Translations under genes and position numbers: made by a program
Assembly: GCF_025200925.1 (NCBI RefSeq)
Contig: NZ_CP104174.1
Span: forward strand, 6,634,001-6,698,000
Source: Bradyrhizobium sp. CB1015
Lineage (GTDB): Bacteria > Pseudomonadota > Alphaproteobacteria > Rhizobiales > Xanthobacteraceae
Reading direction: 5' to 3'
Length of the DNA: 64,000 nt
The notes under the pieces: generated by a model
Told to the model about the DNA's origin: nothing
Seen by the model: only the letters and a program-made list of their open reading frames with translations
Database searches by the model: none
Shown here: in pieces, positions 1-64,000 of the stretch
Numbering within the stretch: the first letter of the stretch is position 1
Layout: every line of letters begins with the position of its first letter

Positions 1-1441
1 CGTCGCGGTGATCGCGCGCAACACCGGCGCGGCGATCAAGGGCCGCGACGCCTTGAAGCTGGTCTGGGATGACGGGCCCAACGGCAAATACGACTCGGTC
101 GCCTACCGCAAGGAGCTCGAGGAAGCCTCGCGCAAGCCGGGCCTCGTGCTGCGCAAGGAGGGTGATGCGGACGCTGCCTTGAAGAGCGCCGACAAGGTGA
201 TCGTCGGCGAGTACTACATTCCGCACCTCGCCCATGTCGCCATGGAGCCGCCGGTGGCGGTTGCCGACGTCAAGGGCGACAAGGCGGAGATCTGGGCGCC
301 GGTGCAGAGTCCCGGCGGCACCCGCGAGGACGTCGCCAAGACGCTCGGCATTCCCGAGGCCAACGTCACGGTCGACGTGACGCTGCTCGGCGGCGGGTTC
401 GGACGCAAGTCGAAATGCGACTTTGCGCTCGAAGCCGCGCTGCTCTCGAAAGAGCTCGGCGCGCCGGTGAAGGTGCAGTGGACGCGGGAGGACGACATCC
501 ACAACGGCTTCCTGCACACCGTCTCGGTCGAGCGGATCGAGGCCGGCCTCGACAAGAGCGGCAAGGTGATCGCCTGGCGCCACCGCAGCGTGGCTCCCAG
601 CATCGCCTCGACCTTTGCCGCCGGAACGGTGCATCAGGCGCCGTTCGAGATCGGCATGGGCCTTGTCGACATGCCGTTCGAGATCGCGAACATCTCTTGT
701 GAGAATCCGGAAGCGGCCGCGCACACCCGCATCGGCTGGTTCCGTTCGGTCTCGAACATCCCGCGCGCCTTTGCCGTCCAGTCGATGGTCGGCGAGATCG
801 CGCAGGCGACCGGCCGCGACCAGAAGGACATGCTGCTCGAGCTGATCGGCTCGCCTCGCATCGTCAAGCCCAACGTGAAGGACCTCTGGAATTACGGCGA
901 GCCCCAGGACAGCTACCCGATCGATACCGCGCGGCTGCGCAAGGTGGTCGAGCTGGTCGCCGAGAAGGGTGAATGGGGACGGAAGGTGCCTAAGGGCCAC
1001 GGTCTCGGCATCGCCGTGCACCGCAGCTTCGTCAGCTACATCGCGACCATCGTCGAGGTCGCCGTCGACGACAAGGGCAAGCTGACGGTGCCGCGGGTCG
1101 ACACCGCGATCGATTGCGGTACCTATGTCAACCCCGAGCGCATCGCTTCGCAGATCGAGGGCGCGGCGATCATGGGGCTGAGCCTTGCCAAATACGGCGA
1201 GATCACCTTCAAGGACGGCAAGGTGCAGCAGAAGAATTTTGACGACTTCCAGGTCGTCAGGATCGACGAATCGCCTGCGGTGACCAACGTCTATATTGTG
1301 CCGCCCGGACCCGACACGCCGCCGAGCGGCGTCGGCGAGCCCGGTGTTCCCCCGTTCGCGCCGGCCCTGATCAACGCGATCTTCGCGGCGACGGGAAAAC
1401 GCATCCGCTCGCTTCCGATCGGCAAGCAATTGGAGGCGTGA
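1..1441 (+). CDS. Molybdopterin-binding subunit of an aldehyde oxidase/xanthine dehydrogenase-type enzyme (IorB-like), 5' end missing
   Basis: This is the C-terminal part (about 480 residues) of a molybdenum hydroxylase large subunit of the isoquinoline 1-oxidoreductase beta type. The reading frame is open to the left window edge, so the start lies outside. Visible family motifs are GGGFGRK, near residue 126 of the visible part, where the molybdopterin cytosine dinucleotide is bound, and VGEPGVPP near the C-terminus, which carries the glutamate that acts as catalytic base in this family. These enzymes hydroxylate N-heterocycles or oxidise aldehydes and need a small [2Fe-2S] subunit, presumably encoded upstream. 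The substrate cannot be told from sequence. The family is secure; the exact enzyme is not. Confidence 0.85.
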
Positions 1442-1513
1442 AACGGAACCGAAGCGCGAGGCGGAACACAAGGCGCCTCGCGCCGTTTGCATCGATCTGA
1501 CAGGAGCAGATCG

Positions 1514-1771
1514 ATGACCAACATCTCAAAGGCGCTCGCAGTCTCGCTGTCGGGCGCCTTTCTTTTGGCTGCCGCGGGCGCACTCGCCCAGAGCAACACA
1601 ACGCCCCCGACCACAGCCACGCGCCCAACCGGGCCCGACCAGAATTCGCTGCCCAACGCCAACGCCCCGCCCGCCTCCACCACCCAGACCACCGGGCAGC
1701 ACAATCCCGATCCCAAGATTCGCGAGATGAACCAGAAGGAGAAGGACAAGGTCGAGCGCGAGGGGAAGTAG
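1514..1771 (+). CDS. Small secreted protein, unknown function
   Basis: This is an 85-residue protein. An AGGAG Shine-Dalgarno sequence (1502-1506) lies eight bases before this ATG and decides the start. Residues 1-26 form a classic Sec signal peptide with a hydrophobic core ([19 protein letters not shown]) ending in Ala-x-Ala before Gln. The mature part is Pro/Thr/Asn-rich and ends in a highly charged tail (residues Lys/Glu/Arg from about 68). No domain is recognised. It is predicted to be periplasmic or secreted. It follows the molybdenum hydroxylase gene by about 70 bp, but nothing links the two functionally. Confidence 0.7.
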
Positions 1772-1786
1772 CCCTTTCGCACCACT

Positions 1787-1875
1787 GTCGTCATGGCCGG
1801 GCTTGTCCCGGCCTTCCACGGCCTTGCCGCGGCGCGAAGAACGTGGATGCCCGGGACAAGCCCGGGCATGACGAG
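1787..1875. repeat. Intergenic palindromic repeat with 33-bp arms
   Basis: The left arm (1787-1819) and right arm (1843-1875) are near-perfect inverted copies separated by 23 bases. The core is CATGGCCGGGCTTGTCCCGG against CCGGGACAAGCCCGGGCATG. It sits between two convergent genes and would form a long RNA hairpin on either strand, so it may also end transcription. I recognise this as a repeat type common between genes in Bradyrhizobium and relatives; that is recall, not a search result. Confidence 0.75.
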
Positions 1876-1983
1876 GAGTACGTGGCGCGCTGACCAGGCC
1901 CACCGCAAAAATGCGGCGGACGTTGCCGTCCGCCGCATTCACCACCCCCCTGCTGCTCCGCTTCTATCGATCCGCCCGCGGAG

Positions 1984-3735
1984 CTATTTCTTCAGCGCGA
2001 AGACCCAGATGACGCCGCCCTGCGGCACGTTGGCTTCGATGCCGATGTTGTTGGTCACGAGCGCATCCTGGATGCGCTGTGCGTCGACGCCCCATCCCGA
2101 CTGGATCGCGATGTATTGCGTGCCGTCGATCTCGTAGGACACCGGCATGCCCATGATGCCGGAGTTGGTCTTCTGCTCCCACAACAGCTCGCCGGTCTTG
2201 GCATTGAAGGCGCGGAAGTTGCGGTCGTTGGTGCCGCCGACGAAGACGAGTTCGCCGGCAGTCGCCGTCACCGAACCGAACAGCTGCGATTTCGGGAAGT
2301 TGTGCTGCCAAACCTTCTTGCCGGTGGCGGGATCCCAGGCCTGAAGCTCGCCGAAATGATCGGCGCCGGGCTTCGCCTTGAGGCCGATATCCTCGGGCTT
2401 GGTGCCGAGCCAAAGCTCGCCAGGCTTGAGCGCGACCTTCTCGCCGGTGAACCCGCCGCAGAAATTCTCGTTGGCGGGCACGTAGACGAGGCCGGTCTTC
2501 TGGCTATAGGCCGCCGACGGCCAGTCCTTGCCGCCCCACAGCGACGGACAGAACTCCACGCGCTTGCCCATGACCGGCTTGTGCGCGGGGTCGACGATCG
2601 GCTTGCCGCTCTCGGGCTCGATGCCCTTCCAGACGTCGGTGGAGACGAACGGCCAGCCGGCGACGTAATTGATCTTGGTTGGCGTGCGCTCGAGCACCCA
2701 GAAGATCGCGTCGCGTCCCGGATGGACCAGGCTCTTGATGTTGCGGCCATCGCGTTGCAGGTCGATCAGCATCGGTGCGTCGACCTCGTCCCAATCCCAG
2801 GAATCGTTCTGGTGATATTGGTGATAGGTCTTGATCTTGCCGGTGTTGGGATCGAGCGCGAGCACCGATGACGTGTAGAGATTGTCGCCGGGATGCGAGT
2901 CGCCCGGCCACGGCGCGGCGTTGCCGACGCCCCAATAGATCGTCTTGGTCTCCTTGTCGTAATTGCCGGTCATCCAGGCCGAGCCGCCGCCGTTCTTCCA
3001 ATCGTCGCCCTGCCAGGTGTCGTGCCCGGGCTCGCCCTCGCCCGGAATGGTGAAGGTGCGCCACAGCTCCTTGCCATCCTTGGCGTCATAGGCGGCGACA
3101 TAGCCACGCACGCCGAACTCGCCGCCGGAGCCGCCGACGATGACCTTGCCGTCGACGATCAGCGGCATCAGGGTCATGTACTGGCCCTTCTTGTAGTCCT
3201 GCACCTTGGTGTCCCACACCACCTTGCCGGTCTTGGCATCGAGCGCGACGACGTGGTCGTCGGTGGTGGCGAGATAGAGCTTGTCTTCCCAGAGCCCGAC
3301 GCCGCGGCTGGTCGGATGCAGCTGGAACAGATCGTCGGGAAGCTGCCGCTTGTAGCGCCAATATTCGTCGCCGGTCTTCGCGTTCAGCGCGATCACCTGC
3401 CCCATCGGGGTTGCCACGAACATCACGCCGTTATTGACGATCGGCGGCGCCTCGTGGCCTTCGACGACGCCGGTGGCGAAGGTCCAGACCGGCGTGAGGT
3501 TCTTCACGTTGGAGGTGTTGATCTGGTCGAGCGGGCTGTAGCCGTGCCCGTCATAGGTGCGCCGATAGAGCATCCAATTGCTTGGCTCCGGATTTTCCAG
3601 CCGCTGCGATGTGACGGGCGAATAGTTCTCGATCGGGCCAGCCAGCGCGGCGGTCGAAACGAGGCAGGTGAAGGCGACGAAGCCGGACAGGTAGAATTGC
3701 TTCCTGGTCATGGAGATTTTCATGGACGTTCCCAT
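1984..3735 (-). CDS. PQQ-dependent alcohol dehydrogenase (methanol/ethanol family, quinoprotein)
   Basis: A 583-residue eight-bladed propeller quinoprotein that oxidises an alcohol in the periplasm and passes electrons to a cytochrome c. A signal peptide covers about residues 1-32 (KQFYLSGFVAFTCLVSTAALA). PQQ-binding repeats of the type AxxAKTGxxxW recur. By family comparison the metal ligands are Glu206 (SGGE) and Asn272 (GNAAPW), and the catalytic base is Asp314 in WDWDEVD. Asp316, two residues later, is the extra acid associated with lanthanide-dependent members. The vicinal Cys-Cys pair usual in MxaF/XoxF is not visible. An alternative start is Met5 at 3723, preceded by GGGA. No cytochrome partner gene is adjacent. 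Substrate unknown. Confidence 0.85.
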   Translation of the reverse strand: MGTSMKISMTRKQFYLSGFVAFTCLVSTAALAGPIENYSPVTSQRLENPEPSNWMLYRRTYDGHGYSPLDQINTSNVKNLTPVWTFATGVVEGHEAPPIVNNGVMFVATPMGQVIALNAKTGDEYWRYKRQLPDDLFQLHPTSRGVGLWEDKLYLATTDDHVVALDAKTGKVVWDTKVQDYKKGQYMTLMPLIVDGKVIVGGSGGEFGVRGYVAAYDAKDGKELWRTFTIPGEGEPGHDTWQGDDWKNGGGSAWMTGNYDKETKTIYWGVGNAAPWPGDSHPGDNLYTSSVLALDPNTGKIKTYHQYHQNDSWDWDEVDAPMLIDLQRDGRNIKSLVHPGRDAIFWVLERTPTKINYVAGWPFVSTDVWKGIEPESGKPIVDPAHKPVMGKRVEFCPSLWGGKDWPSAAYSQKTGLVYVPANENFCGGFTGEKVALKPGELWLGTKPEDIGLKAKPGADHFGELQAWDPATGKKVWQHNFPKSQLFGSVTATAGELVFVGGTNDRNFRAFNAKTGELLWEQKTNSGIMGMPVSYEIDGTQYIAIQSGWGVDAQRIQDALVTNNIGIEANVPQGGVIWVFALKK

Positions 3736-3841
3736 TTTTCATCCGCTTGAATTCTTGTTGTGAATTCTTGTCGTTCGTCCCGTCGTCCGCGCTTCGGCGG
3801 AGGCGGCCATTCGTGACGCGGGCCCAGCCCGCAACCGTCCA

Positions 3842-4495
3842 TCATCCTGGCTGCGCGCCACCTACCTTTCCGATGAAATTGCCGGCAACGCTGAGCGATC
3901 CGTCAGCCAGCGCCAATGGCAACGCCGCGAGCCGTCGCGGCGCCGGTCCGAACACGACCTGCGCGCCGGCGCGGGGATCGTATTCGGAATTGTGGCACAT
4001 GCACTTGAACACCTCCTTGTCGCCGACATCGCTCTTCACCCACGCGGTGACGGGACAGCCGGCATGCGAGCAGATCGCCGAATAAGCGATGATACCGTCC
4101 ACGGCCCGCGCGCGGGTCTTCTCGTCGAGGTCGGCGGGATCGAGCTTGATGATCAGGATCTCGTTGAGCCGTGAGGCGCTGCGCACCACCGCTGAGGTGG
4201 GGTCCTTCGGCCAGGCATGGACCGGCGGTCCGCCGACCTTGAGATCGGCCGCGGTGATGAGCTTTCCCTCCTGGTCACCTTCGGAGTAGACGAGAAGATC
4301 GCCTTTCTGCGGCCGCTCGTCCGAACCGGGCGGATCCTCACCTGCGCGGGCCTGGGCGGAGCAGCCGAGACACGCCGTCGTCGCGAGCGCACCGAGCAGC
4401 AGGGATCGCCGTGTCTGTTCGGCGCCCGCATCGGCGTCGGGTTCCGCAGCACTCTCGGTGGATGGGGAATTGGTGTCGAAGGATGCGCAAGCCAT
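3842..4495 (-). CDS. Rieske [2Fe-2S] protein with twin-arginine-type signal
   Basis: A protein of about 217 residues. The frame is open further upstream to 4591, but the ATG at 4495 gives a sensible N-terminus. Around residues 28-50 it has TRRSLLLGALATTACLG, a twin-arginine plus hydrophobic stretch suited to Tat export of a folded Fe-S protein. The two Rieske motifs are present as CSHAGC and CMCHNSEYDP, giving the Cys-His/Cys-His cluster ligands. It resembles the iron-sulphur subunit of bc1-type complexes, but no cytochrome b or c1 gene is near. It lies directly upstream of the PQQ dehydrogenase on the same strand (107-bp gap), so it may serve that enzyme's electron transfer; that link is inference. 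Confidence 0.8.
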   Translation of the reverse strand: MACASFDTNSPSTESAAEPDADAGAEQTRRSLLLGALATTACLGCSAQARAGEDPPGSDERPQKGDLLVYSEGDQEGKLITAADLKVGGPPVHAWPKDPTSAVVRSASRLNEILIIKLDPADLDEKTRARAVDGIIAYSAICSHAGCPVTAWVKSDVGDKEVFKCMCHNSEYDPRAGAQVVFGPAPRRLAALPLALADGSLSVAGNFIGKVGGAQPG

Positions 4496-4742
4496 GCCCG
4501 CTAGCAGGCACTGGAACTCTGCCGAAAACAAGGCGAAGACTTGGCACCGCAGTGCATCAATGTGGCTTTGCTCGCTTTGATTGAGCGACACTGAACGCGA
4601 TCAAGCGCGTTTTCGCGAATTCTACATCGCATTGCGCGAACGGCATGATGATTTTGCAGATCAGATCGATGCTGCAGGAATTGGTGCGACGCGCCATCAC
4701 GCGACGCAAGCTGCGCCCGTGCTCAGGCGGGCATTCTGTATT

Positions 4743-5207
4743 TCACGACCTGAGCACGTGACGCGGCGAAGCGATGCGGCCCGCAAGTGTTGCCGACGCC
4801 ATTTCAAAACTGTCGGCGATACGACGCGCCTTGTCGATGAACAGCGCAGCTGCCGCCGGCGGGCAAACCTCGCGCGCGGTCTGCTCGAACAGGTCGAGCC
4901 AGCGATCGAAATGGCCGCCGACCAGGCTCAGCGGCAGGTGTGCCCGCATCGGCGAGCCATGATAGCGACCGCTCATCAGCACGACCGACGACCAGAAATC
5001 CCTAAGCTTGGCGAGATGCTCGTCCCAGTTCTGCACGACGGCGAAGACGGGCCCCAACAGCGCGTCCTCGCGCACACGTCCGTAGAAGCGGGTGACGAGT
5101 TCCGCGATCATCTCCTCGGTGATCCCGGTGCGCTCGATCGCATCCTGGGTCAACAGGTTCCGCCGCGCGGCCGCAGCTTCCCGCTCGGCCTTCAGTCGAT
5201 CCGACAT
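4743..5207 (-). CDS. Group III truncated haemoglobin
   Basis: A 154-residue truncated globin. The ATG at 5207 is chosen because it gives the family N-terminus (MSDRLKAER) and has AAAGGA just upstream; the frame runs on to 5399 without family similarity. Conserved features are the FYGRVREDALLGPVF segment, the W-x-x-H-L-x-K-L-x-D-F-W-S-S stretch, and the likely proximal histidine in GGHFDRW. Small globins of this kind bind O2 or NO and are often linked to nitrosative stress or low-oxygen metabolism. Neighbours do not specify a role. The gene is convergent with nothing and sits alone between the Rieske gene and the hydroxybutyryl-CoA dehydrogenase gene, all on the minus strand. Confidence 0.85.
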   Translation of the reverse strand: MSDRLKAEREAAAARRNLLTQDAIERTGITEEMIAELVTRFYGRVREDALLGPVFAVVQNWDEHLAKLRDFWSSVVLMSGRYHGSPMRAHLPLSLVGGHFDRWLDLFEQTAREVCPPAAAALFIDKARRIADSFEMASATLAGRIASPRHVLRS

Positions 5208-5343
5208 GTCCTTTGCTATCCGTTCCGTTGTTCCCCGCAGGCTGCCCGTTCGACATTGTGGGGCCGATCGCGCGGCGTCTTTGTCGCAGCGCAAATTGCG
5301 GGATCTGGCGGCGGACACTCGGTGCCCGCCGTCAATGCCTTCG

Positions 5344-6195
5344 TCAGGCGGTGTAAGTGTAAAAGCCCTGCCCGGTCTTGCGGCCGAGATGGCCGGCATC
5401 CACCATTTCTTTCAGCAGCGGGGCTGGCCGATATTTAGGATCGTTGAAGCCCTTGTAAAAGACCTCCATCACCGAAAGCATGGTGTCGAGCCCGACGAGA
5501 TCGGCAAGGGCGAGCGGCCCGATCGGATGGTTGCAGCCGAGCTTCATGCCGGCATCGATCTCTTCCGCCGTCGCGATGCCCTCCTGGAGCGCGAAGATCG
5601 CCTCGTTGATCATCGGACACAGAATGCGGTTGACGGCGAAGCCCGGGCTGTTCTTGGCCGTGATTGCCACCTTGCCGACACGCTTGGCGAAATCCAGCGC
5701 CTTGGCATGGGTGTCGTCCGAGGTCTGCAGGCCGCGGATGAGCTCGAGCAGCGCCATCACCGGCACCGGGTTGAAGAAGTGCATGCCGATGAAGCGGTCC
5801 GGACGGTCGGTCGCGGCGGCGAGCTTGGTGATCGAGATCGAGGAGGTGTTGGTCGCGACCAGCGTGCGCGGCGACAGGGTGGCGCAGAGATCCTTCAGGA
5901 TCTTGACCTTGAGCTCCTCGTTCTCGGTGGCGGCCTCGATGACGAGGTCGCAATCCGACAGCTTCGCCCGGTCGGTGGTGCCGGTGATGCGCTTGAGCGT
6001 CGCCTCGCGGTCTGCCGCCGACATCTTCTCTTTCTTGACGAGCCGCTCGAGGCTTCCGCCGACGGTCGAGAGGCCGCGGCTGACCGCCGCATCGGAAATA
6101 TCGACCATCACGACCGAGAGGCCGGCGGCGGCGCAGACCTGCGCGATGCCGTTCCCCATGGTCCCTGCCCCGATGATGCCAACGGTCTGGATCAT
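5344..6195 (-). CDS. 3-hydroxybutyryl-CoA dehydrogenase
   Basis: This 283-residue protein has the usual length for the family that interconverts (S)-3-hydroxybutyryl-CoA and acetoacetyl-CoA with NAD(P). The Rossmann fold opens with [12 protein letters not shown] (residues 7-18). The catalytic histidine lies in the [10 protein letters not shown] segment, with [10 protein letters not shown] and the C-terminal helical domain ending [11 protein letters not shown] as family hallmarks. It is a single gene between the globin and a divergent permease. Likely roles are polyhydroxybutyrate or fatty-acid/aromatic acid metabolism in the cytoplasm. The assignment is secure; the symbol (hbd, paaH or fadB2 type) cannot be fixed from sequence. 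Confidence 0.92.
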
Positions 6196-6520
6196 TGCGT
6201 CACATCCTTCATCCTTGCGGGCGAGCCAGTCGCAGCCCGCTCCATTGTTCCTGCATCAGGGTCTAGCACCGCCATTGGGCTGGCGCGACCCGGTCCTGCT
6301 CATTAGCGCATCCGAGGCCGGAATAAAGCCGCCCGCGGGCGGCCAGGTGCCTCGACTATGGGTCCTTGGTCGCGTTTTCCGGCCATCCTGAGCCTTGCTC
6401 CAACGGCCCCGGTGGGGCTGCCCAACCGTTGGGGCCTGCCGCCGGTCTTGATTATGGCAGCGGCAGCAGCGAGAAGAGCGGCGCGGGGCTGCCGCGGAAC
6501 AGGAGCTTGCCCGAGACCGG
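6196..6520. other. Intergenic region between divergent genes
   Basis: The stretch separates the hydroxybutyryl-CoA dehydrogenase gene from the divergent permease gene, so it should carry both promoters, but no convincing sigma-70 boxes could be picked. It contains a perfect 16-base palindrome GCCGCCCGCGGGCGGC at 6328-6343 of unknown meaning. Short open frames here have no coding character. Confidence 0.5.
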
Positions 6521-7219
6521 ATGAACGATTTTGCACGATCCATCGGTGCCGCCTTTGCGCTGATCGGCGAGGCCGACACCGAGCTATTGGGCATCGTCGC
6601 CTTGTCGTTACGGGTCAGCCTGACCGCCAGCATCCTCGCGCTCCTGATCGGCGCCCCCTTTGGAGCCCTGCTTGCGATCACCCGCTTCCGGGGACGCCAG
6701 GTCATCGTCATTCTGACCAATGCGCTGCTCGGCCTTCCGCCGGTCGTGGTCGGGCTCGCCCTCTATCTCTTGCTGTCGCGGTCCGGCCCGTTCGGGGCGG
6801 CGGGCTTGTTGTTCACGCCGGGCGCCATGGTGATCGCGCAAACGCTGCTGGCGACTCCCATCGTGGTGGCGCTGGTGCACCGGCCGGCAAGCCTCTTGTG
6901 GGCGGAGTATGGCGACCTGGCGCGGATCGACGGGCTGTCGGCCCTGCGCAGCATGGCCCTGCTGTTCGCGCTCGGCCGGACCTCGCTGCTGACGGCCTTT
7001 CTCGCCGCGTTCGGGCGCGCCATTGCGGAAGTCGGCGCCATCATCATCGTCGGCGGCAACATCCGCGGCTTCACCCGCACGATGACGACGGCGATCGCGC
7101 TGGAAACTAGCAAAGGCGAGCTGCCGCTGGCGCTCGGACTCGGGCTGATCCTGCTCGCACTCAGCGTCGCGGTGTCGACCGTCGCCTTCGTCCTAGTGGG
7201 GCGCGTTGGGGAAAAATAG
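6521..7219 (+). CDS. tupB: Tungstate-type ABC transporter permease (TupB-like)
   Basis: A 232-residue inner-membrane permease with about five to six hydrophobic segments. The EAA-type cytoplasmic loop appears as residues EYGDLARIDGLSALRSM, and the conserved GRAIAEVGAIIIVGGNIRG segment is typical of the tungstate/molybdate permease branch. Its partner binding protein is on the opposite strand immediately downstream, and the two coding ends overlap by 27 bp (7193-7219). No ATPase (TupC) gene is found in the window, which is unusual because tupABC is normally one operon. Substrate assignment rests mainly on the TupA-like neighbour. Confidence 0.8.
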   Translation: MNDFARSIGAAFALIGEADTELLGIVALSLRVSLTASILALLIGAPFGALLAITRFRGRQVIVILTNALLGLPPVVVGLALYLLLSRSGPFGAAGLLFTPGAMVIAQTLLATPIVVALVHRPASLLWAEYGDLARIDGLSALRSMALLFALGRTSLLTAFLAAFGRAIAEVGAIIIVGGNIRGFTRTMTTAIALETSKGELPLALGLGLILLALSVAVSTVAFVLVGRVGEK

Positions 7220-8002
7220 CTGCTCGCCGCCGACCTTGTACCCGGCGATCGCTTGCTGCCCTTGCGGCGAAATCAGCCAGTCGATGAAGGCCTGCCCCTC
7301 CTTCGCCTTCACGTTCGGGTGCTTTTCAGGATTCACCAGCATGACGCCGTACTGGTTGAAGAGCCGCTTGTCACCCTCGGTCAGGACGGCGAGTTCGCCG
7401 CGGTTCTTGAACGACAGCCAGGTGCCGCGGTCCGACAGGAGGTAGGCGCTCGACGACGAAGCCATGTTCAGCGCCGGGCCCATGCCCTGGCCGATCTCCC
7501 GATACCAATTGTCCTTGCCGGCACTGGGGTCGACGCCGGCCTCCTTCCATAGCCTCAGCTCGGCTGCATGCGTGCCGGACTTGTCGCCGCGCGAGACGAA
7601 CGGCGCCTTCGCCGTCGCAATCTTGCGCAGCGCCTCGGCTACGTCCTTGCTGCCCGAGATCTGCGCCGGATCGCTCTTGGGGCCGACGATGACGAAGTCG
7701 TTGTACATGACGTCGAAGCGCTTCACGCCCTGCCCTTCGGACATGAATTTATCCTCGGCGGGCCTGTCATGGACGAACACCACGTCGGCATCGCCGCGCC
7801 GCCCGATGTCGAGCGCCTGGCCGGTGCCGACGGCGACGACCTGCACGCCGATGCCTTCGGCCTTCGAGAACAGCGGCAGCAGATGGCCGAACAGCCCCGA
7901 CTGTTCCGTCGAGGTGGTCGAAGCCACGGTGATGGTGCGATCCTGTGCGGATGCGATGCTGGACCAGAGCAGAACCGCTCCGATGGTGACAAGCTTCCTC
8001 AT
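7193..8002 (-). CDS. tupA: Tungstate-type ABC transporter periplasmic binding protein (TupA-like)
   Basis: A 269-residue secreted binding protein. The start at 8002 gives a clean signal peptide (MRKLVTIGAVLLWSSIASA). Family signatures include ASTTSTEQSGLFGHLLPLF, VAVGTGQALDIGRRGDADVVF, and MYNDFVIVGP, all characteristic of TupA, which captures tungstate (or molybdate) for import. The frame is open upstream to 8338, but that part is low-quality sequence containing an intergenic repeat. The gene faces its permease head-on with overlapping 3' ends, so the two cannot share a message. Tungstate or molybdate uptake fits the molybdoenzyme genes in the window. Confidence 0.85.
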   Translation of the reverse strand: MRKLVTIGAVLLWSSIASAQDRTITVASTTSTEQSGLFGHLLPLFSKAEGIGVQVVAVGTGQALDIGRRGDADVVFVHDRPAEDKFMSEGQGVKRFDVMYNDFVIVGPKSDPAQISGSKDVAEALRKIATAKAPFVSRGDKSGTHAAELRLWKEAGVDPSAGKDNWYREIGQGMGPALNMASSSSAYLLSDRGTWLSFKNRGELAVLTEGDKRLFNQYGVMLVNPEKHPNVKAKEGQAFIDWLISPQGQQAIAGYKVGGEQLFFPNAPH

Positions 8003-8150
8003 GCGACGTCCTCGGCCAGACAATGACGGTTCTGAATAGCGGCTCGCGGCGACGACGGAAACCCCAGCCTTGGATCGCAACGAGAGTTGGTGCGCGCGGT
8101 GCACCTCGTCTGGCAGAAAAAGCGTGCCGGCGCGGGCCAGGCGCGCCCGC

Positions 8151-8272
8151 AAAACAAAAAGTGAAAAAACAACCCCATGCACAGTAGCGATGGGGTTGAT
8201 ATCCTTGATGATTTTCGGTTTTGCCGAAAGCGCGCTTGCGGCGTCGGGCAAAGCAGGGGTATTATTGCATGA
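8151..8272. repeat. Dispersed intergenic repeat, copy A
   Basis: It shares two blocks with a second copy at 53572-53698: AAAACAACCCCATGCACAGTAG (here about 8167-8187) and CGTCGGGCAAAGCAGGGG (here from 8242). The blocks are about 55-65 bases apart in both copies and lie in the same orientation. The middle differs between copies. I recognise it as a recurrent Bradyrhizobium intergenic element. Annotation programs may call small proteins across it on the minus strand; the sequence between blocks is too divergent for a conserved protein. Confidence 0.65.
8161..8197 (-). terminator. Intrinsic terminator-like hairpin upstream of tupA
   Basis: On the minus strand an 8-bp perfect stem (AACCCCAT / ATGGGGTT, 8171-8178 with 8190-8197) and an 11-base loop are followed by GTTTTTT. 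It lies inside repeat copy A and about 160 bp before the tupA start, so it would stop minus-strand transcription arriving from upstream. The second copy of the repeat lacks the pairing arm. Confidence 0.55.
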
Positions 8273-8566
8273 TCGGCTACTGTGCGGGTTTCGTAACTCG
8301 GGCGGATGCGAGTGCTCTTTCGCCTTTTCCTGCAACATGCCGTCACAGGCATCCGATAGATTTGGCCTGGTTACTGCTCCATTAACTTAGACGACCTGAC
8401 GTTGCACCGGAAACACACTGCGCAGCTTTCCCAATGCGGGGCAATGATCTGCATTGACCGGTCACCGGCAGCCACATACCGTAACAACCACGATCCGCTG
8501 CCGATGATGTCTGGCGATCTGCCATCCGGGGGCACAGTAGCAAGAACAACGACAGGGCTGTGCACC

Positions 8567-11500
8567 ATGCGCGAATGCATCGGGGCTGCGACATCTTCAC
8601 GACAATCGAGCGACGATCAGGGCACACATCCGCACTACCTTTCATCCTTCACAGGCAAGCGTGCCGCGGTCCGCCGCCGGCTGTTGACGAGCATCTCGGT
8701 GGCGGCGCTATCGGCGTTGTTCACGGGATCGGCGGTGGCCCAGGCATGGACCGGAGCCACCAGCAACGACTGGACGGTCGGCTCGAACTGGAACACCGCG
8801 ACGGTTCCGGCCGGCGGTACGGTCACTATCGGCTCGCCTGCAAACGTCGTCCTCGGCGTAACGAGTGGGGCGACGGGCACATCGGGCTCCATCACGATAG
8901 GCACCCTTGGTCCGAGTCTGACCAGTCTCATGATTCAAAATGGCGCCACGCTGACAAGCACGGGGAACGGCACCATCCGCAATGGTGCCACTGTTACTGT
9001 GACGGGAATCGGATCGCAGTGGATTGTCAGCGGCACACTCAGCCTCGGCGGCGCCGCCCCGACGCTCAATATCGAGAACGGCGGAACCGTCGTCGTTACA
9101 GGCCCGCTCGGATTCACCCCCGGTAGTAGTATCGGCACGCTCAACATCAGCGGCGGCGCGCTGGAGGCGGGCGTCATCAGGCTTCTCGCTGCGAGCGATC
9201 AGGCGAATTATGACAATGCCGTTGTCCGCGCCCGGGCCGCCAATACCAGTTTCTTCGGCGGAACGGTCACGCAACACAACATCGCCGCGGGCGGACTGAC
9301 ATTCGACAGCAACGGGTTCAACGACGGCGCACTCGGATTCAGCGGCGTCGGTGGCTTGACCAAGACCGGCGCCGGGACGTTCACGCTGACGGATAACAGC
9401 ACCTATACTGGCACAACGGTGGTCCAGGCCGGCACGCTCGCGCTGACGGGCACAGGCTCGATCGCCAGCTCCAGCCGCGTGGTGGCGAACTCGACCTTCG
9501 ATATTTCCGGCATCACCGCTGGCGGCACCAGCATTCAGAGCCTCGCCGGCAACGGCGGCGTCAGCCTCGGCACAAAGACTCTGACGATCACCAACGCGAA
9601 CGACACTTTCGCCGGCGTGATCGGTGGCACGGGCGGGCTGACCGTCAGCGCCGGCACGCAGACGCTGTCGGGTGCCAACACCTACAGCGGCGCGACCACG
9701 CTGGCCGGCGGCTCGCTGCGCGCAGGTGGCGCGGGCGCCTTCAGCGCGGCATCCGGTTTTGTCGCCAGCGCCGGCACAACGCTCGACCTCAACGGCTTCA
9801 ACCAGACGATCGCATCGCTGGACAATGCCGGCACGGTGCGCTTCGGCAGCGCGCCGGGGACCACGCTGACGGTGACCGGCAACTATATCGGCAACGGCGG
9901 CACGCTGCTTTTCAACACCGTGCTCGGTGGCGACAGCTCGGCCACCGACCGCATGGTGGTGCAGGGCGCCACCTCCGGCGCATCCACGCTGCGCATCGCC
10001 AATATTGGCGGCGGCGGTGCGCAGACCAGCGAAGGCATCAAGGTCATCGACGTCGCCGGCGCCTCGAACGGCACCTTCGCCCTGCAGGGCGACTACGCCA
10101 TTGGCGGCCAGCAGGCCGTGATCAGCGGCGCCTATGCCTATACGCTGCAGAAGAACGGGATCAGCACGCCCACAGACGGCGACTGGTATTTGCGATCCAG
10201 CCTGATCAACCCGCCACCGTCGGTGCCCACCGGGCCGCTCTATCAGGCCGGCGTTCCCCTGTACGAGAACTACGCGCAGGTGCTGCTCGGGATGAACCAG
10301 GCGCCGAGCCTTCAGCAGCGCGTCGGCAACCGCTATTGGGGCGGCAGCGAGGCGATGGCGCGCGCCGGCGTGAACACTGCGCAGACGTCCGATGGCTCGC
10401 GGACGCAATCGGCCTTCTGGGGCCGGATCGAAGGCGGACAGAGCGCATTACGGCCTTCCAACACCACGGGATCGACCTACAGTTCCGACGAGATGAAGGC
10501 GCAGGTCGGGTTCGACGGCGCCGCACTCGACAACGCGCACGGCCGGCTGATCGTCGGCCTCACGGCCCAATACGGCCTGACCACGGCCTTCGTCAATTCG
10601 CCGTTCGGCAACGGCCGCATCCGCGCGCAAGGAACCGGCGTCGGCGCAACCGCGACCTGGTACGGCCATGACGGCTTCTATGTCGACGGCCAGGCGCAGA
10701 CCATGTTCTATCGCAGCGATCTGTCATCGGTGCTTGTGGGCAGCATGACGCATGGCAATGAAGGCTTCGGATACGCCTTCAGTGTCGAGGGCGGCAAGCG
10801 TATCGCGGTCGGCAATGGCTTCTGGCTCGCTCCGCAGGCACAGCTTGCCTACTCAAAGGTCGGCTTCGATGCCTTTACCGACCGCTTCGGTGCGCTGGTC
10901 TCGCTTGGCAATGCCGACAGCCTCCTGGGCCGCCTCGGGCTCTCGCTCAACCATCAGCGCACCTGGAATGACGGCACGGGCATCGTCCGCTCCGACCTCT
11001 ACGCCATCGGCAATCTGCACTACGAATTCCTGGGCGGCACCAGGATCGATGTCGCCGGCACCGGCTTCGCGAGCGGCCATGACCGCCTATGGGGCAGCAT
11101 CGGCGGCGGCGGCACGTATAGCTGGGCGAACGGCCGCTATGCCGTGTTCGGCGAGATCACCTACCGCGCGAGCGTTGATGATCCCGCGGACAATCACGGC
11201 TACAGAGGCACCGGCGGCTTCCGTGTGTGGGGTAAGCTTGCGCGTGACCTCGATCTGATTGCGCCGCCATATGCGCGCTGGATGCGCGGATGTTCTGCAA
11301 TTGGTCCTGCCTCCGTTGACACGGGTGTGACGGCCGGGGCAGGTTTTCACATTGCTGACGAATCAGCGATCGCCTCACGCCGAGCACCTCTTGGACAACT
11401 CCCAGTGCTTTCGAGACTGATATCGTTGCTGCGCCGCATCCCTGCGGTGAACTGGGCGTTTTCCCGGCTTCGGCCTGTGCCGCACGGCGGCAACCTCGAC

Positions 11501-12550
11501 GTCGCGCCGACTGTAGAGGCTTCACCTGCCATCGCCGAAGACGTCGCCAGCACGGCTCCAGTGTCAATCGCCGAGATCAGCGCTGACCCGGTGCACGACG
11601 AGGCTGATCCCGCCACCGCTCCGGTCGCCGAGAACGATGAGGCTGTGTCAGTCGTCGCGGAGATTCCGTCCGACGATATCTGCATCGGCGGCAACTCATC
11701 TTCAGAGATGGCAACGGAGATCGAGGCGCCCGCGACGCCACCCGCCACCGAGGAGGCGTCGGCTGCATCGGCGGTTGCGGAGAACGAGCCGGTTGCGGCC
11801 TCCGATCTCGCGATTGTGGACGATGGTGCATCGCCTGCCGGAGTCTCTGCAGAGGTCGACTCTGCCGCCGCAGAAGAGATTGTGGCTTCATCAGCAGACC
11901 TCGCGACCGCTTCGGCCGATCTCCCTGCTGTCATCATCGAGGCTGCCCTCTCGCCCGACGTATCGCTCGACGCCGTACCCGACGCCGCCGAAGCAATCCC
12001 GGTCGACGTCGAGAACGTCGCGGCTGTTGTCTCTGAATCCAGCGTCGAGATCGACCCGGCGCCCGTTGTCGCAGTCGCGCCAGCGCCCGCAAACGATGTT
12101 CCGCTCGTCACGGCCGTTGCGGCGGTAGCCAACGAGTCATCCAGCGACGCCGCTGAGGCAGATCCGGCTCCGGCTCTCACGTCTACTCCGGAGCTCCGCA
12201 GCGTACCGAAAGTTCGCGCGAGAGCCGCAGAGCCCGCCGACCGCGCCGCGCTGATCCGGCAGCGCTGGGCAGAGAGCGGAATCAGGATGTGGAATCCGCG
12301 GCTTCACGGCACGGGCGAGGCCGCGCTGAACATCCAGGGAAGCGTCGGGCTGCTGCCGCCGGCGCCCGGCGAGACAATGCCGCGCTACGACAAGCTGGAA
12401 TTCAGGATGCTCGGCGGACAGATCGTCTGTGAGGGCGTCATTGTCGAGGCCCCCGTTCAGGCGAGCCATCGGAGCTTCACGCGGCTCGAGCCGCGGAGCA
12501 TCGAGCGGGTGCGCGAACCGGCGCGCGAGCGCCAGGCCGTTCTCGCCTGA
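8567..12550 (+). CDS. Autotransporter with a long C-terminal extension after the beta-barrel
   Basis: About 1327 residues from this ATG; the frame is open from 8402 and other ATGs (8444, 8504) are possible. A signal segment lies at about residues 36-59 (RRRLLTSISVAALSALFTG). The passenger is Gly/Thr/Ser-rich with autotransporter-associated beta-strand repeats, GGLTKTGAGTFTL near residue 262 and GGLTVSAGTQTLSGANTYSG near 357. The outer-membrane barrel spans about 613-888 and ends GGFRVW, a proper barrel C-terminus. Unusually the frame continues 439 residues: a weakly biased linker, an Ala/Glu/Asp/Val/Pro-rich region, then a compact segment from about residue 1225 (RAALIRQRWAESGIRMWNP). A barrel is normally the very end. 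The protein may be a recent fusion. Function of the passenger is unknown. Confidence 0.75.
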   Translation: MRECIGAATSSRQSSDDQGTHPHYLSSFTGKRAAVRRRLLTSISVAALSALFTGSAVAQAWTGATSNDWTVGSNWNTATVPAGGTVTIGSPANVVLGVTSGATGTSGSITIGTLGPSLTSLMIQNGATLTSTGNGTIRNGATVTVTGIGSQWIVSGTLSLGGAAPTLNIENGGTVVVTGPLGFTPGSSIGTLNISGGALEAGVIRLLAASDQANYDNAVVRARAANTSFFGGTVTQHNIAAGGLTFDSNGFNDGALGFSGVGGLTKTGAGTFTLTDNSTYTGTTVVQAGTLALTGTGSIASSSRVVANSTFDISGITAGGTSIQSLAGNGGVSLGTKTLTITNANDTFAGVIGGTGGLTVSAGTQTLSGANTYSGATTLAGGSLRAGGAGAFSAASGFVASAGTTLDLNGFNQTIASLDNAGTVRFGSAPGTTLTVTGNYIGNGGTLLFNTVLGGDSSATDRMVVQGATSGASTLRIANIGGGGAQTSEGIKVIDVAGASNGTFALQGDYAIGGQQAVISGAYAYTLQKNGISTPTDGDWYLRSSLINPPPSVPTGPLYQAGVPLYENYAQVLLGMNQAPSLQQRVGNRYWGGSEAMARAGVNTAQTSDGSRTQSAFWGRIEGGQSALRPSNTTGSTYSSDEMKAQVGFDGAALDNAHGRLIVGLTAQYGLTTAFVNSPFGNGRIRAQGTGVGATATWYGHDGFYVDGQAQTMFYRSDLSSVLVGSMTHGNEGFGYAFSVEGGKRIAVGNGFWLAPQAQLAYSKVGFDAFTDRFGALVSLGNADSLLGRLGLSLNHQRTWNDGTGIVRSDLYAIGNLHYEFLGGTRIDVAGTGFASGHDRLWGSIGGGGTYSWANGRYAVFGEITYRASVDDPADNHGYRGTGGFRVWGKLARDLDLIAPPYARWMRGCSAIGPASVDTGVTAGAGFHIADESAIASRRAPLGQLPVLSRLISLLRRIPAVNWAFSRLRPVPHGGNLDVAPTVEASPAIAEDVASTAPVSIAEISADPVHDEADPATAPVAENDEAVSVVAEIPSDDICIGGNSSSEMATEIEAPATPPATEEASAASAVAENEPVAASDLAIVDDGASPAGVSAEVDSAAAEEIVASSADLATASADLPAVIIEAALSPDVSLDAVPDAAEAIPVDVENVAAVVSESSVEIDPAPVVAVAPAPANDVPLVTAVAAVANESSSDAAEADPAPALTSTPELRSVPKVRARAAEPADRAALIRQRWAESGIRMWNPRLHGTGEAALNIQGSVGLLPPAPGETMPRYDKLEFRMLGGQIVCEGVIVEAPVQASHRSFTRLEPRSIERVREPARERQAVLA

Positions 12551-12612
12551 TCCTTCTTCCGCGACCACCGTGACAATTTGCTAGGCTGATGTCCCGACAT
12601 GGGAGATCGCAG

Positions 12613-12725
12613 ATGCGCGCAAGGCCATTGTTTTTGTCGTGATCGCCTTCGCAATCTCGCAGCCGGCGCTCGCCGCGGGCAAGCGGCCGCATCATATGCG
12701 GGCCACCCGCCGACACGATGGTTAG
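12613..12725 (+). pseudogene. Possible frameshifted small secreted peptide
   Basis: An ATG at 12613 with GGGAG about ten bases upstream opens only nine codons before a stop. One base shift later, the frame reads KAIVFVVIAFAISQPALAAG followed by a basic His/Arg-rich tail and a stop at 12723. That is a textbook signal peptide plus short mature peptide. Adding one A in the run after ATGCGCGCA joins the two parts into a peptide of about 37 residues. It may be a decayed gene, a sequencing error or chance. No function is known. Confidence 0.35.
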
Positions 12726-12917
12726 CAGGTTGTAGCTGCGGCGATGTCCGTTGCTGCCGGATATCCTTAACGGACCTCACCAATGCACGCGAACGGAAAA
12801 TCCCGAGGCAGCGCGCAACCAGTGCTGGCCTGCCCGGTCAGGATCGATCTAACGCGCCCTTTACCCGTGCCGTGCAAGATTGCCCACGTTTTCAGGGGGC
12901 CTGGGGCTCGTATTTCA

Positions 12918-14927
12918 ATGCCTGTTGCCGATTTGAAGTCTCGTCTTGCTGCCGCGATCCGATTGTTTCGCGTTCCCGCCGACAATCCGGACCTGACGCG
13001 CGCGCAGTTCGACGCCTTTTCCAAGCAGATCCCGCTGCTTTACTTCATCCTCATCAGCAACACGATTGCGGTCGCCTACACCTATGTGAACGTGGCGCCG
13101 GACTGGCTGACGATGATCGTGCCGGCCGTGCTGACGGTGCTCGCAGGCTTGCGGACCTTCTGGTGGCTACGCCAGCGCCGGCTCGTGCGCAGCGATGCCG
13201 ACATCCTGCGCAATCTGCGCGCCACCAACTGGCTGACCCTACCGATCGGTGCCGGCTTCACCGCCTGGTCCTTTGCGCTCTACCCCTACGGCGATCCCTT
13301 CGCCAAGAGCCAGGTCGCGTTCTACATGGCGGTCACCGTGATCGGCTGCATCTTCTCGCTGATGCATCTGCGCTCGGCGGCGCTGATCGTGACGCTGATC
13401 GTCGACGTGCCCTATGTGCTGTTCTTCTTCGCCACGGGCGAACCGACGCTGAAGGCGATCGCGGTCAACAACCTCCTGGTTTCCGGCGCGATGGTGACGG
13501 TGCTGTTCATCTACTACCGCGACTTCGCCGATCTCGTCGCCAGCCGCAAGTCGCTGCTCGCACAACAGGCGGCGACGCAGGCGCTCTCTGACGAGAACTT
13601 CCGCCTTGCCAATCTCGATTCCCTCACCGAGCTGCCGAACCGCCGCCGCTTCTTCGCCGAGCTGTCGAGCGCCTTCACCGATGCCGAACGCAGGAAAGTT
13701 CGGGTCGCAGTCGGTATCATCGATCTCGACGGATTCAAGCCGATCAACGACAATTACGGCCACTCGGTCGGCGACCGCGTCCTGATCGAGGCCGGCCGGC
13801 GCATCCGCGAGGTCTGCGAGGGTTTTGGTCCGCAGCGGGTCGAATTCGCCCGACTCGGCGGCGACGAGTTCGGCCTCGTCGTTTGCGGCGACCCCGATGA
13901 TGCGGATCTGCTACGGCTCGGCCAACGCATCGGCGACCAGGTCAAGCTCCCCTACCAGCTCGACACTGCCCATACCGGGCTGTCCTGCTCGATCGGCTTT
14001 GCGTCGTTTCCGCAATCGGCAATGACTGCGGAAGCACTCTATGAATGTGCCGACTATTCGCTTTATCATGCCAAGCGCCATCTGCGCGGCCGCACCGTGA
14101 TCTTCTCGAGCGAGCTCGAGGCCGAGATCCGCAGTCGCGGAGTCATCGAGAATCTGCTGCGCACCGCTGATTTCGGCACCGAGATGGGCCTGGTGTTCCA
14201 GCCGATCGTCGATGCCATGAGCGAGCAAACCGCCGGCTTCGAGGTCCTGGCGCGCTGGCACAGCGCCCGCCTCGGCCTGGTCTCTCCGGCCGATTTCATT
14301 CCGGCCGCCGAGCGCATCGGCCTGATCCGGCCGCTGACGCAAGCGCTGCTGGTGCGCGCACTCGCCATCGCCAGGACATGGCCCGATCACATCCGTCTGT
14401 CGTTCAACCTCTCCGCTCACGATGTCTGCGCGGCAGAGGGCATCTTGCCACTGATCGCCATCATCGAGAAGAGCGGGCTGCCGCCGCACCGGATCGATTT
14501 CGAGATCACCGAGACCGCCGTCACCTTCGACTTCGTCCGCGCGCAGCAATCGATCGCAACGCTGAAGGCAATGGGCTGCGGCATTTCGCTGGACGATTTC
14601 GGCACCGGCTATTCGTCGCTGAGCCACGTGCACCGGCTGCCGCTCGACAAGATCAAGATCGACCGCAGCTTCGTTTCCGACATCAACGAGAATCCCGTCA
14701 GCCACAAGATCATCAAATCGCTCACCGGCCTTTGCGACGACATGGAGATCGCCTGCGTCGTCGAGGGCGTCGAGACGCGTGCTCAGCTCGACACCTTGCG
14801 CCGCCTGGGATGCGACTTCATCCAGGGCTATTATTTCGCCAAACCCATGCCGGCCGATGCGATTGGCGACCATCTGGCGAAGGAGAGCCGGCGCCTCGAC
14901 GGCACCGGGACCAAGGTCGTGGCCTGA
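12918..14927 (+). CDS. Membrane GGDEF-EAL protein (cyclic di-GMP turnover)
   Basis: A 669-residue signalling protein. The ATG at 12918 is preferred; the frame is open to 12783 but that part is not protein-like. The N-terminal 215 residues hold several membrane segments (such as IPLLYFILISNTIAVAYTYV). A GGDEF domain follows at about 245-405 with an intact RLGGDEFGLV active site, then an EAL domain at about 420-660 with DDFGTGYSS and KIDRSFV intact. The EAL motif reads FEVLARW; EVL variants are common and usually active. It probably makes and/or degrades cyclic di-GMP at the inner membrane. No operon partner is evident; the hut genes are convergent eight bases downstream. Confidence 0.93.
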   Translation: MPVADLKSRLAAAIRLFRVPADNPDLTRAQFDAFSKQIPLLYFILISNTIAVAYTYVNVAPDWLTMIVPAVLTVLAGLRTFWWLRQRRLVRSDADILRNLRATNWLTLPIGAGFTAWSFALYPYGDPFAKSQVAFYMAVTVIGCIFSLMHLRSAALIVTLIVDVPYVLFFFATGEPTLKAIAVNNLLVSGAMVTVLFIYYRDFADLVASRKSLLAQQAATQALSDENFRLANLDSLTELPNRRRFFAELSSAFTDAERRKVRVAVGIIDLDGFKPINDNYGHSVGDRVLIEAGRRIREVCEGFGPQRVEFARLGGDEFGLVVCGDPDDADLLRLGQRIGDQVKLPYQLDTAHTGLSCSIGFASFPQSAMTAEALYECADYSLYHAKRHLRGRTVIFSSELEAEIRSRGVIENLLRTADFGTEMGLVFQPIVDAMSEQTAGFEVLARWHSARLGLVSPADFIPAAERIGLIRPLTQALLVRALAIARTWPDHIRLSFNLSAHDVCAAEGILPLIAIIEKSGLPPHRIDFEITETAVTFDFVRAQQSIATLKAMGCGISLDDFGTGYSSLSHVHRLPLDKIKIDRSFVSDINENPVSHKIIKSLTGLCDDMEIACVVEGVETRAQLDTLRRLGCDFIQGYYFAKPMPADAIGDHLAKESRRLDGTGTKVVA

Positions 14928-14934
14928 GCCTCGT

Positions 14935-16605
14935 CTACTTCGCCAGGCTCGGCAGATCGAGCCCCTTGTCGCGGGCGCACTCGATCGCGATGTCGTAGCC
15001 GGCATCGGCATGGCGCATGACGCCGCTGGCGGGATCGTTCCAGAGCACGCGCTCGATCCGCTTCGCAGCCTCGGGCGTTCCGTCGGCGACGATCACCATG
15101 CCGGCATGCTGCGAATAGCCGATGCCGACGCCGCCGCCATGATGCAGCGACACCCAGGTCGCCCCGCTGGCGCAATTGAGCAGCGCATTGAGCAGCGGCC
15201 AATCGGACACCGCATCCGATCCATCCTTCATCGCCTCGGTCTCGCGGTTGGGGCTCGCCACCGAGCCGCTGTCGAGATGATCCCGGCCGATCACGATCGG
15301 CGCTTTCAACTCGCCGCGCGCCACCATCTCGTTGAAGGCAAGGCCGAGGCGATGACGATCGCCGAGGCCGACCCAGCAGATGCGTGCCGGCAGGCCCTGG
15401 AACTTGATGCGCGCCTTCGCCATGTCGAGCCAATTGTGCAGATGCTTGTCGTCAGGCATCAGCTCCTTGACCTTGGCATCGGTCTTGAAGATGTCCTCGG
15501 GATCGCCCGACAGCGCGGCCCAGCGGAACGGTCCGATGCCGCGGCAGAACAGGGGGCGGATATAGGCGGGCACGAAGCCGGGGAAATCGAACGCGTTCTT
15601 CAGGCCCATGTCCTGCGCCATCTGGCGGATGTTGTTGCCGTAGTCGAGCGTCGGAATGCCCTGGGCATGGAAGTCCAGCATGGCCTGGACATGCTCGACC
15701 ATCGACGTCTTCGAGGCGCGCTCCACCGCCTTCGGATCCGACGCGCGCTTGGCTTCCCATTCCGCGAGCGTCCAGCCCTTCGGCAAGTAGCCGTTGATCG
15801 GATCATGCGCGCTGGTCTGGTCGGTGACGATATCAGGCTTGACCCCGCGGCGGACCAGCTCGGGGAAGATCTCCGCGGCGTTGCCGAGCAGGCCGACCGA
15901 GACCGCCTTCTTCGTCTTCGCGGCGTCCGCCATGATCGCGAGCGCTTCGTCGAGCGTTGCGGCCTGCCGGTCGAGATAGCCGGTCCGCAGGCGCATCTCG
16001 ATGCGGCTCGGCTGGCATTCGACCGCAAGCATCGAAGCGCCGGCCATGGTCGCAGCCAGCGGCTGCGCACCGCCCATGCCACCGAGGCCGGCGGTCAGTA
16101 TCCACTTTCCGGCGAGGCTGCCGCCGTAATGGCGCCGGCCGACCTCGACGAAGGTTTCATAGGTGCCCTGCACGATGCCCTGGCTGCCGATATAGATCCA
16201 AGAGCCCGCCGTCATCTGGCCGTACATCATCAGGCCCTGGCGATCGAGCTCGTTGAAATGATCGAGCGTCGCCCAATGCGGCACGATGTTGGAATTCGCG
16301 ATCAGCACGCGCGGCGCGTCGGCATGGGTCCGGAACACGCCGACCGGCTTGCCGGACTGGACCAGCAGCGTCTGGTCGGCTTCGAGCTTGCGCAAGGCCG
16401 CAACGATCCGGTCAAAACTCTCCCAGTCGCGCGCGGCGCGGCCGATGCCGCCATAGACGACGAGCTCGCTCGGGCGCTCCGCAACGTCAGGGTCGAGATT
16501 GTTCATCAGCATGCGCAGCGGCGCTTCCGTGAGCCAGCTCTTGGCGCTGATGTCGCTGCCGCGGGGAGCGCGGATGGTGCGGTCATTGTCCAGTCGGCGG
16601 TTCAT
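14935..16605 (-). CDS. hutU: Urocanate hydratase
   Basis: A 556-residue urocanase, the second step of histidine degradation (urocanate to imidazolonepropionate), cytoplasmic with tightly bound NAD. The start at 16605 has AGAGG upstream and yields the normal family N-terminus and length. The Gly-rich NAD site [13 protein letters not shown], the [15 protein letters not shown] segment and the C-terminal [15 protein letters not shown] are standard. It is the last gene of the hutI-hutH-hutU arm, starting ten bases after hutH. The arm is probably repressed by HutC through the operator at 19419-19438. Confidence 0.97.
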
Positions 16606-16615
16606 ATGGGCCTCT

Positions 16616-18175
16616 TCAGACGAGTCGCGGAAACGGATCGGTGGGAAGCTGGGCGAGCGCGGCAGCTGGAAGCGCATCGGCCTCGATCAATGCAGCGGCC
16701 TTGGCGAGGTCGCCGGCCATGTAGCGATCGGCGCCGAGCGCGGGCACCTGCTCACGCAACGCGGCAATGACGGCGACCAGCGGCGCGCTGGTCGCTTGCG
16801 GCGCACGCAGCGTGATACCTTGTGCGGCGACCAGAAGCTCGATGCCGAGGATGGCGGCGAGATTGTCGGCCATGTCGGACAGGCGCCGCGCGGCATGCGC
16901 AGCCATCGAGACATGGTCTTCCTGGTTGGCGCTGGTCGGCGTCGAGTCGATCGAGCAGGCGAGCGCACGCTGCTTGTTCTCGGCATAAAGCGCGGCAGCC
17001 GTCACCTCGGCGATCATGAAGCCGGAATTGATGCCGGGATCGGGCGTGAGGAACGGCGGCAGGCCGAAATTGAGCGCGGGATCGACCAGGGTCGCGATGC
17101 GCCGCTCGCTGATCGCCCCGATCTCCGACAGCGCCAGTGCGAGTGCGTCGGCGGCGAAGGCGACCGGCTCGGCGTGGAAATTGCCGCCGGAGACGATCTC
17201 CCCGGTCTCGACCAGCACCAGCGGGTTGTCGGTGACGGCATTGGCCTCGACGATCAGCGTGCGCGCCGCCTGCGTGATCAGATCGAGGGCTGCGCCTGCG
17301 ACTTGCGGCTGGCAGCGCAGGCAATAGGGATCCTGCACGCGCTCGTCGCCCTCGAGATGGGACAGGCGGATGTCGCTGCCGTCGAGCAACGCGGTCAGCG
17401 TCGCGGCCGCCGCGATCTGGCCGGCATGGCCACGCAGCGCCTGGATTTCGGGGCGGAACGGCGCCGTCGAGGCCATTGCTGCATCCACCGACAGCGCACC
17501 GGTTACGAGTGCGGCGCGGGCGAGGCGGAATGCACGCAGCACGCCTGATAGGGCGTAGGCGGTCGAGAATTGCGTGCCGTTGATCAGCGCGAGGCCCTCT
17601 TTGGGGCCAAGCGTCAGCGGCGAGAGACCGGCGGCCTTGAGGGCTTCGGCGCCCGATACGATCTTCCCGCCAACGATCGCCTGCCCCTCGCCGATCATCA
17701 CGGCCGTCATATGCGCAAGCGGGGCAAGATCGCCGGAGGCGCCTACGGAGCCCTGCTGTGGCACCAGCGGATAGACATCCCGCGCCAGCATGTCCTGCAG
17801 CTGCTCGATCACCTCGCGGCGCACGCCGGAGGCGCCGCGCCCGAGCGAGATGACCTTAAGCGCCATCATCAGGCGGACCGTCGGCTCGGGTGTCGCCGGG
17901 CCGACGCCGCAGCAATGCGAGACGATCAGGTTGCGCTGGAGCAGCGCGGTCTGATCGGGCGGGATGCGCTTCGACGCCAGCTTTCCGAAGCCGGTGTTGA
18001 TGCCGTAGACCGGGACGTCAGCCTGCGCGGCCTGCGTCACGATCTGCGCAGCCACCTCGACCCGCGGCCAGAACGAGGGATCGAGCACGACGGGGGCGCC
18101 TTCGAGCACCCGCGCGAGATCGTCGAGGTTCACCGTTCCCGGCTTGACGACGATCGCCGTCTCCTGCTCCGTCAT
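16616..18175 (-). CDS. hutH: Histidine ammonia-lyase
   Basis: A 519-residue enzyme that deaminates L-histidine to trans-urocanate. The start at 18175 overlaps the hutI stop as ATGA and gives the family length. The self-made MIO cofactor arises from Ala146-Ser147-Gly148 in [14 protein letters not shown], and [11 protein letters not shown] near residue 58 holds the conserved active-site tyrosine. QEDHVSM and the surrounding substrate-binding segments are intact. It is the middle gene of the minus-strand hut arm, translationally coupled to hutI. Confidence 0.97.
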
Positions 18176-19398
18176 TGCCCCCTCCATACCCGCTTGTGCA
18201 GCGGATTGAAGCCGATGCGGTAGACCAGCTCGGCGGGCCGCTCGATTTCCCAGATCGCAAGGTCGCACCATTTGCCGACTTCCAGCGTGCCGGTCTCATT
18301 CAGGAGGCCGAGCGCCCGCGCGCCTTCACGGGTGACGCCGGCGAGGCACTCGGCCACGTTCATCCGGAACAATGTCGCGCCCATGTTCATCGCGAGCAGC
18401 AGCGAGGTCAATGGCGAGCTGCCGGGATTGCAGTCGGTCGCCAGCGCCATGGGAACGTTATGCTTGCGGAACGTCTCGACCGGCGGCTTCTGCGTCTCGC
18501 GAATGAAGTAGAACGCGCCGGGCAGCAGCACCGCCACCGTGCCGGCCCTCGCCATTGCGGCCGCACCGGCTTCGTCGGTGTGCTCGAGATGATCGGCCGA
18601 GAGCGCCGAGAATTTCGCGGCAAGCGCAGCGCCGCCGAGATTCGAGAGCTGGTCAGCATGGAGCTTGACCGGCAGTCCAAGTCCCCTCGCCGTTTCGAAC
18701 ACTCGCGCGGTCTGCTCGGCGGAGAATGCAATGCCCTCCATGAAAGCATCGACGGCATCGGCGAGACCCGCTCTTGCGACCGCCGGCAGCATCTCCTTGC
18801 AGACGAGATCAATGTAACCGTCCTTGTCGCCATCGGCCTCGACCGGCAGCGCATGCGCGCCCAAGAACGACGTGCGGATCGCAACCGGCCGCGCACGGCC
18901 GAGGCTGCGCGCCGCCGCAAGCTGTCGCATCTCGGTTTCGGTATCGAGGCCGTAGCCGGACTTGATCTCGACCGTGGTCGCGCCCTCAGCCGTCAACGCG
19001 TCGAGCCGCGGCAGCGCACTTGCGACGAGCTCGGCTTCGCTGGCCTTGCGCGTTGCCGCCACGGTCGAGACGATGCCGCCGCCGGCGCGCGCGATCTCCT
19101 CGTAGCTCGCCCCTTTCAGGCGCAGCTCGAATTCATGCGCGCGGTTGCCGCCATAGACCAGATGGGTATGGCAGTCGACGAGACCGGGCGTAATCCAGCG
19201 CCCCTCGCAATCGATCCGCTCGATCGCGTCCGCATCGACGGGAAAGTCCGCTGTCGCGCCCGCATAGGCGATGTGGCCGCCGCGTGCGGCGATGACACCA
19301 TGCTCGATCTCGCCAAGATCGGGACGATCGGCCCGCATCGTCGCGAGGCGGGCATTGTGCCAGATCCGGTCGAAGCGCTCTGCCATGCGGGTATCCAT
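18172..19398 (-). CDS. hutI: Imidazolonepropionase
   Basis: A 408-residue amidohydrolase that opens imidazolonepropionate to N-formimino-L-glutamate. The metal-binding HTH occurs as [10 protein letters not shown], with [12 protein letters not shown] and [10 protein letters not shown] also conserved. Two starts are possible: 19398 (MDTRMAER, with CAGGG nearby) or the ATG at 19386. It is the first gene of the hutI-hutH-hutU arm and begins about 20 bp from the palindromic operator shared with divergent hutF. Transcripts of this arm should initiate just inside that operator region. Confidence 0.96.
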
Positions 19399-19413
19399 TC
19401 GCCCTGGGGATGC

Positions 19414-19439
19414 TTGACTTATATGTCTAGACATATAAT
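19414..19439 (+). promoter_or_regulatory. Promoter elements for hutF overlapping the operator
   Basis: On the plus strand TTGACT (19414-19419) and TATAAT (19434-19439) resemble sigma-70 boxes. Their spacing of 14 bp is shorter than the optimum of 17, so the -35 box may be weak and an activator or different -35 may be used. The -10 box lies inside the right half of the hut palindrome, so a protein bound there would block transcription. Confidence 0.4.
19419..19438. promoter_or_regulatory. Probable HutC operator
   Basis: TTATATGTCTAGACATATAA is a perfect 20-base palindrome in the 75-bp gap between divergent hutI and hutF. Its TGTCTAGACA centre resembles the TGT-A/T-ACA-type sites used by HutC repressors. 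The HutC gene is encoded in the same locus (20829-21554). Binding here could repress both arms until urocanate is present. The palindrome is observed; the protein that binds it is inferred. Confidence 0.75.
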
Positions 19440-19473
19440 CGTAAGGCGGTTCTGTCCAGCCGGCGTGTAAATC

Positions 19474-20832
19474 ATGACCCGACTGCATTTCGCTTCCGCG
19501 CTCCTGCCCTCGGGCTGGGCCAATGACGTGCAGGTGGTCGTCACCGCCGGCGCGATCGCGGAGGTGACGGCGGGTGTGCCGCCTGCCGCCGGCGACGAAC
19601 GCCACGCCATCGCGCTTCCGGGACTTGCGAGCCTGCACAGCCACGCCTTCCAGCGCGGCATGGCGGGGCTTGCGGAACTGCGCGGCGACAGCACCGACAC
19701 GTTCTGGACCTGGCGCGAGACGATGTATCGCTTTGCGCTGGCGATGACCCCGGACGACGTCGCGGCTGTTGCGACGCTGCTCTATGTCGAGATGCTGGAG
19801 CAGGGTTTTACCCGCGTTGGCGAATTCCACTATCTGCACCACGACCGCGACGGCTCGCCCTACGCTGATCCCGCCGAGATGGCCGCGCGGATTGCACAGG
19901 CCGCCGAAGCCTCCGGCATTGCACTGACGCTGCTGCCGAGTTTTTACGCGCATGGCTCTTTTGGAGGCGCAGCGCCGCATGCCGGGCAGCGTCGCTTCAT
20001 CTGCTCGGTCGATCAGTTCGCCGCATTGATGGCGGCCTCGCGCAAGGCCATCGCGCAATTGCCGGGCGCCAATATCGGCATCGCGCCGCACAGTTTGCGT
20101 GCGGTGACGCCGGACGAGCTTGGCGCGGTCATTCCGATCGCCGAGGGCGGGCCGGTGCACATTCATGCTGCCGAACAGGTGAAGGAAGTCGAGGATTGCC
20201 TCGCCTGGTCGGGCCGGCGCCCGATACAATGGCTGCTGGAGCACGCGCCCGTCGATCAACGCTGGTGCCTTATTCACGCGACCCACATGACGAGTGAGGA
20301 AGTGACGGCGTTCGCCAAGACCGGCGCGGTCGCCGGCCTTTGCCCGATCACGGAGGCGAGCCTCGGCGACGGCATTTTTCCGGCGCGAGAGTTCCTCGAT
20401 GCCGGCGGCCTGTTCGGCGTCGGTACCGATTCCAACGTGTTGATCGGCGCCGCCGACGAATTGCGCCAGCTCGAATACGGCCAGCGGCTCAAGCACCGCC
20501 AACGCAACATCCTTTCCGGCGGCGCAGGTCGCTCCACAGGACGCTCGCTGTTCGACGGAGCGCTCGCCGGCGGCGCGCGGGCGCTGGCCCAACCGTCCAT
20601 CGGCCTTATGCAAGGCGCACGCGCCGACATCGTCACGCTCGACACGGCGCATCCTTCGCTGGCAGGACGCGCGCACGATGCCGTCATCGATGGCTGGATC
20701 TTCGCCGCAGGCAGCGGCGCGATCGACTGCGTCTGGGCCGGCGGCCGCAAGGTGGTCGAGGGCGGTCAGCATGGATTGCGCCAAGCCGCACGCGAACGCT
20801 TCAACGCGACAGTGCGGAGGCTCGTCGCATGA
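19474..20832 (+). CDS. hutF: Formimidoylglutamate deiminase
   Basis: A 452-residue amidohydrolase that converts N-formimino-L-glutamate to N-formyl-L-glutamate and ammonia. Metal-site segments are [10 protein letters not shown] near residue 55, HIHAAEQ near 230, the ATHMT stretch near 270, and GTDSNV near 315. Presence of HutF implies the five-step histidine route that finishes with HutG (N-formylglutamate amidohydrolase), which is not seen in this window. It heads the plus-strand arm and overlaps hutC by the ATGA arrangement. Confidence 0.95.
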
Positions 20833-21554
20833 GCCTCGTCACCGATGCCGACAAGCCGACGCTCTACAAGCGCATCCGCGCCGATATCGAACAGCGCATC
20901 CTGACCGGCGAATGGCCGCCCGGGCACCGCATCCCCTTCGAGCACGAGCTGGTGGCGCGCTACGGCTGCTCGCGCATGACTGTGAACAAGGCACTGTCCG
21001 AGCTGGCGCAGGCCGATCTGATCGAGCGGCGCCGGCGCGCCGGCTCGTTCGTGCGCCGGCCGCAGCATCAGTCGGCGGTGCTCAAGATCGCCGACATCCG
21101 CGCCGAGATCACGGCGCTCGGACGCTCTTACGGCTACGAGCTGATCGGCCGCAAGCTGCGCGCGGCGACGGCTGCCGACCGCGACCGGCTCGGCGTGAAG
21201 AAGGCCGGCAAGGTGGTCGCGATCACCTGCCGGCATAGTGCCGACAATGTGCCCTTCGCAGTCGAGGACAGGCTGATCGATCTCTCGTCCGTGCCCAATG
21301 CTGCGACCGCGGATTTCTCGCGCGAGCCGCCCGGCTCCTGGCTGCTTCACCATGTCCCATGGACCGAGGCCGAGCATACGATCAGCGCCATCGTTGCGGA
21401 CGACCGCACGGCGGAAGCGCTCGACATCGCCGTCGGCGCACCCTGCCTCGTGATCGACCGCTACACCTGGCGCAGCGCTCGCACCATCACCGCGGTGCGC
21501 CTGCTCTATCCCGGTGACTCTCACCGCCTTGTCGCCCGATTCAAGGGAGGCTGA
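20829..21554 (+). CDS. hutC: GntR-family repressor of histidine utilisation
   Basis: A 241-residue regulator. The N-terminal winged helix-turn-helix is seen at residues 10-75 ([21 protein letters not shown]), followed by the UTRA-type effector domain that binds urocanate in HutC proteins. The ATG at 20829 overlaps the hutF stop. Position inside the hut locus, next to a perfect palindrome between the divergent arms, supports the HutC assignment. Its last residues (ARFKGG) are followed by a 105-bp gap before the transporter genes. Confidence 0.93.
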
Positions 21555-21659
21555 GAGGACATGTCGGCACAATTCGTGCAACGCATCGGGCAACGGTCCA
21601 GGTGGGCCGAGAGTGACCAACAGGACGTCAAACCATCGATCGGCAAGAGGACGACAGAC

Positions 21660-22604
21660 ATGCGTAGTTCGAAAGTATTTGCGACAATCATTGCCCTTGC
21701 GGCGGCCACTCCCGCGCTCGCCGACGACGTCAAGGTCGGCGTCGGCATCTCCGGCTGGACCGGATTCGCGCCGCTGACGCTGGCGAAGGAGGCGGGCATC
21801 TTCAAGAAGAACGGCCTCGACGTCACCATCAAGAAGATCCCGCAGAAGGACCGCCATCTCGCCATCGCATCCGGCGACATCCAATGCGCGGCGACCACGG
21901 TCGAGACCTGGATCTCCTGGAATGCCAACGGCGTCGCCGCCAAGCAGATCTTCCAGCTCGACAAGAGCTACGGCGCCGACGGCATGGCGGTGCGCAACGA
22001 CATCGCCGCGATCAAGGACCTGAAGGGCAAGACCGTCGCCGCCTCCGCGCCCGGCACCTCGCCCTACTTTGCGCTGGCCTGGATGCTGAAAAAGAACGGC
22101 CTCACCACCAAGGACGTCACGGTGGTCAACCTCGAGCCGGCTGCCGCCGCGCAGGCCTTCGTCTCCGGCCAGAACGATGCCGCGATGACCTATGAGCCCT
22201 ATCTGTCGACGGTGCGTGCCGCGCCCGACAAGGGCAAGATCATCGCCACCACGCTCGACTACCCGATGGTCATGGACACGTTCGGCTGCACGCCGAAGTT
22301 CCTGACCGACAATCCCAAGGCCGCCAAGGCCCTCGCCGACAGCTACTTCGAGGCGCTCGAAATGATCGCCAAGGACCAGGCCAAGGCCTACGAGATCATG
22401 GGCGCCGACGTGAAGCAGACCGGCGAGCAGTTCGGCAACTCGGCGAAATATCTGCGCTGGCAGGACAAGGCCGCGAACCAGAAGTTCTTCGCCGGCGAGT
22501 TCCTGACCTTCAACAAGGAGGCCGCCGAGCTCCTGCTCGAGATCGGTATCATCAAGGCCGCGCCGAAGGTCGAGGACCTCTACGACGCGAGCTTCATCAA
22601 GTAA
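21660..22604 (+). CDS. ABC transporter periplasmic binding protein (NrtA/SsuA/TauA fold)
   Basis: A 314-residue secreted binding protein. The ATG at 21660 follows AGAGGA and opens a clear signal peptide (MRSSKVFATIIALAAATPALA). The mature part begins with VKVGVGISGWTGFAPLTLAKEAG, typical of the nitrate/sulfonate/taurine/thiamine-precursor class. It is the first gene of a transporter operon (with permease and ATPase) inside the hut locus, so histidine, urocanate or a related imidazole compound is the likely substrate, by context only. Confidence 0.88.
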   Translation: MRSSKVFATIIALAAATPALADDVKVGVGISGWTGFAPLTLAKEAGIFKKNGLDVTIKKIPQKDRHLAIASGDIQCAATTVETWISWNANGVAAKQIFQLDKSYGADGMAVRNDIAAIKDLKGKTVAASAPGTSPYFALAWMLKKNGLTTKDVTVVNLEPAAAAQAFVSGQNDAAMTYEPYLSTVRAAPDKGKIIATTLDYPMVMDTFGCTPKFLTDNPKAAKALADSYFEALEMIAKDQAKAYEIMGADVKQTGEQFGNSAKYLRWQDKAANQKFFAGEFLTFNKEAAELLLEIGIIKAAPKVEDLYDASFIK

Positions 22605-22617
22605 CGTTCTCCAAGCT

Positions 22618-22644
22618 GCCGGCTCCGCCTCAGGCGGAGCCGGC
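22618..22644 (+). other. Intercistronic hairpin between binding protein and permease
   Basis: GCCGGCTCCGC (22618-22628) pairs perfectly with GCGGAGCCGGC (22634-22644) around a five-base loop. There is no T-run, so full termination is unlikely. Hairpins at this position, after an abundant binding-protein message, often protect the upstream mRNA or lower downstream expression; that role is inferred. Confidence 0.6.
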
Positions 22645-22665
22645 GCACCATTCGGATACAGTTTG

Positions 22666-23439
22666 ATGCGTCCTCTGGATCCCGTGACATCGAAGCAGCG
22701 TGCGGCGTATGGCCTGGCGTTCTTCGTACTGTTCGTCGCCCTCTGGTCGTGGGCGACGTTCGGCGGCCATGTATCGAAGACCTTCCTCGCCAATCCGCTC
22801 ACCATGGTGCAGGAGGGCCTCGAGCTGCTCGCCGAGCACGGCTTCCTGTTCGACATCGGCATGACGATCTGGCGCGTCGTCGGCGGCTTTGCACTCGCGG
22901 CGATCATCGCGGTGCCGCTCGGCGTGCTGATGGGCGCGTACAAGCCGGTCGAAGCCTTCCTCGAACCGTTCGTCTCATTTGCACGCTATCTGCCCGCTTC
23001 CGCCTTCATCCCGCTCCTGATCCTGTGGGCCGGCATCGGCGAATTGCAGAAGCTGCTCGTCATCTTCATCGGTTCGGTGTTCCAGGTGATCCTGATGGTC
23101 GCGGTGACCGTCGGCGCCACACGGCGCGATCTGGTCGAGGCCGCCTACACGCTGGGCGCCAGCGACCGCGGCATCATCCGCCGCGTGCTGCTGCCCTCCT
23201 CCGCGCCGGAGATCGCAGAAATCCTGCGGCTGGTGCTGGGTTGGGCCTGGACCTACGTCATCGTCGCCGAGCTGATCGGCTCGTCCTCGGGCATTGGGCA
23301 TATGATCACCGACAGCCAGGCGCTGCTCAACACCGGCCAGATCATCTTCGGCATCATCGTGATCGGATTGATCGGCCTGATCTCGGACTTCCTGTTCAAG
23401 GCGTTCAACGCCTGGCTGTTTCCCTGGAAGCTCGCATGA
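22666..23439 (+). CDS. ABC transporter permease (SsuC/TauC-like)
   Basis: A 257-residue inner-membrane permease with about six membrane segments; the EAA loop appears as EAAYTLGASDRGIIRRVLLP near residue 160. A TTG three bases upstream could also serve as start. It overlaps the ATPase gene by the ATGA arrangement, so the two are made together. Works with the binding protein at 21660 and the ATPase at 23436. Substrate unproven; hut context suggests histidine or urocanate. Confidence 0.9.
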   Translation: MRPLDPVTSKQRAAYGLAFFVLFVALWSWATFGGHVSKTFLANPLTMVQEGLELLAEHGFLFDIGMTIWRVVGGFALAAIIAVPLGVLMGAYKPVEAFLEPFVSFARYLPASAFIPLLILWAGIGELQKLLVIFIGSVFQVILMVAVTVGATRRDLVEAAYTLGASDRGIIRRVLLPSSAPEIAEILRLVLGWAWTYVIVAELIGSSSGIGHMITDSQALLNTGQIIFGIIVIGLIGLISDFLFKAFNAWLFPWKLA

Positions 23440-24221
23440 CCATTCTCAAGATCGAACAGGTCTCGCGGACCTTCCCCGCGCGCCACGGCAACGCGCCGAC
23501 GCGGGCACTGGAGCCGACCGACCTCACCATCGGCAACAACGACTTCGTCACCATCCTCGGCCCCTCCGGCTGCGGCAAGTCCACGCTGCTGCGCATCGTC
23601 GCCGGCCTCGACCGTCCAACCAGCGGCCGTGTCACGCTCGACGGACGCAAGGTAACCGGCCCGGGCGCCGATCGCGGCATGGTGTTCCAGTCCTACACGC
23701 TGTTCCCCTGGCTGACGGTGCGCGAGAACATCGCCTTCGGCCTGCGTGAGCGCGGCGTATCCGAGGCGGAGCGCCACAAGATCGCGGATGCCTTCATCCG
23801 CCAGGTCGGGTTGTCCGGCTTCGAGAACCATTGGCCGAAACAGCTCTCGGGCGGCATGCAGCAGCGTACCGCGATCGCGCGTGCGCTCGCCAATGACCCG
23901 AAGATTTTGTTGCTCGACGAGCCGTTCGGCGCGCTCGACAACCAGACCCGCGCCTTGATGCAGGAGATGCTGCTCGGGATCTGGGAACGCGACCAGAAGA
24001 CGGTGCTGTTCGTGACTCACGACATCGAGGAAGCCATCTTCCTCGGCAGCCGCGTCATCGTCATGAGCGCACGCCCCGGCCGCATCAAAGCTGAAATCAA
24101 TGTGGACCTGCCGCATCCCCGCTCCTACAAGATCAAGACCACACCGGAATTCGTCCAGCTGAAGGAACGGCTGGTCGAGGAGATCCGCACCGAGGCGCTG
24201 AAGGTTGCCGAACATGCCTGA
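23436..24221 (+). CDS. ABC transporter ATP-binding protein
   Basis: A 261-residue ATPase of the nitrate/sulfonate/taurine class. Walker A is GPSGCGKST near residue 43, the Q-loop FQSYTLFPW follows, the ABC signature is LSGGMQQR, Walker B is ILLLDEPFGALD, and the switch histidine is in FVTHDIEEA. The start ATG overlaps the permease stop. Its own stop overlaps the start of the following M20 hydrolase gene by eight bases, so these genes form one operon. Confidence 0.94.
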   Translation: MTILKIEQVSRTFPARHGNAPTRALEPTDLTIGNNDFVTILGPSGCGKSTLLRIVAGLDRPTSGRVTLDGRKVTGPGADRGMVFQSYTLFPWLTVRENIAFGLRERGVSEAERHKIADAFIRQVGLSGFENHWPKQLSGGMQQRTAIARALANDPKILLLDEPFGALDNQTRALMQEMLLGIWERDQKTVLFVTHDIEEAIFLGSRVIVMSARPGRIKAEINVDLPHPRSYKIKTTPEFVQLKERLVEEIRTEALKVAEHA

Positions 24222-25439
24222 CGCCCGTGCCGACGGACATCGCGTTCTCGCCGACCTCCATGCACTGCGCGCCATCGGCGCCTACAAGACCGGCGTGCAC
24301 AAGCCGACCTTCTCCGAGCCTCACAAGCTGTCGCTGGAGTGGTTGGTTCAGAAGCTGCCCGAGGCCGAGCTCTCGGCGACGATTGACGGCATCGGCATGT
24401 GTTCGGGACGAGCACGAAGGCCGGGCCGAAGCTGCTGGCGGGCTCGCACCTGGAAAGCCAGAACTATGCCGGCTGGCTCGATGGCCCGCTCGGCGTCGTC
24501 TATGCGCTCGAGGCCGCGCGCGTACTGAACGCCGACGCTTCCGTGAATGGCGCGGTCGAGGTTGCCGCCTGGTGCGACGAGGAGGGACATTTCGGTCATT
24601 TCCTCGGCTCGCGCTCCTATGTCGGACAGGTGACCGAGGCCGACATCGACGCTGCCCGCGACCGCACCAGCGGCCGCACCATGCGCGATGCCCTTGCCGA
24701 CATGGGGCTCGCCGGGCGTCCGCGCATCACCGCCGAGCCGGGACGGCACGTCGGTTATCTCGAGGCGCATATCGAGCAGGGCGACACGCTCGAAAGCGGT
24801 CGCCTGGCGATCGGCGTCGTGACGTCCATCGTCGGCATCTGGCAATACCAAGTCAATTTTACCGGCGAGCAGAACCATGCCGGCACCACGCGCATGGCGG
24901 CGCGCAAGGATGCCGGCCTTGCGCTGGCAAAATTCTGCGTCGCGATCGACGAACGTTTCCCGACGGCCTGCGGCCCGCGCACGGTCTGGACCACCGGCCG
25001 CATCACGCTCGATCCGGGCGCGCCGAGCATCATTCCCGGTGGCGCAGAGATGCTGTTCCAGATCCGCGACGACGATCCGACCGTCATCGCGCGGCTGGAG
25101 CAATTGCTCCGGACCATGGCGGACGAGGCCAGTGCCAAAGGCCCCTGCACCGTCAGCGTGACGAAGCTGCGCACCGGCGCGCCCGCGATGATGAATGCGG
25201 GCTTTCAGGACGCGATCGAGGCCGCGAGCAAGGCCGTCGCCGGCGGTCGATCCATCCGCATGCCCAGCGGCGCCGGCCACGATGCGCAGATGCTGGCAAC
25301 CGTCATGCCCGCCGGCATGCTGTTCGTGCCGTCGATCGGCGGCATCAGCCATCACTGGACCGAGAACACGGCGGATGCCGACATCGTCACCGGGGCAGAG
25401 GTGTTCGTCGAGGCGTGCCGGCGAATCCTCGGCGGCTAA
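24214..25439 (+). pseudogene. M20-family amidohydrolase (N-carbamoyl-amino-acid hydrolase type), interrupted by a frameshift
   Basis: The N-terminal 61 codons (MPDARADGHRV to ATIDGIG) are in one frame and the remaining 346 or so in another. The junction is at 24397-24399: the text reads GGCATCGGCATGTGTTC where GGC ATC GGC AAT GTG TTC would restore the family segment. One missing A explains the break. Downstream the metal and substrate motifs are intact: GSHLESQNYAGWLDGPLGV, CDEEGHFG, HIEQG, GEQNHAGTTRM and PSGAGHDA. The intact enzyme would hydrolyse an N-acyl or N-carbamoyl amino acid. It is the last gene of the hut transport operon. It could be a true pseudogene or a sequencing error. Confidence 0.8.
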
Positions 25440-25871
25440 AGGGAGATGCGGCTGCCGACCTGCGGCGGTCAGCCACGCGCGGCACAAGCGCTCGTGTCCC
25501 GGACAAGCTGCAATGCGCAAGCAATTGCGGCGCAGAGCCGGGACCCAGTCCGGTACCGGAGAACGCGGGGAGATGGGCCCCGGCTCTGCAGCGCACCGCA
25601 ACGGACGATGCTTCGCATCGCCGGTGGCGCTGCGCTGCGTCCGGGGCACGATTGCGAGTTCGCCCGCTCTGTCCGCCCGTCATTGCGAGGAGCCCTTGCG
25701 ACAAAGTAATCCAGAATCTAGCCGCAGAAAGATTCGGGAAACTGCTGCAATCGCGACAAGTTGCTTGCACAGGGCACGAGCTGCGACAATCTGAACGCAG
25801 TGCCGACACAAAGCTGCGGCATTTCTCCGCCTTTTTCCTCCGCCCCCGCCCTGCGCTTCCCCGGAGTTCCC
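25440..25871. repeat. Intergenic repeats before the MFS gene
   Basis: No gene is supported here. The stretch holds what look like fragments of common Bradyrhizobium repeats: a segment around 25570-25655 (GGGCCCCGGCTCTGCAGCGC, then GATGCTTCGCATCGCCGG, then GCGTCCGGGGCACG) and a second at about 25680-25722 (CATTGCGAGGAGCCCTTGCG followed by TAATCCAGAATCT). The short hairpin GATGCTTCGCATC lies at about 25609-25621. Family membership is from memory, not comparison. Confidence 0.5.
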
Positions 25872-27032
25872 ATGTCTTCTGCCGACCGGCCGGCGACCCG
25901 CCTTGCCACCCGGCTTGCCTTCCTCGTCGCGGGCTTCGGCATCGCGTGCTGGGCACCGCTGGTGCCGTTCGCGAAGGCGCGGCTCGCCGTCGACGACGGG
26001 GTGCTCGGGCTGCTCCTGCTCAGCCTCGGCATCGGCTCGGTCGTCGCGATGCTGCTGACCGGCGTGCTCAGCGCGCGCTATGGCAGCAGGCCGATCATCG
26101 TCGCGGGCGGGCTCGGTCTGACGCTGGTGCTGCCGCTGCTCGCGATCGCAAGCTCGCCGCTGTCGCTGGCGCTGGCGCTGCTTGCGTTCGGCGCCGCGCT
26201 CGGCTCGATCGACGTTGCCATGAACATCCACGCCGTGGAGGTGGAGCGCGCCGCGGGCAGCCCGCTGATGTCCGGCTTCCACGCCCTGTTCAGCATCGGC
26301 GGCTTCGCCGGATCCGCGCTGACGACGGCGCTGCTCTCGCTGCAGCTCGGCGCGCTCGCCTGCACGCTGATCTGCTCCGTGCTGATGCTGATCGCGATGC
26401 TGGTGACCTGGCCGCGGCTGCTTCGATCGGTGCAGGTGCAGGAAGGCCCGTTGTTCGTGCTGCCGCACGGATCGGTGTTGCTGCTGGCGCTGCTCGGCGC
26501 CATCACCTTCCTGGTCGAAGGCGCAATGCTCGATTGGGGCGCGCTGCTCGTGATCGGCGCCGGGCTCGTCACCGAGGCGCAAGGTGGCGTCGGTTACATC
26601 GTGTTCTCGATCGCGATGACGATCGGCCGGCTCGGCGGCGACGCCGTCGTTGCACGCATCGGAGACCGCACGACATTGCTGTGGGGCAGCCTCATTGCGA
26701 TCGCCGGATTCGTGGTGCTGCTCACCGCGCCGGTTGCAGCGGTCGCACTCGGCGGATTCCTGTTGATCGGGCTCGGCGCCTCGAACCTCGTGCCCGTGCT
26801 GTTCCGTCGGGCGGCACAACAAACGGTGATGCCCACGGGACTTGCGGTCGCGGCGATCGCGACGTCAGGCTACGCAGGCGTCCTGCTCGGCCCTGCCGGC
26901 GTCGGCTTCGTCGCACAGCTCGGCGGATTGCCGATGGCATTTTGGCTGCTGGCCGCGTTGATGGGTCTCGTCACTCTGTCGGCGCGGATCGTCACCGCGG
27001 ATCAGCGCCGGACCTCGCATGTCGATGCGTGA
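25872..27032 (+). CDS. Major facilitator superfamily transporter
   Basis: A 386-residue membrane protein with about twelve hydrophobic segments. The ATG at 25872 (after CCGGAG) begins a natural N-terminus; the frame is open upstream to 25761 within repeat sequence. The loop between segments 2 and 3 carries GVLSARYGSRPII, the MFS signature region, and AMNIHAVEVERA matches the YbjJ-like branch. Substrate unknown; sugar or drug export is possible. It stands alone, convergent with msrA. Confidence 0.85.
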   Translation: MSSADRPATRLATRLAFLVAGFGIACWAPLVPFAKARLAVDDGVLGLLLLSLGIGSVVAMLLTGVLSARYGSRPIIVAGGLGLTLVLPLLAIASSPLSLALALLAFGAALGSIDVAMNIHAVEVERAAGSPLMSGFHALFSIGGFAGSALTTALLSLQLGALACTLICSVLMLIAMLVTWPRLLRSVQVQEGPLFVLPHGSVLLLALLGAITFLVEGAMLDWGALLVIGAGLVTEAQGGVGYIVFSIAMTIGRLGGDAVVARIGDRTTLLWGSLIAIAGFVVLLTAPVAAVALGGFLLIGLGASNLVPVLFRRAAQQTVMPTGLAVAAIATSGYAGVLLGPAGVGFVAQLGGLPMAFWLLAALMGLVTLSARIVTADQRRTSHVDA

Positions 27033-27101
27033 GCGGACTAGCGTCGGATGTGACCGATGGAGAGATGGACCACCACAGCCCGGCGAACCACCTTCACCAG
27101 G

Positions 27102-27617
27102 CTAGCCCCCGACTGCCGTTGCGCGCCGCGGCAGCTTCCAGCCGGGCCGGATGAAGTGGCAGGTATAGCCATCCGGATATCGTTCGAGATAATCCTGATG
27201 CTCGGGCTCGGCTTCCCAGAACTCGCGCGCGGGCGCGACCTCGGTCACCACCTTGCCGGGCCACAGGCCGGACGCCTCGACGTCGGCAATGGTGTCTTCG
27301 GCAATCCGCTTCTGCTCCTCGCTGGTGTAGAAGATCGCCGAGCGGTAGCTCGTGCCGATATCGTTGCCCTGACGGTTGAGCGTGGTCGGATCATGGATCT
27401 GGAAGAAGAACTCCAGCATGGTCCGGAAGCTGGTCCTGGCCGGATCGAACACGATCTCGATCGCTTCGGCATGGCCATCATGATTGCGGTAGGTGGCGTT
27501 CTTGACGTGCCCACCGGTGTAGCCGACGCGGGTTGAGATCACGCCCGGCTGCTTGCGGATCAGATCCTGCATGCCCCAGAAGCAGCCGCCGGCCAAAACT
27601 GCGCGTTCCGTCGTCAT
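27102..27617 (-). CDS. msrA: Peptide methionine (S)-S-oxide reductase
   Basis: A 171-residue enzyme that repairs methionine sulfoxide in proteins using thioredoxin. The ATG at 27617 has GGGAG eight bases upstream. The active-site cysteine lies in GGCFWG near residue 12, and [24 protein letters not shown] is the standard family segment. It is the last of three minus-strand genes (BisC-like, OsmC, MsrA) that together look like a repair set for oxidised sulfur compounds and peroxides. A short hairpin (27666-27683, TTCGGCC/GGCCGAA) lies in the 127-bp gap after osmC. Confidence 0.95.
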
Positions 27618-27744
27618 GTGATGTGCTCCCAATGATCACCAAACAGCTTGTGCATCATATAGGCCTTCGGCCGCCCGGCCGAAAGCCGCGCCTTGACGCC
27701 CACCCGGTCGCCTGGACCGGATGGACCGGAAGCAGGCGCTCGCC

Positions 27745-28167
27745 CTAGACCAGCTTGGCGTCGAGGGTGATGGCGGCGTTGAGCACCTTGGACACCGGGC
27801 AGTTCTTCTCGGCTTCGCCGGCGATCCGGGCGAAGCCGGCATCGTCGAGACCAGGCACTTTCGCCCGCAGGGTCAGCGCGGATTTGCTGATCTTGAAACC
27901 CTTGCCTTCGGGCTCGAGCGTGACGGCGGCTTCGGTCGAGAGCTCGTCCGGCGTGAAACCCGCCATCTGTAGTCCGAAGGCAAGCGCCATGGTGAAGCAG
28001 CCGGCATGGGCTGCGGCGATCAACTCTTCGGGATTGGTACCCTTCTCGTTCTCGAAGCGGGTCTTGAACGAATAGGGCGTCCCGGCAAGCACGCCGGATT
28101 CGCTCGACAGGTGGCCCGTGCCATCGCGACCAGTGCCCTTCCAGACCGCTGTTGCCTTGCGGATCAT
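27745..28167 (-). CDS. osmC: OsmC-family peroxiredoxin
   Basis: A 140-residue protein with the two reactive cysteines of the OsmC/Ohr fold, in AHAGCFTMAL (near residue 57) and NCPVSKVL (near 123). Such proteins reduce organic hydroperoxides in the cytoplasm. The short LNAAITLDAKL C-terminus is of the OsmC rather than Ohr subtype. It follows the BisC-like gene by 19 bp and precedes msrA on the same strand, so co-transcription is likely. Confidence 0.92.
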   Translation of the reverse strand: MIRKATAVWKGTGRDGTGHLSSESGVLAGTPYSFKTRFENEKGTNPEELIAAAHAGCFTMALAFGLQMAGFTPDELSTEAAVTLEPEGKGFKISKSALTLRAKVPGLDDAGFARIAGEAEKNCPVSKVLNAAITLDAKLV

Positions 28168-28186
28168 CTCAGATCTCCTTGCTTGC

Positions 28187-30508
28187 CTAAACCGGATCGA
28201 ACGCGCGGATCGGCGGCAGATTGCCGGTGAACTTCTCCACCTCGACGGTCGTCAACTGGCCGGTGCAGCCCTGCGCCAGGGACGAGGTGCCGACGTCGCG
28301 GGTCAGCACGTTCGGATTGCCGTGAACGCAGAGCGGCGTCTCGTCTTCGGGATCCATCGGATCGTACCACGCGCCGGTCGGAAGCTGAACCACGCTGGGC
28401 GCGATGCCGTCGGTGACGTGGACCGCGGCGAGGCACGCGCCGCGCTCGTTGAACAGACGGATGATGTCGCCGTCCTTGATGCCGCGCGCCTCCGCGTCGA
28501 CCGGGTTCATGCGCGCGACCTCGCGGCCGCGATGCTTTGAGCCAAGCGAATGTCCGCCGAAATCGAGCTGGCTGTGCAGGCGCGTCACCGGCTGGTTGGC
28601 GACGAGGAAGCACGGCGCCCCTCGCTTGGGCATATCGGTCTTGTCGAGCCAGACCGGATGGCCCGGGCAATCCGCATCGCCGTGCGCTGCGATCTTCGCC
28701 GAGAAGATCTCGATCCGTCCGCTCGGCGTCGGCAAGGCGTGATTGACGGGATCCTCGCGGAAGCGGCGCAGCCGGCCGCCGTCGTCGGGCTGCTGCGGCA
28801 CGATCAGGCTGCCGCGCGCCCAGAACTCGTCGAAATCAGGCGCCTCCAGGCCGCGCTTGGCCAGCGAGGCGCGGGTCGGCTCGTAAAGATGCTCCAGCCA
28901 TTGCCGCGACGTGCGTCCCTCGGTGAAGGGCTCGCGCGCGCCGAGGCGTTCGGCGAGATCGGCAAAGATCTCGTAATCGTCGCGCGCCAGCCCGAACGGC
29001 TCGGCGATCCGGTGCATGGCGACCATCAGCGGATCGTTGGTGGAATAGCCGATGTCCTCGCGCTCCAGCGTCATCGTCGAAGGCAGCACGATATCGGCGT
29101 GGCGGGCGGTGGCGGTCCAGGCGAGCTCGTGCACGACCAGCGTGTCCACCTTCGCGAAGGCCTTGCGCAGGCGGTTGATGTCCTGATGGTGATGGAAGGG
29201 ATTGCCGCCCGCCCAGTAGACCAGACGAATGTCCGGATAGGTGCGCGTCTCGCCGTTATAGCGATACGTGGTGCCGGGATCGAGCAGCATGTCGGCGATG
29301 CGCGCCACCGGAATGAAATCGGCAACGCCGTTGCGGCCCTGCCCCAGCGTCGGCCCCGGCACGTCGTTGACGCGGCGGCCGTAATAGCCGATCGCACCCA
29401 GCGAATAGGCATAGCCGCCGCCGGGCAGGCCGATCTGGCCGAGCGCCGCCGCCAGCACCATGCCCATCCACACCGGCTGCTCGCCATGCTCGGCGCGCTG
29501 CAGCGAATGGGAGACGGTGATGAGCGCGCGCTTTCCGGCAAGGCGCCGCGCCAGCTTGCGGATCGCATCCGCCTGGACGCCGCAGATCGCAGCAGCCCAT
29601 TCGGCGTGCTTGGCTTGCCCGTCGCTCTCGCCATTGAGATAGCGCAGGAAGATCGGCCAGCCCTCGGTGTGGCGATCGAGGAAGGCCTGGTCGTGCAGGT
29701 TCTCGCCGACCAGCGTATGGACTATGCCGAGCATCAGGGCGGTGTCGGTGCCGGGCACGCAACTCATCCATTCGGCGCCGGCTTCGACCGGCAGATCGTC
29801 GCGCAGCGGACTGACCAGGATGAACTCGCAACCGCGCGCCCGCGCCGCCGCCATCGCGCCGCGCTCGACGTGCTTGCTGATCGAGCCGCCCGCCACCATG
29901 GAGTTCTTCAGCGCCATGCCGCCGAACGCCAGCACGATCTCCGTCTCGGTCGCAATCTGCTCCCAGGTGACGTTGCGCTTGGTGATGTCCTCGTAGCCGG
30001 CCAGGATCTGCGGCAGCAGCACCGAGGACGCACCGGACGAATAGGTGTTGACCGAGCGCACGTAGCCGCCCATCGCGATATTGAGGAAGCGATGCACCTG
30101 GCTCTGGGCGTGATGGAAGCGCCCGGCACTGGACCAGCCATAGGAGCCGCCGAACACGGCGCCGGGCCCGCGCGTGTCGCGGATGCGGCCGAGCTCGTCG
30201 CCGAGGAGATCGAGCGCCTTCTCCCAGCTGACGGAGACGAACTCGTCGCGGCCGCGCCGATCGTCGGGCCCCGGCCCGCGCTCGAGCCAGCCGCGGCGGA
30301 TTGCCGGCTGGGCGATGCGCGCCTGGTGGCGGAGCGCGCCGGGAAAATTGTCGATGATGCCGTTCGGATCGGGATCGCCCGCATAGGCCCTGACCTCCAG
30401 CCCGGCCGCGCCCTGACGCGCGGAGAACACGCCCCAATGCGAGGTGTGCGGCTTGAAGCCGTCCGACAGGTCAAGACCGGGGTCGGGGAAGCCAATCGTA
30501 TCGTCCAT
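28187..30508 (-). CDS. Molybdopterin guanine dinucleotide oxidoreductase, biotin/methionine sulfoxide reductase type (BisC-like)
   Basis: A 773-residue DMSO-reductase-family enzyme. The ATG at 30508 gives a full-length start. There is no N-terminal iron-sulfur motif and no Tat signal, so it should be cytoplasmic, like BisC. The likely molybdenum ligand is Ser127 in SYGWSSAGR. GMALKNSM, QRAEHGEQPVWM and NQPVTRLHSQLD are typical cofactor or substrate segments. BisC-type enzymes reduce biotin sulfoxide and free methionine-S-sulfoxide. Position before osmC and msrA strengthens a repair role. TMAO or DMSO reductase activity cannot be excluded. Confidence 0.88.
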   Translation of the reverse strand: MDDTIGFPDPGLDLSDGFKPHTSHWGVFSARQGAAGLEVRAYAGDPDPNGIIDNFPGALRHQARIAQPAIRRGWLERGPGPDDRRGRDEFVSVSWEKALDLLGDELGRIRDTRGPGAVFGGSYGWSSAGRFHHAQSQVHRFLNIAMGGYVRSVNTYSSGASSVLLPQILAGYEDITKRNVTWEQIATETEIVLAFGGMALKNSMVAGGSISKHVERGAMAAARARGCEFILVSPLRDDLPVEAGAEWMSCVPGTDTALMLGIVHTLVGENLHDQAFLDRHTEGWPIFLRYLNGESDGQAKHAEWAAAICGVQADAIRKLARRLAGKRALITVSHSLQRAEHGEQPVWMGMVLAAALGQIGLPGGGYAYSLGAIGYYGRRVNDVPGPTLGQGRNGVADFIPVARIADMLLDPGTTYRYNGETRTYPDIRLVYWAGGNPFHHHQDINRLRKAFAKVDTLVVHELAWTATARHADIVLPSTMTLEREDIGYSTNDPLMVAMHRIAEPFGLARDDYEIFADLAERLGAREPFTEGRTSRQWLEHLYEPTRASLAKRGLEAPDFDEFWARGSLIVPQQPDDGGRLRRFREDPVNHALPTPSGRIEIFSAKIAAHGDADCPGHPVWLDKTDMPKRGAPCFLVANQPVTRLHSQLDFGGHSLGSKHRGREVARMNPVDAEARGIKDGDIIRLFNERGACLAAVHVTDGIAPSVVQLPTGAWYDPMDPEDETPLCVHGNPNVLTRDVGTSSLAQGCTGQLTTVEVEKFTGNLPPIRAFDPV

Positions 30509-30678
30509 CTCTGATCCTTGTTCCGGCGGCGTCGGCAATGGGTGGTAATATACCGATCCGCTCCGGACGTCGTCGAGATCAGGGTTGACGGGAACGCCGA
30601 CCTGCCCCGCGCAAAGCCAGCCTCAGGGCTGTTGACACTCCCGAGAGTCATCGAGCGCGTGATGGCGCCGACGCTGCA

Positions 30679-30852
30679 TCATCCGCGGGCGCAGCAATCG
30701 ACCAGCAGATTCCAAATCCGCTGCGTCTCTTCTCTCCTGTTCGCCTCCGACACGTTCTCCGCGCTCGACCGATCAAACGCGGCGATGGTGGGGGGTTGGC
30801 GAGGCACGATCCACCGCTCCGAAATCGGGTCGTACCATTTGCCGATATTCAT
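30679..30852 (-). CDS. Possible small hypothetical protein
   Basis: A frame of about 57 codons beginning MNIGKWYDPISERWIVPRQP, with balanced amino-acid composition and several aromatic residues, which is less likely to be noise than its neighbours. A GTG nine bases upstream is an alternative start, and no strong ribosome site is present. It lies alone in the gap between the BisC-like gene and the next small gene. No domain is recognised. Confidence 0.35.
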   Translation of the reverse strand: MNIGKWYDPISERWIVPRQPPTIAAFDRSSAENVSEANRREETQRIWNLLVDCCARG

Positions 30853-30985
30853 CTCAGTCACGTCGGTCGACTCACAGATTGACAGGCTCGGGCGATGCGC
30901 CCCGCGCGGTCCTCATTGGAGCCCGTGTGGCGCGCCACCCGATTCACCAATCAGGAGATCGCACGATCGTTCCCGGCCCACTGCG

Positions 30986-31180
30986 TCAGCCTGGCCTGGC
31001 CGGATGCAGCGTGCGCGGATGCCGCTCGTGCAGCAATCGCGCCAGCTCCTCACGCTCGGTGTCGCGGCCCTTCATCGCGGTCTCGAACAGTGCCTCCTGG
31101 ATGTCGCGAGGCATGTCGCCCCATACGTCCATCGCCGCACGTCCGAGCAGGCCCGCAAAATGATCCACTCCATCGCTCAT
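30986..31180 (-). CDS. Small conserved-looking hypothetical protein
   Basis: A 64-residue, mostly helical and charged protein (MSDGVDHFAGLLGRAAMDVW, then EALFETAMKGRDTEREELAR). A strong GGGAG ribosome site lies eight bases before the ATG at 31180, which decides the start. No membrane segment or signal peptide. Function unknown. It lies between the BisC-like gene and an SDR gene. Confidence 0.6.
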   Translation of the reverse strand: MSDGVDHFAGLLGRAAMDVWGDMPRDIQEALFETAMKGRDTEREELARLLHERHPRTLHPARPG

Positions 31181-31304
31181 TCGGCTCTCCCGATCTGCAC
31201 ACGGGAATGGAACAGCGGCGGCCGCTTCGCGTTCCACTGCTATCGCAGCGCCGCCACGATCGTCGCGAACCGGGCTCATCTCCGGCGCCGACAGGAACAT
31301 CCGA

Positions 31305-32162
31305 TCAGATGAACGGCTTGCCACCGGTGACGGGCAACGTCGCCCCCGATGTGTAGCTCGAAAGCGGATCGGCCAGCATGACATAGGCCGTCGCGAGCTC
31401 GGCCGGCTGGCCGGCGCGTTGCATCGGCACCTGCTTGCCGAAGTTCTTGACCCTTTCCTCCGACATGGTCGAGGGAATCAGCGGCGTCCAGATCGGCCCC
31501 GGAGCCACCGCATTGACCCGGATGCCCTTCTCGGCCAGCATCTGTGCAAGCCCGCCCGTGAAATTCTGGATGGCCCCCTTCGTCGTGGCGTAGGCCAGCA
31601 GGCTCGGGTTCGGCATGTCCGAATTCACCGAGGCCGTGTTGATGATCGCGGAGCCCGGCCGCATGTGGGGGACGGCAGCCTTGGCCAGATAGAACATGGC
31701 GTGGATGTTGATCTCGAACGTCCGCCGCCATTCGTCGTCGCTGATATCTGCGATGTCCTTGAACGTCGCCTGATGGGCGGCGTTGTTGACGAGGATGTCG
31801 ATGCCGCCGAGCTGCTCGGCAGTGCGACGCACGATGGCGCGGCAATGCTCGGGATTGCTGATATCGCCCGGTATCAGGACGGCCTTGCGCCCCTCCCGCT
31901 CCACCAGCGCCTTGACCTCGGCCGCATCTTCGTCCTCGTTCAAATAGGAGATGACGATATCCGCGCCTTCCCGCGCATAGGCGATCGCCACCGCGCGGCC
32001 GATGCCGCTGTCGCCCCCCGTGATGATGGCCTTCCTTCCAGCAAGACGGCCGGCGCCCTTGTAGCTCTCCTCGCCGTGATCCGGGCGCGGCTGCATGGCC
32101 CGCGTCGAGCCGGGCATCGGCTGCTGCTGCGCAGGATAAGGCGGCTTTGGATAGTCGATCAT
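31305..32162 (-). CDS. SDR-family oxidoreductase, YghA-like
   Basis: A 285-residue short-chain dehydrogenase with a Pro-rich N-terminal arm of about 40 residues (PYPAQQQPMPGSTRAMQPRP) typical of the YghA group. The cofactor site is ITGGDSGIGRAVA, the NNAA segment follows, and the active-site Tyr and Lys are in YATTK. The ATG at 32162 is preferred because GGGAG lies seven bases upstream. Probably a cytoplasmic NADP-dependent aldehyde or alcohol oxidoreductase linked to stress in other bacteria. Substrate unknown. Confidence 0.9.
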   Translation of the reverse strand: MIDYPKPPYPAQQQPMPGSTRAMQPRPDHGEESYKGAGRLAGRKAIITGGDSGIGRAVAIAYAREGADIVISYLNEDEDAAEVKALVEREGRKAVLIPGDISNPEHCRAIVRRTAEQLGGIDILVNNAAHQATFKDIADISDDEWRRTFEINIHAMFYLAKAAVPHMRPGSAIINTASVNSDMPNPSLLAYATTKGAIQNFTGGLAQMLAEKGIRVNAVAPGPIWTPLIPSTMSEERVKNFGKQVPMQRAGQPAELATAYVMLADPLSSYTSGATLPVTGGKPFI

Positions 32163-32309
32163 GGACAACTCCCGGCGTTTGCTGCGCTAACGGAGCGCCG
32201 CCGAAAGTGTTCCTGCCGTTGTTCGGGTCGTAAACCGCAATGAGCTGGCCGCCGGCAAGCCCGGTTCCGCCGCCGCCACCACGGCCGCGCCTACGTGGCC
32301 TGCGCGTCC

Positions 32310-33227
32310 CTAACTCGACGCCACAACGGCTGCATCCGCTTTGGGGCTCAGGCGTGCACGACGTCTGCCGTCGTCGGCTGCCGCAATCTGCACCTCCACG
32401 TCCCTCGGCTTCGCCAGATAGGGCGCGGACGTGACCAGGACATCGGCGCCGGCTGCCGCATAGGCCGCGGCATTTGCCGCGTTGACGCCGCCGGCGGCGG
32501 CGATGATCGGACGAGCGCTTGTATAGGCCATCGATGCCATGCGCTTGACCAGTGCGGCTATCTCGGCTGGCGAGAACTTCTCGGCCTGGATCACGTCGAA
32601 ACCGGCGACGGCCGCGGCAAGTGCGGCATCGGCGGTCTTCACCTCGATCACGAGCTTCTTCTCCGGCGCGGCCCGGCGCAGTCGCTCGACCGCCTGAAAC
32701 AGCGGCAACTCGCCGAGAAAGGCGCGGTGCTCAGGAAACACCAGCACGGTCTCGGACAGGCCGAGCCGGTGCATCACGGCGTCACCCGCCTTCACGGCCG
32801 CCACCGCAAAGCGCTTGGTGCCCGGCACGTTCTTGCGCGTGCAGGCGACCGGGATATCCGGTACGACCGCCCGCGCCGCATCGACGATGGCGCGGGTCTC
32901 GCTGGCCACGCCCGACCAGATCTCGACCAAGGTCTGGGCCACCTTCCAGCTCCGCAGCAGGCCCGCGGCCGGGCCGCGCGCCTGGAGGATCGGGGCGCCC
33001 TGCTCCAGCATCGCGCCGGATGCGGCGAACAGCTCCACCTCGCAGCCGGCGAGCGTGACGATCTCGGCGGCATCCTCGGCGAGCGCCAGCACCATCGGCG
33101 CGCGCGCGGTGAATTGCATGACGCCGACGGCGGCGCCGATCCCGAGTGCCTCGGTGGTGAGATCGCCGTAAGGGACGTCGTCCTCCAGCAGGCGTTCGAG
33201 CTCGGCGCGCGATGCGACCTTTGCCAT
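32310..33227 (-). CDS. modD: ModD-like protein (nicotinate-nucleotide pyrophosphorylase fold)
   Basis: A 305-residue protein of the NadC fold but of the ModD subgroup found with molybdate transporter genes. The start MAKVASRAELERLLEDDVPYG at 33227 has AAGGAAAG upstream. Family segments include PYGDLTTEALG, ARGPAAGLLRSWKVAQTLVE, TRKNVPGTKRFAV and AEKFSPAEI. Its biochemical role is unclear; it may act on a molybdopterin- or nucleotide-related substrate. It is divergent from a remnant of modA (33462), evidence that a mod operon once stood here. Confidence 0.88.
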   Translation of the reverse strand: MAKVASRAELERLLEDDVPYGDLTTEALGIGAAVGVMQFTARAPMVLALAEDAAEIVTLAGCEVELFAASGAMLEQGAPILQARGPAAGLLRSWKVAQTLVEIWSGVASETRAIVDAARAVVPDIPVACTRKNVPGTKRFAVAAVKAGDAVMHRLGLSETVLVFPEHRAFLGELPLFQAVERLRRAAPEKKLVIEVKTADAALAAAVAGFDVIQAEKFSPAEIAALVKRMASMAYTSARPIIAAAGGVNAANAAAYAAAGADVLVTSAPYLAKPRDVEVQIAAADDGRRRARLSPKADAAVVASS

Positions 33228-33461
33228 GTCGTGCTTTCCTTCATTGGCGTCGGCTTGCCGACGACATTGTCGGACATCCGACACGGATCACCGGCCCCGC
33301 CGCCGCAAGCGGCGGGAAGCCCCCGCTTTTGCCGCTATTCCTGCAAGGCGCGCACCAGCCTGCGCCCGCTCATCCGGCACACCGCTTGCTGAGACCCCTG
33401 TGGCCGGCGCTTGCAGCAATCGGGCTGCTCCAAAAGCAATTGCCGTCCGCTGGAGTTCATC
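33228..33461. other. Divergent intergenic region modD / modA remnant
   Basis: No gene is supported. A ribosome site (GGAG at 33451-33454) precedes the modA remnant. No ModE-type molybdate operator (CGCTATATA-like palindrome) was found by eye. Confidence 0.4.
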
Positions 33462-33614
33462 ATGAAGCTGCTTCGCTCGATCACCCTTACCGCAGGATTG
33501 TTGCTCGCATGCGCATCTGCGCAGGCCGCGCAGACCAACGTTGCCGTCGCCGCCAATTTCACCGACGCCGCCAAGGAGATCGCCGCCGCCTTCAAGCAGA
33601 AGACCGGACACGAA
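33462..33614 (+). pseudogene. modA: Remnant of modA (molybdate-binding protein), N-terminal 51 codons only
   Basis: The first 51 residues match ModA: signal peptide MKLLRSITLTAGLLLACASA, then the start of the mature protein (TNVAVAANFTDAAKEIAAAF and KQKTGHE). After about 33614 the frame runs on to 33737 without any ModA similarity, so some 200 residues are missing. The sequence after the break (33615-33787) is less GC-rich and has an open frame without start (SALLQKDSVALARFVIQFAEF region) of unknown origin. Deletion or replacement of most of modA is the simplest account. Confidence 0.75.
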
Positions 33615-33787
33615 TCGCGCTCAACTTGTCGGCATTGCTGCAAAAAGATTCCGTCGCACTTGCACGCTTTGTCATCCAATTCGCGGAATTTACCGTCCAG
33701 GAGGGGGACACGCTCGGAATCGAAATCGCCGCATTGATCCAGCGCAAATCCGCGAAGTTTTTTCCGGGACAGGCTGCCGATTCCCGA

Positions 33788-34630
33788 TCACACGTGCTGC
33801 CCTCCGTTGATCGGTACTTCCGCACCTGTGACGTAGCTGGCCGCGTCCGAGCATAGGAAGAAGATGACCTTCGCGACCTCGTCCGGCGTGCCCACGCGAT
33901 GCAACGGGATGATCGGCGCAAGTTGAGCCTCGGTCTCCGGCGACAGGATGTCGGTCTTGATCTCGCCGGGCGCGATCGCATTGACGCGAATTCCGAACGG
34001 CGCGTAATCGTGTGCCATCTCGCGGGTCAGGCACGCGAGCGCGGCCTTCGACGTCGCGTAGGCCGTGCCGGCGAAGGGATGCACCCGGGAGCCGACGATC
34101 GAGGTGACATTCACGATCGAGCCGGCGGCCCGCTTCAATTCATCGACCAGGCCCTGCGCGAACATCACCGGCGCGAGCAGGTTGACGTGGAACACGCTCA
34201 TCCAGGTTTCGACCGGCGTCGTCAGCGAGTTCAGCCGGGTGCCGTCAGCCGCCTTGGGCGAAATGCCGGCATTGTTGATCAGTGCATGCAGCGGTCCGCC
34301 GTCGAGCCGCTCCTTGATCTCGGCGAGGGCGCGTGGCAGCGCGCGGTGGTCGCTCAATTCGACCTGCACATGGTTGTCCGCCCCGGAATCCCAGGGACAT
34401 CGGCCGGTGTCGAAGGGCTGCCGCGAGCAGGTGATGATCCGCCAGCCGGCTTCGGAAAACAGCCGTCCCGTCGCATGGCCGATACCTCGTGACGCGCCGG
34501 TCAGCACGAGCGTCTTCCGCTCGCCATGTTGCGCTCGCGACTTGTCGCCGTGAAACGGACACAACGCGGTGTCGGGTGCCGAATTGCCACCCGGCACACC
34601 ATCGCGATCCAACAGATCGAGCGCCACCAA
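33788..34630 (-). CDS. SDR-family oxidoreductase
   Basis: A 280-residue classical short-chain dehydrogenase. The cofactor motif is LTGASRGIGHATG near residue 44, NNAGIS follows, and the catalytic Tyr-x-x-x-Lys is YATSK with the usual upstream Ser (NVTSIVGS). The first 37 residues are unusual and weakly conserved in appearance, so a later start such as a GTG or internal site is possible, but no better ATG is seen. Its 3' end adjoins the debris after modA. Substrate unknown. Confidence 0.87.
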   Translation of the reverse strand: MVALDLLDRDGVPGGNSAPDTALCPFHGDKSRAQHGERKTLVLTGASRGIGHATGRLFSEAGWRIITCSRQPFDTGRCPWDSGADNHVQVELSDHRALPRALAEIKERLDGGPLHALINNAGISPKAADGTRLNSLTTPVETWMSVFHVNLLAPVMFAQGLVDELKRAAGSIVNVTSIVGSRVHPFAGTAYATSKAALACLTREMAHDYAPFGIRVNAIAPGEIKTDILSPETEAQLAPIIPLHRVGTPDEVAKVIFFLCSDAASYVTGAEVPINGGQHV

Positions 34631-34945
34631 GCCTCCTCACCGCGTCCGATCGGACGCCAGACAATGACGATGCAGACAACTTTGCAGGAATTGGGCCACG
34701 CGCTCCGGTCCAATCGCTGCAATTTCCGCGGCCGAATGTCGAGTTCGCGACACGCTGCAAGGTTTGCAACACGCGCTCGTGCGCTTTCGAACCAAGCGGT
34801 GCCGCCCCGGTGCATTTCTGCTTTCTGAATGCCGGCCGACAGTTGAGCGCTGTTTTTCAATCGTTCCAAATGGCCCGGCTCTTGCTCTTCTCGTTTCGAG
34901 ATTGATTGCGCCTTGCTGCACTTACTCCGCAAAAGTGGTTTTCAA
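34631..34945. other. Intergenic region, nothing recognised
   Basis: This separates the SDR gene (minus) from the YqeB-like gene (plus) and must contain their promoters. Open frames here lack coding bias. No repeat or operator was recognised. Confidence 0.4.
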
Positions 34946-35782
34946 ATGCCCCAGCCGAACGACCATGGACTCTTTGCCGTTATCCTCGGCACCAACGAGA
35001 TCGCATCTGCGATCGGCCTCCAGCTCGTGCGTGCCGACTATTGCGTGGTGATGTCACACGATCCGGATCCGCCGGTGATCCGGCGCAAGATGGCCTTTCA
35101 CGACGCGCTCTTTACCGACACGGCGCGGCTCGAGGACGTCGTCGCCGAGCGCGTCGACGACGGTGTGCAGGTCTACCAGGCGCTCCGCCGGCCGGGCCGA
35201 ATCCTGGTCACCTGGCTCGGCCTGCTCGACCTGCTTCCGGTCCGCCACATCGACCTTCTGATCGATGCGCGTCTGCAGAAGCGCCGGATCACACCCGACC
35301 TCAGGCGGCTGGCCCGACTCGCGATTGGACTGGGCCCCGGCTTCTCGTCGAGCTCCAATTGCGACGTCGCTGTGGAGACCCGGCCCGGCAAGATCGGGAT
35401 CGTCACCGACACTCGCTGGACCGACGCCGGCGATGGCGTCGCAAGTTCACTGGGTGATGTCGGCGCAGAACGCTTCGTCTATTCGACGTTCGCGGGGCGC
35501 TGGCACACGCCGGTCGAGATCGGCACCCGCGTCTACCGAGACCTCGTGCTCGGCCATCTCTCCGGCGTTCCCGTGCTTGCGCCGCGCGATGGAATCCTGC
35601 GCGGCATCGTCCGCGACGGCAGCGAGGTTCCGGCCGGCGTCAAGCTGCTGGAGATCGATCCGCGCGGACGCGACGCCCAGTGGACCGGAACAGATCAGCG
35701 CGGGCGCGCCATTGCCAGCGCAACAGCCGCCGCGGTCAGGTTCCGGACCGCGCGGCGCATCACGCAGCGGAATCCGGCATGA
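34946..35782 (+). CDS. YqeB/EF2563-type protein of molybdenum hydroxylase maturation
   Basis: A 278-residue protein resembling the family (YqeB, EF2563) encoded beside selenium-dependent molybdenum hydroxylases. Family-like segments are GTNEIASAIGLQLVRADYCV, VIRRKMAFHDALF, GLGPGFSSSSNCDVAVETRP, and GILRGIVRDGSEVPAGVKLLEIDPR. The ATG at 34946 is used; a TTG at 34913 extends the frame by 11 codons. It overlaps the next gene, a small [2Fe-2S] protein, by ATGA, so the two probably work together. The exact biochemical step is unknown in the family. It fits the molybdenum theme of the region. Confidence 0.75.
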   Translation: MPQPNDHGLFAVILGTNEIASAIGLQLVRADYCVVMSHDPDPPVIRRKMAFHDALFTDTARLEDVVAERVDDGVQVYQALRRPGRILVTWLGLLDLLPVRHIDLLIDARLQKRRITPDLRRLARLAIGLGPGFSSSSNCDVAVETRPGKIGIVTDTRWTDAGDGVASSLGDVGAERFVYSTFAGRWHTPVEIGTRVYRDLVLGHLSGVPVLAPRDGILRGIVRDGSEVPAGVKLLEIDPRGRDAQWTGTDQRGRAIASATAAAVRFRTARRITQRNPA

Positions 35783-35982
35783 TCGTCTGCTCCTGCAACG
35801 TCATCAGCGATCACGACATCAGAGATGTCGCATCGTCCGGCGACGAGCTTTGCTCGGCCGCGCAGGTCTACGGCTGCTTGGGGTGCACCGTCAGGTGCGG
35901 GCTGTGCTCCCATTCCGTGCGGCGGATTCTCGAGGAACGATCGGCCCGCCGCGAACACCATGCGCGAGTGCCGGTGCGGTAG
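35779..35982 (+). CDS. Small [2Fe-2S] protein, bacterioferritin-associated ferredoxin-like
   Basis: A 67-residue protein with the cysteine pattern of Bfd-type [2Fe-2S] domains: MIVCSCNVISDHDIRDV, then GCLGCTVRCGLC. Extra cysteines (Cys in YGCLGCT) are present beyond the usual four. The start overlaps the YqeB-like stop. Bfd proteins release iron from bacterioferritin; no bacterioferritin gene is adjacent, and coupling to a molybdenum hydroxylase maturation protein suggests a different electron or cluster donor role here (inference). Confidence 0.8.
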   Translation: MIVCSCNVISDHDIRDVASSGDELCSAAQVYGCLGCTVRCGLCSHSVRRILEERSARREHHARVPVR

Positions 35983-36059
35983 CTGTCCAACGAGGTGGGC
36001 GCACCGGGGCTCGCCAGCAGCTTGCGTGAGGCGGGTCGTGCCTACGGCCGACGCCTTCG

Positions 36060-36491
36060 TCAGCGCGGGACGACGGCCGTCGCTTCGATCTCGACACGCG
36101 AGGATGGCTCGACGAGACGCACGATCTGCACCAGCGCCATGCTGGGGTAATGGGTGCCAATGACCTCGCGATAAACTTTGCCGAGCGCTTTCAGGTTCGA
36201 CACATATTCGTCCATGTCCACGACGTACCAAGTCAGGCGCACGAGATGGTCCGGCCGCGCGCCCCCCTCTGCCAGGATCGCGACGATGTTTTCGAGCGTC
36301 TGGCGGACCTGCGCAACGAGTCCGTCGGCAAATCGCCCGGCGACGTCCCAACCAACCACACCACCCGTCACGATGAGTCGTCCTTCAGCCATGACGCCGT
36401 TCGCATACCCTTTCGGCTGCGGCCAGCCACTGGGCTGAAGCAGTTGCAGACCACTCCTCGCGGCGACTTCCGGCTTTCTGATCGTACTCAT
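36060..36491 (-). CDS. RidA-family protein
   Basis: A 143-residue member of the Rid (YjgF/YER057c) family. RidA enzymes hydrolyse enamines and imines to ketones and ammonia. The conserved C-terminal part (VQIVRLVEPSSRVEIEATAV) includes the arginine used in catalytic members. It is the last gene of the operon that starts with the aryl-CoA monooxygenase (40023), 18 bp after the acyl-CoA dehydrogenase gene. A deaminating role on an amino- or imino-acid intermediate would fit an aminobenzoyl-CoA pathway. Confidence 0.88.
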   Translation of the reverse strand: MSTIRKPEVAARSGLQLLQPSGWPQPKGYANGVMAEGRLIVTGGVVGWDVAGRFADGLVAQVRQTLENIVAILAEGGARPDHLVRLTWYVVDMDEYVSNLKALGKVYREVIGTHYPSMALVQIVRLVEPSSRVEIEATAVVPR

Positions 36492-36509
36492 GCGTGGTTC
36501 TCAATCCTC

Positions 36510-37688
36510 TCAGCGCGGCTTCAACAGCTCGCGGGCGACAATCAACTTCTGGACCTCGGTCGCGCCCTCGTAGATGCGCAGCGCCCGGATTTCGCGATAC
36601 AGACTTTCAACGACCTCTCCCTTGCGCACGCCGCGGCCGCCGAACATCTGGACGGCCCGGTCGATGACGCGCTGCGCGGTCTCGGTGGCGGTCAGCTTCG
36701 CCATGGCAGCTTCGCGCGTCGTCGGAAGCTTCTGGACATCGCGGCGCCAGGCCGCGCGGTAGGTCAGCAGCGCCGCGGCATCGGTGTCGGTCGCCATGTC
36801 GCCGAGCGCGGCCTGGGTCAGTTGAAGATCCCCCAACGTTGCACCGAACATGTTTCGGCTGCGCGCATGCGACAATGCCTCGTCGAGCGCGCGACGGGCA
36901 AAGCCGAGGGCAGCGGCGGCGACCGATGCGCGGAATATATCCAGCGTCTGCATCGCGAGCTTGAACCCGCCGCCGGGCGCGCCGAGACGACGGCTGGCGG
37001 GAATCCGGCAATTGGTGAAGCGCAACGTCGCTAGCGGGTGCGGCGCGATGACGTCGATGCGCTCGGCAATGCCAAAACCGGGATCATCCGGAAAGACGAC
37101 GAAGGCCGAAATGCCGCGGGCGCCCGGCGCCTCGCCCGTTCGCGCAAACAGCGTATAGACGTCGGCAATGCCGCCGTTCGAGATCCAGGTCTTCTCGCCG
37201 TCGATGACGTAGTCGTTGCCGTCGGCCCGCGCCGTGCAGGACATCGCCGCGACGTCCGATCCCGCCTCCTTCTCGGACAACGCGAAGGCCGCGAGCCATT
37301 CGCCGGAACGCACCTTCGGCAGCACGGCCTTGCGCAGCTCCGCCGAGCCACCCAGCGCAATCGCTCCGGAGCCAAGCCCCTGCATAGCGAAAGCGAAATC
37401 GGCGAGGCCGTCGGCATAGGCCAGCGACTCGCGCGACAGGCAGATCGAGCGGGAATCGATCGACGTCGCATCGCCGTCGGGCGCCGCGACCGCGCAATCG
37501 AGCAACCCCGCCTCGCCCATCGCGCGCACAAGCTTGCGACAGGCACCATCCACATCATTGTGATCGATCTTGTCGAGGGCACCCGACTGCACGAAGCGGT
37601 CGAGCGCCTCGCCGATCGCATGATGGTGGGGCTCGAAGAACGGCCAGTCCAGCCATTCGCGCTGGATCATCTTGACCACGGAGTTCAT
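36510..37688 (-). CDS. Acyl-CoA dehydrogenase
   Basis: A 392-residue FAD enzyme of normal length. Typical segments are [28 protein letters not shown] (FAD/substrate region), [17 protein letters not shown], and [12 protein letters not shown] with the likely catalytic glutamate. It removes two hydrogens from an acyl-CoA; electrons pass to ETF. It lies 16 bp after the two-domain aryl-CoA monooxygenase and before ridA, so it probably acts on a non-aromatic ring or open-chain CoA thioester from that enzyme. Substrate inferred only. Confidence 0.92.
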
Positions 37689-37704
37689 CCGATCCCTCCT
37701 TCAC

Positions 37705-40023
37705 TCACTGCGCGGCCACAGCAGCGGCGCGCGCCAGATTGGTCTCGTATTGTCCCTTGGCGGACAGATATTGCTTCGGCCAGTCGACCGCTGTGATGCC
37801 GATGCGCGCGGCTTCGTGCAGCGTCCAGGCCGGGTCGGCGAGATGCGGCCGCGCAATCGCGCAGAGATCCGCGCGGCCGGCCGCGAGAATCGAGTTGGCG
37901 TGATCGGCCTCGGAGATCGCGCCGACTGCAATCGTCCCGATGCCGACTTCGTTGCGGATCAGATCGGCGAACGGCGTCTGGAACAGGCGGCCGTAGATCG
38001 GCCGTTCCTCCTTCCAGACCTGTCCCGAGGAGCAATCGATCACGTCTGCTCCCGCCTCCTTGAACATCACGGCGAAGATCGCAGCGTCGGCGGGCGTGTT
38101 GCCGCCTTCGGTCCAGTCATGGCAGGACAGCCGCACCGACATCGGCCGATCGGACGGCCACGCCGCGCGCATCGCCCTGAACACCTGCAGCGGAAAACGC
38201 GCACGATTTTCGTGGTTGCCGCCATATTCGTCAGTCCGCCGGTTGGTCAGCGGCGAGAGGAAGCTCGACAGCAAATAGCCATGGGCGCAATGAAGCTCGA
38301 GCCAATCGACACCGGCGTCGGCTGCACGGCGCGTTGCGGCGACGAAATCGTCGCGCACGCGGTCCATGTCGCTGCGGTTCATTTCCCGCGGCAACTGGCT
38401 GTGCGGCAGATAGGGCAGCGCGGAAGCCGAGATCAGCGGCCAATTGCCCGAAGCCAGCGGCTGGTCAATCCCTTCCCAAGCGAGCCGGGTCGATCCCTTC
38501 CGCCCGGCATGGCCGAGCTGGATGCCGACCTTGGCGTGTCCGAGGCTGTGGATCAGATCGACCAGCCGGCACCATTGTGCCGCTTGCTCATCGTTCCAGA
38601 GCCCGAGACAGCCCGGGGTGATCCTGGCATCCGGTGAGACGCAGGTCATCTCCGCAAAGATCAACGCGGCGCCTCCCATGGCGCGCGCTCCGAGGTGGGC
38701 GATGTGGAAGTCGTTGATGAACCCGTCCTTCGCCGAATACATCGCCATCGGCGAGACCATGATGCGGTTCTCCAGCGTGAGGCCGCGCACGCGGTGCGGC
38801 GTCAGCATCGGCGGCGGTACCCGTTCGCCGTCCCCGACGGCGATGCCCGAGCGCGCGGCAAACCATCGCTCGAATCCTTCCAACCAGGTACGGTCGCGCA
38901 GGCGCAGGTTTTCATGGCTGATGCGCTGCGAACGCGTCAGCATCGAATAGAAGAATTGCGGCGGCTCGAGCGTATCGGCATAGCGCCGGCCGACCACCTC
39001 GAACCATTCCATGGCATTACGCGCGGCGTTCTGGATGCGCGCCACGTCGACGCGGCGCACTTCCTCGTAGGCCTCCAGCACGGTCGGGATGCCGTCGCGA
39101 CCGTGACCATGGCGATCGAACTGGTTGGCGAGCTCGATGGCGTCGTCGAGCGCGAGCTTGGTGCCCGACCCGATGGCGAAATGCGCGGTGTGCGCGGCGT
39201 CTCCCATCAGCACGACATGGGAGCGGCCGTTGAACACGCTCCATTTGCCGCAGATCAGGCGGCTGAAATTGAGCCAGGCCGAGCCGCGCAGATGGCGGGC
39301 GTTGGTCAAAAGCTTCGCACCGTCGAGCGTCTCGGCAAAGATCTCTTCGCAGAAATCGATCGACCCCTGCTGATCGAGCTCACCCAGCCCGTGAGCATTG
39401 TAGGTTTCTTCCGTGGTCTCGACGATGAAGGTCGAGGTCTCCGCATCGAACTTGTAGATATGTGCCTGGAACCAGCCGTGCTCGGTCCTTTGGAAATCGA
39501 ACGTGAAGGCGTCGAACGCCTTCTTGGTGCCGAGCCAGATGTAGCGGTTCGGCCGGATCACCATGTCCGGCCGGAACTGTTCGGCATAGCGGGCGCGAAT
39601 CCTGGAGTTGACACCGTCGCAGGCGACGATCAGGTCGGCGTCGGGGAATTCGAGATCAGACTCCACCTCACGCTCGAAGGCGAGCTCGACACCCAGAGCC
39701 TCGCAGCGCCTCTGGAGAATGTTGAGCAGATGCTTGCGACCAATGCCGATGAAGCCGTGGCCGGTCGTACGCTGGCGCGTTCCCTTGAAGACCAGCTCGA
39801 TGTCGTCCCAGTGATTGAAGGCGTTCTCGATCTCGGCCGCGCTCTCGGGGTCGGCAAGGCGCATCGCAGACATCATGGCATCGGAGAACACCACCCCCCA
39901 GCCAAACGTATCGTAGGGCTTGTTGCGCTCGACGACCGTGATGACATGTTCCGGATGCCGACGCTTCATCAGCAGGCCCAGATAGAGGCCGGCCGGCCCG
40001 CCGCCGATACAGACTATGCGCAT
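37705..40023 (-). CDS. Two-domain FAD monooxygenase / old-yellow-enzyme reductase acting on an aryl-CoA (2-aminobenzoyl-CoA or salicylyl-CoA)
   Basis: A 772-residue fusion. Residues 1-390 are a flavin monooxygenase with the FAD motif [11 protein letters not shown] near residue 5 and the second FAD segment [19 protein letters not shown] near 285. Residues about 395-772 are an old-yellow-enzyme-type flavin reductase ([49 protein letters not shown]). This architecture is known for 2-aminobenzoyl-CoA monooxygenase/reductase of Azoarcus and is also named salicylyl-CoA 5-hydroxylase/oxidoreductase in databases. The start at 40023 has little room for a leader. First gene of operon B, divergent from a MarR gene. 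Which aryl-CoA it uses is unresolved. Confidence 0.88.
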
Positions 40024-40066
40024 GATCCCTCGCTTTCGCGCGTTGCGCCGAGCTCTCACTCAAATT

Positions 40067-40082
40067 ATTTTAAGTATAAAAT
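40067..40082. promoter_or_regulatory. Candidate operator: ATTTTA-N4-TAAAAT inverted repeat
   Basis: A perfect 6+6 inverted repeat lies in an AT-rich stretch (40062-40086) that stands out in GC-rich DNA. It is 44 bp before the aryl-CoA monooxygenase start and 170 bp before the divergent MarR gene. MarR proteins commonly bind AT-rich inverted repeats beside their own gene. Binding is inferred. Confidence 0.5.
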
Positions 40083-40252
40083 ATTTCCTCGGTGCGTACC
40101 TTGTCAAGGCGGTTCTGCAAAGACCTCGGAGGATACGCCACTCAACGCGGCGCCCATGCTGAAATTCAATGTAAACTTGACACAAAGCGGCGCCGATTCC
40201 GGATCTCTCGGACCCAGTCTTGAATTTACTTTTGGTACGAACTATCTTGCCG

Positions 40253-40813
40253 ATGTCCACGAGAGCTGCGCCAGCTTTCATAAGCCACGAAGCCCGGGAG
40301 ATTCGATTGGCACTCGCGAAGGAGTCCACGCCTGTTTCGGCCAGGAATGGGACGGATCAGGAGGCTGAGTACAGGGCTCAAACACGCCTTTGGCTCCGAC
40401 TGCTCGCCTGCACGACCCTCATCGAAGGCGAGTTGCGGCGCCGGTTTCGCGAAGAGTTCGACTTCACGATGCCCCGCTTCGACGTTCTCGCCCAGCTCGA
40501 CCGCGAACCGAGCGGGCTTGTGCTGGGAGAGCTGCCCAAGCGCCTGATGGTCTCGGCCGGGAACCTTACGCCAATCGTCGACCGCCTGGTCGCAGATGGA
40601 TACATCACCCGCACGGCGTCGAACCTCGACCGGCGCGTGCAGATCGTCTGTATGACGGTCGAAGGTCGCAAGATCTTCAGGCGAATGGCCAAGAGCCACG
40701 GCGCATGGCTTGCCGAGCTGCTGGCGGATTTCCCGGCAGATCGGTTCGATGGATTGATCGGCGAGCTCGACGAACTCAAGGCCGCCGTCAGGGACGCCTT
40801 GCAAAAACCCTAA
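40253..40813 (+). CDS. MarR-family transcriptional regulator
   Basis: A 186-residue regulator. The start at 40253 (MSTRAAP) is one choice; the conserved domain begins near residue 40. The winged helix is recognisable in PRFDVLAQLDREPSGLVLGE and LMVSAGNLTPIVDRLVADGY, with the wing around SNLDRRVQIVCMT. The gene is divergent from operon B and its 3' end faces the acyl-CoA ligase end of operon A, so it is placed to control the aryl-CoA pathway. Its effector may be an aromatic CoA thioester or free acid, as for relatives. Related in sequence style to the MarR at 62327. Confidence 0.9.
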   Translation: MSTRAAPAFISHEAREIRLALAKESTPVSARNGTDQEAEYRAQTRLWLRLLACTTLIEGELRRRFREEFDFTMPRFDVLAQLDREPSGLVLGELPKRLMVSAGNLTPIVDRLVADGYITRTASNLDRRVQIVCMTVEGRKIFRRMAKSHGAWLAELLADFPADRFDGLIGELDELKAAVRDALQKP

Positions 40814-40825
40814 GCGAATACAACG

Positions 40826-42490
40826 TCAGCGTCGTAGCTTCACTCCGGCCGCTTCGCGATCCCATGTATCCGTAGTGACGCCGGCATCGCGCAGCACGCC
40901 CTTCTTGATCTTGCCGTTCTCCGTCAGCGGCATCTGACTCAGGATTCGCACATAGCGCGGAATGGCGAAATAGGCGATCTGGCCTTCGCAATGCCTGACG
41001 ATGTCGACGGGCTGTAGCAAGTAGCCCGGTTCCAGCAGAATTGCAGCAGCAACTTCGTCCTCACCCAACTCCGACGGCAGCGGGTAGACCGCGCAGGCAG
41101 CGACCGCGGGATGCGACTGGATGGCGTGCTCGACCTCCCACGAGGACACGTTCTCGCCACGCCTGCGGATGGAATCCTTCATGCGATCGATGAAGCGATA
41201 ATGCCCGTCGCAATCGCGAACGACCCGATCGCCTGAGTGGAACCACAGATTTCGCCAGGCCTCCACTGTCTTCTCCGGCATGCCGAAATAGCCGGACGCG
41301 AACGCGAAGGGTTCTCTCGCGCGAAGCACGAGCTCGCCGGCCTCTCCATCCGGCAGCACGGAATCATTCTCGTCGACGATCCGCGCCTCGATGCCAGCGG
41401 CCAGGTACCCCATCGTTCCCGCCCGATCCGACGGAATCGTGCCGGCGAACACAAAATTCGTCTCGGTCGACCCGTAGCCGTCGACCAGCGGTACACCGAA
41501 GCGCTCGCGGAACGGGCCGTGAATTTGCGGCGGCACGCCGCCGCCAAGCGCGACACGAAGACGATGCATTGACTCGTCTGCGCTCTTCGGCTGCGCCAGG
41601 AGCATCGACGCCATCGCACCGAGCAGGTAGCCGACCGTCGCATTGTGCTGTCGCGCGGCAGCCCAAAAGCCGGAAGCAGAGAATTTCGGCTCGAGCACGT
41701 ACGTGCATCCGTTCAGCAGCGCCTGATAGAACGCATTCAGCGCGTTGGTGTGGAACAGCGGCAGCGTCGTGAACAGCACATCGCCCTCGCGGATTCCGAG
41801 CGCCCGCGCCGAATAGATGCCCCACCAGAACAGCTGCGCCTGCGGACAGCACACACCCTTCGCAGGCCCCGTGGTGCCCGACGTATAGAGGATTGCAACG
41901 GTGTCACCGGGACGCACGGCGCCCGCTGGGGCTGCGGCTCCAAGAGGCGGCAGCGCGATCGGGGAAAGCCTGGCGCCGATTGCGTCGGCGGCAGCCCCGA
42001 TGATCCAGGTCCGAGGCGGCAGCTCGACACCCGCCTCGACACTCTCGACCGCGCTGACGAACTGAGCCTCGACGACGAGAAGCGCGGGACGCGAGTTGCG
42101 GAAAATGTGGGACAGCTGGGAGCCGCGCAATGCGGTATTGATCGGGACCGCGATCGCCCCCAGCCACGCACAGCCGAGATAGACCTGCAAGAACTCCGGA
42201 CGGTTCGAGCACATCAGCGCGACCCGATCGCCCGGCTTGATTCCGGTATCGACCAGCGTCTGGGCCGACGCGGCCGCAATCGCCGCGGTCTGCGCAAAGC
42301 TCCAACGCGCCTGTCCGGCAACGAGCAGAAGGCGATCGCCGTAACGCTCCGCCTGCCGCGTGAGCATCGTCGAGAGGATGCGCTCAGACGGCGGAAACGA
42401 CGCCATCGCGCGCGCCCAGGCAGGCGTCACGTCCTCACAGCCGACCACCTCGCTGATGTTCGCCAGCGCATCGTTCTCCATTGCGATCAT
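40826..42490 (-). CDS. AMP-forming acyl-CoA ligase (likely aromatic acid:CoA ligase)
   Basis: A 554-residue adenylate-forming ligase. The ATP-binding motif YTSGTTGPAKG lies near residue 215, GYGSTETNF near 345, and the C-terminal catalytic lysine region is in ENGKIKKGVL. GAGGTG precedes the start at 42490, which is nine bases after the binding-protein gene. It is the last gene of operon A and lies beside the aryl-CoA monooxygenase, so 2-aminobenzoate or salicylate is the likely substrate. By sequence alone it looks like the broad carnitine/aryl ligase group and the substrate cannot be fixed. Confidence 0.87.
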   Translation of the reverse strand: MIAMENDALANISEVVGCEDVTPAWARAMASFPPSERILSTMLTRQAERYGDRLLLVAGQARWSFAQTAAIAAASAQTLVDTGIKPGDRVALMCSNRPEFLQVYLGCAWLGAIAVPINTALRGSQLSHIFRNSRPALLVVEAQFVSAVESVEAGVELPPRTWIIGAAADAIGARLSPIALPPLGAAAPAGAVRPGDTVAILYTSGTTGPAKGVCCPQAQLFWWGIYSARALGIREGDVLFTTLPLFHTNALNAFYQALLNGCTYVLEPKFSASGFWAAARQHNATVGYLLGAMASMLLAQPKSADESMHRLRVALGGGVPPQIHGPFRERFGVPLVDGYGSTETNFVFAGTIPSDRAGTMGYLAAGIEARIVDENDSVLPDGEAGELVLRAREPFAFASGYFGMPEKTVEAWRNLWFHSGDRVVRDCDGHYRFIDRMKDSIRRRGENVSSWEVEHAIQSHPAVAACAVYPLPSELGEDEVAAAILLEPGYLLQPVDIVRHCEGQIAYFAIPRYVRILSQMPLTENGKIKKGVLRDAGVTTDTWDREAAGVKLRR

Positions 42491-42499
42491 GCTCGCACC

Positions 42500-43657
42500 T
42501 CAAGGCAACAGCTTGTACTTGCCGTCCTCGATCCGGACCATGATGCGCGAGCGATCGTCGACTCCATGCCGGTCCGCCGGCGTATAGGTGTAGACGCCCT
42601 GCGTTCCGACGACCTCCTTGGTGGTGAACAGCGCCTGGCGAATCGCGGTACGGAACTCAGGTGAGCCTGGCTTGGCACCGGTCGCCATCGCACGCTTGGC
42701 GGCATCGGCGAAGATCAGCCAGCCGTCGAAGGAATAGGACGAGAATGAATCCGTCGGCGCCTCGCCGTTGGCCTTTTCGAAGGCCGAGCGGAAATCCAGG
42801 GCGACCTTCTGGATCGGATTGCTGGCCGGAAGCTGCTCCGCCGCGGTCACAGGTCCCGTCGGGCACATGATGCCGTTGGCGGCTTTGCCGGCCAGACGAA
42901 GGAAATCGGCACTGATCAGCCCGTGATTGCCATAGAGCGGTCCCTTATATCCACGCTCGGACAGAGCGATGACCGGCAGCGCGCCTGGCGTGCCGGTGCC
43001 GCCGAGCATGATGGCGTCGGGACGCGCGGCGAGTGCGCGCAGCACCTGAGCCGTCACCGAGGCGTCCGACCGGGCGTAGCGTTCATTGGCGATGACCTTG
43101 ATGCCGGCGGCCTTCGCACTCTGCTCGAGCGAATTGTACATGAGATCGCCGAACGCATCGGAGAAACCGATGAAGGCGACGGTCGTCAGGCCCTTCGCCT
43201 TCATGTGATCGACGATTCCTTGCACCAGAAGCGGCGTGGGCTGCGGCGTCTGCACGACCCAGGGATCGCCGTCGCCTGATGGCACCGGTGCGATCGGCGA
43301 CACCGCGATCATCGGAATCTTCATCTCGATGGCCGCGGTCGCCATCGCGAGCGTCTGGGGAGCGCCGGACGTGCCGATCAGGATATCGACCTTCTCTTGC
43401 TCGACCAGCTTGCGCGCATTGCGTGCCGACGCGGTCGGATCAGAGCCGTCATCGAGCTGGATGACCCGCAGCTTCTCGCCGCCGATCTCGCCGATATAGG
43501 CCTGACCTGCCGCGATCCCCTTCGCGTTGGGAATACCGATCGATGACACCGGCCCACTGAGGCCCGTAACGAATCCGACGAGGATCTCGGCCTGCGCGAA
43601 TTGCGGAACGGCAAGCAGCAATGCAGTGGAAGCCACCAGGCTCTTGATCAAGTTCAT
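42500..43657 (-). CDS. Liv-type ABC transporter binding protein (probably for an aromatic acid)
   Basis: A 385-residue secreted protein with signal peptide MNLIKSLVASTALLLAVPQF (start 43657). The mature part opens ILVGFVTGLSGPVSSIGIPN, the type I fold of branched-chain amino-acid/aromatic-compound binders. It is a clear paralogue of the protein at 48850 (shared IQLDDGSDP, NARKLVE, MIAVSPI, GFSDA-GDL). No permease is beside it, so it may use the transporter at 50042-53561. Such proteins in related bacteria often bind aromatic acids. Operon A context points to an aromatic ligand. Confidence 0.88.
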   Translation of the reverse strand: MNLIKSLVASTALLLAVPQFAQAEILVGFVTGLSGPVSSIGIPNAKGIAAGQAYIGEIGGEKLRVIQLDDGSDPTASARNARKLVEQEKVDILIGTSGAPQTLAMATAAIEMKIPMIAVSPIAPVPSGDGDPWVVQTPQPTPLLVQGIVDHMKAKGLTTVAFIGFSDAFGDLMYNSLEQSAKAAGIKVIANERYARSDASVTAQVLRALAARPDAIMLGGTGTPGALPVIALSERGYKGPLYGNHGLISADFLRLAGKAANGIMCPTGPVTAAEQLPASNPIQKVALDFRSAFEKANGEAPTDSFSSYSFDGWLIFADAAKRAMATGAKPGSPEFRTAIRQALFTTKEVVGTQGVYTYTPADRHGVDDRSRIMVRIEDGKYKLLP

Positions 43658-43714
43658 GGCACCTGTCTTTCGGGAGAATTTCTTGTTCTGATTGGCGAGC
43701 GCCATGGATTGGGC

Positions 43715-44497
43715 TCAAGTCGACGACACCAGAGCGATGACTCGAAGCGGGCTGCCGGAGCCGTTCTGGATCTTCAGAGGCGAAGCCACGATGACGGCGC
43801 CGGTGGCCGGAAGCTGATCCAGGTTACACAGGCATTGCAGGCCGTAGCGGCCCGCGCCGTGCAGGAAGTGATGCGCCGGATAAGGCGGCTCGAAGTGTCC
43901 GGCCTGCCCCGCATCCGTGCCGATGGTTTCGGTACCGAAACCGATGACACCGCGCTCCTCCACCAGCCACTTCATCACCGCCGGGTTTGGGCCCGGCGTA
44001 TGCGCGCCGTCGTCCCTGAGATTGGAGTAGTCGCGCCAGCTCTTCTTCGACCAGTCGGTCCTGAGCAACACCCAATTCCGCTCGGGGATACGGCCGTGCC
44101 TGGCTTCGAAGGCTTCGACAATCGGGACGGTCAGCAGGAAATCGGGATCCTGCGCCGCCTGCGCCGAGCAGTCGATGACACAGGCCGGTGCGATCATGTC
44201 CTTGGCCGGCATCGTGTCGACGGCATTGTTCGGCAGGTTCTTGCCGGTGAACCAGTGAATCGGCGCATCGAAATGCGTGCCGGTGTGTTCGCCGAACGTA
44301 ACGTTGTTCCAGTACCAGGCCGGGCCGCGACCATCGTATCGCGATATCTCCTGGATGCGGACAGGCGCGGCCTGACCGAACTCCGGCGGGAGGACGATGA
44401 CCGGAAAGTCCGGACTGAGTGTGAAGGTCAGATCGACGACGCGCACCGCGCCGGAAGAAACCGCACTCGCCAGCTCCAGGAGACTCTTGCTTTGCAT
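43715..44497 (-). CDS. Cyclase / kynurenine formamidase superfamily hydrolase, isatin hydrolase-like
   Basis: A 260-residue metal hydrolase. The superfamily motif HTGTHFDAPIHW gives putative manganese ligands His71, His75 and Asp77, and His81 follows. A good ribosome site (GGAGG) precedes the ATG at 44497. Size and motif match isatin hydrolases (isatin to isatinate), but kynurenine formamidases and other cyclases share the motif. It lies in operon A with a binding protein, CoA ligase and thiolase-like genes, next to the aryl-CoA monooxygenase operon. Isatin breakdown gives isatinate and then anthranilate, the substrate expected for an aminobenzoyl-CoA route. That link is inference. Confidence 0.75.
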   Translation of the reverse strand: MQSKSLLELASAVSSGAVRVVDLTFTLSPDFPVIVLPPEFGQAAPVRIQEISRYDGRGPAWYWNNVTFGEHTGTHFDAPIHWFTGKNLPNNAVDTMPAKDMIAPACVIDCSAQAAQDPDFLLTVPIVEAFEARHGRIPERNWVLLRTDWSKKSWRDYSNLRDDGAHTPGPNPAVMKWLVEERGVIGFGTETIGTDAGQAGHFEPPYPAHHFLHGAGRYGLQCLCNLDQLPATGAVIVASPLKIQNGSGSPLRVIALVSST

Positions 44498-44532
44498 CGT
44501 CACGTCCTCCAGCTCGGTTGAAATCCCGCTTC

Positions 44533-45774
44533 TTATCTGTCGAGCTCGCGCTCGAGCGCTTTCGGATTGGCCGCGAGACGTTGCCGGATCTCTTCGGCGA
44601 CATCTCCGACATACATCTCCTCGAGCCCCTTCTTGAGGCCCGACACGATCGCCTGTGCGATCACGCGCGGCGCGACCTTCGGCGGCGGCACGGTCTGGAA
44701 CCATTCGGTGTCGACAGGGCCGGTGAACAGGTTCATCACCCGGACGCCGCCGGGCCGCAGCTCCGCGCGCAAGCAATGCGACAGCGACAGGCACGCCGCT
44801 TGCGAGGCCGAGTAGGCGCCGAAGGCAGGCCAGTTCGCCAGCGCATAGACCGAGAGAATATTGACCCATGCGGCACTGCTGTTGATACCGTCGGCACCGC
44901 GCATCCGCATGGCGGGGCCAAAGGCTTGAGCGAGATTGATGAAGCCGAGATAGGCCTGATCGATCTCGTCGCGTGCGATGCTCGTGCCCCTGCGGTCGAG
45001 CAGGCCGCCCGGCCGGACATATTCGGTCGTGTTGACGAGAATATCGACCTTGCCGCCGATATCGGCCGCAAGATCGGTAGTCGATTTTTCGTCAGCCGCA
45101 TCGAGAGTCACGATCTCGATCCCGTCCTGACCGCGCAGCCGCTCTTCGCCGGCGAACGGTCGCCATGGTTCGGCAATGCCGACGAACACCGTCTTGGCGC
45201 CCGCCGCCTTCAAAGCGGCGACGGCTTCCTGACCGATGACGCTGCGGCCGTTGGTGACGAGCGCGCGACGGAATTTCGGATCGGCCGTCATTTCCCGCCA
45301 CTGCTTGTCGTCTGCCATGTTGGGAGTCTCCGCTTCGGGATGGGCAAAGGCCACCGCCTGGCCGCTCTTGTCCAGTTGCAACGACATGCTGACGGCCGCC
45401 CCCTCAGCGCAGTCGGCATGAAGATGTGCGACGATCGTCGGACCGCAATCCATCTTGATGAGGCCGATCCGCCACGGCGCTCGTTCGCGGAAATAGACGT
45501 CGCTTGGTACGCGCGCCGTTGTCTCGGCAAGCAGTACACCTCGCCGCGGCGCATCGACGAAAGCGAGGCCGGCCGAAAGACAAGACGGGCAGGCTTCGCG
45601 CGCCGGATAGGCAAAGGCGCCGCAAGCCTCGCAGCGCTGCAGCATAAAGCGGCCTTCGGCGGCCGCGCGCGTGAACCCGTGCGACATCCTGCTGCGCGGT
45701 CGCGGTGGCGAGGCCGGTAGCCGCGTCCGCAGCAGCGGGTTCTTGCGCCGGGGCGGCTTGATCGGCTCTATCAT
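44533..45774 (-). CDS. DUF35 (zinc-ribbon/OB-fold) protein fused to a degenerate SDR domain
   Basis: A 413-residue fusion. Residues 44-140 form a DUF35 unit with a zinc ribbon (Cys48, Cys51, Cys62, Cys65) and an OB fold. Residues about 165-413 resemble a short-chain dehydrogenase, but the cofactor loop reads VTNGRSVIGQ, and the catalytic Tyr-x-x-x-Lys reads YSASQ, with Gln in place of Lys. The SDR part may not be an active dehydrogenase. DUF35 proteins pair with thiolase-like aldolases; the partner gene at 45771 overlaps this start by ATGA. The pair probably acts on a CoA thioester. Confidence 0.8.
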   Translation of the reverse strand: MIEPIKPPRRKNPLLRTRLPASPPRPRSRMSHGFTRAAAEGRFMLQRCEACGAFAYPAREACPSCLSAGLAFVDAPRRGVLLAETTARVPSDVYFRERAPWRIGLIKMDCGPTIVAHLHADCAEGAAVSMSLQLDKSGQAVAFAHPEAETPNMADDKQWREMTADPKFRRALVTNGRSVIGQEAVAALKAAGAKTVFVGIAEPWRPFAGEERLRGQDGIEIVTLDAADEKSTTDLAADIGGKVDILVNTTEYVRPGGLLDRRGTSIARDEIDQAYLGFINLAQAFGPAMRMRGADGINSSAAWVNILSVYALANWPAFGAYSASQAACLSLSHCLRAELRPGGVRVMNLFTGPVDTEWFQTVPPPKVAPRVIAQAIVSGLKKGLEEMYVGDVAEEIRQRLAANPKALERELDR

Positions 45775-46949
45775 CGCGAAGGTCCAGCAAGGATCGCGGC
45801 GCCCGAGGCGAGACCACGATCATAATTGATCATACCGAACCCCGAGGCCAGAGCGAGGCTCGCATTTCTGACCTGCGTGGGACCGGCACTGCCCAGAACC
45901 TGCCGCAGCCCTTCAACGAGACCGAGATAGGCGCCGGCGGCACCGGCCTGCCCGACCGAGAGCTGTCCGCCCGAGGTGTTGTGCGGGAAGTCGCCGTCTA
46001 TGGTGAGATCGTGTTGGCGCACGAACTCGGCGCCCTCGCCCTTCTTGCAGAAGCCGAGATCCTCGAACTGCATCATCGTGATGACGGGATAGTCGTCATA
46101 GGTCTGCACGACATCGAGATCGTCAGGCTTCACGCCGGCCATCGCATAGAGCTCGCCGACGTCCATCGCCCAGCCGCCGCGCACCTGCATCGGATCGTCG
46201 GCAAAGGCATTGTGCCGCTCGATCGTCGAAAGGAGTCGCGCGGCCGGCAGCTGCAGCGATGACGCCGTCTCATCGCGCATCACGAGGAAAGCCTCCGCGC
46301 CCGCACAGGGCATCACGCAATCAAACAGGTGGATCGGATCGGAAATCGGCCGGGCCGCCAGGTATTGCTCGAGCGTGAGCGGCGCCTTCATCAGCGCATG
46401 CGGGTTGCGGACGGCATTGGCGCGCTGGGCGACAGCGATCTTGCCGACATCCTCGCGCGCGACGCCGAACATTCGCATATAGTTGCGCGCAATCAGCGCA
46501 AAGCTGGCATTGGCACCGCCCGCGCCGTAAGGATAGACGGCGTCCTGATTGAACCGCGAGAAATTCTCCAGCGTCAGCCTGAACGAATCGACGTGATTGG
46601 TGTCGCCAGCGACGCACGCCACGATGTCGGCGTCGCGCGCCTGAACCGCGCGCGCCGCCTTGCGCAGCGCCGCGATGGCGCTGGCGCCGCCGAGCGGGAT
46701 CGTATCCAACCACCGGACGCAAAGCCCGAAATGCTGCGTCAATCCGATGCCACTGTCCGTGCCCATGGTGAAACTGGAGACGCACAGGCCGTCGATGTCG
46801 GACGCCTTGATGCCGGCCTGCGCGACGAGCGCACTCAGCGCCCGCCCGATCCACCACTGCGCGCTCTCGATGGAGTAGCGCACGTAGGGAATCGTGACGG
46901 GAGCCGCGATCACGACGCCGTCATATGGTGCGCGCAAGGTGTTGGTCAC
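45771..46949 (-). CDS. Thiolase-like protein lacking thiolase catalytic residues (Ltp2/SCP-x type)
   Basis: A 392-residue thiolase-fold protein. The usual nucleophile region (normally N-R-x-C-x-S-G) reads IPLGGASAIAAL, the GHPxG histidine is replaced in SVGQAGAAG, and the C-terminal Cys-x-Gly is ASGFGM. All three thiolase residues are therefore absent. The segment VQTYDDYPVITMMQFEDLGF is typical of SCP-x/Ltp2-like proteins, some of which are retro-aldolases needing a DUF35 partner. The DUF35-SDR gene follows with a 4-bp overlap. A carbon-carbon cleaving (aldolase) role on a CoA thioester is the best inference. Confidence 0.82.
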   Translation of the reverse strand: MTNTLRAPYDGVVIAAPVTIPYVRYSIESAQWWIGRALSALVAQAGIKASDIDGLCVSSFTMGTDSGIGLTQHFGLCVRWLDTIPLGGASAIAALRKAARAVQARDADIVACVAGDTNHVDSFRLTLENFSRFNQDAVYPYGAGGANASFALIARNYMRMFGVAREDVGKIAVAQRANAVRNPHALMKAPLTLEQYLAARPISDPIHLFDCVMPCAGAEAFLVMRDETASSLQLPAARLLSTIERHNAFADDPMQVRGGWAMDVGELYAMAGVKPDDLDVVQTYDDYPVITMMQFEDLGFCKKGEGAEFVRQHDLTIDGDFPHNTSGGQLSVGQAGAAGAYLGLVEGLRQVLGSAGPTQVRNASLALASGFGMINYDRGLASGAAILAGPSR

Positions 46950-46970
46950 CGACCGCCCTCGTTCATCCGC

Positions 46971-47399
46971 TCAGACCACCGTCAGTTTCACGTCAATATT
47001 GCCGCGGGTTGCGTTCGAATAGGGGCAACGCTCATGCGCACTGGCAACGACCTCTTCGGCCGTAGCCTTCTCGACACCGGGCAGGTTGACTTTCAGCTCG
47101 ACAGCGAGCGCATATCCGACGGGCACCGGCCCCATCGCGACCTTCGCAGTCACGGACGGCTCGGCAGAGGGCACCACCTTCCGCGTGCGCGCGACGAGCT
47201 TGACCGCGCCGAGAAAGCAAGCGGCATAGCCGGCCGCAAAGAGCTGCTCGGGATTGGTGCCTTCGCCACCGGGGCCACCCATCGATTTCGGCAAGGACAG
47301 GGACACCGACAGCAGACCGTCAGCGCTGGCGGCCTTGCCATCCCGACCTCCGGTCGCCGTCACCTCGGTCTCGTACAGGATCTTTTCGGGGGTCATCAT
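46971..47399 (-). CDS. Organic hydroperoxide resistance protein (Ohr-type)
   Basis: A 142-residue protein of the Ohr branch. Two catalytic cysteines are in YAACFLGAV (near residue 62) and ERCPYSNATRGNI (near 125); the ATRGN ending is diagnostic for Ohr over OsmC. It starts with two adjacent ATGs. It lies in operon A between the racemase-family gene and the thiolase-like gene (31-bp and 21-bp gaps), suggesting that this catabolic route produces peroxide or reactive intermediates, perhaps from flavin monooxygenase uncoupling. Confidence 0.92.
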   Translation of the reverse strand: MMTPEKILYETEVTATGGRDGKAASADGLLSVSLSLPKSMGGPGGEGTNPEQLFAAGYAACFLGAVKLVARTRKVVPSAEPSVTAKVAMGPVPVGYALAVELKVNLPGVEKATAEEVVASAHERCPYSNATRGNIDVKLTVV

Positions 47400-47430
47400 G
47401 ACTTGTTATCCAGGAACGGTTTTTCGAGGA

Positions 47431-48213
47431 CTAGCGGCTGTTACGGGCAAGTAATGCGCGGAAATCATCGCGGGCCTGGGCGCTCGCCCGCCTGAAGCTC
47501 GGCCCGCGGCTGGGCTCGGTGCCATTGAGCTTGCGGAGCTGCACCCACATCTCGGCACTCTTGAGCGCCACGGCCGCGCAGTTGACCACCGGAGCGTGGC
47601 CGACCTTCAGGCCATGCTCTCGCCCGATCAAAAGGCCTGGCAACACGCCGGCCGGGATCACGACATCGGCGCCGCGTTCCACCAGCGGGAGCGCGCAGGC
47701 GACGAAGTCCTTGATCATGCGGGCTTGCGCGGCAGCGTTTCCGGCGAACGCATCGGCGAAATCCTCCGGCCTGCAGCCAAGGCCGGTCACATGGACGAGG
47801 CGATCGCCGAGGCCGTAACGCTCGGCCTGCTCATAGTGCCAGACCTCGAAGACGGGATCGAGCGTCACAAGACCTAGCCGCCGCCCGAGTTGTGAGGCCG
47901 CCAGCAACGTCGACTCGCCGGTCCCGATCACGGGAATGTCGAGCGCCGAGCGCAGCTCGTAGAGTCCGGGATCCTGAAAATGCCCCATGACGAAGGCGTC
48001 GAACCCGCCCTCCTCCGCCGCGATGCCGTTGTCGATGGCCTGGACTGCACAGCGCAATTCCGCGAGCCGTCCGAACTCGCGGTCCGGCGGACTGATGCCC
48101 TCGACGTGAACCGTCGTACCCGGCGCAGCGATGTCGTTTAGGTATTCCGACAGCCGCGCCATGTAGGGCGCGTTCACGCTCGTATCAACAAAGCTCTGCC
48201 AGAAGATGCGCAT
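47431..48213 (-). CDS. Asp/Glu/hydantoin racemase-family protein without catalytic cysteines
   Basis: A 260-residue protein (start MRIFWQSF at 48213). The fold is clear from DIPVIGTGESTLLAA and GLVTLDPVFEVWHYEQAERYGL. The first catalytic cysteine (normally C-f-g-D-P-G) is His78 in GHFQDPG, and the second (normally L-G-C-A-G-M) is Gly189 in IPAGVLP. A cysteine-based racemase or isomerase mechanism is therefore impossible here. It may be a decarboxylase, lyase or hydrolase variant. First gene of operon A, so it is probably expressed with the aromatic pathway. Function unknown. Confidence 0.8.
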   Translation of the reverse strand: MRIFWQSFVDTSVNAPYMARLSEYLNDIAAPGTTVHVEGISPPDREFGRLAELRCAVQAIDNGIAAEEGGFDAFVMGHFQDPGLYELRSALDIPVIGTGESTLLAASQLGRRLGLVTLDPVFEVWHYEQAERYGLGDRLVHVTGLGCRPEDFADAFAGNAAAQARMIKDFVACALPLVERGADVVIPAGVLPGLLIGREHGLKVGHAPVVNCAAVALKSAEMWVQLRKLNGTEPSRGPSFRRASAQARDDFRALLARNSR

Positions 48214-48849
48214 CGTCCTTCTCCTCAAGCGGTGATCGGAGGATCGGTCGTCGGCTGCCGATGAATATATTTCAATCATAAACTAATTCGCGCGTCAAAT
48301 GCGCGCGGCGGCGAGGGCGGCTAGTGCGGTCAGGGCCAAGGCGAGCACGGCGTTTTCGCTCAGTCGAGGAGCGGAGAAACGCCGCACACTGGCGAAATTG
48401 TATGCAACAACATTTTTTTCCGACAGCCCCGTGACACGTGTTGACGGCGCCACCGGAGATACTTTAGGCTTTAAGTAATTCCTCGCCGGTCAAGGACCGG
48501 TGGCCATGACAATGATGTTGCAGGGCACCGATTTTGAGAGACTCGATCGTGTGGACAGTCGCCGTGCTCGAACAGCCGGCCTTAGCAGCAGCATCGCCGG
48601 TCGCGCATCGCGGCCGCACCGACGACCTTTCATCGCTCCGGAAAAGGCCCGCTTGCATTTGCCGGTGGGCCTGTCGTTCGCGCGGCACGCAACATCATGG
48701 CCGCTGAGCGCCCGGGCGAGCATACTCTCTTCGGTCGCGCCCGGTATTTGGCGCCGCAACAATGCTTTCAATCGGTCGGTTCGTCGTTCGGGGACCCCGC
48801 GCGGCAGCATCGAAGCATTCCTATCCAGCATCAACGGAGGAGAACGCAT
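48214..48849. other. Divergent intergenic region between operon A and the Liv transporter operon
   Basis: It must hold two promoters. The stretch 48261-48290 is AT-rich (TATATTTCAATCATAAAC) and lies close to the racemase-family start. A perfect ribosome site (GGAGGAG) at the right edge belongs to the transporter gene. A minus-strand open end at 48297-48420 (SENAVLALALTALAALAAAR, then stop) has no start and may be a gene fragment. Other open frames have no coding bias. Confidence 0.45.
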
Positions 48850-49998
48850 ATGCGCAAGGCTCTGAGCTTACTTGCACTTGCCGCCGGCATCGTCACAGCC
48901 CCGGCCGCGCGGGCCGATATCACCATCGGCTTCGTCACCTCGCTCAGCGGCAACGGCTCGTCGATCGGCATCCCTTACGGGCGCGGCATCAACGCGGCGT
49001 ATGAATACAAGAAGACCGTCAACGGCGAGACCATCCGCCTGATCCAGCTCGACGACGGCTCCGACCCGTCGGCCGCGACCCGCAACGCGCGCAAGCTGGT
49101 GGAAGAAGAGAAGGTCGACCTCCTGATCGGCACCGCGACGGCGCCTTCGACCATCGCCATGGCGGCGGTGGCGAGCGAATTGAAAGTGCCGATGATCGCG
49201 GTCTCGCCGATCGGCAAACTTCCGGAAACACCCGAGCAGTGGGTGGTGTCGGTGCCGCAGCCTGCATCCCTTCTCGTCAAGATCATCGCCGATCGCATGA
49301 AGCGCGATGGCATGAAGAACGTCGGCTATATCGGCTTCTCCGACGCGTGGGGGGACCTCGTCTACAACGGCGCCAAGGCGGCGGAGGCTGCCGGCGACGT
49401 CAAGATCCAGACCAACGAGCGCTATGCGCGCACCGACACTTCGGTCACCGCGCAGATCCTCAAAGTGCTTGCGGCGCGGCCGGACGCCGTGCTGGACGGC
49501 GGCTCGGGGACGCAAGGCGCGCTGCCTCTCCTCAGCCTGGCGGAGCGCGGCTTCAAGGGAAACACCTACGGCACGGTGGCGCTTGTCAATCCGGACTTCG
49601 TGAACGTCGGCGGCAAGGCGGCCGAAGGCATCCAGGTCTCCGCCGGCCCCGTCATCGTGGCCGAGCAGCTGCCCGACGAACACTTCGCCAAGAAGATCGC
49701 GCTGGATTTCCGCAGCGTCTACCAGAAGGTCCATAACATCCCGACCACCGACGGCTTCTCCGCCTACTCCTTCGACGCCTGGCTGATCTTCGCCAACGCA
49801 GCGGAGCGCGCGCTCAAGACGGCGAAAGCCGGCACGGCGGAATTCCGCACCGCCCTGCGGGATGCGATCCTCAGCACCAAGGAGCTGCCGGGCGTGCATG
49901 CCATCTACAACTTCAAGCCCGGCGCGGTGACCGGCGTCGATGAGCGCGCGCTGGTCGTGGTGCGCCTGACGGGCGGCGCCTGGAAATACGCGCCGTAG
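48850..49998 (+). CDS. Liv-type ABC transporter binding protein
   Basis: A 382-residue secreted protein with a GGAGGAG ribosome site and signal peptide MRKALSLLALAAGIVTAPAA. The mature part, ITIGFVTSLSGNGSSIGIPY, and many shared motifs show it to be a paralogue of the binding protein at 42500. It starts a plus-strand operon with permease, permease-ATPase fusion and ATPase genes. The ligand is unknown; the surroundings suggest an aromatic acid or aromatic amino-acid derivative rather than leucine. Confidence 0.9.
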   Translation: MRKALSLLALAAGIVTAPAARADITIGFVTSLSGNGSSIGIPYGRGINAAYEYKKTVNGETIRLIQLDDGSDPSAATRNARKLVEEEKVDLLIGTATAPSTIAMAAVASELKVPMIAVSPIGKLPETPEQWVVSVPQPASLLVKIIADRMKRDGMKNVGYIGFSDAWGDLVYNGAKAAEAAGDVKIQTNERYARTDTSVTAQILKVLAARPDAVLDGGSGTQGALPLLSLAERGFKGNTYGTVALVNPDFVNVGGKAAEGIQVSAGPVIVAEQLPDEHFAKKIALDFRSVYQKVHNIPTTDGFSAYSFDAWLIFANAAERALKTAKAGTAEFRTALRDAILSTKELPGVHAIYNFKPGAVTGVDERALVVVRLTGGAWKYAP

Positions 49999-50041
49999 TC
50001 GGACGGCGGCAGGCCACCAGAACAAGGGGACGGCGTTCTCA

Positions 50042-51085
50042 ATGACGAGCGACATCGCAGCCATTCTTGCGATCGACGGGATCGCCACCGGCGCAGTCTA
50101 TGCGCTGGTGGCGATCGGGACCGTCCTCATCTTCACCGTGACACGGGTCATCTTCATTCCCTTTGGCGACATCGCGGCCTTCACGGCGCTGACGCTGGCG
50201 GCGCTCGATGCGAAGCGCTTTCCGGGCACGGGCGCGCTGGTCGTCATCCTGGCGTGCCTCGCAACTCTGATCGAAATCATCTCGCTGCTGCGCAACGGCG
50301 AGCTTCGGCTGCTTCCGCGCGCTCTCTTCTTCTACCTCGCATTGCCGCTGGCCGTGATTGGCCTCGCCTGGCTGACCATGCGCGCCGAGCCGCCGCTCGC
50401 CATCAGGCTCGTGCTGGCCTTGATGCTGATCACCCCGATCGCCCCGCTGCTGGACCGGATCGTCTTCCGCCCTATTGCGGACGGAACGGTGCTGCTGCTC
50501 CTGACCGTCTCCGTCGCCCTGCACTTCGCGCTGGTCGGCCTTGGGCTGCTCTTCTTCGGTCCCGAGGGTGTCAGGACCGAGCCGCTGACGTCATTGTCGA
50601 CCGAATTTGCGGGCGTGCTGATCTCGGGCCAGACCATGCTGATCGTGATCGCAGCCCTCGTCTTCTCTGGCCTGCTCTATCTCTTCTTCGACTTCACGCT
50701 GGTCGGTAAATCGCTCCGCGCCACAGCCGTGAACCGCACCGGCTCCCGCCTGATGGGCATACGTCCCGCCCGCGCCGGTACCATCGCCTATCTCCTGGGC
50801 TCGCTGATGGCCGGCGTCTCCGGCATCCTGATCGCGCCCGTCAACACCGTATTCTACGATTCCGGCTTCCTGATCGGCCTCAAGGCCTTCGTCGGCGCCA
50901 TCGTCGGCGGCATGACCAGCTATCCCGGCGCGGCCATCGGCGCCGTCGGCGTCGGTATCCTCGAGAGCTTCGCATCCTTCGAGAGCAGCGCGCTGAAGGA
51001 TGTCATCGTGTTCTCGCTTCTGATCCCGATCCTGATCTGGCGATCCCTCGCGTCGCTGCATTCCGAGGAGGAGATCGAGGAATGA
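50042..51085 (+). CDS. Liv-type ABC transporter permease (LivH-like)
   Basis: A 347-residue inner-membrane permease, longer than the usual 290 or so because of an extra hydrophobic section at about residues 60-135 (LVVILACLATLIEIISLL; FFYLALPLAVIGLAWL). N-terminal GIATGAVYALVAIGTVLIF and the later GIRPARAGTIAYLLGSLMAG are family segments. Stop overlaps the next start by ATGA. Works with 51082 and 52848. Confidence 0.9.
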   Translation: MTSDIAAILAIDGIATGAVYALVAIGTVLIFTVTRVIFIPFGDIAAFTALTLAALDAKRFPGTGALVVILACLATLIEIISLLRNGELRLLPRALFFYLALPLAVIGLAWLTMRAEPPLAIRLVLALMLITPIAPLLDRIVFRPIADGTVLLLLTVSVALHFALVGLGLLFFGPEGVRTEPLTSLSTEFAGVLISGQTMLIVIAALVFSGLLYLFFDFTLVGKSLRATAVNRTGSRLMGIRPARAGTIAYLLGSLMAGVSGILIAPVNTVFYDSGFLIGLKAFVGAIVGGMTSYPGAAIGAVGVGILESFASFESSALKDVIVFSLLIPILIWRSLASLHSEEEIEE

Positions 51086-52851
51086 CGCGCCTTCACGTTC
51101 AGCTCGCGGCGGTGGCGGCGGTAGCGTGCCTCGCGCTCGCGCCACTCGTGCTCAGCCCCTTCAGCATCACGCTGATGAACTATATCGGCATCTATTCGCT
51201 GGTCGCGATCGGCCTTGCCCTGCTTACCGGCGTCGGCGGCATCGTGTCCTTCGGGCAGGCCGCCTTCGTCGGCGTCGCGGCCTATGCCACCGCCTGGGTC
51301 TCTGCTCTGAATGGATATTCCCCGTGGCTCGGCCTCGTGTTCGGGGTGGCGCTGACCTGCGGTGTCGCGACCGTCCTCGGCGTCGTCACCTTGCGGCTCC
51401 AGGGCCATTTCCTGTCGCTCTCGACCGTCGCCTGGGGGCTCGCCATCGGCTTCCTGTTCGGCAATGTCGAGGGGCTCGGGCGCTTCAACGGCATCTCGTC
51501 GATCCCGCCGATCAGTCTCGGATCGTTCGCGCTCGTCTCGAGCGCCCAGATCTATTTCCTGATCTGGGGCATCGTCGTCGTGGTGCTTTTCCTCGGATAC
51601 AATCTCCTCGACTCCCGGCTCGGCCGCGCCATGCGCGCGCTGCGCGGCGGCAATATCCTGGTCGAAAGCCTCGGCATCAATGCCTTCCGGATCAAGCTCG
51701 TGACCTTCGTGATCGCGGCCTTCCTCGCCTCGCTCTCCGGCTGGCTCTACGCCCATATGAGCCGCTTCATCAGCCCGGGCCCGTTCGATGCCGGCATGGA
51801 CATCGAATATCTGATGATGTCGATGGTCGGCGGCGCCGGCAGCCTGCTCGGCGGCGTCGTGGGCGCCGCTATCGTCACCTTGCTCAAGAACAGCGTGCAG
51901 GACTATCTGCCGCTGATCGCCAAGGGCGCGTCCGGCCAGCTCGAGATCGTCGCCTTCTCCGCGCTGTTCATCCTGTTCCTGCAATGGGCGCGGCAGGGCA
52001 TCGTGCCGTTCGTCGCGCGCTACTTGCCGAAGATCAAGCGCGGACGGCCGCCAGCCGCCCCGCCCCTGCCTCGCCGTCCCCAGCCGACACCGGGCGAACT
52101 GCTTCTGAAGGTCGACGGCGCCGAGCGGCGCTTCGGCGGTCTGGTCGCAGTCAACAATGTCAGCTTCGAGGTCCGCTCCGGCGAGATCCTCGCCGTCATC
52201 GGCCCGAACGGCGCCGGCAAGAGCACGATGTTCAACTGCCTGACGGGCGCGCTCAGGGTCAACAAGGGCGAGATCGTCTTTGCCGGGCGCGCCATCACGC
52301 ACGATGCCCAATCCCGCATCGCCAAGAATGGAATCGCCAGGACCTTCCAGCATGTGAAGCTGCGGCCGCGCATGAGCCTGCTCGAAAACGTCATGCTCGG
52401 CACCTACGCGCGCACCAGCACGGGCCTGTTCGCCGGCGCCTTCCGCCTCAACCAGGGCGAGGAAGCCAGCGCCCGGCACGAGGCCTTGAAGCAGCTCGAA
52501 CGCGTCGGTCTCGGCGACAAGCCGTTCGAGCTCGCGGGCAATCTGCCGCTCGGCAACCAGCGCATCCTGGAGATCGCGCGCGCGCTCGCCGCAGACCCGG
52601 CGCTGCTGGTGCTGGACGAGCCGGCCGCGGGCCTGCGCCGGCAGGAGAAGCTCAGGCTTGCGGAGCTGCTCCGCTCGCTGCGGTCGGACCATCTGACCAT
52701 CCTGATCGTCGAGCATGACATGGAGTTCGTGATGTCGCTGGTCGACCGCATCGTCGTGCTCGACTTCGGCTCCAAGCTCTGCGAAGGCGCGCCCGCCGCG
52801 ATCCGGAGCGACGAACGGGTGCAAGAGGCCTATCTCGGAGGCGTCGCGTGA
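51082..52851 (+). CDS. Fused Liv-type permease and ATPase (LivM-LivG)
   Basis: A 589-residue fusion. Residues 1-320 are a LivM-type permease (SFGQAAFVGVAAYATA; SLGINAFRIKLVTFVIAAF). After a Pro-rich linker (PPAAPPLPRRPQPTPGE) the ATPase occupies about 335-589, with Walker A GPNGAGKST, an ABC signature in LPLGNQRILEIARALA, Walker B LLVLDEPAAGL and the switch histidine in IVEHDMEFV. Such fusions are common in this bacterial group. Starts and ends overlap neighbours by 4 bp. Confidence 0.93.
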   Translation: MTRLHVQLAAVAAVACLALAPLVLSPFSITLMNYIGIYSLVAIGLALLTGVGGIVSFGQAAFVGVAAYATAWVSALNGYSPWLGLVFGVALTCGVATVLGVVTLRLQGHFLSLSTVAWGLAIGFLFGNVEGLGRFNGISSIPPISLGSFALVSSAQIYFLIWGIVVVVLFLGYNLLDSRLGRAMRALRGGNILVESLGINAFRIKLVTFVIAAFLASLSGWLYAHMSRFISPGPFDAGMDIEYLMMSMVGGAGSLLGGVVGAAIVTLLKNSVQDYLPLIAKGASGQLEIVAFSALFILFLQWARQGIVPFVARYLPKIKRGRPPAAPPLPRRPQPTPGELLLKVDGAERRFGGLVAVNNVSFEVRSGEILAVIGPNGAGKSTMFNCLTGALRVNKGEIVFAGRAITHDAQSRIAKNGIARTFQHVKLRPRMSLLENVMLGTYARTSTGLFAGAFRLNQGEEASARHEALKQLERVGLGDKPFELAGNLPLGNQRILEIARALAADPALLVLDEPAAGLRRQEKLRLAELLRSLRSDHLTILIVEHDMEFVMSLVDRIVVLDFGSKLCEGAPAAIRSDERVQEAYLGGVA

Positions 52852-53561
52852 GCGAGATGTTTTCCATGACGGATGTGACCGTCTGCTACGACAATGTCGA
52901 AGCGGTCCGCAACGTCTCGCTGTCGGTCGAGGAAGGCCAGATCGTCACCGTGATCGGCCCGAACGGCGCCGGCAAGACCACGCTGCTGATGGCCGCCATC
53001 GGGCTGCTCGCCTCCCGCGGCCGCCTCGTCTTTCAGGGCAACGACATCGGCAGGATGTCCGTCGAGGACCGCGTCGAGCGCCGGCTGTGCCTCGTGCCGG
53101 AGAAGCGCGAGCTGTTCTCCGACATGTCGGTCGCCGACAATCTCCTGCTCGGCTCCTACAGCCTGCGGGACCGCTCGGGCGTCCAGAAGACGCTGGACGA
53201 GGTCTATGATCGCTTTCCGCGCCTGAAGGAGCGGCAGCGCCAGGCCGCCGGCACCCTCTCCGGCGGCGAGCGCCAGATGCTGGCGCTCGGGCGCGCGCTG
53301 ATGGCGAGGCCCAAGCTGCTCATGCTCGACGAGCCCAGCCTCGGCCTCGCACCGCTGATCGTGCGCGAGATCTTCCGCACCATCGCCTCGCTGCGCGATC
53401 TCGGCGTCTCGATCCTGCTGGTCGAGCAGAACGCCCGGGCCGCGCTGGAGACGGCCGACTACGGCTATGTGCTCGAGACCGGTGAGATCGTGCAGTCCGG
53501 CCCCGCCAAGGATCTCATCCACGATAAGAGGCTGATCACGGCCTATCTCGGCGGGCACTAG
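52848..53561 (+). CDS. Liv-type ABC transporter ATPase (LivF-like)
   Basis: A 237-residue ATPase. Walker A GPNGAGKTT near residue 44, signature LSGGERQMLALGRAL, Walker B LLMLDEPSLGLAP, and LVEQNARAALE near the switch. GTLSGGERQ and the short length identify the LivF half. Last gene of the transporter operon; its end is followed by repeat elements. Confidence 0.95.
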   Translation: MSEMFSMTDVTVCYDNVEAVRNVSLSVEEGQIVTVIGPNGAGKTTLLMAAIGLLASRGRLVFQGNDIGRMSVEDRVERRLCLVPEKRELFSDMSVADNLLLGSYSLRDRSGVQKTLDEVYDRFPRLKERQRQAAGTLSGGERQMLALGRALMARPKLLMLDEPSLGLAPLIVREIFRTIASLRDLGVSILLVEQNARAALETADYGYVLETGEIVQSGPAKDLIHDKRLITAYLGGH

Positions 53562-53571
53562 CGCCGCCACA

Positions 53572-53698
53572 ACAAAACGTCGAAAACAACCCCATGCACA
53601 GTAGCCGGTGACAGCGATTTCAATGACTTGGCGGCCAGCCTTACGGATTTTGCGAATCCAAGTTGCTCCGTCGGGCAAAACAGGGGCATAATGCCATC
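53572..53698. repeat. Dispersed intergenic repeat, copy B
   Basis: Shares AAAACAACCCCATGCACAGTAG (about 53583-53604) and CGTCGGGCAAAACAGGGGC (from 53669) with copy A at 8151-8272, in the same orientation. The intervening sequence differs and the terminator-like stem seen in copy A is broken here. Its location is the gap between the Liv operon and the convergent EthD-like gene. Confidence 0.65.
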
Positions 53699-53800
53699 AT
53701 CGCTGGTCCCGGGTGCCGACCGCTTCGACCGCCAACCGGACTTCCGTTTACATGCAGGACGATCGCATATGACTGGTGGCGGCGCCTGTGCGCACGCCTC

Positions 53801-53928
53801 GTCCTTCGAGACGGCGCTGACGCGCCTCCTCAGGATGAGGCTATCAGCATCAGTGCTCGTTGAAACTGTTGCCGCGCATTCCGTCCTCATCCTGAAGGAG
53901 CCCGCCTAAAGCGGGCGTCTCGAAGGAT
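53801..53928. repeat. Intergenic inverted repeat (CCTTCGAGAC / GTCTCGAAGG type)
   Basis: The left part (GTCCTTCGAGAC to CCTCAGGATGAGG, 53801-53840) is matched in reverse by the right part (CCTCATCCTGAAGGAG to GTCTCGAAGGAT, 53884-53928). An inner hairpin GCCCGC-CTAAA-GCGGGC lies at about 53900-53916. I recognise it as a widespread Bradyrhizobium element. The rest of 53562-54043 holds no supported gene. Confidence 0.65.
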
Positions 53929-54043
53929 GGCCGCAGGGAAGAGCTCTCAAATGCGATAGCTCTGCGTTTTCACAAGCACACTGCAGACGCGCCGACAGTC
54001 TGAATTTCCGTGCGATGCCATTTCTTCCGACGCTCTCGCCTAT

Positions 54044-54751
54044 CTAGGACCTCGCCCCCACCGCTCTGGTCAGCATCGGAAAATGCTTGTTGCCGCCTGC
54101 GAATGGCGGGAATTTCACGAAGTCCGCACGCATGTGCTTGATCACGTCAGAGCCGAGTGCGTGCGCGAGGGCTTGCGGGCTGTCGAACACCAGCTTGTTG
54201 CGTTGCATGTGCTCGACGCGCTGCGATGGCAGCCGATCGACCCAGTCGATGCGGGTGTAGATCTCGATCTGGCGGACGTTCGGGAAGGTCCGCATGATCG
54301 ACGGGTGGTGCTCGAGATAATGCAGGTTCCAGGCGTTCATATCCTCGGCCGGGCCGGGATAGTGCACGAGGTAACTGCACGGACTAGTCGTTCCCGCCGG
54401 ATGCTCCGCGACATCGACGGGAAACGCGCGCGTCAACATCACTTGGTGTGTGACATCGAGTCCGGTGAGGCCGGATAGCCCGGCCCCTGTTGCCAGGCCG
54501 GCAAGGACGCCGCCGCGGTCCATCGCCGCCTCGCAGGCGAACAGGTCGGGAAACCGGAGTTGAAGCGCAAAGGCGGGGCCGGCGCCGTCTGCCTTGTAAG
54601 GATGGTCGACCGACTGTTCGAGCGGCGTGAACAGCATCGCCTCGGTCATGTCGGGGATCGAGCCGACGAGCTCCGCCACAGTGCCAACCTCATCAGGACG
54701 AACCCGCCGTTCGCCCGTGGAATCGGAGAATGCCATGAACAGCGAGATCAT
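54044..54751 (-). CDS. EthD-like (dimeric alpha-beta barrel) protein
   Basis: A 235-residue protein. The C-terminal half (SYLVHYPGPAEDMNAWNLHY, then EHHPSIMRTFPNVRQIEIYT) resembles the EthD fold, a ferredoxin-like barrel found near many oxidation or ring-cleavage genes. The catalytic role is unknown; some relatives detoxify reactive quinones or remove metabolites. Last gene of operon C, overlapping the thioesterase start by ATGA. Its end faces the Liv operon across repeats. Confidence 0.7.
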   Translation of the reverse strand: MISLFMAFSDSTGERRVRPDEVGTVAELVGSIPDMTEAMLFTPLEQSVDHPYKADGAGPAFALQLRFPDLFACEAAMDRGGVLAGLATGAGLSGLTGLDVTHQVMLTRAFPVDVAEHPAGTTSPCSYLVHYPGPAEDMNAWNLHYLEHHPSIMRTFPNVRQIEIYTRIDWVDRLPSQRVEHMQRNKLVFDSPQALAHALGSDVIKHMRADFVKFPPFAGGNKHFPMLTRAVGARS

Positions 54752-55185
54752 GCGGGCGTTGCCTCGGTTCCCTCGCCCACACTCACATGCGCCATCAGTG
54801 CGGCGCGAATGTCATCGGGCCATGGAATCGCATGATGATCGAGCAGCGAGGTCGCAGCAAGGATCTGGCGCGCGCGCCAGCGCGGGCCATTCGCGCCGGA
54901 GATGACATGCTCGAGATGGAGAGATGACCCACCGACCCTGATGATGCGCAGGTTGAACGTCAGGAGATCGCCGAACATCGACGGCCGGGAGAAATCGCAA
55001 TTCAGGTGCACCGTGGGCGTTCCGATCTTCCGGACCGTGATCAGCTCCGGCCATGGAAAACCGATTCCAGCCCAGAAATCTTCGACGACGCCATTGAGAA
55101 TGTTCAAATAGGACGGGAAGTACGCGATGCCCGAGGGATCGCAGTCTCCGAACCTGAGCTCGCGATCGAACGAAAAATTCGTCAT
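54748..55185 (-). CDS. 4-hydroxybenzoyl-CoA thioesterase-like hot-dog protein
   Basis: A 145-residue hot-dog thioesterase. FGDCDPSGIAYFPSYLNI, near residue 14, is the 4HBT signature with the catalytic Asp. The start overlaps the FAH-family gene stop (TGATG). In the gentisate operon it would release a free aromatic acid, for example gentisate from gentisyl-CoA. That substrate is inferred; the aryl-CoA class is likely from the family. Confidence 0.82.
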   Translation of the reverse strand: MTNFSFDRELRFGDCDPSGIAYFPSYLNILNGVVEDFWAGIGFPWPELITVRKIGTPTVHLNCDFSRPSMFGDLLTFNLRIIRVGGSSLHLEHVISGANGPRWRARQILAATSLLDHHAIPWPDDIRAALMAHVSVGEGTEATPA

Positions 55186-56093
55186 CAGATCGCAACAACG
55201 GGGTGGCGGATGACACCGACGCCCTCGACGCCGGCCTCGACCACGTCGCCCGGCCAAAGCCATTCCTGCGGGCTCATGCCGGCGCCGACGCCTTCAGGCG
55301 TACCCGTGGCGATGATGTCGCCCGGCTCGAGCGTCATGCCCGACGAAATGTCCGATATCAGCACCGGAATGTCGAAGATCATGTATTTGGTGTTGGAGTC
55401 CTGCTTCATGACCCCGTTCTTGGTCAGCCACAGCCGCAGATCGTGTGGATCGGGAATCTCGTCGGCGGTCACGATGCAGGGGCCGAACGGCGCATAAGTG
55501 TCCATGCCCTTGGAGAAGATCCACTGTCCGGCGCGGCGATTGTCGCGCGCGGAAATGTCGATCATCACCGAATAGCCGAAGACGTGGTCCATCGCCTTAT
55601 CGCTCGCGATGCGCGTTGCGGTCTTGCCGATGATGACGGCGAGCTCGACTTCCCAGTCGAGTTGCTGCGTCATCTTCGCATTGTGCTGGATCGCCGCGCC
55701 CGGGCCGATCACGGAGGTCGGCGGCTTGGAGAAGACGACCGGCTGCTTCGGCAGGTCCTTGTCCGTATCCAGGCTCTTGGCGGATTCCGCCACATGCGCC
55801 CGATAGTTCAGCCCGATGCCGAAGATGTTTTTCCGGGGCCGCGGGATCGGCGCCTGCAGCTTTACATCCTCGACCGCAACCGCCGAGCCGGCCGGGAAGC
55901 GGCCATCGGCGTCCGCCAGCGCATCCTTAAGCGCTGGCAGCAGGGTCACGCTGTTGTCGATGAACGACAACATATCACTCGGCCATGTCACGCCGCTGGA
56001 CGCACCAAGGTGCTCGACATCGACGACCAGTCCATTGACGAGGGCTCCAAGACGGGCACCGCTGGCGCCCAAAGTGTAGGTGACGAGACGCAT
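55185..56093 (-). CDS. Fumarylacetoacetate hydrolase-family enzyme, probable fumarylpyruvate hydrolase
   Basis: A 302-residue member of the FAH family with metal-site segment DWEVELAVIIGK and substrate segments GIGLNYRAHVAES, KPPTSVIGPG, SARDNRRAGQWIFSKGMDTY and TGTPEGVGAG. The C-terminal domain is complete. After gentisate cleavage (maleylpyruvate to fumarylpyruvate), this type splits the product into fumarate and pyruvate. It is next to gentisate dioxygenase in operon C. Direct maleylpyruvate hydrolysis is the alternative since no isomerase gene is visible. Confidence 0.88.
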   Translation of the reverse strand: MRLVTYTLGASGARLGALVNGLVVDVEHLGASSGVTWPSDMLSFIDNSVTLLPALKDALADADGRFPAGSAVAVEDVKLQAPIPRPRKNIFGIGLNYRAHVAESAKSLDTDKDLPKQPVVFSKPPTSVIGPGAAIQHNAKMTQQLDWEVELAVIIGKTATRIASDKAMDHVFGYSVMIDISARDNRRAGQWIFSKGMDTYAPFGPCIVTADEIPDPHDLRLWLTKNGVMKQDSNTKYMIFDIPVLISDISSGMTLEPGDIIATGTPEGVGAGMSPQEWLWPGDVVEAGVEGVGVIRHPVVAI

Positions 56094-56138
56094 GAAAGCT
56101 TCTATCCGGCTGTTCTGGTTGAATTCTGCAAGGGCATG

Positions 56139-57245
56139 TCAGGCGGCAACCGACTGGTAACCGCCATTGTCGCCATAGGCCTCTTCCCGATAGAGCCCGA
56201 GGCCTTCGATGACGGGCAGGTCGTTGAAGCAGAACAGGCAGGCATCCTCGCTCGCCGAGGCATTGCCGTGCTCGTGCCAGGCCCAGGAGGGAACGCAGAA
56301 GATGTCGCGCTCTTCCCATTCGAGCCGCTTGCCGCCGATGATCGAATAGCCGCGCCCCTTGGCGACCTGGTAGATGAAGCTGCCGGTGTGCCGGTGCGAC
56401 TTGGTCTTCTCCCCGGGGCGCAGCAGCTGCATGCTGGCACCGATCGTCTGCATCACATGCCCGCCGGTGACCGGGTTGACGTAGTTCATGAGGATGCCGT
56501 CATAGGGCGAGCCATCGGTCGCGGCCGCATATTTCTGCAAGGACTCGTAGGTCGGCTCCCACTCATATTTGAACATCGGCGAATAGCCCTTCGACCAGCG
56601 CGAGTCCGCCGGCCGAAGACCGGGATTGCCCCAGGTCCGGGTCATGTCGTCCACGGGATAGCCGGACGGCTCCTGCTGGATCTTCGGATGCACGACGAAG
56701 AAATTGGCTTCCAGCGCGTTGACGAGCGGGATGTCCAAGCCGTCCTGCCAGATGCAGACCGAGCCGTTGCCTTCGACGCCATGCTCGTGCCAGGTGCCGT
56801 TCGGCGTCAGCACGAAATCCCGCGCGCCCAGCGTCATCTTGTGACCGTCGACGATGGTGTAGGCGCCCGCGCCTTCCATGATGAAGCGCAGCGCGGAGGC
56901 CGAGTGGGCGTGGGCGGAGGCGACCTCGCCGGGATGCATCACCTGCAATCCCGAATAGAGCCAGCCGACCGCGGCCGACACGTCGCGCCGTCCGGGATTG
57001 TTGAGATAGATCACCCGCCGGCCGGCTTTCTCGGGCGAGACCAATTCGACCGAGCGCAGCACGTGCTCGCGCAGATCCTTGTAGCGCCAGAGCACGGGAA
57101 CCGAGGCCGATTGCGGCGCCCACGGCTCGATCTTGTTGGCGACGGTCCAGAGCGCTCCGGCTTCGTACCTTTCGAGATCCTTGTAATAGGCCTTGAGCTC
57201 GGGGGTGTCCTCGACATTGGCCCGGCCGATCACGTTCTCGCGCAT
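56139..57245 (-). CDS. Gentisate 1,2-dioxygenase (cupin)
   Basis: A 368-residue bicupin. The ATG at 57245 follows a GGAGG ribosome site; a TTG at 57257 is less likely. N-cupin: HPGEVASAHAHSASALRF with iron ligands His112 and His114 and later His153. C-cupin: SHRHTGSFIYQVAKG near 281. Such enzymes cleave gentisate with O2; close relatives act on salicylate or 1-hydroxy-2-naphthoate, so substrate is probable, not certain. Encoded between nitrilase and the FAH-family gene. Confidence 0.87.
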   Translation of the reverse strand: MRENVIGRANVEDTPELKAYYKDLERYEAGALWTVANKIEPWAPQSASVPVLWRYKDLREHVLRSVELVSPEKAGRRVIYLNNPGRRDVSAAVGWLYSGLQVMHPGEVASAHAHSASALRFIMEGAGAYTIVDGHKMTLGARDFVLTPNGTWHEHGVEGNGSVCIWQDGLDIPLVNALEANFFVVHPKIQQEPSGYPVDDMTRTWGNPGLRPADSRWSKGYSPMFKYEWEPTYESLQKYAAATDGSPYDGILMNYVNPVTGGHVMQTIGASMQLLRPGEKTKSHRHTGSFIYQVAKGRGYSIIGGKRLEWEERDIFCVPSWAWHEHGNASASEDACLFCFNDLPVIEGLGLYREEAYGDNGGYQSVAA

Positions 57246-57298
57246 CCTATCCTCCAAGTCCTGTCTTATGATCCCGCACCCTCAAGGGAACTAGCCCG

Positions 57299-58321
57299 TC
57301 ATTCCGATTGACCTGGAATCGACGAGAAGCCCGCCTGCTCTTGTCCGGCGACGGCTTCCGGCTCTGCCAGACCGAGCGGCGTCTGCGGACGACGGTTGAC
57401 CCGCAGATCGAAAATGTCGAACCGGTTATAGTGCCCGACGATGTCGTGCATCTGCTTCGGCTGGATGCAGCGCTCGAGGTCGATGTCGGCATAGACGATG
57501 CCCTCGTCGTCGATCAGCGAATCACCGACCACGCGCCCGTCCGGCCCGATGATGCCGGAGAATGCGCTCGACTTCCGTTGCAAACGTGCGCGTGCGTCGG
57601 GAACGACGGTCTCCATCGCCGCGATGATCTGCTCCGACACGGTCGAGCAGGAGACGATCGTAAAGATCTTGCCTTCGAAGGAGTGGGCAATCGCGCGCAA
57701 TTTGATCGCCTCCGCCATGTCATAGTCAGGGGGCGCGACGGGGAGCGAGATGTAGCTGGCGACGTGTACGAGCTCGCCCTGCCCGAGCAGCGCAAAGCGT
57801 GCGAGCGTGTTGGTGTTCTCGCCGCAGGCCAGGCCTCCGAGACGCCCGATCTCGGTATCATAGACGCGCAGGCTCGACCCGTCACCGCCGGTCCAGGTCA
57901 GCTTCTCTGCCCAGGTCGGCACCAGCTTGCGATGCTTGCCGAGCAACGCGCCGTCAGGCCCGATGAAGACCAGCGTATTGTAGATCGCGCCGAGCGAGAT
58001 CGGGCTGCGCTCGTTCACGCCGAGCACGACGTGGCATCCCGTATCGCGCGCGGCTTTTCGGACGATGTCGACCTCCGGCCCCGGCACCAGCACCGACGCC
58101 TTGGCGAGCTTCTCGAACCATGCACTGCCCGTGACGGGATCGGTGATCCAGTTCCAATAGGGATAGCCGGGAACGAACACTTCGGGGAACGCGACGAGCT
58201 TCGCCCCATTGGCTGCGGCCTCACGGACCAGTGAAGCCGCCTTCTCCGCGGTCGCGCTCGCGTTGAGATAGACTGGAGAAGCCTGGACGGCGGCAGCTTT
58301 AAAGCGAGGCAGCTTCAGCAT
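57299..58321 (-). CDS. Nitrilase
   Basis: A 340-residue nitrilase. Catalytic triad Glu47 (FPEVF), Lys132 (HRKLVPT) and Cys166 (GGLACGENTNTLAR) are present. It converts a nitrile to carboxylate and ammonia; the CGENTN form is usual in true nitrilases. First gene of operon C (53 bp before the gentisate dioxygenase gene), divergent from iorA. Candidate substrates are aromatic nitriles, for instance arylacetonitriles. The start at 58321 is chosen over 58387 from homology length. Confidence 0.88.
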   Translation of the reverse strand: MLKLPRFKAAAVQASPVYLNASATAEKAASLVREAAANGAKLVAFPEVFVPGYPYWNWITDPVTGSAWFEKLAKASVLVPGPEVDIVRKAARDTGCHVVLGVNERSPISLGAIYNTLVFIGPDGALLGKHRKLVPTWAEKLTWTGGDGSSLRVYDTEIGRLGGLACGENTNTLARFALLGQGELVHVASYISLPVAPPDYDMAEAIKLRAIAHSFEGKIFTIVSCSTVSEQIIAAMETVVPDARARLQRKSSAFSGIIGPDGRVVGDSLIDDEGIVYADIDLERCIQPKQMHDIVGHYNRFDIFDLRVNRRPQTPLGLAEPEAVAGQEQAGFSSIPGQSE

Positions 58322-58396
58322 CGGCCCTACCCTGTCGCTGGCCCATGACCGCCTAGTCGGAGGGTGGATCCGCAAGGGTGATAGCATGGCGCGGCG

Positions 58397-58425
58397 TTGA
58401 CTTACTTCACATGTAAACGTATGCT
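58397..58425 (+). promoter_or_regulatory. Sigma-70 promoter of the iorAB operon
   Basis: TTGACT (58397-58402) and TATGCT (58420-58425) are separated by exactly 17 bp, close to the consensus arrangement. The iorA ATG lies 24 bp after the -10 box with GGAGG (58439-58443) as ribosome site, so the leader is very short. Confidence 0.7.
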
Positions 58426-58433
58426 ATAGCATA
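58420..58433. promoter_or_regulatory. Operator candidate: 14-bp perfect palindrome over the -10 box
   Basis: TATGCTATAGCATA reads the same on both strands and covers the whole -10 element of the iorAB promoter. Two MarR genes lie at the end of this same operon (62327 and 62821), and the nitrilase operon diverges here. A MarR dimer bound at this site would repress transcription. The site is seen; the regulator is inferred. Confidence 0.65.
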
Positions 58434-58448
58434 TTTCTGGAGGGTGCA

Positions 58449-60608
58449 ATGGCTGAACGGTCTTTTGCTCGCGAGGTCGAGGATCTCAGGCTCGGCGACG
58501 GCGACACGTTCCGCGGCGAAGGCATCCTCGCCATCACCAAGGCGCTGCTGCAATCGGGCGTCGCCTATGTCGGCGGCTACCAGGGCTCGCCGATCTCGCA
58601 TCTGATGGACGTGCTGGCCGACGCCAAGGACGTGCTCGACGATCTCGGCGTCGTATTCCAGAGCTCGGCCAACGAAGCCGCCGCCGCGGCGATGCTGTCG
58701 GCATCGGTGATGTATCCCCTGCGCGGCGCGGTTGCGTGGAAGTCGACCGTCGGCACCAACGTCGCCTCCGACGCTCTTGCCAACCTCGCCTCGGGCGGTG
58801 TCACCGGCGGCACCATGATCATCGTCGGCGAGGACTATGGCGAAGGCTCTTCCATCATGCAGGAGCGTACCCACGCCTTCGCGATGAAGTCGCAGATGTG
58901 GCTGCTCGATCCCCGCCCCGAGCATGAATGCATCGTCAATCTGATCGAGAAAGGCTTCGAGCTCTCCGAGTTCTCCAACACGCCGGTCATGCTGGAGGTA
59001 CGCGTGCGCGCCTGCCACATGCACGGCAGCTTCGCCTGCAAGGACAATGTCAGGCCGGCGCACACCATCAAGGACGCGCTCAACAATCCCAAGCGTGACG
59101 TCAACCGCATCGTGCTGCCGCCGGCGGCCTATGAGCACGAGCAGGAGAAGATCAAGACGCGGATGCCCGCGGCTGTTGAATTCATTCGGGACCACAAGCT
59201 GAATGAGTGGATGGGGCCGAAGCAGGGCAAGGTCGGCATCATCATGCAAGGCGGCATGTACAACAACGTCATCCGCGCGCTGCAATATCTGGGGCTGTCG
59301 GATGCCTATGGCAACACGCAGATCCCGCTCTACGTCATGAACGTCACCTACCCCGTGATCGACACCGAGGTTGCGGAATTCTGCGTCGACAAGGACGCCG
59401 TGCTCATCGTCGAGGAAGGCCAGCCGGAATATCTGGAGCAGGCGATCAATACGGTCTTGCGCCGCAAGGACATCCAGGCGCGCGTCCACGGCAAGGACGT
59501 GCTGCCGATGGGCGGCGACTACACCGCACAGGTGCTGCTCGGCGGCGTCAGGGAATTCCTGGAGAAGACCGAGCCGCGGCTGCTCGGCAATCGGCCGCCG
59601 GCGCCGGACGCAGCGTCCGTGCTCAATCACCCCGCGGTCGAGAAGCTCAAGCAGGTGGTGCCGGCGCGCCCGCCCGGGCTTTGCACCGGCTGCCCGGAAC
59701 GGCCGATCTTCGCCGCCATGAAGCTGGTCGAGGAAGAGCTCGGCCAGCACCACGTCTCCGCGGACATCGGCTGCCATCTGTTCTCGATCCTGCCGCCGTT
59801 CAACATCGGCGCGACCACGATGGGCTTCGGCCTCGGCCCGGCCTCGACCTCGGCCTTCAACGTCAAGGCCGACAAGCGCTCGATCGCGGTGATGGGCGAC
59901 GGCGGCTTCTGGCACAACGGACTGACCAGCGGCATCGGCAATGCCGTGTTCAACAAGCATGACGGCGTGTTCGTCATCGTCGACAATTACTACACCTCGG
60001 CGACGGGCGGTCAGGACATCCTGTCCTCGCGCGCGGTCAACAAGCGCCGCAAGACCAACAATTCGATCGTGCAGGCGGTGAAGGGCATCGGCGGCCAGTG
60101 GGTGCGCCAGCTCGACCGCACCTACGACGTCGGCAAGATGCGCGACACGCTGAAGGAAGCGCTGACGACGAAAGAGGAAGGCCCGAAGGTCATCGTCGCT
60201 TCCTCCGAATGCATGCTGAACAAGCAGCGGCGCGTGAAGCCGCAGATTAACAAGGCGATCAAGGACGGAACGCGCGTCGTCAAGGAGCGCTTTGGCGTCG
60301 ACGAAGACGTCTGCACCGGCGACCATGCCTGCATCCGCCTCTCCGGCTGCCCGTCGCTGTCGGTGAAGCAGCTCGACGACCCCTTGCGCGACGATCCGGT
60401 CGCGGCGATCGACAATTCCTGCGTCGGCTGCGGCAATTGCGGCGAGGTCTCCGAGGCCGCCGTGCTCTGCCCCTCGTTCTATCGAGCCGACGTCATCCAT
60501 AATCCGACTCGCTGGGACATGTTCAAATCCAAGGTCGCCATGAGCGTGATCGGCTGGCTGCAGCGTCGGCGCGACCGCCGGCGGCCGGCACTCGAGGCAC
60601 TGGCATGA
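58449..60608 (+). CDS. iorA: Indolepyruvate ferredoxin oxidoreductase, alpha subunit (TPP- and Fe-S-containing)
   Basis: A 719-residue protein. It has pyruvate-ferredoxin-oxidoreductase-type domains in order: N-terminal GGYQGSPISHLMDVLADAK, a central half with LCTGCPERPIF, and the TPP motif GDGGFWHNGLTSGIGNAVF near residue 482. The C-terminus carries ferredoxin-like clusters (CTGDHACIRLSGCP near 621; CVGCGNCGEVSEAAVLCP near 658). It decarboxylates an aryl-2-oxo acid such as indolepyruvate, phenylpyruvate or hydroxyphenylpyruvate to the aryl-acetyl-CoA. Overlaps iorB by ATGA. Confidence 0.93.
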   Translation: MAERSFAREVEDLRLGDGDTFRGEGILAITKALLQSGVAYVGGYQGSPISHLMDVLADAKDVLDDLGVVFQSSANEAAAAAMLSASVMYPLRGAVAWKSTVGTNVASDALANLASGGVTGGTMIIVGEDYGEGSSIMQERTHAFAMKSQMWLLDPRPEHECIVNLIEKGFELSEFSNTPVMLEVRVRACHMHGSFACKDNVRPAHTIKDALNNPKRDVNRIVLPPAAYEHEQEKIKTRMPAAVEFIRDHKLNEWMGPKQGKVGIIMQGGMYNNVIRALQYLGLSDAYGNTQIPLYVMNVTYPVIDTEVAEFCVDKDAVLIVEEGQPEYLEQAINTVLRRKDIQARVHGKDVLPMGGDYTAQVLLGGVREFLEKTEPRLLGNRPPAPDAASVLNHPAVEKLKQVVPARPPGLCTGCPERPIFAAMKLVEEELGQHHVSADIGCHLFSILPPFNIGATTMGFGLGPASTSAFNVKADKRSIAVMGDGGFWHNGLTSGIGNAVFNKHDGVFVIVDNYYTSATGGQDILSSRAVNKRRKTNNSIVQAVKGIGGQWVRQLDRTYDVGKMRDTLKEALTTKEEGPKVIVASSECMLNKQRRVKPQINKAIKDGTRVVKERFGVDEDVCTGDHACIRLSGCPSLSVKQLDDPLRDDPVAAIDNSCVGCGNCGEVSEAAVLCPSFYRADVIHNPTRWDMFKSKVAMSVIGWLQRRRDRRRPALEALA

Positions 60609-62170
60609 GAGACGAGACGGTCCGGCTGGCTCTTCCCGCCGCAGGCGAAGCGACCGAGCGGCCGATCTCGATCGCGATTGTCGCGATGGGCGGCCAGGGC
60701 GGCGGCGTCCTGACCGACTGGATCGTTCAGCTCGCCGAGAACCATGGCTGGGTGGCGCAGTCCACCTCGGTGCCCGGCGTCGCCCAGCGCACCGGCGCCA
60801 CCATCTACTATATCGAGGCGATGCCGCCGCTCGACGGCCGCAAGCCGATCCTGTCGCTGATGCCCACCCCGGGCGACGTCGACGTGGTGATGGCGGCGGA
60901 ATTCATGGAGGCCGGGCGATCGATCCTCCGCGGCCTCGTGACGCCGGATCGCACCACGCTGATCGCGTCCAACCACCGCTCGTTTGCGATCGGCGAGAAG
61001 ATCGCGCCGGGCAACGGCATCGCCGACGGCGGCGCCGTGACCGGTGCCATCGGAATTGCGGCGAAGACCGAGATCATCTTCGATCTGAACGCGCTGGCGA
61101 TCGCGCATGGCAGCGTCATCTCGGCCGCGATGTTCGGCGCGCTCGCAGGCGCAGGCGTGCTGCCGTTCAGCCGCGACAGCTATCTCGACGTCATCCGCAC
61201 CGGCGGCAAAGGCGCGAAGGCCAGCGTCGAGACTTTCGAGGCCGCCTTCGAGCGGGTCAAGACCGGCCCGACCGAAGTTACGGCGCCCGCGCAAGCCAAA
61301 CCGGCCGACAATATCCCCTCTTCCGCGGCGCCCGATCCGCAGCTCGGCGAGCTTGTCGCAAGATTGAAACAGGAGCTGCCCGGGCCTGCACTCGCCATGG
61401 CTCGTGCAGGCTTGCGGAAGGTCGTCGACTTCCAGGACATCGCCTATGGCGGCGAATATCTCGACATCCTCAAGACGTTGCACGCAGCCGACCGAAACGC
61501 CGGCGGTGGCGCACATGCCTATGCCTTCACGGAAGCCGCGGCAAAGTACCTCGCCAACGCCATGACCTATGACGACGTCATCCGCGTCGCCGACCTCAAG
61601 ACGCGCGCCGGCCGCCGCGCGCGCATCGAGAGCGAGCTCGAGATGTCGAACGGACAGGTGCTCCAGACCACCGAGTTCATGCATCCCCGCATGGAGGAAG
61701 TGATGGGCATGCTGCCGGCAGGCTTCGGCCGCTGGCTCGGCGCGCGGCCGCGCCTGCTCGGCTGGCTCGATCGCCGCGTCAACCGGGGACGCCGGGTGCG
61801 AACCTACTCGCTGCCCTGGTTCCTGGTCCTCTATGTCGTCGGCGGGATGCGCGGCCTGCGCCGCCGCTCGCTGCGTCACGCCATCGAGACGGCGCACCGG
61901 GATTCATGGCTCAAGGCCGCGACCGAGGCGGTCCGGACCAATTACCAGCTCGGCATCGAAATCCTGCAATGCCGACGCCTCGTCAAAGGCTATTCCGATA
62001 CCCACAGCCGGGGGCTGTCGAAATTCGACAGGACGCTCGCGGCGATCAAGCTGGTGGAGCGCCGCGAGGATGCGGCCGACTGGGCGCGCCGCCTGCGGGA
62101 GGCTGCGCTGAAGGACAGCGCCGGAACGGCGCTCGACGGCGTGATCCAGACCATCAAGACTTTTGCATGA
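60605..62170 (+). CDS. iorB: Indolepyruvate ferredoxin oxidoreductase, beta subunit
   Basis: A 521-residue protein. The N-terminal 190 residues have the gamma/beta subunit fold (VAMGGQGGGVLTDWIVQLAE, SVPGVAQRTGATIYYIEAM). The remaining part is an added helical domain common in proteobacterial IorB proteins (DDVIRVADLKTRAGR, ETAHRDSWLKAATEAVRTNY) that makes it much longer than archaeal forms (about 200 residues). Partner of iorA; co-translated. Presence in an aromatic island suggests use on aromatic amino-acid-derived keto acids. Confidence 0.9.
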   Translation: MRDETVRLALPAAGEATERPISIAIVAMGGQGGGVLTDWIVQLAENHGWVAQSTSVPGVAQRTGATIYYIEAMPPLDGRKPILSLMPTPGDVDVVMAAEFMEAGRSILRGLVTPDRTTLIASNHRSFAIGEKIAPGNGIADGGAVTGAIGIAAKTEIIFDLNALAIAHGSVISAAMFGALAGAGVLPFSRDSYLDVIRTGGKGAKASVETFEAAFERVKTGPTEVTAPAQAKPADNIPSSAAPDPQLGELVARLKQELPGPALAMARAGLRKVVDFQDIAYGGEYLDILKTLHAADRNAGGGAHAYAFTEAAAKYLANAMTYDDVIRVADLKTRAGRRARIESELEMSNGQVLQTTEFMHPRMEEVMGMLPAGFGRWLGARPRLLGWLDRRVNRGRRVRTYSLPWFLVLYVVGGMRGLRRRSLRHAIETAHRDSWLKAATEAVRTNYQLGIEILQCRRLVKGYSDTHSRGLSKFDRTLAAIKLVERREDAADWARRLREAALKDSAGTALDGVIQTIKTFA

Positions 62171-62235
62171 TTCCACGGGCGCCGGACGCAGGATTGCATT
62201 GCCGTTCGCCTCGCAGGAGGTCAGGATCAGGCGGC

Positions 62236-62262
62236 TTGACTACGATTCTCAGATTGTTAATC
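62236..62262 (+). promoter_or_regulatory. Weak promoter-like boxes before the MarR genes
   Basis: TTGACT (62236-62241) and TTAATC (62257-62262) are separated by 15 bp. GATT-GTT-AATC at about 62252-62262 forms a small inverted repeat overlapping the -10. The MarR genes could have their own promoter here besides readthrough from iorB. Confidence 0.3.
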
Positions 62263-62326
62263 GGAGCGAAAGACCCGCGGTAATTCCCTTCACTCGACGA
62301 GACATTCTGTACTCGATGGTCATGCG

Positions 62327-62821
62327 ATGCCGGCAGCACTCAAAGAGAACGTTGTTCCCGTCCTTGGGCAGATCGAAACCCGGCTCTGGCTCCAATTGCT
62401 GTCGCTGCATGGTGAGCTGTTCGCCTCGCTCAATTCGATGCTGAACTCGGAGTTCGGCCTGTCGCTGGCAAAATTTGACGTGCTGGCCCAGCTCGATCGT
62501 TACCGGGATGGCCTGGCGCTCGGGCAATTGTCGCAAAATCTGAAGGTGACCGGCGGCAATGTCTCGGGGCTGGTGCAACGTCTTCTCGCCGACGACCTCA
62601 TCAGCAGGGAGATGTCGAGCGAGGACCGGCGGTCCTTCATCGTGCGCCTGACGCCGAAAGGCGAAGCGCTGTTCCGGAAGGCGGCCGAAATCCACAAGAA
62701 GCATCTCGCCAAACGGCTCGAGAACGTCCCGGCCCGGGAGCTGGACACCGCGCTGTCCGTGCTGAAATCGCTTTCCTCAAAACTTCATACCGAGAGCAAG
62801 AAGCAAAGTCGCAAGAGATAA
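62327..62821 (+). CDS. MarR-family transcriptional regulator
   Basis: A 164-residue regulator. Wing and helix segments are LAKFDVLAQLDRYRDGLALGQ, LKVTGGNVSGLVQRLLADDL and SSEDRRSFIVRLTPKGEALF. Its closest visible relative in the window is the MarR at 40253 (shared FDVLAQLDR and the same spacing), so the two may bind related operators or ligands. It overlaps the next MarR gene as TAATG. Located 157 bp after iorB. Confidence 0.9.
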   Translation: MPAALKENVVPVLGQIETRLWLQLLSLHGELFASLNSMLNSEFGLSLAKFDVLAQLDRYRDGLALGQLSQNLKVTGGNVSGLVQRLLADDLISREMSSEDRRSFIVRLTPKGEALFRKAAEIHKKHLAKRLENVPARELDTALSVLKSLSSKLHTESKKQSRKR

Positions 62822-63303
62822 TGGCCAGAGAATCCAAAAGCAGATGGAAGTCGGGTCCGCCGAGGACGAGGGAGCAGCTGCAAACCTATATTCCGTATCT
62901 GTTCAACCGGCTCGCCAATCGCTGGAACCTGGATCAGAACCGGGATTTGAGCGAGCACGGCATCAACAATGTCGTGTTCCGGACGCTGTCGGTGCTGTTC
63001 ATCTACAGGACCCTCACCGTCAACGAGGTCGCCGTTCTCGCGGTGACCGAGCAGTCGACGGCGAGCCGCATGGTCGAGTCCATGGTGTCGTCGGGCCTCG
63101 TCAAGCGCGAGATCGCCGAGGAGGACCAGCGCCGCCGCGTCGTCGGCCTGACGCCGGATGGCGAAGCGCTGCTGCGCAAGATCTGGCCGATCATGGCGAA
63201 CAATTACGACAAGCTGGTCGAGGGCATCGAGCCCGACGACATCGAGGTCTGCGCGCGCGTGCTGGCCAAGATGGTCGAGAATATCCGCCTGAACCAGATC
63301 TAG
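62821..63303 (+). CDS. MarR-family transcriptional regulator
   Basis: A 160-residue MarR protein of a different branch from its neighbour. Helix-turn-helix region NEVAVLAVTEQSTASRMVESM, wing EEDQRRRVVGLTPDGEALLR. Start codon shares a base with the previous stop. Two MarR genes in tandem at the end of iorAB suggest control of iorAB, the nitrilase operon or both. The ligand is unknown. Confidence 0.9.
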   Translation: MARESKSRWKSGPPRTREQLQTYIPYLFNRLANRWNLDQNRDLSEHGINNVVFRTLSVLFIYRTLTVNEVAVLAVTEQSTASRMVESMVSSGLVKREIAEEDQRRRVVGLTPDGEALLRKIWPIMANNYDKLVEGIEPDDIEVCARVLAKMVENIRLNQI

Positions 63304-63346
63304 AGCTTGATGATTTTGGGCTCGATCGGTCTGGCGGCGGACTCAA

Positions 63347-63373
63347 TACACCTCTCCCGTAGGGAGAGGTGTA
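63347..63373. terminator. Hairpin between convergent genes
   Basis: TACACCTCTCCC-GTA-GGGAGAGGTGTA is a perfect 12-bp inverted repeat. It lies between the MarR gene and the convergent SDR gene and can act as a bidirectional transcription end, though no long T-run follows. A similar CCTCTCCC-type hairpin is common between genes in this group (recall). Confidence 0.55.
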
Positions 63374-63424
63374 CCGGCGGGGCGAAGCTCCGTACCAATC
63401 TCGTCGTGCTTGAACGCTAAGGAA

Positions 63425-64000
63425 CTACGGCCCAAGTCCGACGAGGCTGGTACCGCCGCAGACATAGAGCACCTGGCCGGTGACGAAATCGGAGTGCTCG
63501 TCGAGGAAGAACGAGATTGCGTGCGCGACATCCTCGCGCGAGCCGAGCCGCCCGACCGGAACGTTGCGCGCCATCCGCTCCTGCTGCTCGGAGCCCTTCG
63601 GGATGATGCCCCAGAAATTGTCCGTCAGGATCGGCCCCGGGGCGACGACATTGACGGTGATGCCGCTCGCGGCAAGCTCCAGCGCCCAGGTCCTTGCCAT
63701 GCCGTGCACGCCGGCCTTGGTGGCCGAATAGGCCGAGCGCGTCGCTGCCCCCATCGCGGCGCGCGAAGAGACGAACACGATGCGCCCGAAGCGGCGCGCA
63801 CGCATCCCTTCCAGCGCCGCCTGGGTCAGGAGCATCGGCGCGCCCAGATGCAACTGCGCCAGCATCAATATGTCTTCCGGCTTGGCGTCGGGCAGCAGGT
63901 TCGGCAGGATGATTCCGGCATTGTGGACCAGGCTGTCCACGGCGTGATCCCGGCAGATCTCCTGCGCGATCGCACGCGTCTGTTCGATATCGGTGAGGTC
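63425..64000 (-). CDS. SDR-family oxidoreductase, 5' end outside the window
   Basis: The C-terminal 191 residues of a short-chain dehydrogenase. Visible are NNAG-equivalent HNAGIILPN, the catalytic Ser region VSSRAAMG, YSATKAGVHGMARTWALELA with the Tyr and Lys, and the C-terminal VTGQVLYVCGG. The cofactor-binding N-terminus lies beyond position 64000. The short fragment before it (LTDIEQTRAIAQEICRD) continues the frame. Substrate unknown. Confidence 0.85.
   Translation of the reverse strand, partial: DLTDIEQTRAIAQEICRDHAVDSLVHNAGIILPNLLPDAKPEDILMLAQLHLGAPMLLTQAALEGMRARRFGRIVFVSSRAAMGAATRSAYSATKAGVHGMARTWALELAASGITVNVVAPGPILTDNFWGIIPKGSEQQERMARNVPVGRLGSREDVAHAISFFLDEHSDFVTGQVLYVCGGTSLVGLGP

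Follow-up and report, generated by a model that had tools for sequence, protein, structure and literature searches.

A Bradyrhizobium form of the iad auxin degradation locus and a proposed DUF35-dependent aldolase for its side-chain step

What is degraded by the products of the two minus-strand operons at 36060..48213 of this window (the whole 64,000-nucleotide stretch that was analysed), and by which reactions? A first-pass annotation read them as a free-standing route from isatin or anthranilate to CoA thioesters, in an arrangement that it did not recognise as described. The genes it named are real, each an extended open reading frame on the minus strand with a strong match to its family, and the CoA ligase and the two-domain aryl-CoA monooxygenase/reductase are among them (Table 1). 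The arrangement, by contrast, has a precedent. The locus is a Bradyrhizobium form of the indole-3-acetate (auxin) degradation (iad) locus, one of which is contained in B. japonicum USDA110 according to the available text of PMC9613470. Its substrate is probably indole-3-acetate, and that pathway is already known. What is added here is a proposal for the side-chain step, where the protein sequences suggest an aldolase, IadG, with a non-redox partner, IadH, rather than a thiolase and a dehydrogenase. Also beyond the first-pass annotation are the DUF35-SDR fusion, the plus-strand MarR gene between the operons and the rightward continuation of the locus.

Table 1. Features of the locus in their order along the window.
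Feature	Coordinates	Strand	Matches and remarks
RidA/YjgF family protein	36060-36491	-	PF01042, 67 bits
Acyl-CoA dehydrogenase family protein, putative lower pathway	36510-37688	-	PF00441, PF02770, PF02771
Two-domain FAD monooxygenase/OYE-type reductase	37705..~40023	-	PF01494 + PF00724; PRK08255, 1345 bits (cut-off 1078)
MarR-family regulator between the two minus-strand operons	~40253-40810	+	Best PDB match 3boq, 79 bits
Lig1, acyl-CoA ligase (PRK06155 type)	40826-42490	-	PRK06155, 895 bits (cut-off 722)
Liv-type binding protein, IadK2 counterpart by place	42500-43705	-	PF13458, 172 bits
IadI, isatin hydrolase A (isatin to isatinate)	43715..44497	-	PDB 5nna/5nnb, 399 bits
IadH, DUF35 (ChsH2-type) zinc ribbon/OB + SDR domain with broken signature	44533..45774	-	PF12172, PF01796, PF00106
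IadG, SCP2-thiolase-fold protein without nucleophile Cys	45771..46949	-	YDDY motif; profile, PDB and fold matches
Ohr-type organic hydroperoxide reductase	46971-47399	-	TIGR03561, 177 bits (cut-off 89)
Asp/Glu/hydantoin racemase superfamily protein	47431-48213	-	PF01177, 71 bits
Liv-type ABC transporter operon	48697..53561	+	PF13458, PF02653, PF00005
Liv operon: binding protein	~48850-49998	+	
Liv operon: permease	50042-51085	+	
Liv operon: permease-ATPase fusion	51082-52851	+	
Liv operon: ATPase	52848-53561	+	
4HBT-like thioesterase	54748..55263	-	PF13279, 51 bits; PF03061, 35 bits
Fumarylacetoacetate-hydrolase (FAA hydrolase) family protein	55185..56093	-	PF01557, 235 bits
Gentisate-1,2-dioxygenase-like protein	56139..57245	-	TIGR02272, 320 bits (below cut-off 442)
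Nitrilase-family protein	57299..58387	-	PF00795, 142 bits; Nit6803 model, 230 bits (below cut-off 503)
IadA-like IorA (2-oxoacid:ferredoxin oxidoreductase alpha)	58449..60608	+	TIGR03336, 297 bits (below cut-off 651)
IadB-like IorB	60605..62170	+	PRK08312, 729 bits (cut-off 348)
Second MarR-family regulator	62324..62818	+	Best PDB match 3boq, 126 bits
IadJ-like SDR	63425..64000, cut by window end, start ~64153	-	TGGNSGIG and YSATK intact

The genes in the window form the left part of the iad locus, which extends past the right edge. To the right of the cluster are found, in order, the Liv transporter, the gentisate-dioxygenase-like gene, the nitrilase gene, IorAB and the second MarR gene, followed by iadJ-, iadF-, iadE-, iadD- and iadC-like genes, most of which lie beyond the window. 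The genome's sole match to PF00866 (E <= 0.001) is iadE-like, corresponds to window coordinate ~65.8-66.2 kb, 1.8 kb outside, and is flanked by the iadC-, iadD-, iadF- and iadJ-like genes. Just right of the window, the adjacent IadD and IadE (Rieske oxygenase alpha and beta) and the reductase IadC occupy coordinates 9794-12575 of locus L006. Homologues of IadF, IadG, IadH, IadI and IadJ share one neighbourhood, spread here over ~20 kb; they are contiguous on plasmids of Roseibium aggregatum and Sulfitobacter indolifex and nearly so in L094, a locus of the same genus. The order on these plasmids is reductase, oxygenase alpha, oxygenase beta, AMP ligase, thiolase, SDR, cyclase and SDR, with a divergent MarR gene adjoining.

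The iad loci of Variovorax paradoxus CL14 and B. japonicum USDA110, as given in the available text of PMC9613470 and PMC12633357, have in common with this one the reductase, both Rieske oxygenase subunits, the CoA ligase, the thiolase-like, SDR-like, cyclase and second SDR proteins, the binding protein, IorAB and MarR. Unlike them, the locus in the window is split into several operons, and the Liv transporter, Ohr, racemase-family, gentisate-type and nitrilase genes and the monooxygenase module are interposed or adjoining. A LivH-type permease is present in 57 of 59 Bradyrhizobium-type loci, and the binding protein that precedes IadI in Table 1 probably serves auxin uptake. The structure 7kym, named as a B. 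japonicum MarR in the available text of PMC11630574, matches one of the two MarR genes weakly and the other not at all.

The cyclase IadI, which the first-pass annotation called a cyclase of isatin-hydrolase type, is on sequence grounds isatin hydrolase A. Its probable start is 44497; the longest possible frame begins at 44869 and would run into the neighbouring gene. Counted from 44497, the His71, His75 and Asp77 named earlier are exact. Residues 4-258 align with 5nna, and the motifs HTGTHFDAPIH, GLQC and WYW agree with the pattern HxG[T/A]HxDxPxH plus GLQC or GLAS plus WXW. The metal motif, GLQC, WXW and a nearly full-length alignment are shared with the enzymes of Labrenzia aggregata (5nna/5nnb) and Ralstonia solanacearum (available text of PMC6117287), and no sequence difference from isatin hydrolase A was found. 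IadD is present in exactly those 18 of the 40 genus genomes that have the hydrolase, and the two share a contig in 17 of them. This genus sample was used for the co-occurrence test because only 9 of the 289 genomes in the class-level sample have the hydrolase.

Beyond IadI, the IorAB-like enzyme (IadAB) may convert isatinate, an aryl-glyoxylate, to 2-aminobenzoyl-CoA and CO2, a proposal that has the chemistry of phenylglyoxylate oxidoreductase as its background. IorA is present in all genomes with isatin hydrolase in both samples (18/18 of the genus, n=40; 9/9 of the class, n=289), and, at >= 50% identity, 33 of the 280 class genomes lacking the hydrolase have it as well. Among the nine class genomes, the two genes are ~2 kb or less apart in three, 14 kb apart in the present genome and on different contigs in five. 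IorAB directly adjoins the hydrolase in three loci (L079, L082, L084) whose fetched flanks lack IadG and IadDE, and lies near it in two more (L096, L097). The neighbours of such pairs outside iad loci include no common isatin-forming enzyme. In Variovorax, iadC-K2 alone still yields anthranilate, so IadAB is not essential for anthranilate formation. The overexpression was carried out in the deletion background, which on our reading of the available text is without iadAB. In the iad literature, mostly open-access main text, we found no enzyme assigned to the isatinate-consuming step, and among the isatin/anthranil literature matches listed, PMC9613470 alone names an indolepyruvate ferredoxin oxidoreductase in its available text. 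A flavin amine-oxidase-like gene lies between the hydrolase and IorAB in L096 and L097.

The candidate substrates of Lig1, whose fourth PDB match is the anthranilate-CoA ligase 4wv3 (173 bits), are anthranilate and dioxindole-3-acetate. PF00866, which we take to be the family of anthranilate-dioxygenase small subunits, has no second match in the genome that might belong to an anthranilate 1,2-dioxygenase, and this makes a CoA route for anthranilate reasonable. The two-domain enzyme (longest frame from GTG 40059, 12 codons earlier than in Table 1) bears the NCBIfam name salicylyl-CoA 5-hydroxylase (PRK08255). Its FAD monooxygenase domain is fused to an OYE-type reductase, as in 2-aminobenzoyl-CoA monooxygenase/reductase. 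It is likened by description to the Azoarcus evansii enzyme (available text of PMC4539516 and PMC3534580), whose two activities would be expected from the two domains, whereas NCBIfam gives the window's enzyme another substrate. The enzyme may dearomatise 2-aminobenzoyl-CoA, with RidA helping ammonia removal, probably by speeding hydrolysis of the enamine formed from this thioester.

Of the route first proposed, the hydrolase, the ligase, the monooxygenase and the general CoA strategy remain, whereas the single unit and the beta-oxidation role do not. Of the 18 genus genomes having isatin hydrolase, 4 have the monooxygenase within ~6 kb of it. Among the 59 Bradyrhizobium-type loci, the fetched flank (<= 10 kb) contains the monooxygenase in 18, and 5 keep RidA and the dehydrogenase without it. 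A second cluster in the same genome (G000:C1, ~6.434-6.443 Mb) carries a 75% identical RidA and a second two-domain monooxygenase.

One possibility, which concerns the last part of the route and is compatible with our preferred reading upstream, is that 2-aminobenzoyl-CoA is converted to 5-hydroxyanthraniloyl-CoA, which the thioesterase, the gentisate-type dioxygenase acting on 5-hydroxyanthranilate and the FAA hydrolase would degrade in place of dearomatisation and beta-oxidation. The dioxygenase-like protein is a possible ring-cleavage enzyme whose gene accompanies isatin hydrolase in 17 of the 18 genus genomes that have it and is present in 1 of the 22 that do not (Fisher p = 3.5e-9, on related genomes), and the Azoarcus enzyme is reported to give 5-hydroxyanthraniloyl-CoA under NADH limitation (available text of PMC3534580). 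However, genome G324 has the locus and no dioxygenase match, and Arthrobacter Rue61a, a user of the CoA route, does not grow on 5-hydroxyanthranilate according to the same text. We regard this ending as less likely than not.

IadG lacks the nucleophile Cys of ketothiolases. The 74 IadG sequences compared all have YDDY; 73 have Gly at the nucleophile place, and the remaining one (L085) is broken there. The first two PDB matches of IadG are the aldolases Sal and Ltp2, both by sequence (phmmer) and by fold (Foldseek), and the best fold match of its predicted model is 9myr, the Sal-Shy(DUF35) aldolase of Comamonas testosteroni. Both AlphaFold models, of moderate quality (pLDDT 77.9 and 75.0), lack the first residue of their protein and served for fold comparison only. 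In alignments, the invariant YDDY Tyr falls on the base of both aldolases (Tyr294 of Ltp2, Tyr302 of Sal), while two Gln that are likewise invariant correspond, by our count, to Gln347 and Gln352 of Sal. IadG resembles Sal-Shy (available text of PMC12329534) in its thiolase fold, Gly for the nucleophile, Tyr base, two Gln and DUF35 partner, and resembles Ltp2-ChsH2(DUF35) (6ok1) in its fold, Tyr base and the four-Cys zinc ribbon of DUF35. In contrast to both, it lacks their general acids: the Cys304 place of Sal is Asp, and that of Tyr344 of Ltp2 is Gly by pairwise alignment or Gln by the published Sal equivalence. The oxyanion Gln161 of Sal is not kept either, and the motif is YDDY rather than the YDHF of Ltp2. 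Because a known general acid is missing, we class IadG as working like Sal and Ltp2 and not as a proven member of their group. Its proposed substrate is an indole derivative, whereas that of Sal is a steroid.

The DUF35 partner gene, iadH, adjoins iadG, and in 17 of the 20 non-Bradyrhizobium loci laid out IadG is contiguous with DUF35-SDR and isatin hydrolase. The partner is fused to a broken SDR domain, whereas Shy is a MaoC hydratase fusion. The SDR signature consists of TGxxxGxG and YxxxK; in the window these places read TNGRSVIG and YSASQ. None of 262 related IadH sequences, 240 of which are database proteins (the best 120 of 2629 and the best 120 of 5730 matches), has the complete signature, and 27 of this same set keep both Tyr and Lys. 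In seven named Variovorax sequences, strain CL14 not among them, Phe replaces the catalytic Tyr. In contrast, IadJ has TGxxxGxG in 14 of 15 sequences and YxxxK in 15 of 15. The zinc cysteines of IadH are complete in 115 of 120 and in 120 of 120 sequences, and locus L098 carries DUF35 alone, without the SDR domain.

These losses bear on the published assignment. In the available text of a 2025 preprint (PMC12633357), a ketothiolase (IadG) and an alcohol dehydrogenase (IadH) act together with IadF to strip off the acetyl side chain by a reductive route, yielding dioxindole before IadI acts; the authors state that the reactions were inferred from annotation, as is so far the case for the side-chain-removing enzymes. 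The assignment accords with the build-up of C10H9NO4 on deletion of iadF, iadG, iadH or iadI and with the detection before IadI of C8H7NO2, not isatin, which accumulates without iadI. The C10H9NO4 build-up in iadG or iadH deletions lies before isatin, against the first-pass view that the Cys-less thiolase and DUF35 act after 2-aminobenzoyl-CoA, and these genes form a conserved block with isatin hydrolase instead. A beta-oxidation role for IadG was rejected on motifs and synteny. By formula, C8H7NO2 is presumably dioxindole, and we take C8H7NO3 to be isatinic acid and C7H7NO to be 2-aminobenzaldehyde. Thiolases also score close to Ltp2 against IadG, by sequence (4u4e, 141 bits; Ltp2, 144 bits) and by fold (Pyrococcus furiosus 7yvy, E 1.6e-26; Ltp2, 1.4e-26), and the target TM-score of 7yvy exceeds that of Sal. 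Against the assignment stand the missing nucleophile, the incomplete SDR signature of IadH, in Variovorax as elsewhere, and the substrate itself: dioxindole-3-acetate has a tertiary carbinol at C3, and this quaternary beta-carbon cannot become the beta-keto group required by a thiolase. We consider a thiolase-dehydrogenase pair unlikely.

In the reading that we prefer, IadCDE would oxidise indole-3-acetate and IadJ would give dioxindole-3-acetate, steps published for Variovorax, and the CoA ligase would form dioxindole-3-acetyl-CoA. IadG, bound to the DUF35 portion of IadH, would cleave this tertiary beta-hydroxyacyl-CoA by retro-aldol to isatin and acetyl-CoA, the first Tyr of YDDY serving as base and no redox step being involved. 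The SDR part may persist as a remnant or scaffold that has no catalytic role. IadI would then open isatin to isatinate. A redox-neutral retro-aldol predicts isatin, whereas the preprint detects C8H7NO2, so isatin would need to be reduced in the cell. Taken as a whole, from the iad locus and CoA-bound route through IadG/IadH, IadI and IorAB to a possible monooxygenase/RidA end, we find this explanation fairly probable. Of its elements, the sequences themselves show which locus this is, the isatin hydrolase, the lost thiolase and SDR signatures and the fold match, whereas the reactions given for the ligase, IadG, IadH, IorAB and all later steps are proposals. More tentatively, and with somewhat less than even conviction, we suggest that auxin breakdown by iad proceeds on CoA thioesters, that IadG with its pseudo-SDR partner is a third kind of DUF35-dependent aldolase releasing acetyl-CoA and isatin, and that the IorAB-type enzyme takes isatinate directly to 2-aminobenzoyl-CoA, free anthranilate being overflow and not the true end product.

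Root growth is shaped by the breakdown of auxin by bacteria, and the transfer of iad genes to other soil bacteria is already under way (available text of PMC12633357). Should IadG prove to be an aldolase, IadH its non-redox partner and IadAB the oxidoreductase for isatinate, two steps of the published scheme would have to be revised; an aldolase function of IadG would also extend the DUF35-dependent aldolases beyond steroids.

A salicylate route, in which the two-domain enzyme is a salicylyl-CoA 5-hydroxylase and the thioesterase, gentisate dioxygenase and FAA hydrolase at 54-57 kb finish via gentisate, has those neighbours and an NCBIfam equivalog score above cut-off in its favour, but was demoted from main route to a very improbable one, given that the gentisate-like protein scores below the TIGR02272 cut-off, that its gene co-occurs with isatin hydrolase across the genus and that we know of no place for isatin hydrolase or the iad oxygenase in salicylate breakdown. 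The neighbouring nitrilase has a match in 7 of the 40 genus genomes.

Every gene named in the first-pass annotation is present at its place, and the cyclase residues His71, His75 and Asp77 are confirmed when numbered from a start taken at 44497. The two-domain monooxygenase (an FAD monooxygenase joined to an OYE-type reductase) probably starts at about 40023. The source genome is a single contig of 8.41 Mb (window at G000:C1:6634001-6698000), and the sole match to PF00866 within it (E <= 0.001; a second was not found in the genome) lies 1.8 kb to the right of the window. This oxygenase beta gene belongs to an iadC-D-E-F-J set in the source-genome stretch L006, and both oxygenase subunits score far under the anthranilate- and benzoate-dioxygenase cut-offs. 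The cluster as originally delimited consists of real genes but was drawn too short, as the locus continues to the right of the window. The window itself contributes G-H-I, the binding proteins, IorAB and both MarR genes, one of which, on the plus strand, lies between the two minus-strand operons. The arrangement had been thought to be undescribed, which did not hold up: this is a Bradyrhizobium iad locus and it is ordinary in kind. For B. japonicum USDA110, the accessible text of PMC9613470 describes an iad locus and a route from IAA via dioxindole-3-acetate and isatin to anthranilate.

Positions of selected genes in and to the right of the window (window numbering)
Feature	Position	Strand	Stretch	Remark
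FAA-hydrolase and thioesterase genes	54748-56093
Gentisate-1,2-dioxygenase-like gene	56139-57245			Score under the gentisate cut-off
Nitrilase-family gene	57299-58387
SDR (iadJ set)	63425-64153	-	L006
CoA ligase (iadF set)	64170 to about 65780	-	L006
Oxygenase beta (iadE set)	65794-66270	-	L006
Oxygenase alpha (iadD set)	66267 to about 67613	-	L006
Reductase (iadC set)	67625-68575	-	L006

The cyclase, IadI, groups with isatin hydrolases as had been proposed: isatin hydrolase A (5nna) matches it over residues 4-258 at 399 bits, and so does 5nnb. The window protein carries all three elements of the signature given in the available part of PMC6117287, namely the metal motif HxG[T/A]HxDxPxH, GLQC and WXW. 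Its nearest named relatives among the best 80 of 115 are from Bradyrhizobium, with up to 98% identity.

The published assignments, made from annotation according to the accessible text of PMC12633357, are acyl-CoA synthase for IadF, ketothiolase for IadG and alcohol dehydrogenase for IadH, with IadI placed downstream of C8H7NO2. We consider it fairly probable that the iad locus instead combines a retro-aldolase (IadGH), the isatin hydrolase IadI and an IorAB (IadAB) that makes 2-aminobenzoyl-CoA, and unlikely that IadG and IadH act as published. What makes the favoured reading valuable is a pair of testable reassignments: IadGH would be an aldolase that depends on DUF35 and whose SDR part is dead, and IadAB would be an enzyme that consumes isatinate.

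C3 of dioxindole-3-acetate bears a hydroxyl group and the side chain besides its two bonds in the ring; oxidation to a beta-ketone is therefore excluded, and thiolysis is impossible. Retro-aldol cleavage of the CoA ester would yield isatin and acetyl-CoA directly, and the aldolases Sal and Ltp2 perform the same type of cleavage on beta-hydroxy steroid CoA esters. The chief fact against such a cleavage is that dioxindole, not isatin, was detected (PMC12633357, accessible text), which cellular reduction of isatin would account for.

Among solved structures, the sequence of IadG, whose gene is separated from that of isatin hydrolase by one other, matches Sal (9myr) with 176 bits, Ltp2 (6ok1) with 144, and the thiolases 4u4e and 7yvy with 141 and 131. 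A fold search with a predicted model (pLDDT 77.9) ranks the Sal-Shy(DUF35) aldolase 9myr first (E 3.3e-31), the Ltp2-ChsH2(DUF35) aldolase 6ok1 second (E 1.4e-26) and thiolase 7yvy third (E 1.6e-26, with a higher target TM-score). By these comparisons Sal is clearly closer than the thiolases, but Ltp2 leads them by a narrow margin only; this near-equality of 7yvy and Ltp2 speaks for a ketothiolase and is the reason for the grading of both readings.

The residues of IadG weigh more than these distances. As given in the available part of PMC12329534, the nucleophilic Cys of thiolases is Gly in Sal, the leading Tyr of the motif YDHF (Ltp2) or YDCY (Sal) serves as the aldolase base, and Gln347 and Gln352 of Sal may activate Cys304. 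Gly occupies the nucleophile place of IadG in 73 of 74 sequences (the exception, from locus L085, is broken there), the motif YDDY is found in all 74, and two Gln, which by residue count correspond to Sal Gln347 and Gln352, are invariant across the 18 sequences of alignment A1. In A1 numbering the residues are Tyr283, Asp285, Gln328 and Gln333, or one more if counted from the GTG start. There are also differences: Sal Cys304 is replaced by Asp, Ltp2 Tyr344 by Gly (pairwise alignment) or Gln (via the paper's Sal equivalence), and the oxyanion Gln161 by Ala or Pro. To judge from its sequence, IadG should work as the Sal and Ltp2 aldolases do, except that its general acid would be another residue, perhaps the Asp at the Cys304 place.

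The DUF35 protein IadH is a fusion with an SDR domain. Its four zinc-ribbon Cys are kept in 76 of 78 locus sequences, and in 115/120 and 120/120 database homologues. Among 262 IadH sequences, many of them close kin (the window protein, 240 database proteins from two best-120 lists and 21 from loci), the three Gly of TGxxxGxG occur together in none, Tyr and Lys are both kept in 27, and no sequence has the complete SDR signature. The Lys is Gln in 106 of the 120 homologues nearest to the window sequence; among the 120 nearest to that of locus L086, Lys is kept in 119 and Tyr is Phe in 92, among them seven named Variovorax sequences. The control of 15 IadJ proteins has TGxxxGxG in 14 (in L080 it is absent from the aligned stretch) and YxxxK in 15. 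The predicted IadH model nonetheless folds as an SDR. Because locus L098 carries a DUF35-only protein in the IadH position, the SDR part appears dispensable.

Isatinate is an aryl-glyoxylate, and 2-oxoacid:ferredoxin oxidoreductases can make aroyl-CoA from such compounds, as in the conversion of phenylglyoxylate to benzoyl-CoA. IorAB would consume isatinate and give an aroyl-CoA. This role fits the association of IorAB with isatin hydrolase, seen also where other iad genes are absent, and the build-up of C8H7NO3 and C7H7NO in strains without iadAB, as we read the accessible published data. For example, IorAB immediately precedes the isatin hydrolase in three loci (L079, L082, L084) with no IadG/IadH or IadDE in the fetched flanks. 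In L096:8501-15045 and L097:5798-12328, an IHB-type isatin hydrolase (GLAS), a flavin amine-oxidase-like gene and IorAB stand in a row with no other iad genes in these stretches, possibly reflecting a different isatin source. All nine isatin hydrolase genomes in a class sample of 289 carry IorA, within about 2 kb in three (G001, G154, G202), 14 kb away in the source genome and on separate contigs in five. Against this role, the IorA family (42 of 289 in total) also occurs in 33 of the 280 class genomes without isatin hydrolase, and Variovorax still forms anthranilate without IadAB, according to the available part of the source. IadG is present in seven of the nine, and in G193 (64% complete), where isatin hydrolase was not matched.

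Isatin hydrolase and IadD occur in the identical 18 of 40 genus genomes (including the source genome; two are less than 90% complete), where Fisher values overstate independence because the genomes are related. The two share a contig in 17 of the 18, 7-31 kb apart from start to start. In 10/18 a single in-frame stop is flagged in the IadD match, which ends a few residues before the query end there; this stop is probably the gene's own. IorA is found in all 18 and in G318. The nitrilase-family gene adjoins IorA, as in Martelella (L072) and Shinella (L092). It is matched in 7/40 genomes, four of these matches being flagged with in-frame stops, which may stem from the way the matches end.

Eighty loci were fetched around the best 80 of 115 isatin hydrolase relatives, with flanks of at most 10 kb, some shortened by contig ends. 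There are 59 Bradyrhizobium-type loci (58 by name, plus L011), 13 of them mapped for gene order, and 21 others, all so mapped except the 3 kb L071. IadG-IadH-IadI is contiguous in 17 of these 20, with IadD/IadE in the fetched flank in seven and IorA in 10. On annotated plasmids of Roseibium aggregatum and Sulfitobacter indolifex, iadC-J stand in sequence with a divergent MarR gene adjoining, and in Shinella the genes for nitrilase, IorAB, MarR, ligases and G-H-I all fall inside about 15 kb.

The two-domain enzyme may, by analogy, act on 2-aminobenzoyl-CoA. In the accessible parts of PMC4539516 and PMC3534580, this route belongs to Azoarcus and, by proposal, Arthrobacter, and a C7H8O4 CoA ester agrees with deamination of the first product, a step that RidA would speed. 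Ring cleavage of a 5-hydroxylated product by the gentisate-type enzyme stays an alternative because that gene tracks the iad locus more faithfully: it is found in 17/18 genus genomes with isatin hydrolase versus 1/22 without, and the two-domain monooxygenase (at least 75% identity) in 8/18 versus 2/22, no more than about 6 kb from the hydrolase in four. The monooxygenase is inside the flank (at most 10 kb) in 18 of 59 Bradyrhizobium-type loci; L010 (seen in its gene map), L011, L014, L016 and L021 lack it in the flank but retain the dehydrogenase and RidA. A paralogue with 50-52% identity occurs in 31/40 genus genomes, including the source genome, where L093:3026-11509 (about 6.434-6.443 Mb) holds a second two-domain monooxygenase, RidA, MarR and a benzoate-CoA-ligase-family gene, likely an anthranilate or salicylate module.

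Ohr and/or Asp/Glu-racemase-family genes (46971-48213 here) join the G-H-I block in L069, L070, L073, L075, L076 and L091, with IadDE not seen in their fetched flanks. In Agrobacterium pusense the order is Ohr-G-H-I-racemase with a shortened annotated H gene (L091:13551-14429), which lacks the DUF35 part, has an IS3 transposase nearby, and may be decaying or misannotated. The record titled Frankia sp. RB7 (L011) is 86-96% identical to Bradyrhizobium proteins, gene by gene, and is probably mislabelled. Finally, 54044-54751 encodes a 235-aa protein without a Pfam match, relatives of which lie near isatin hydrolase in L072, L075, L076 and L086.
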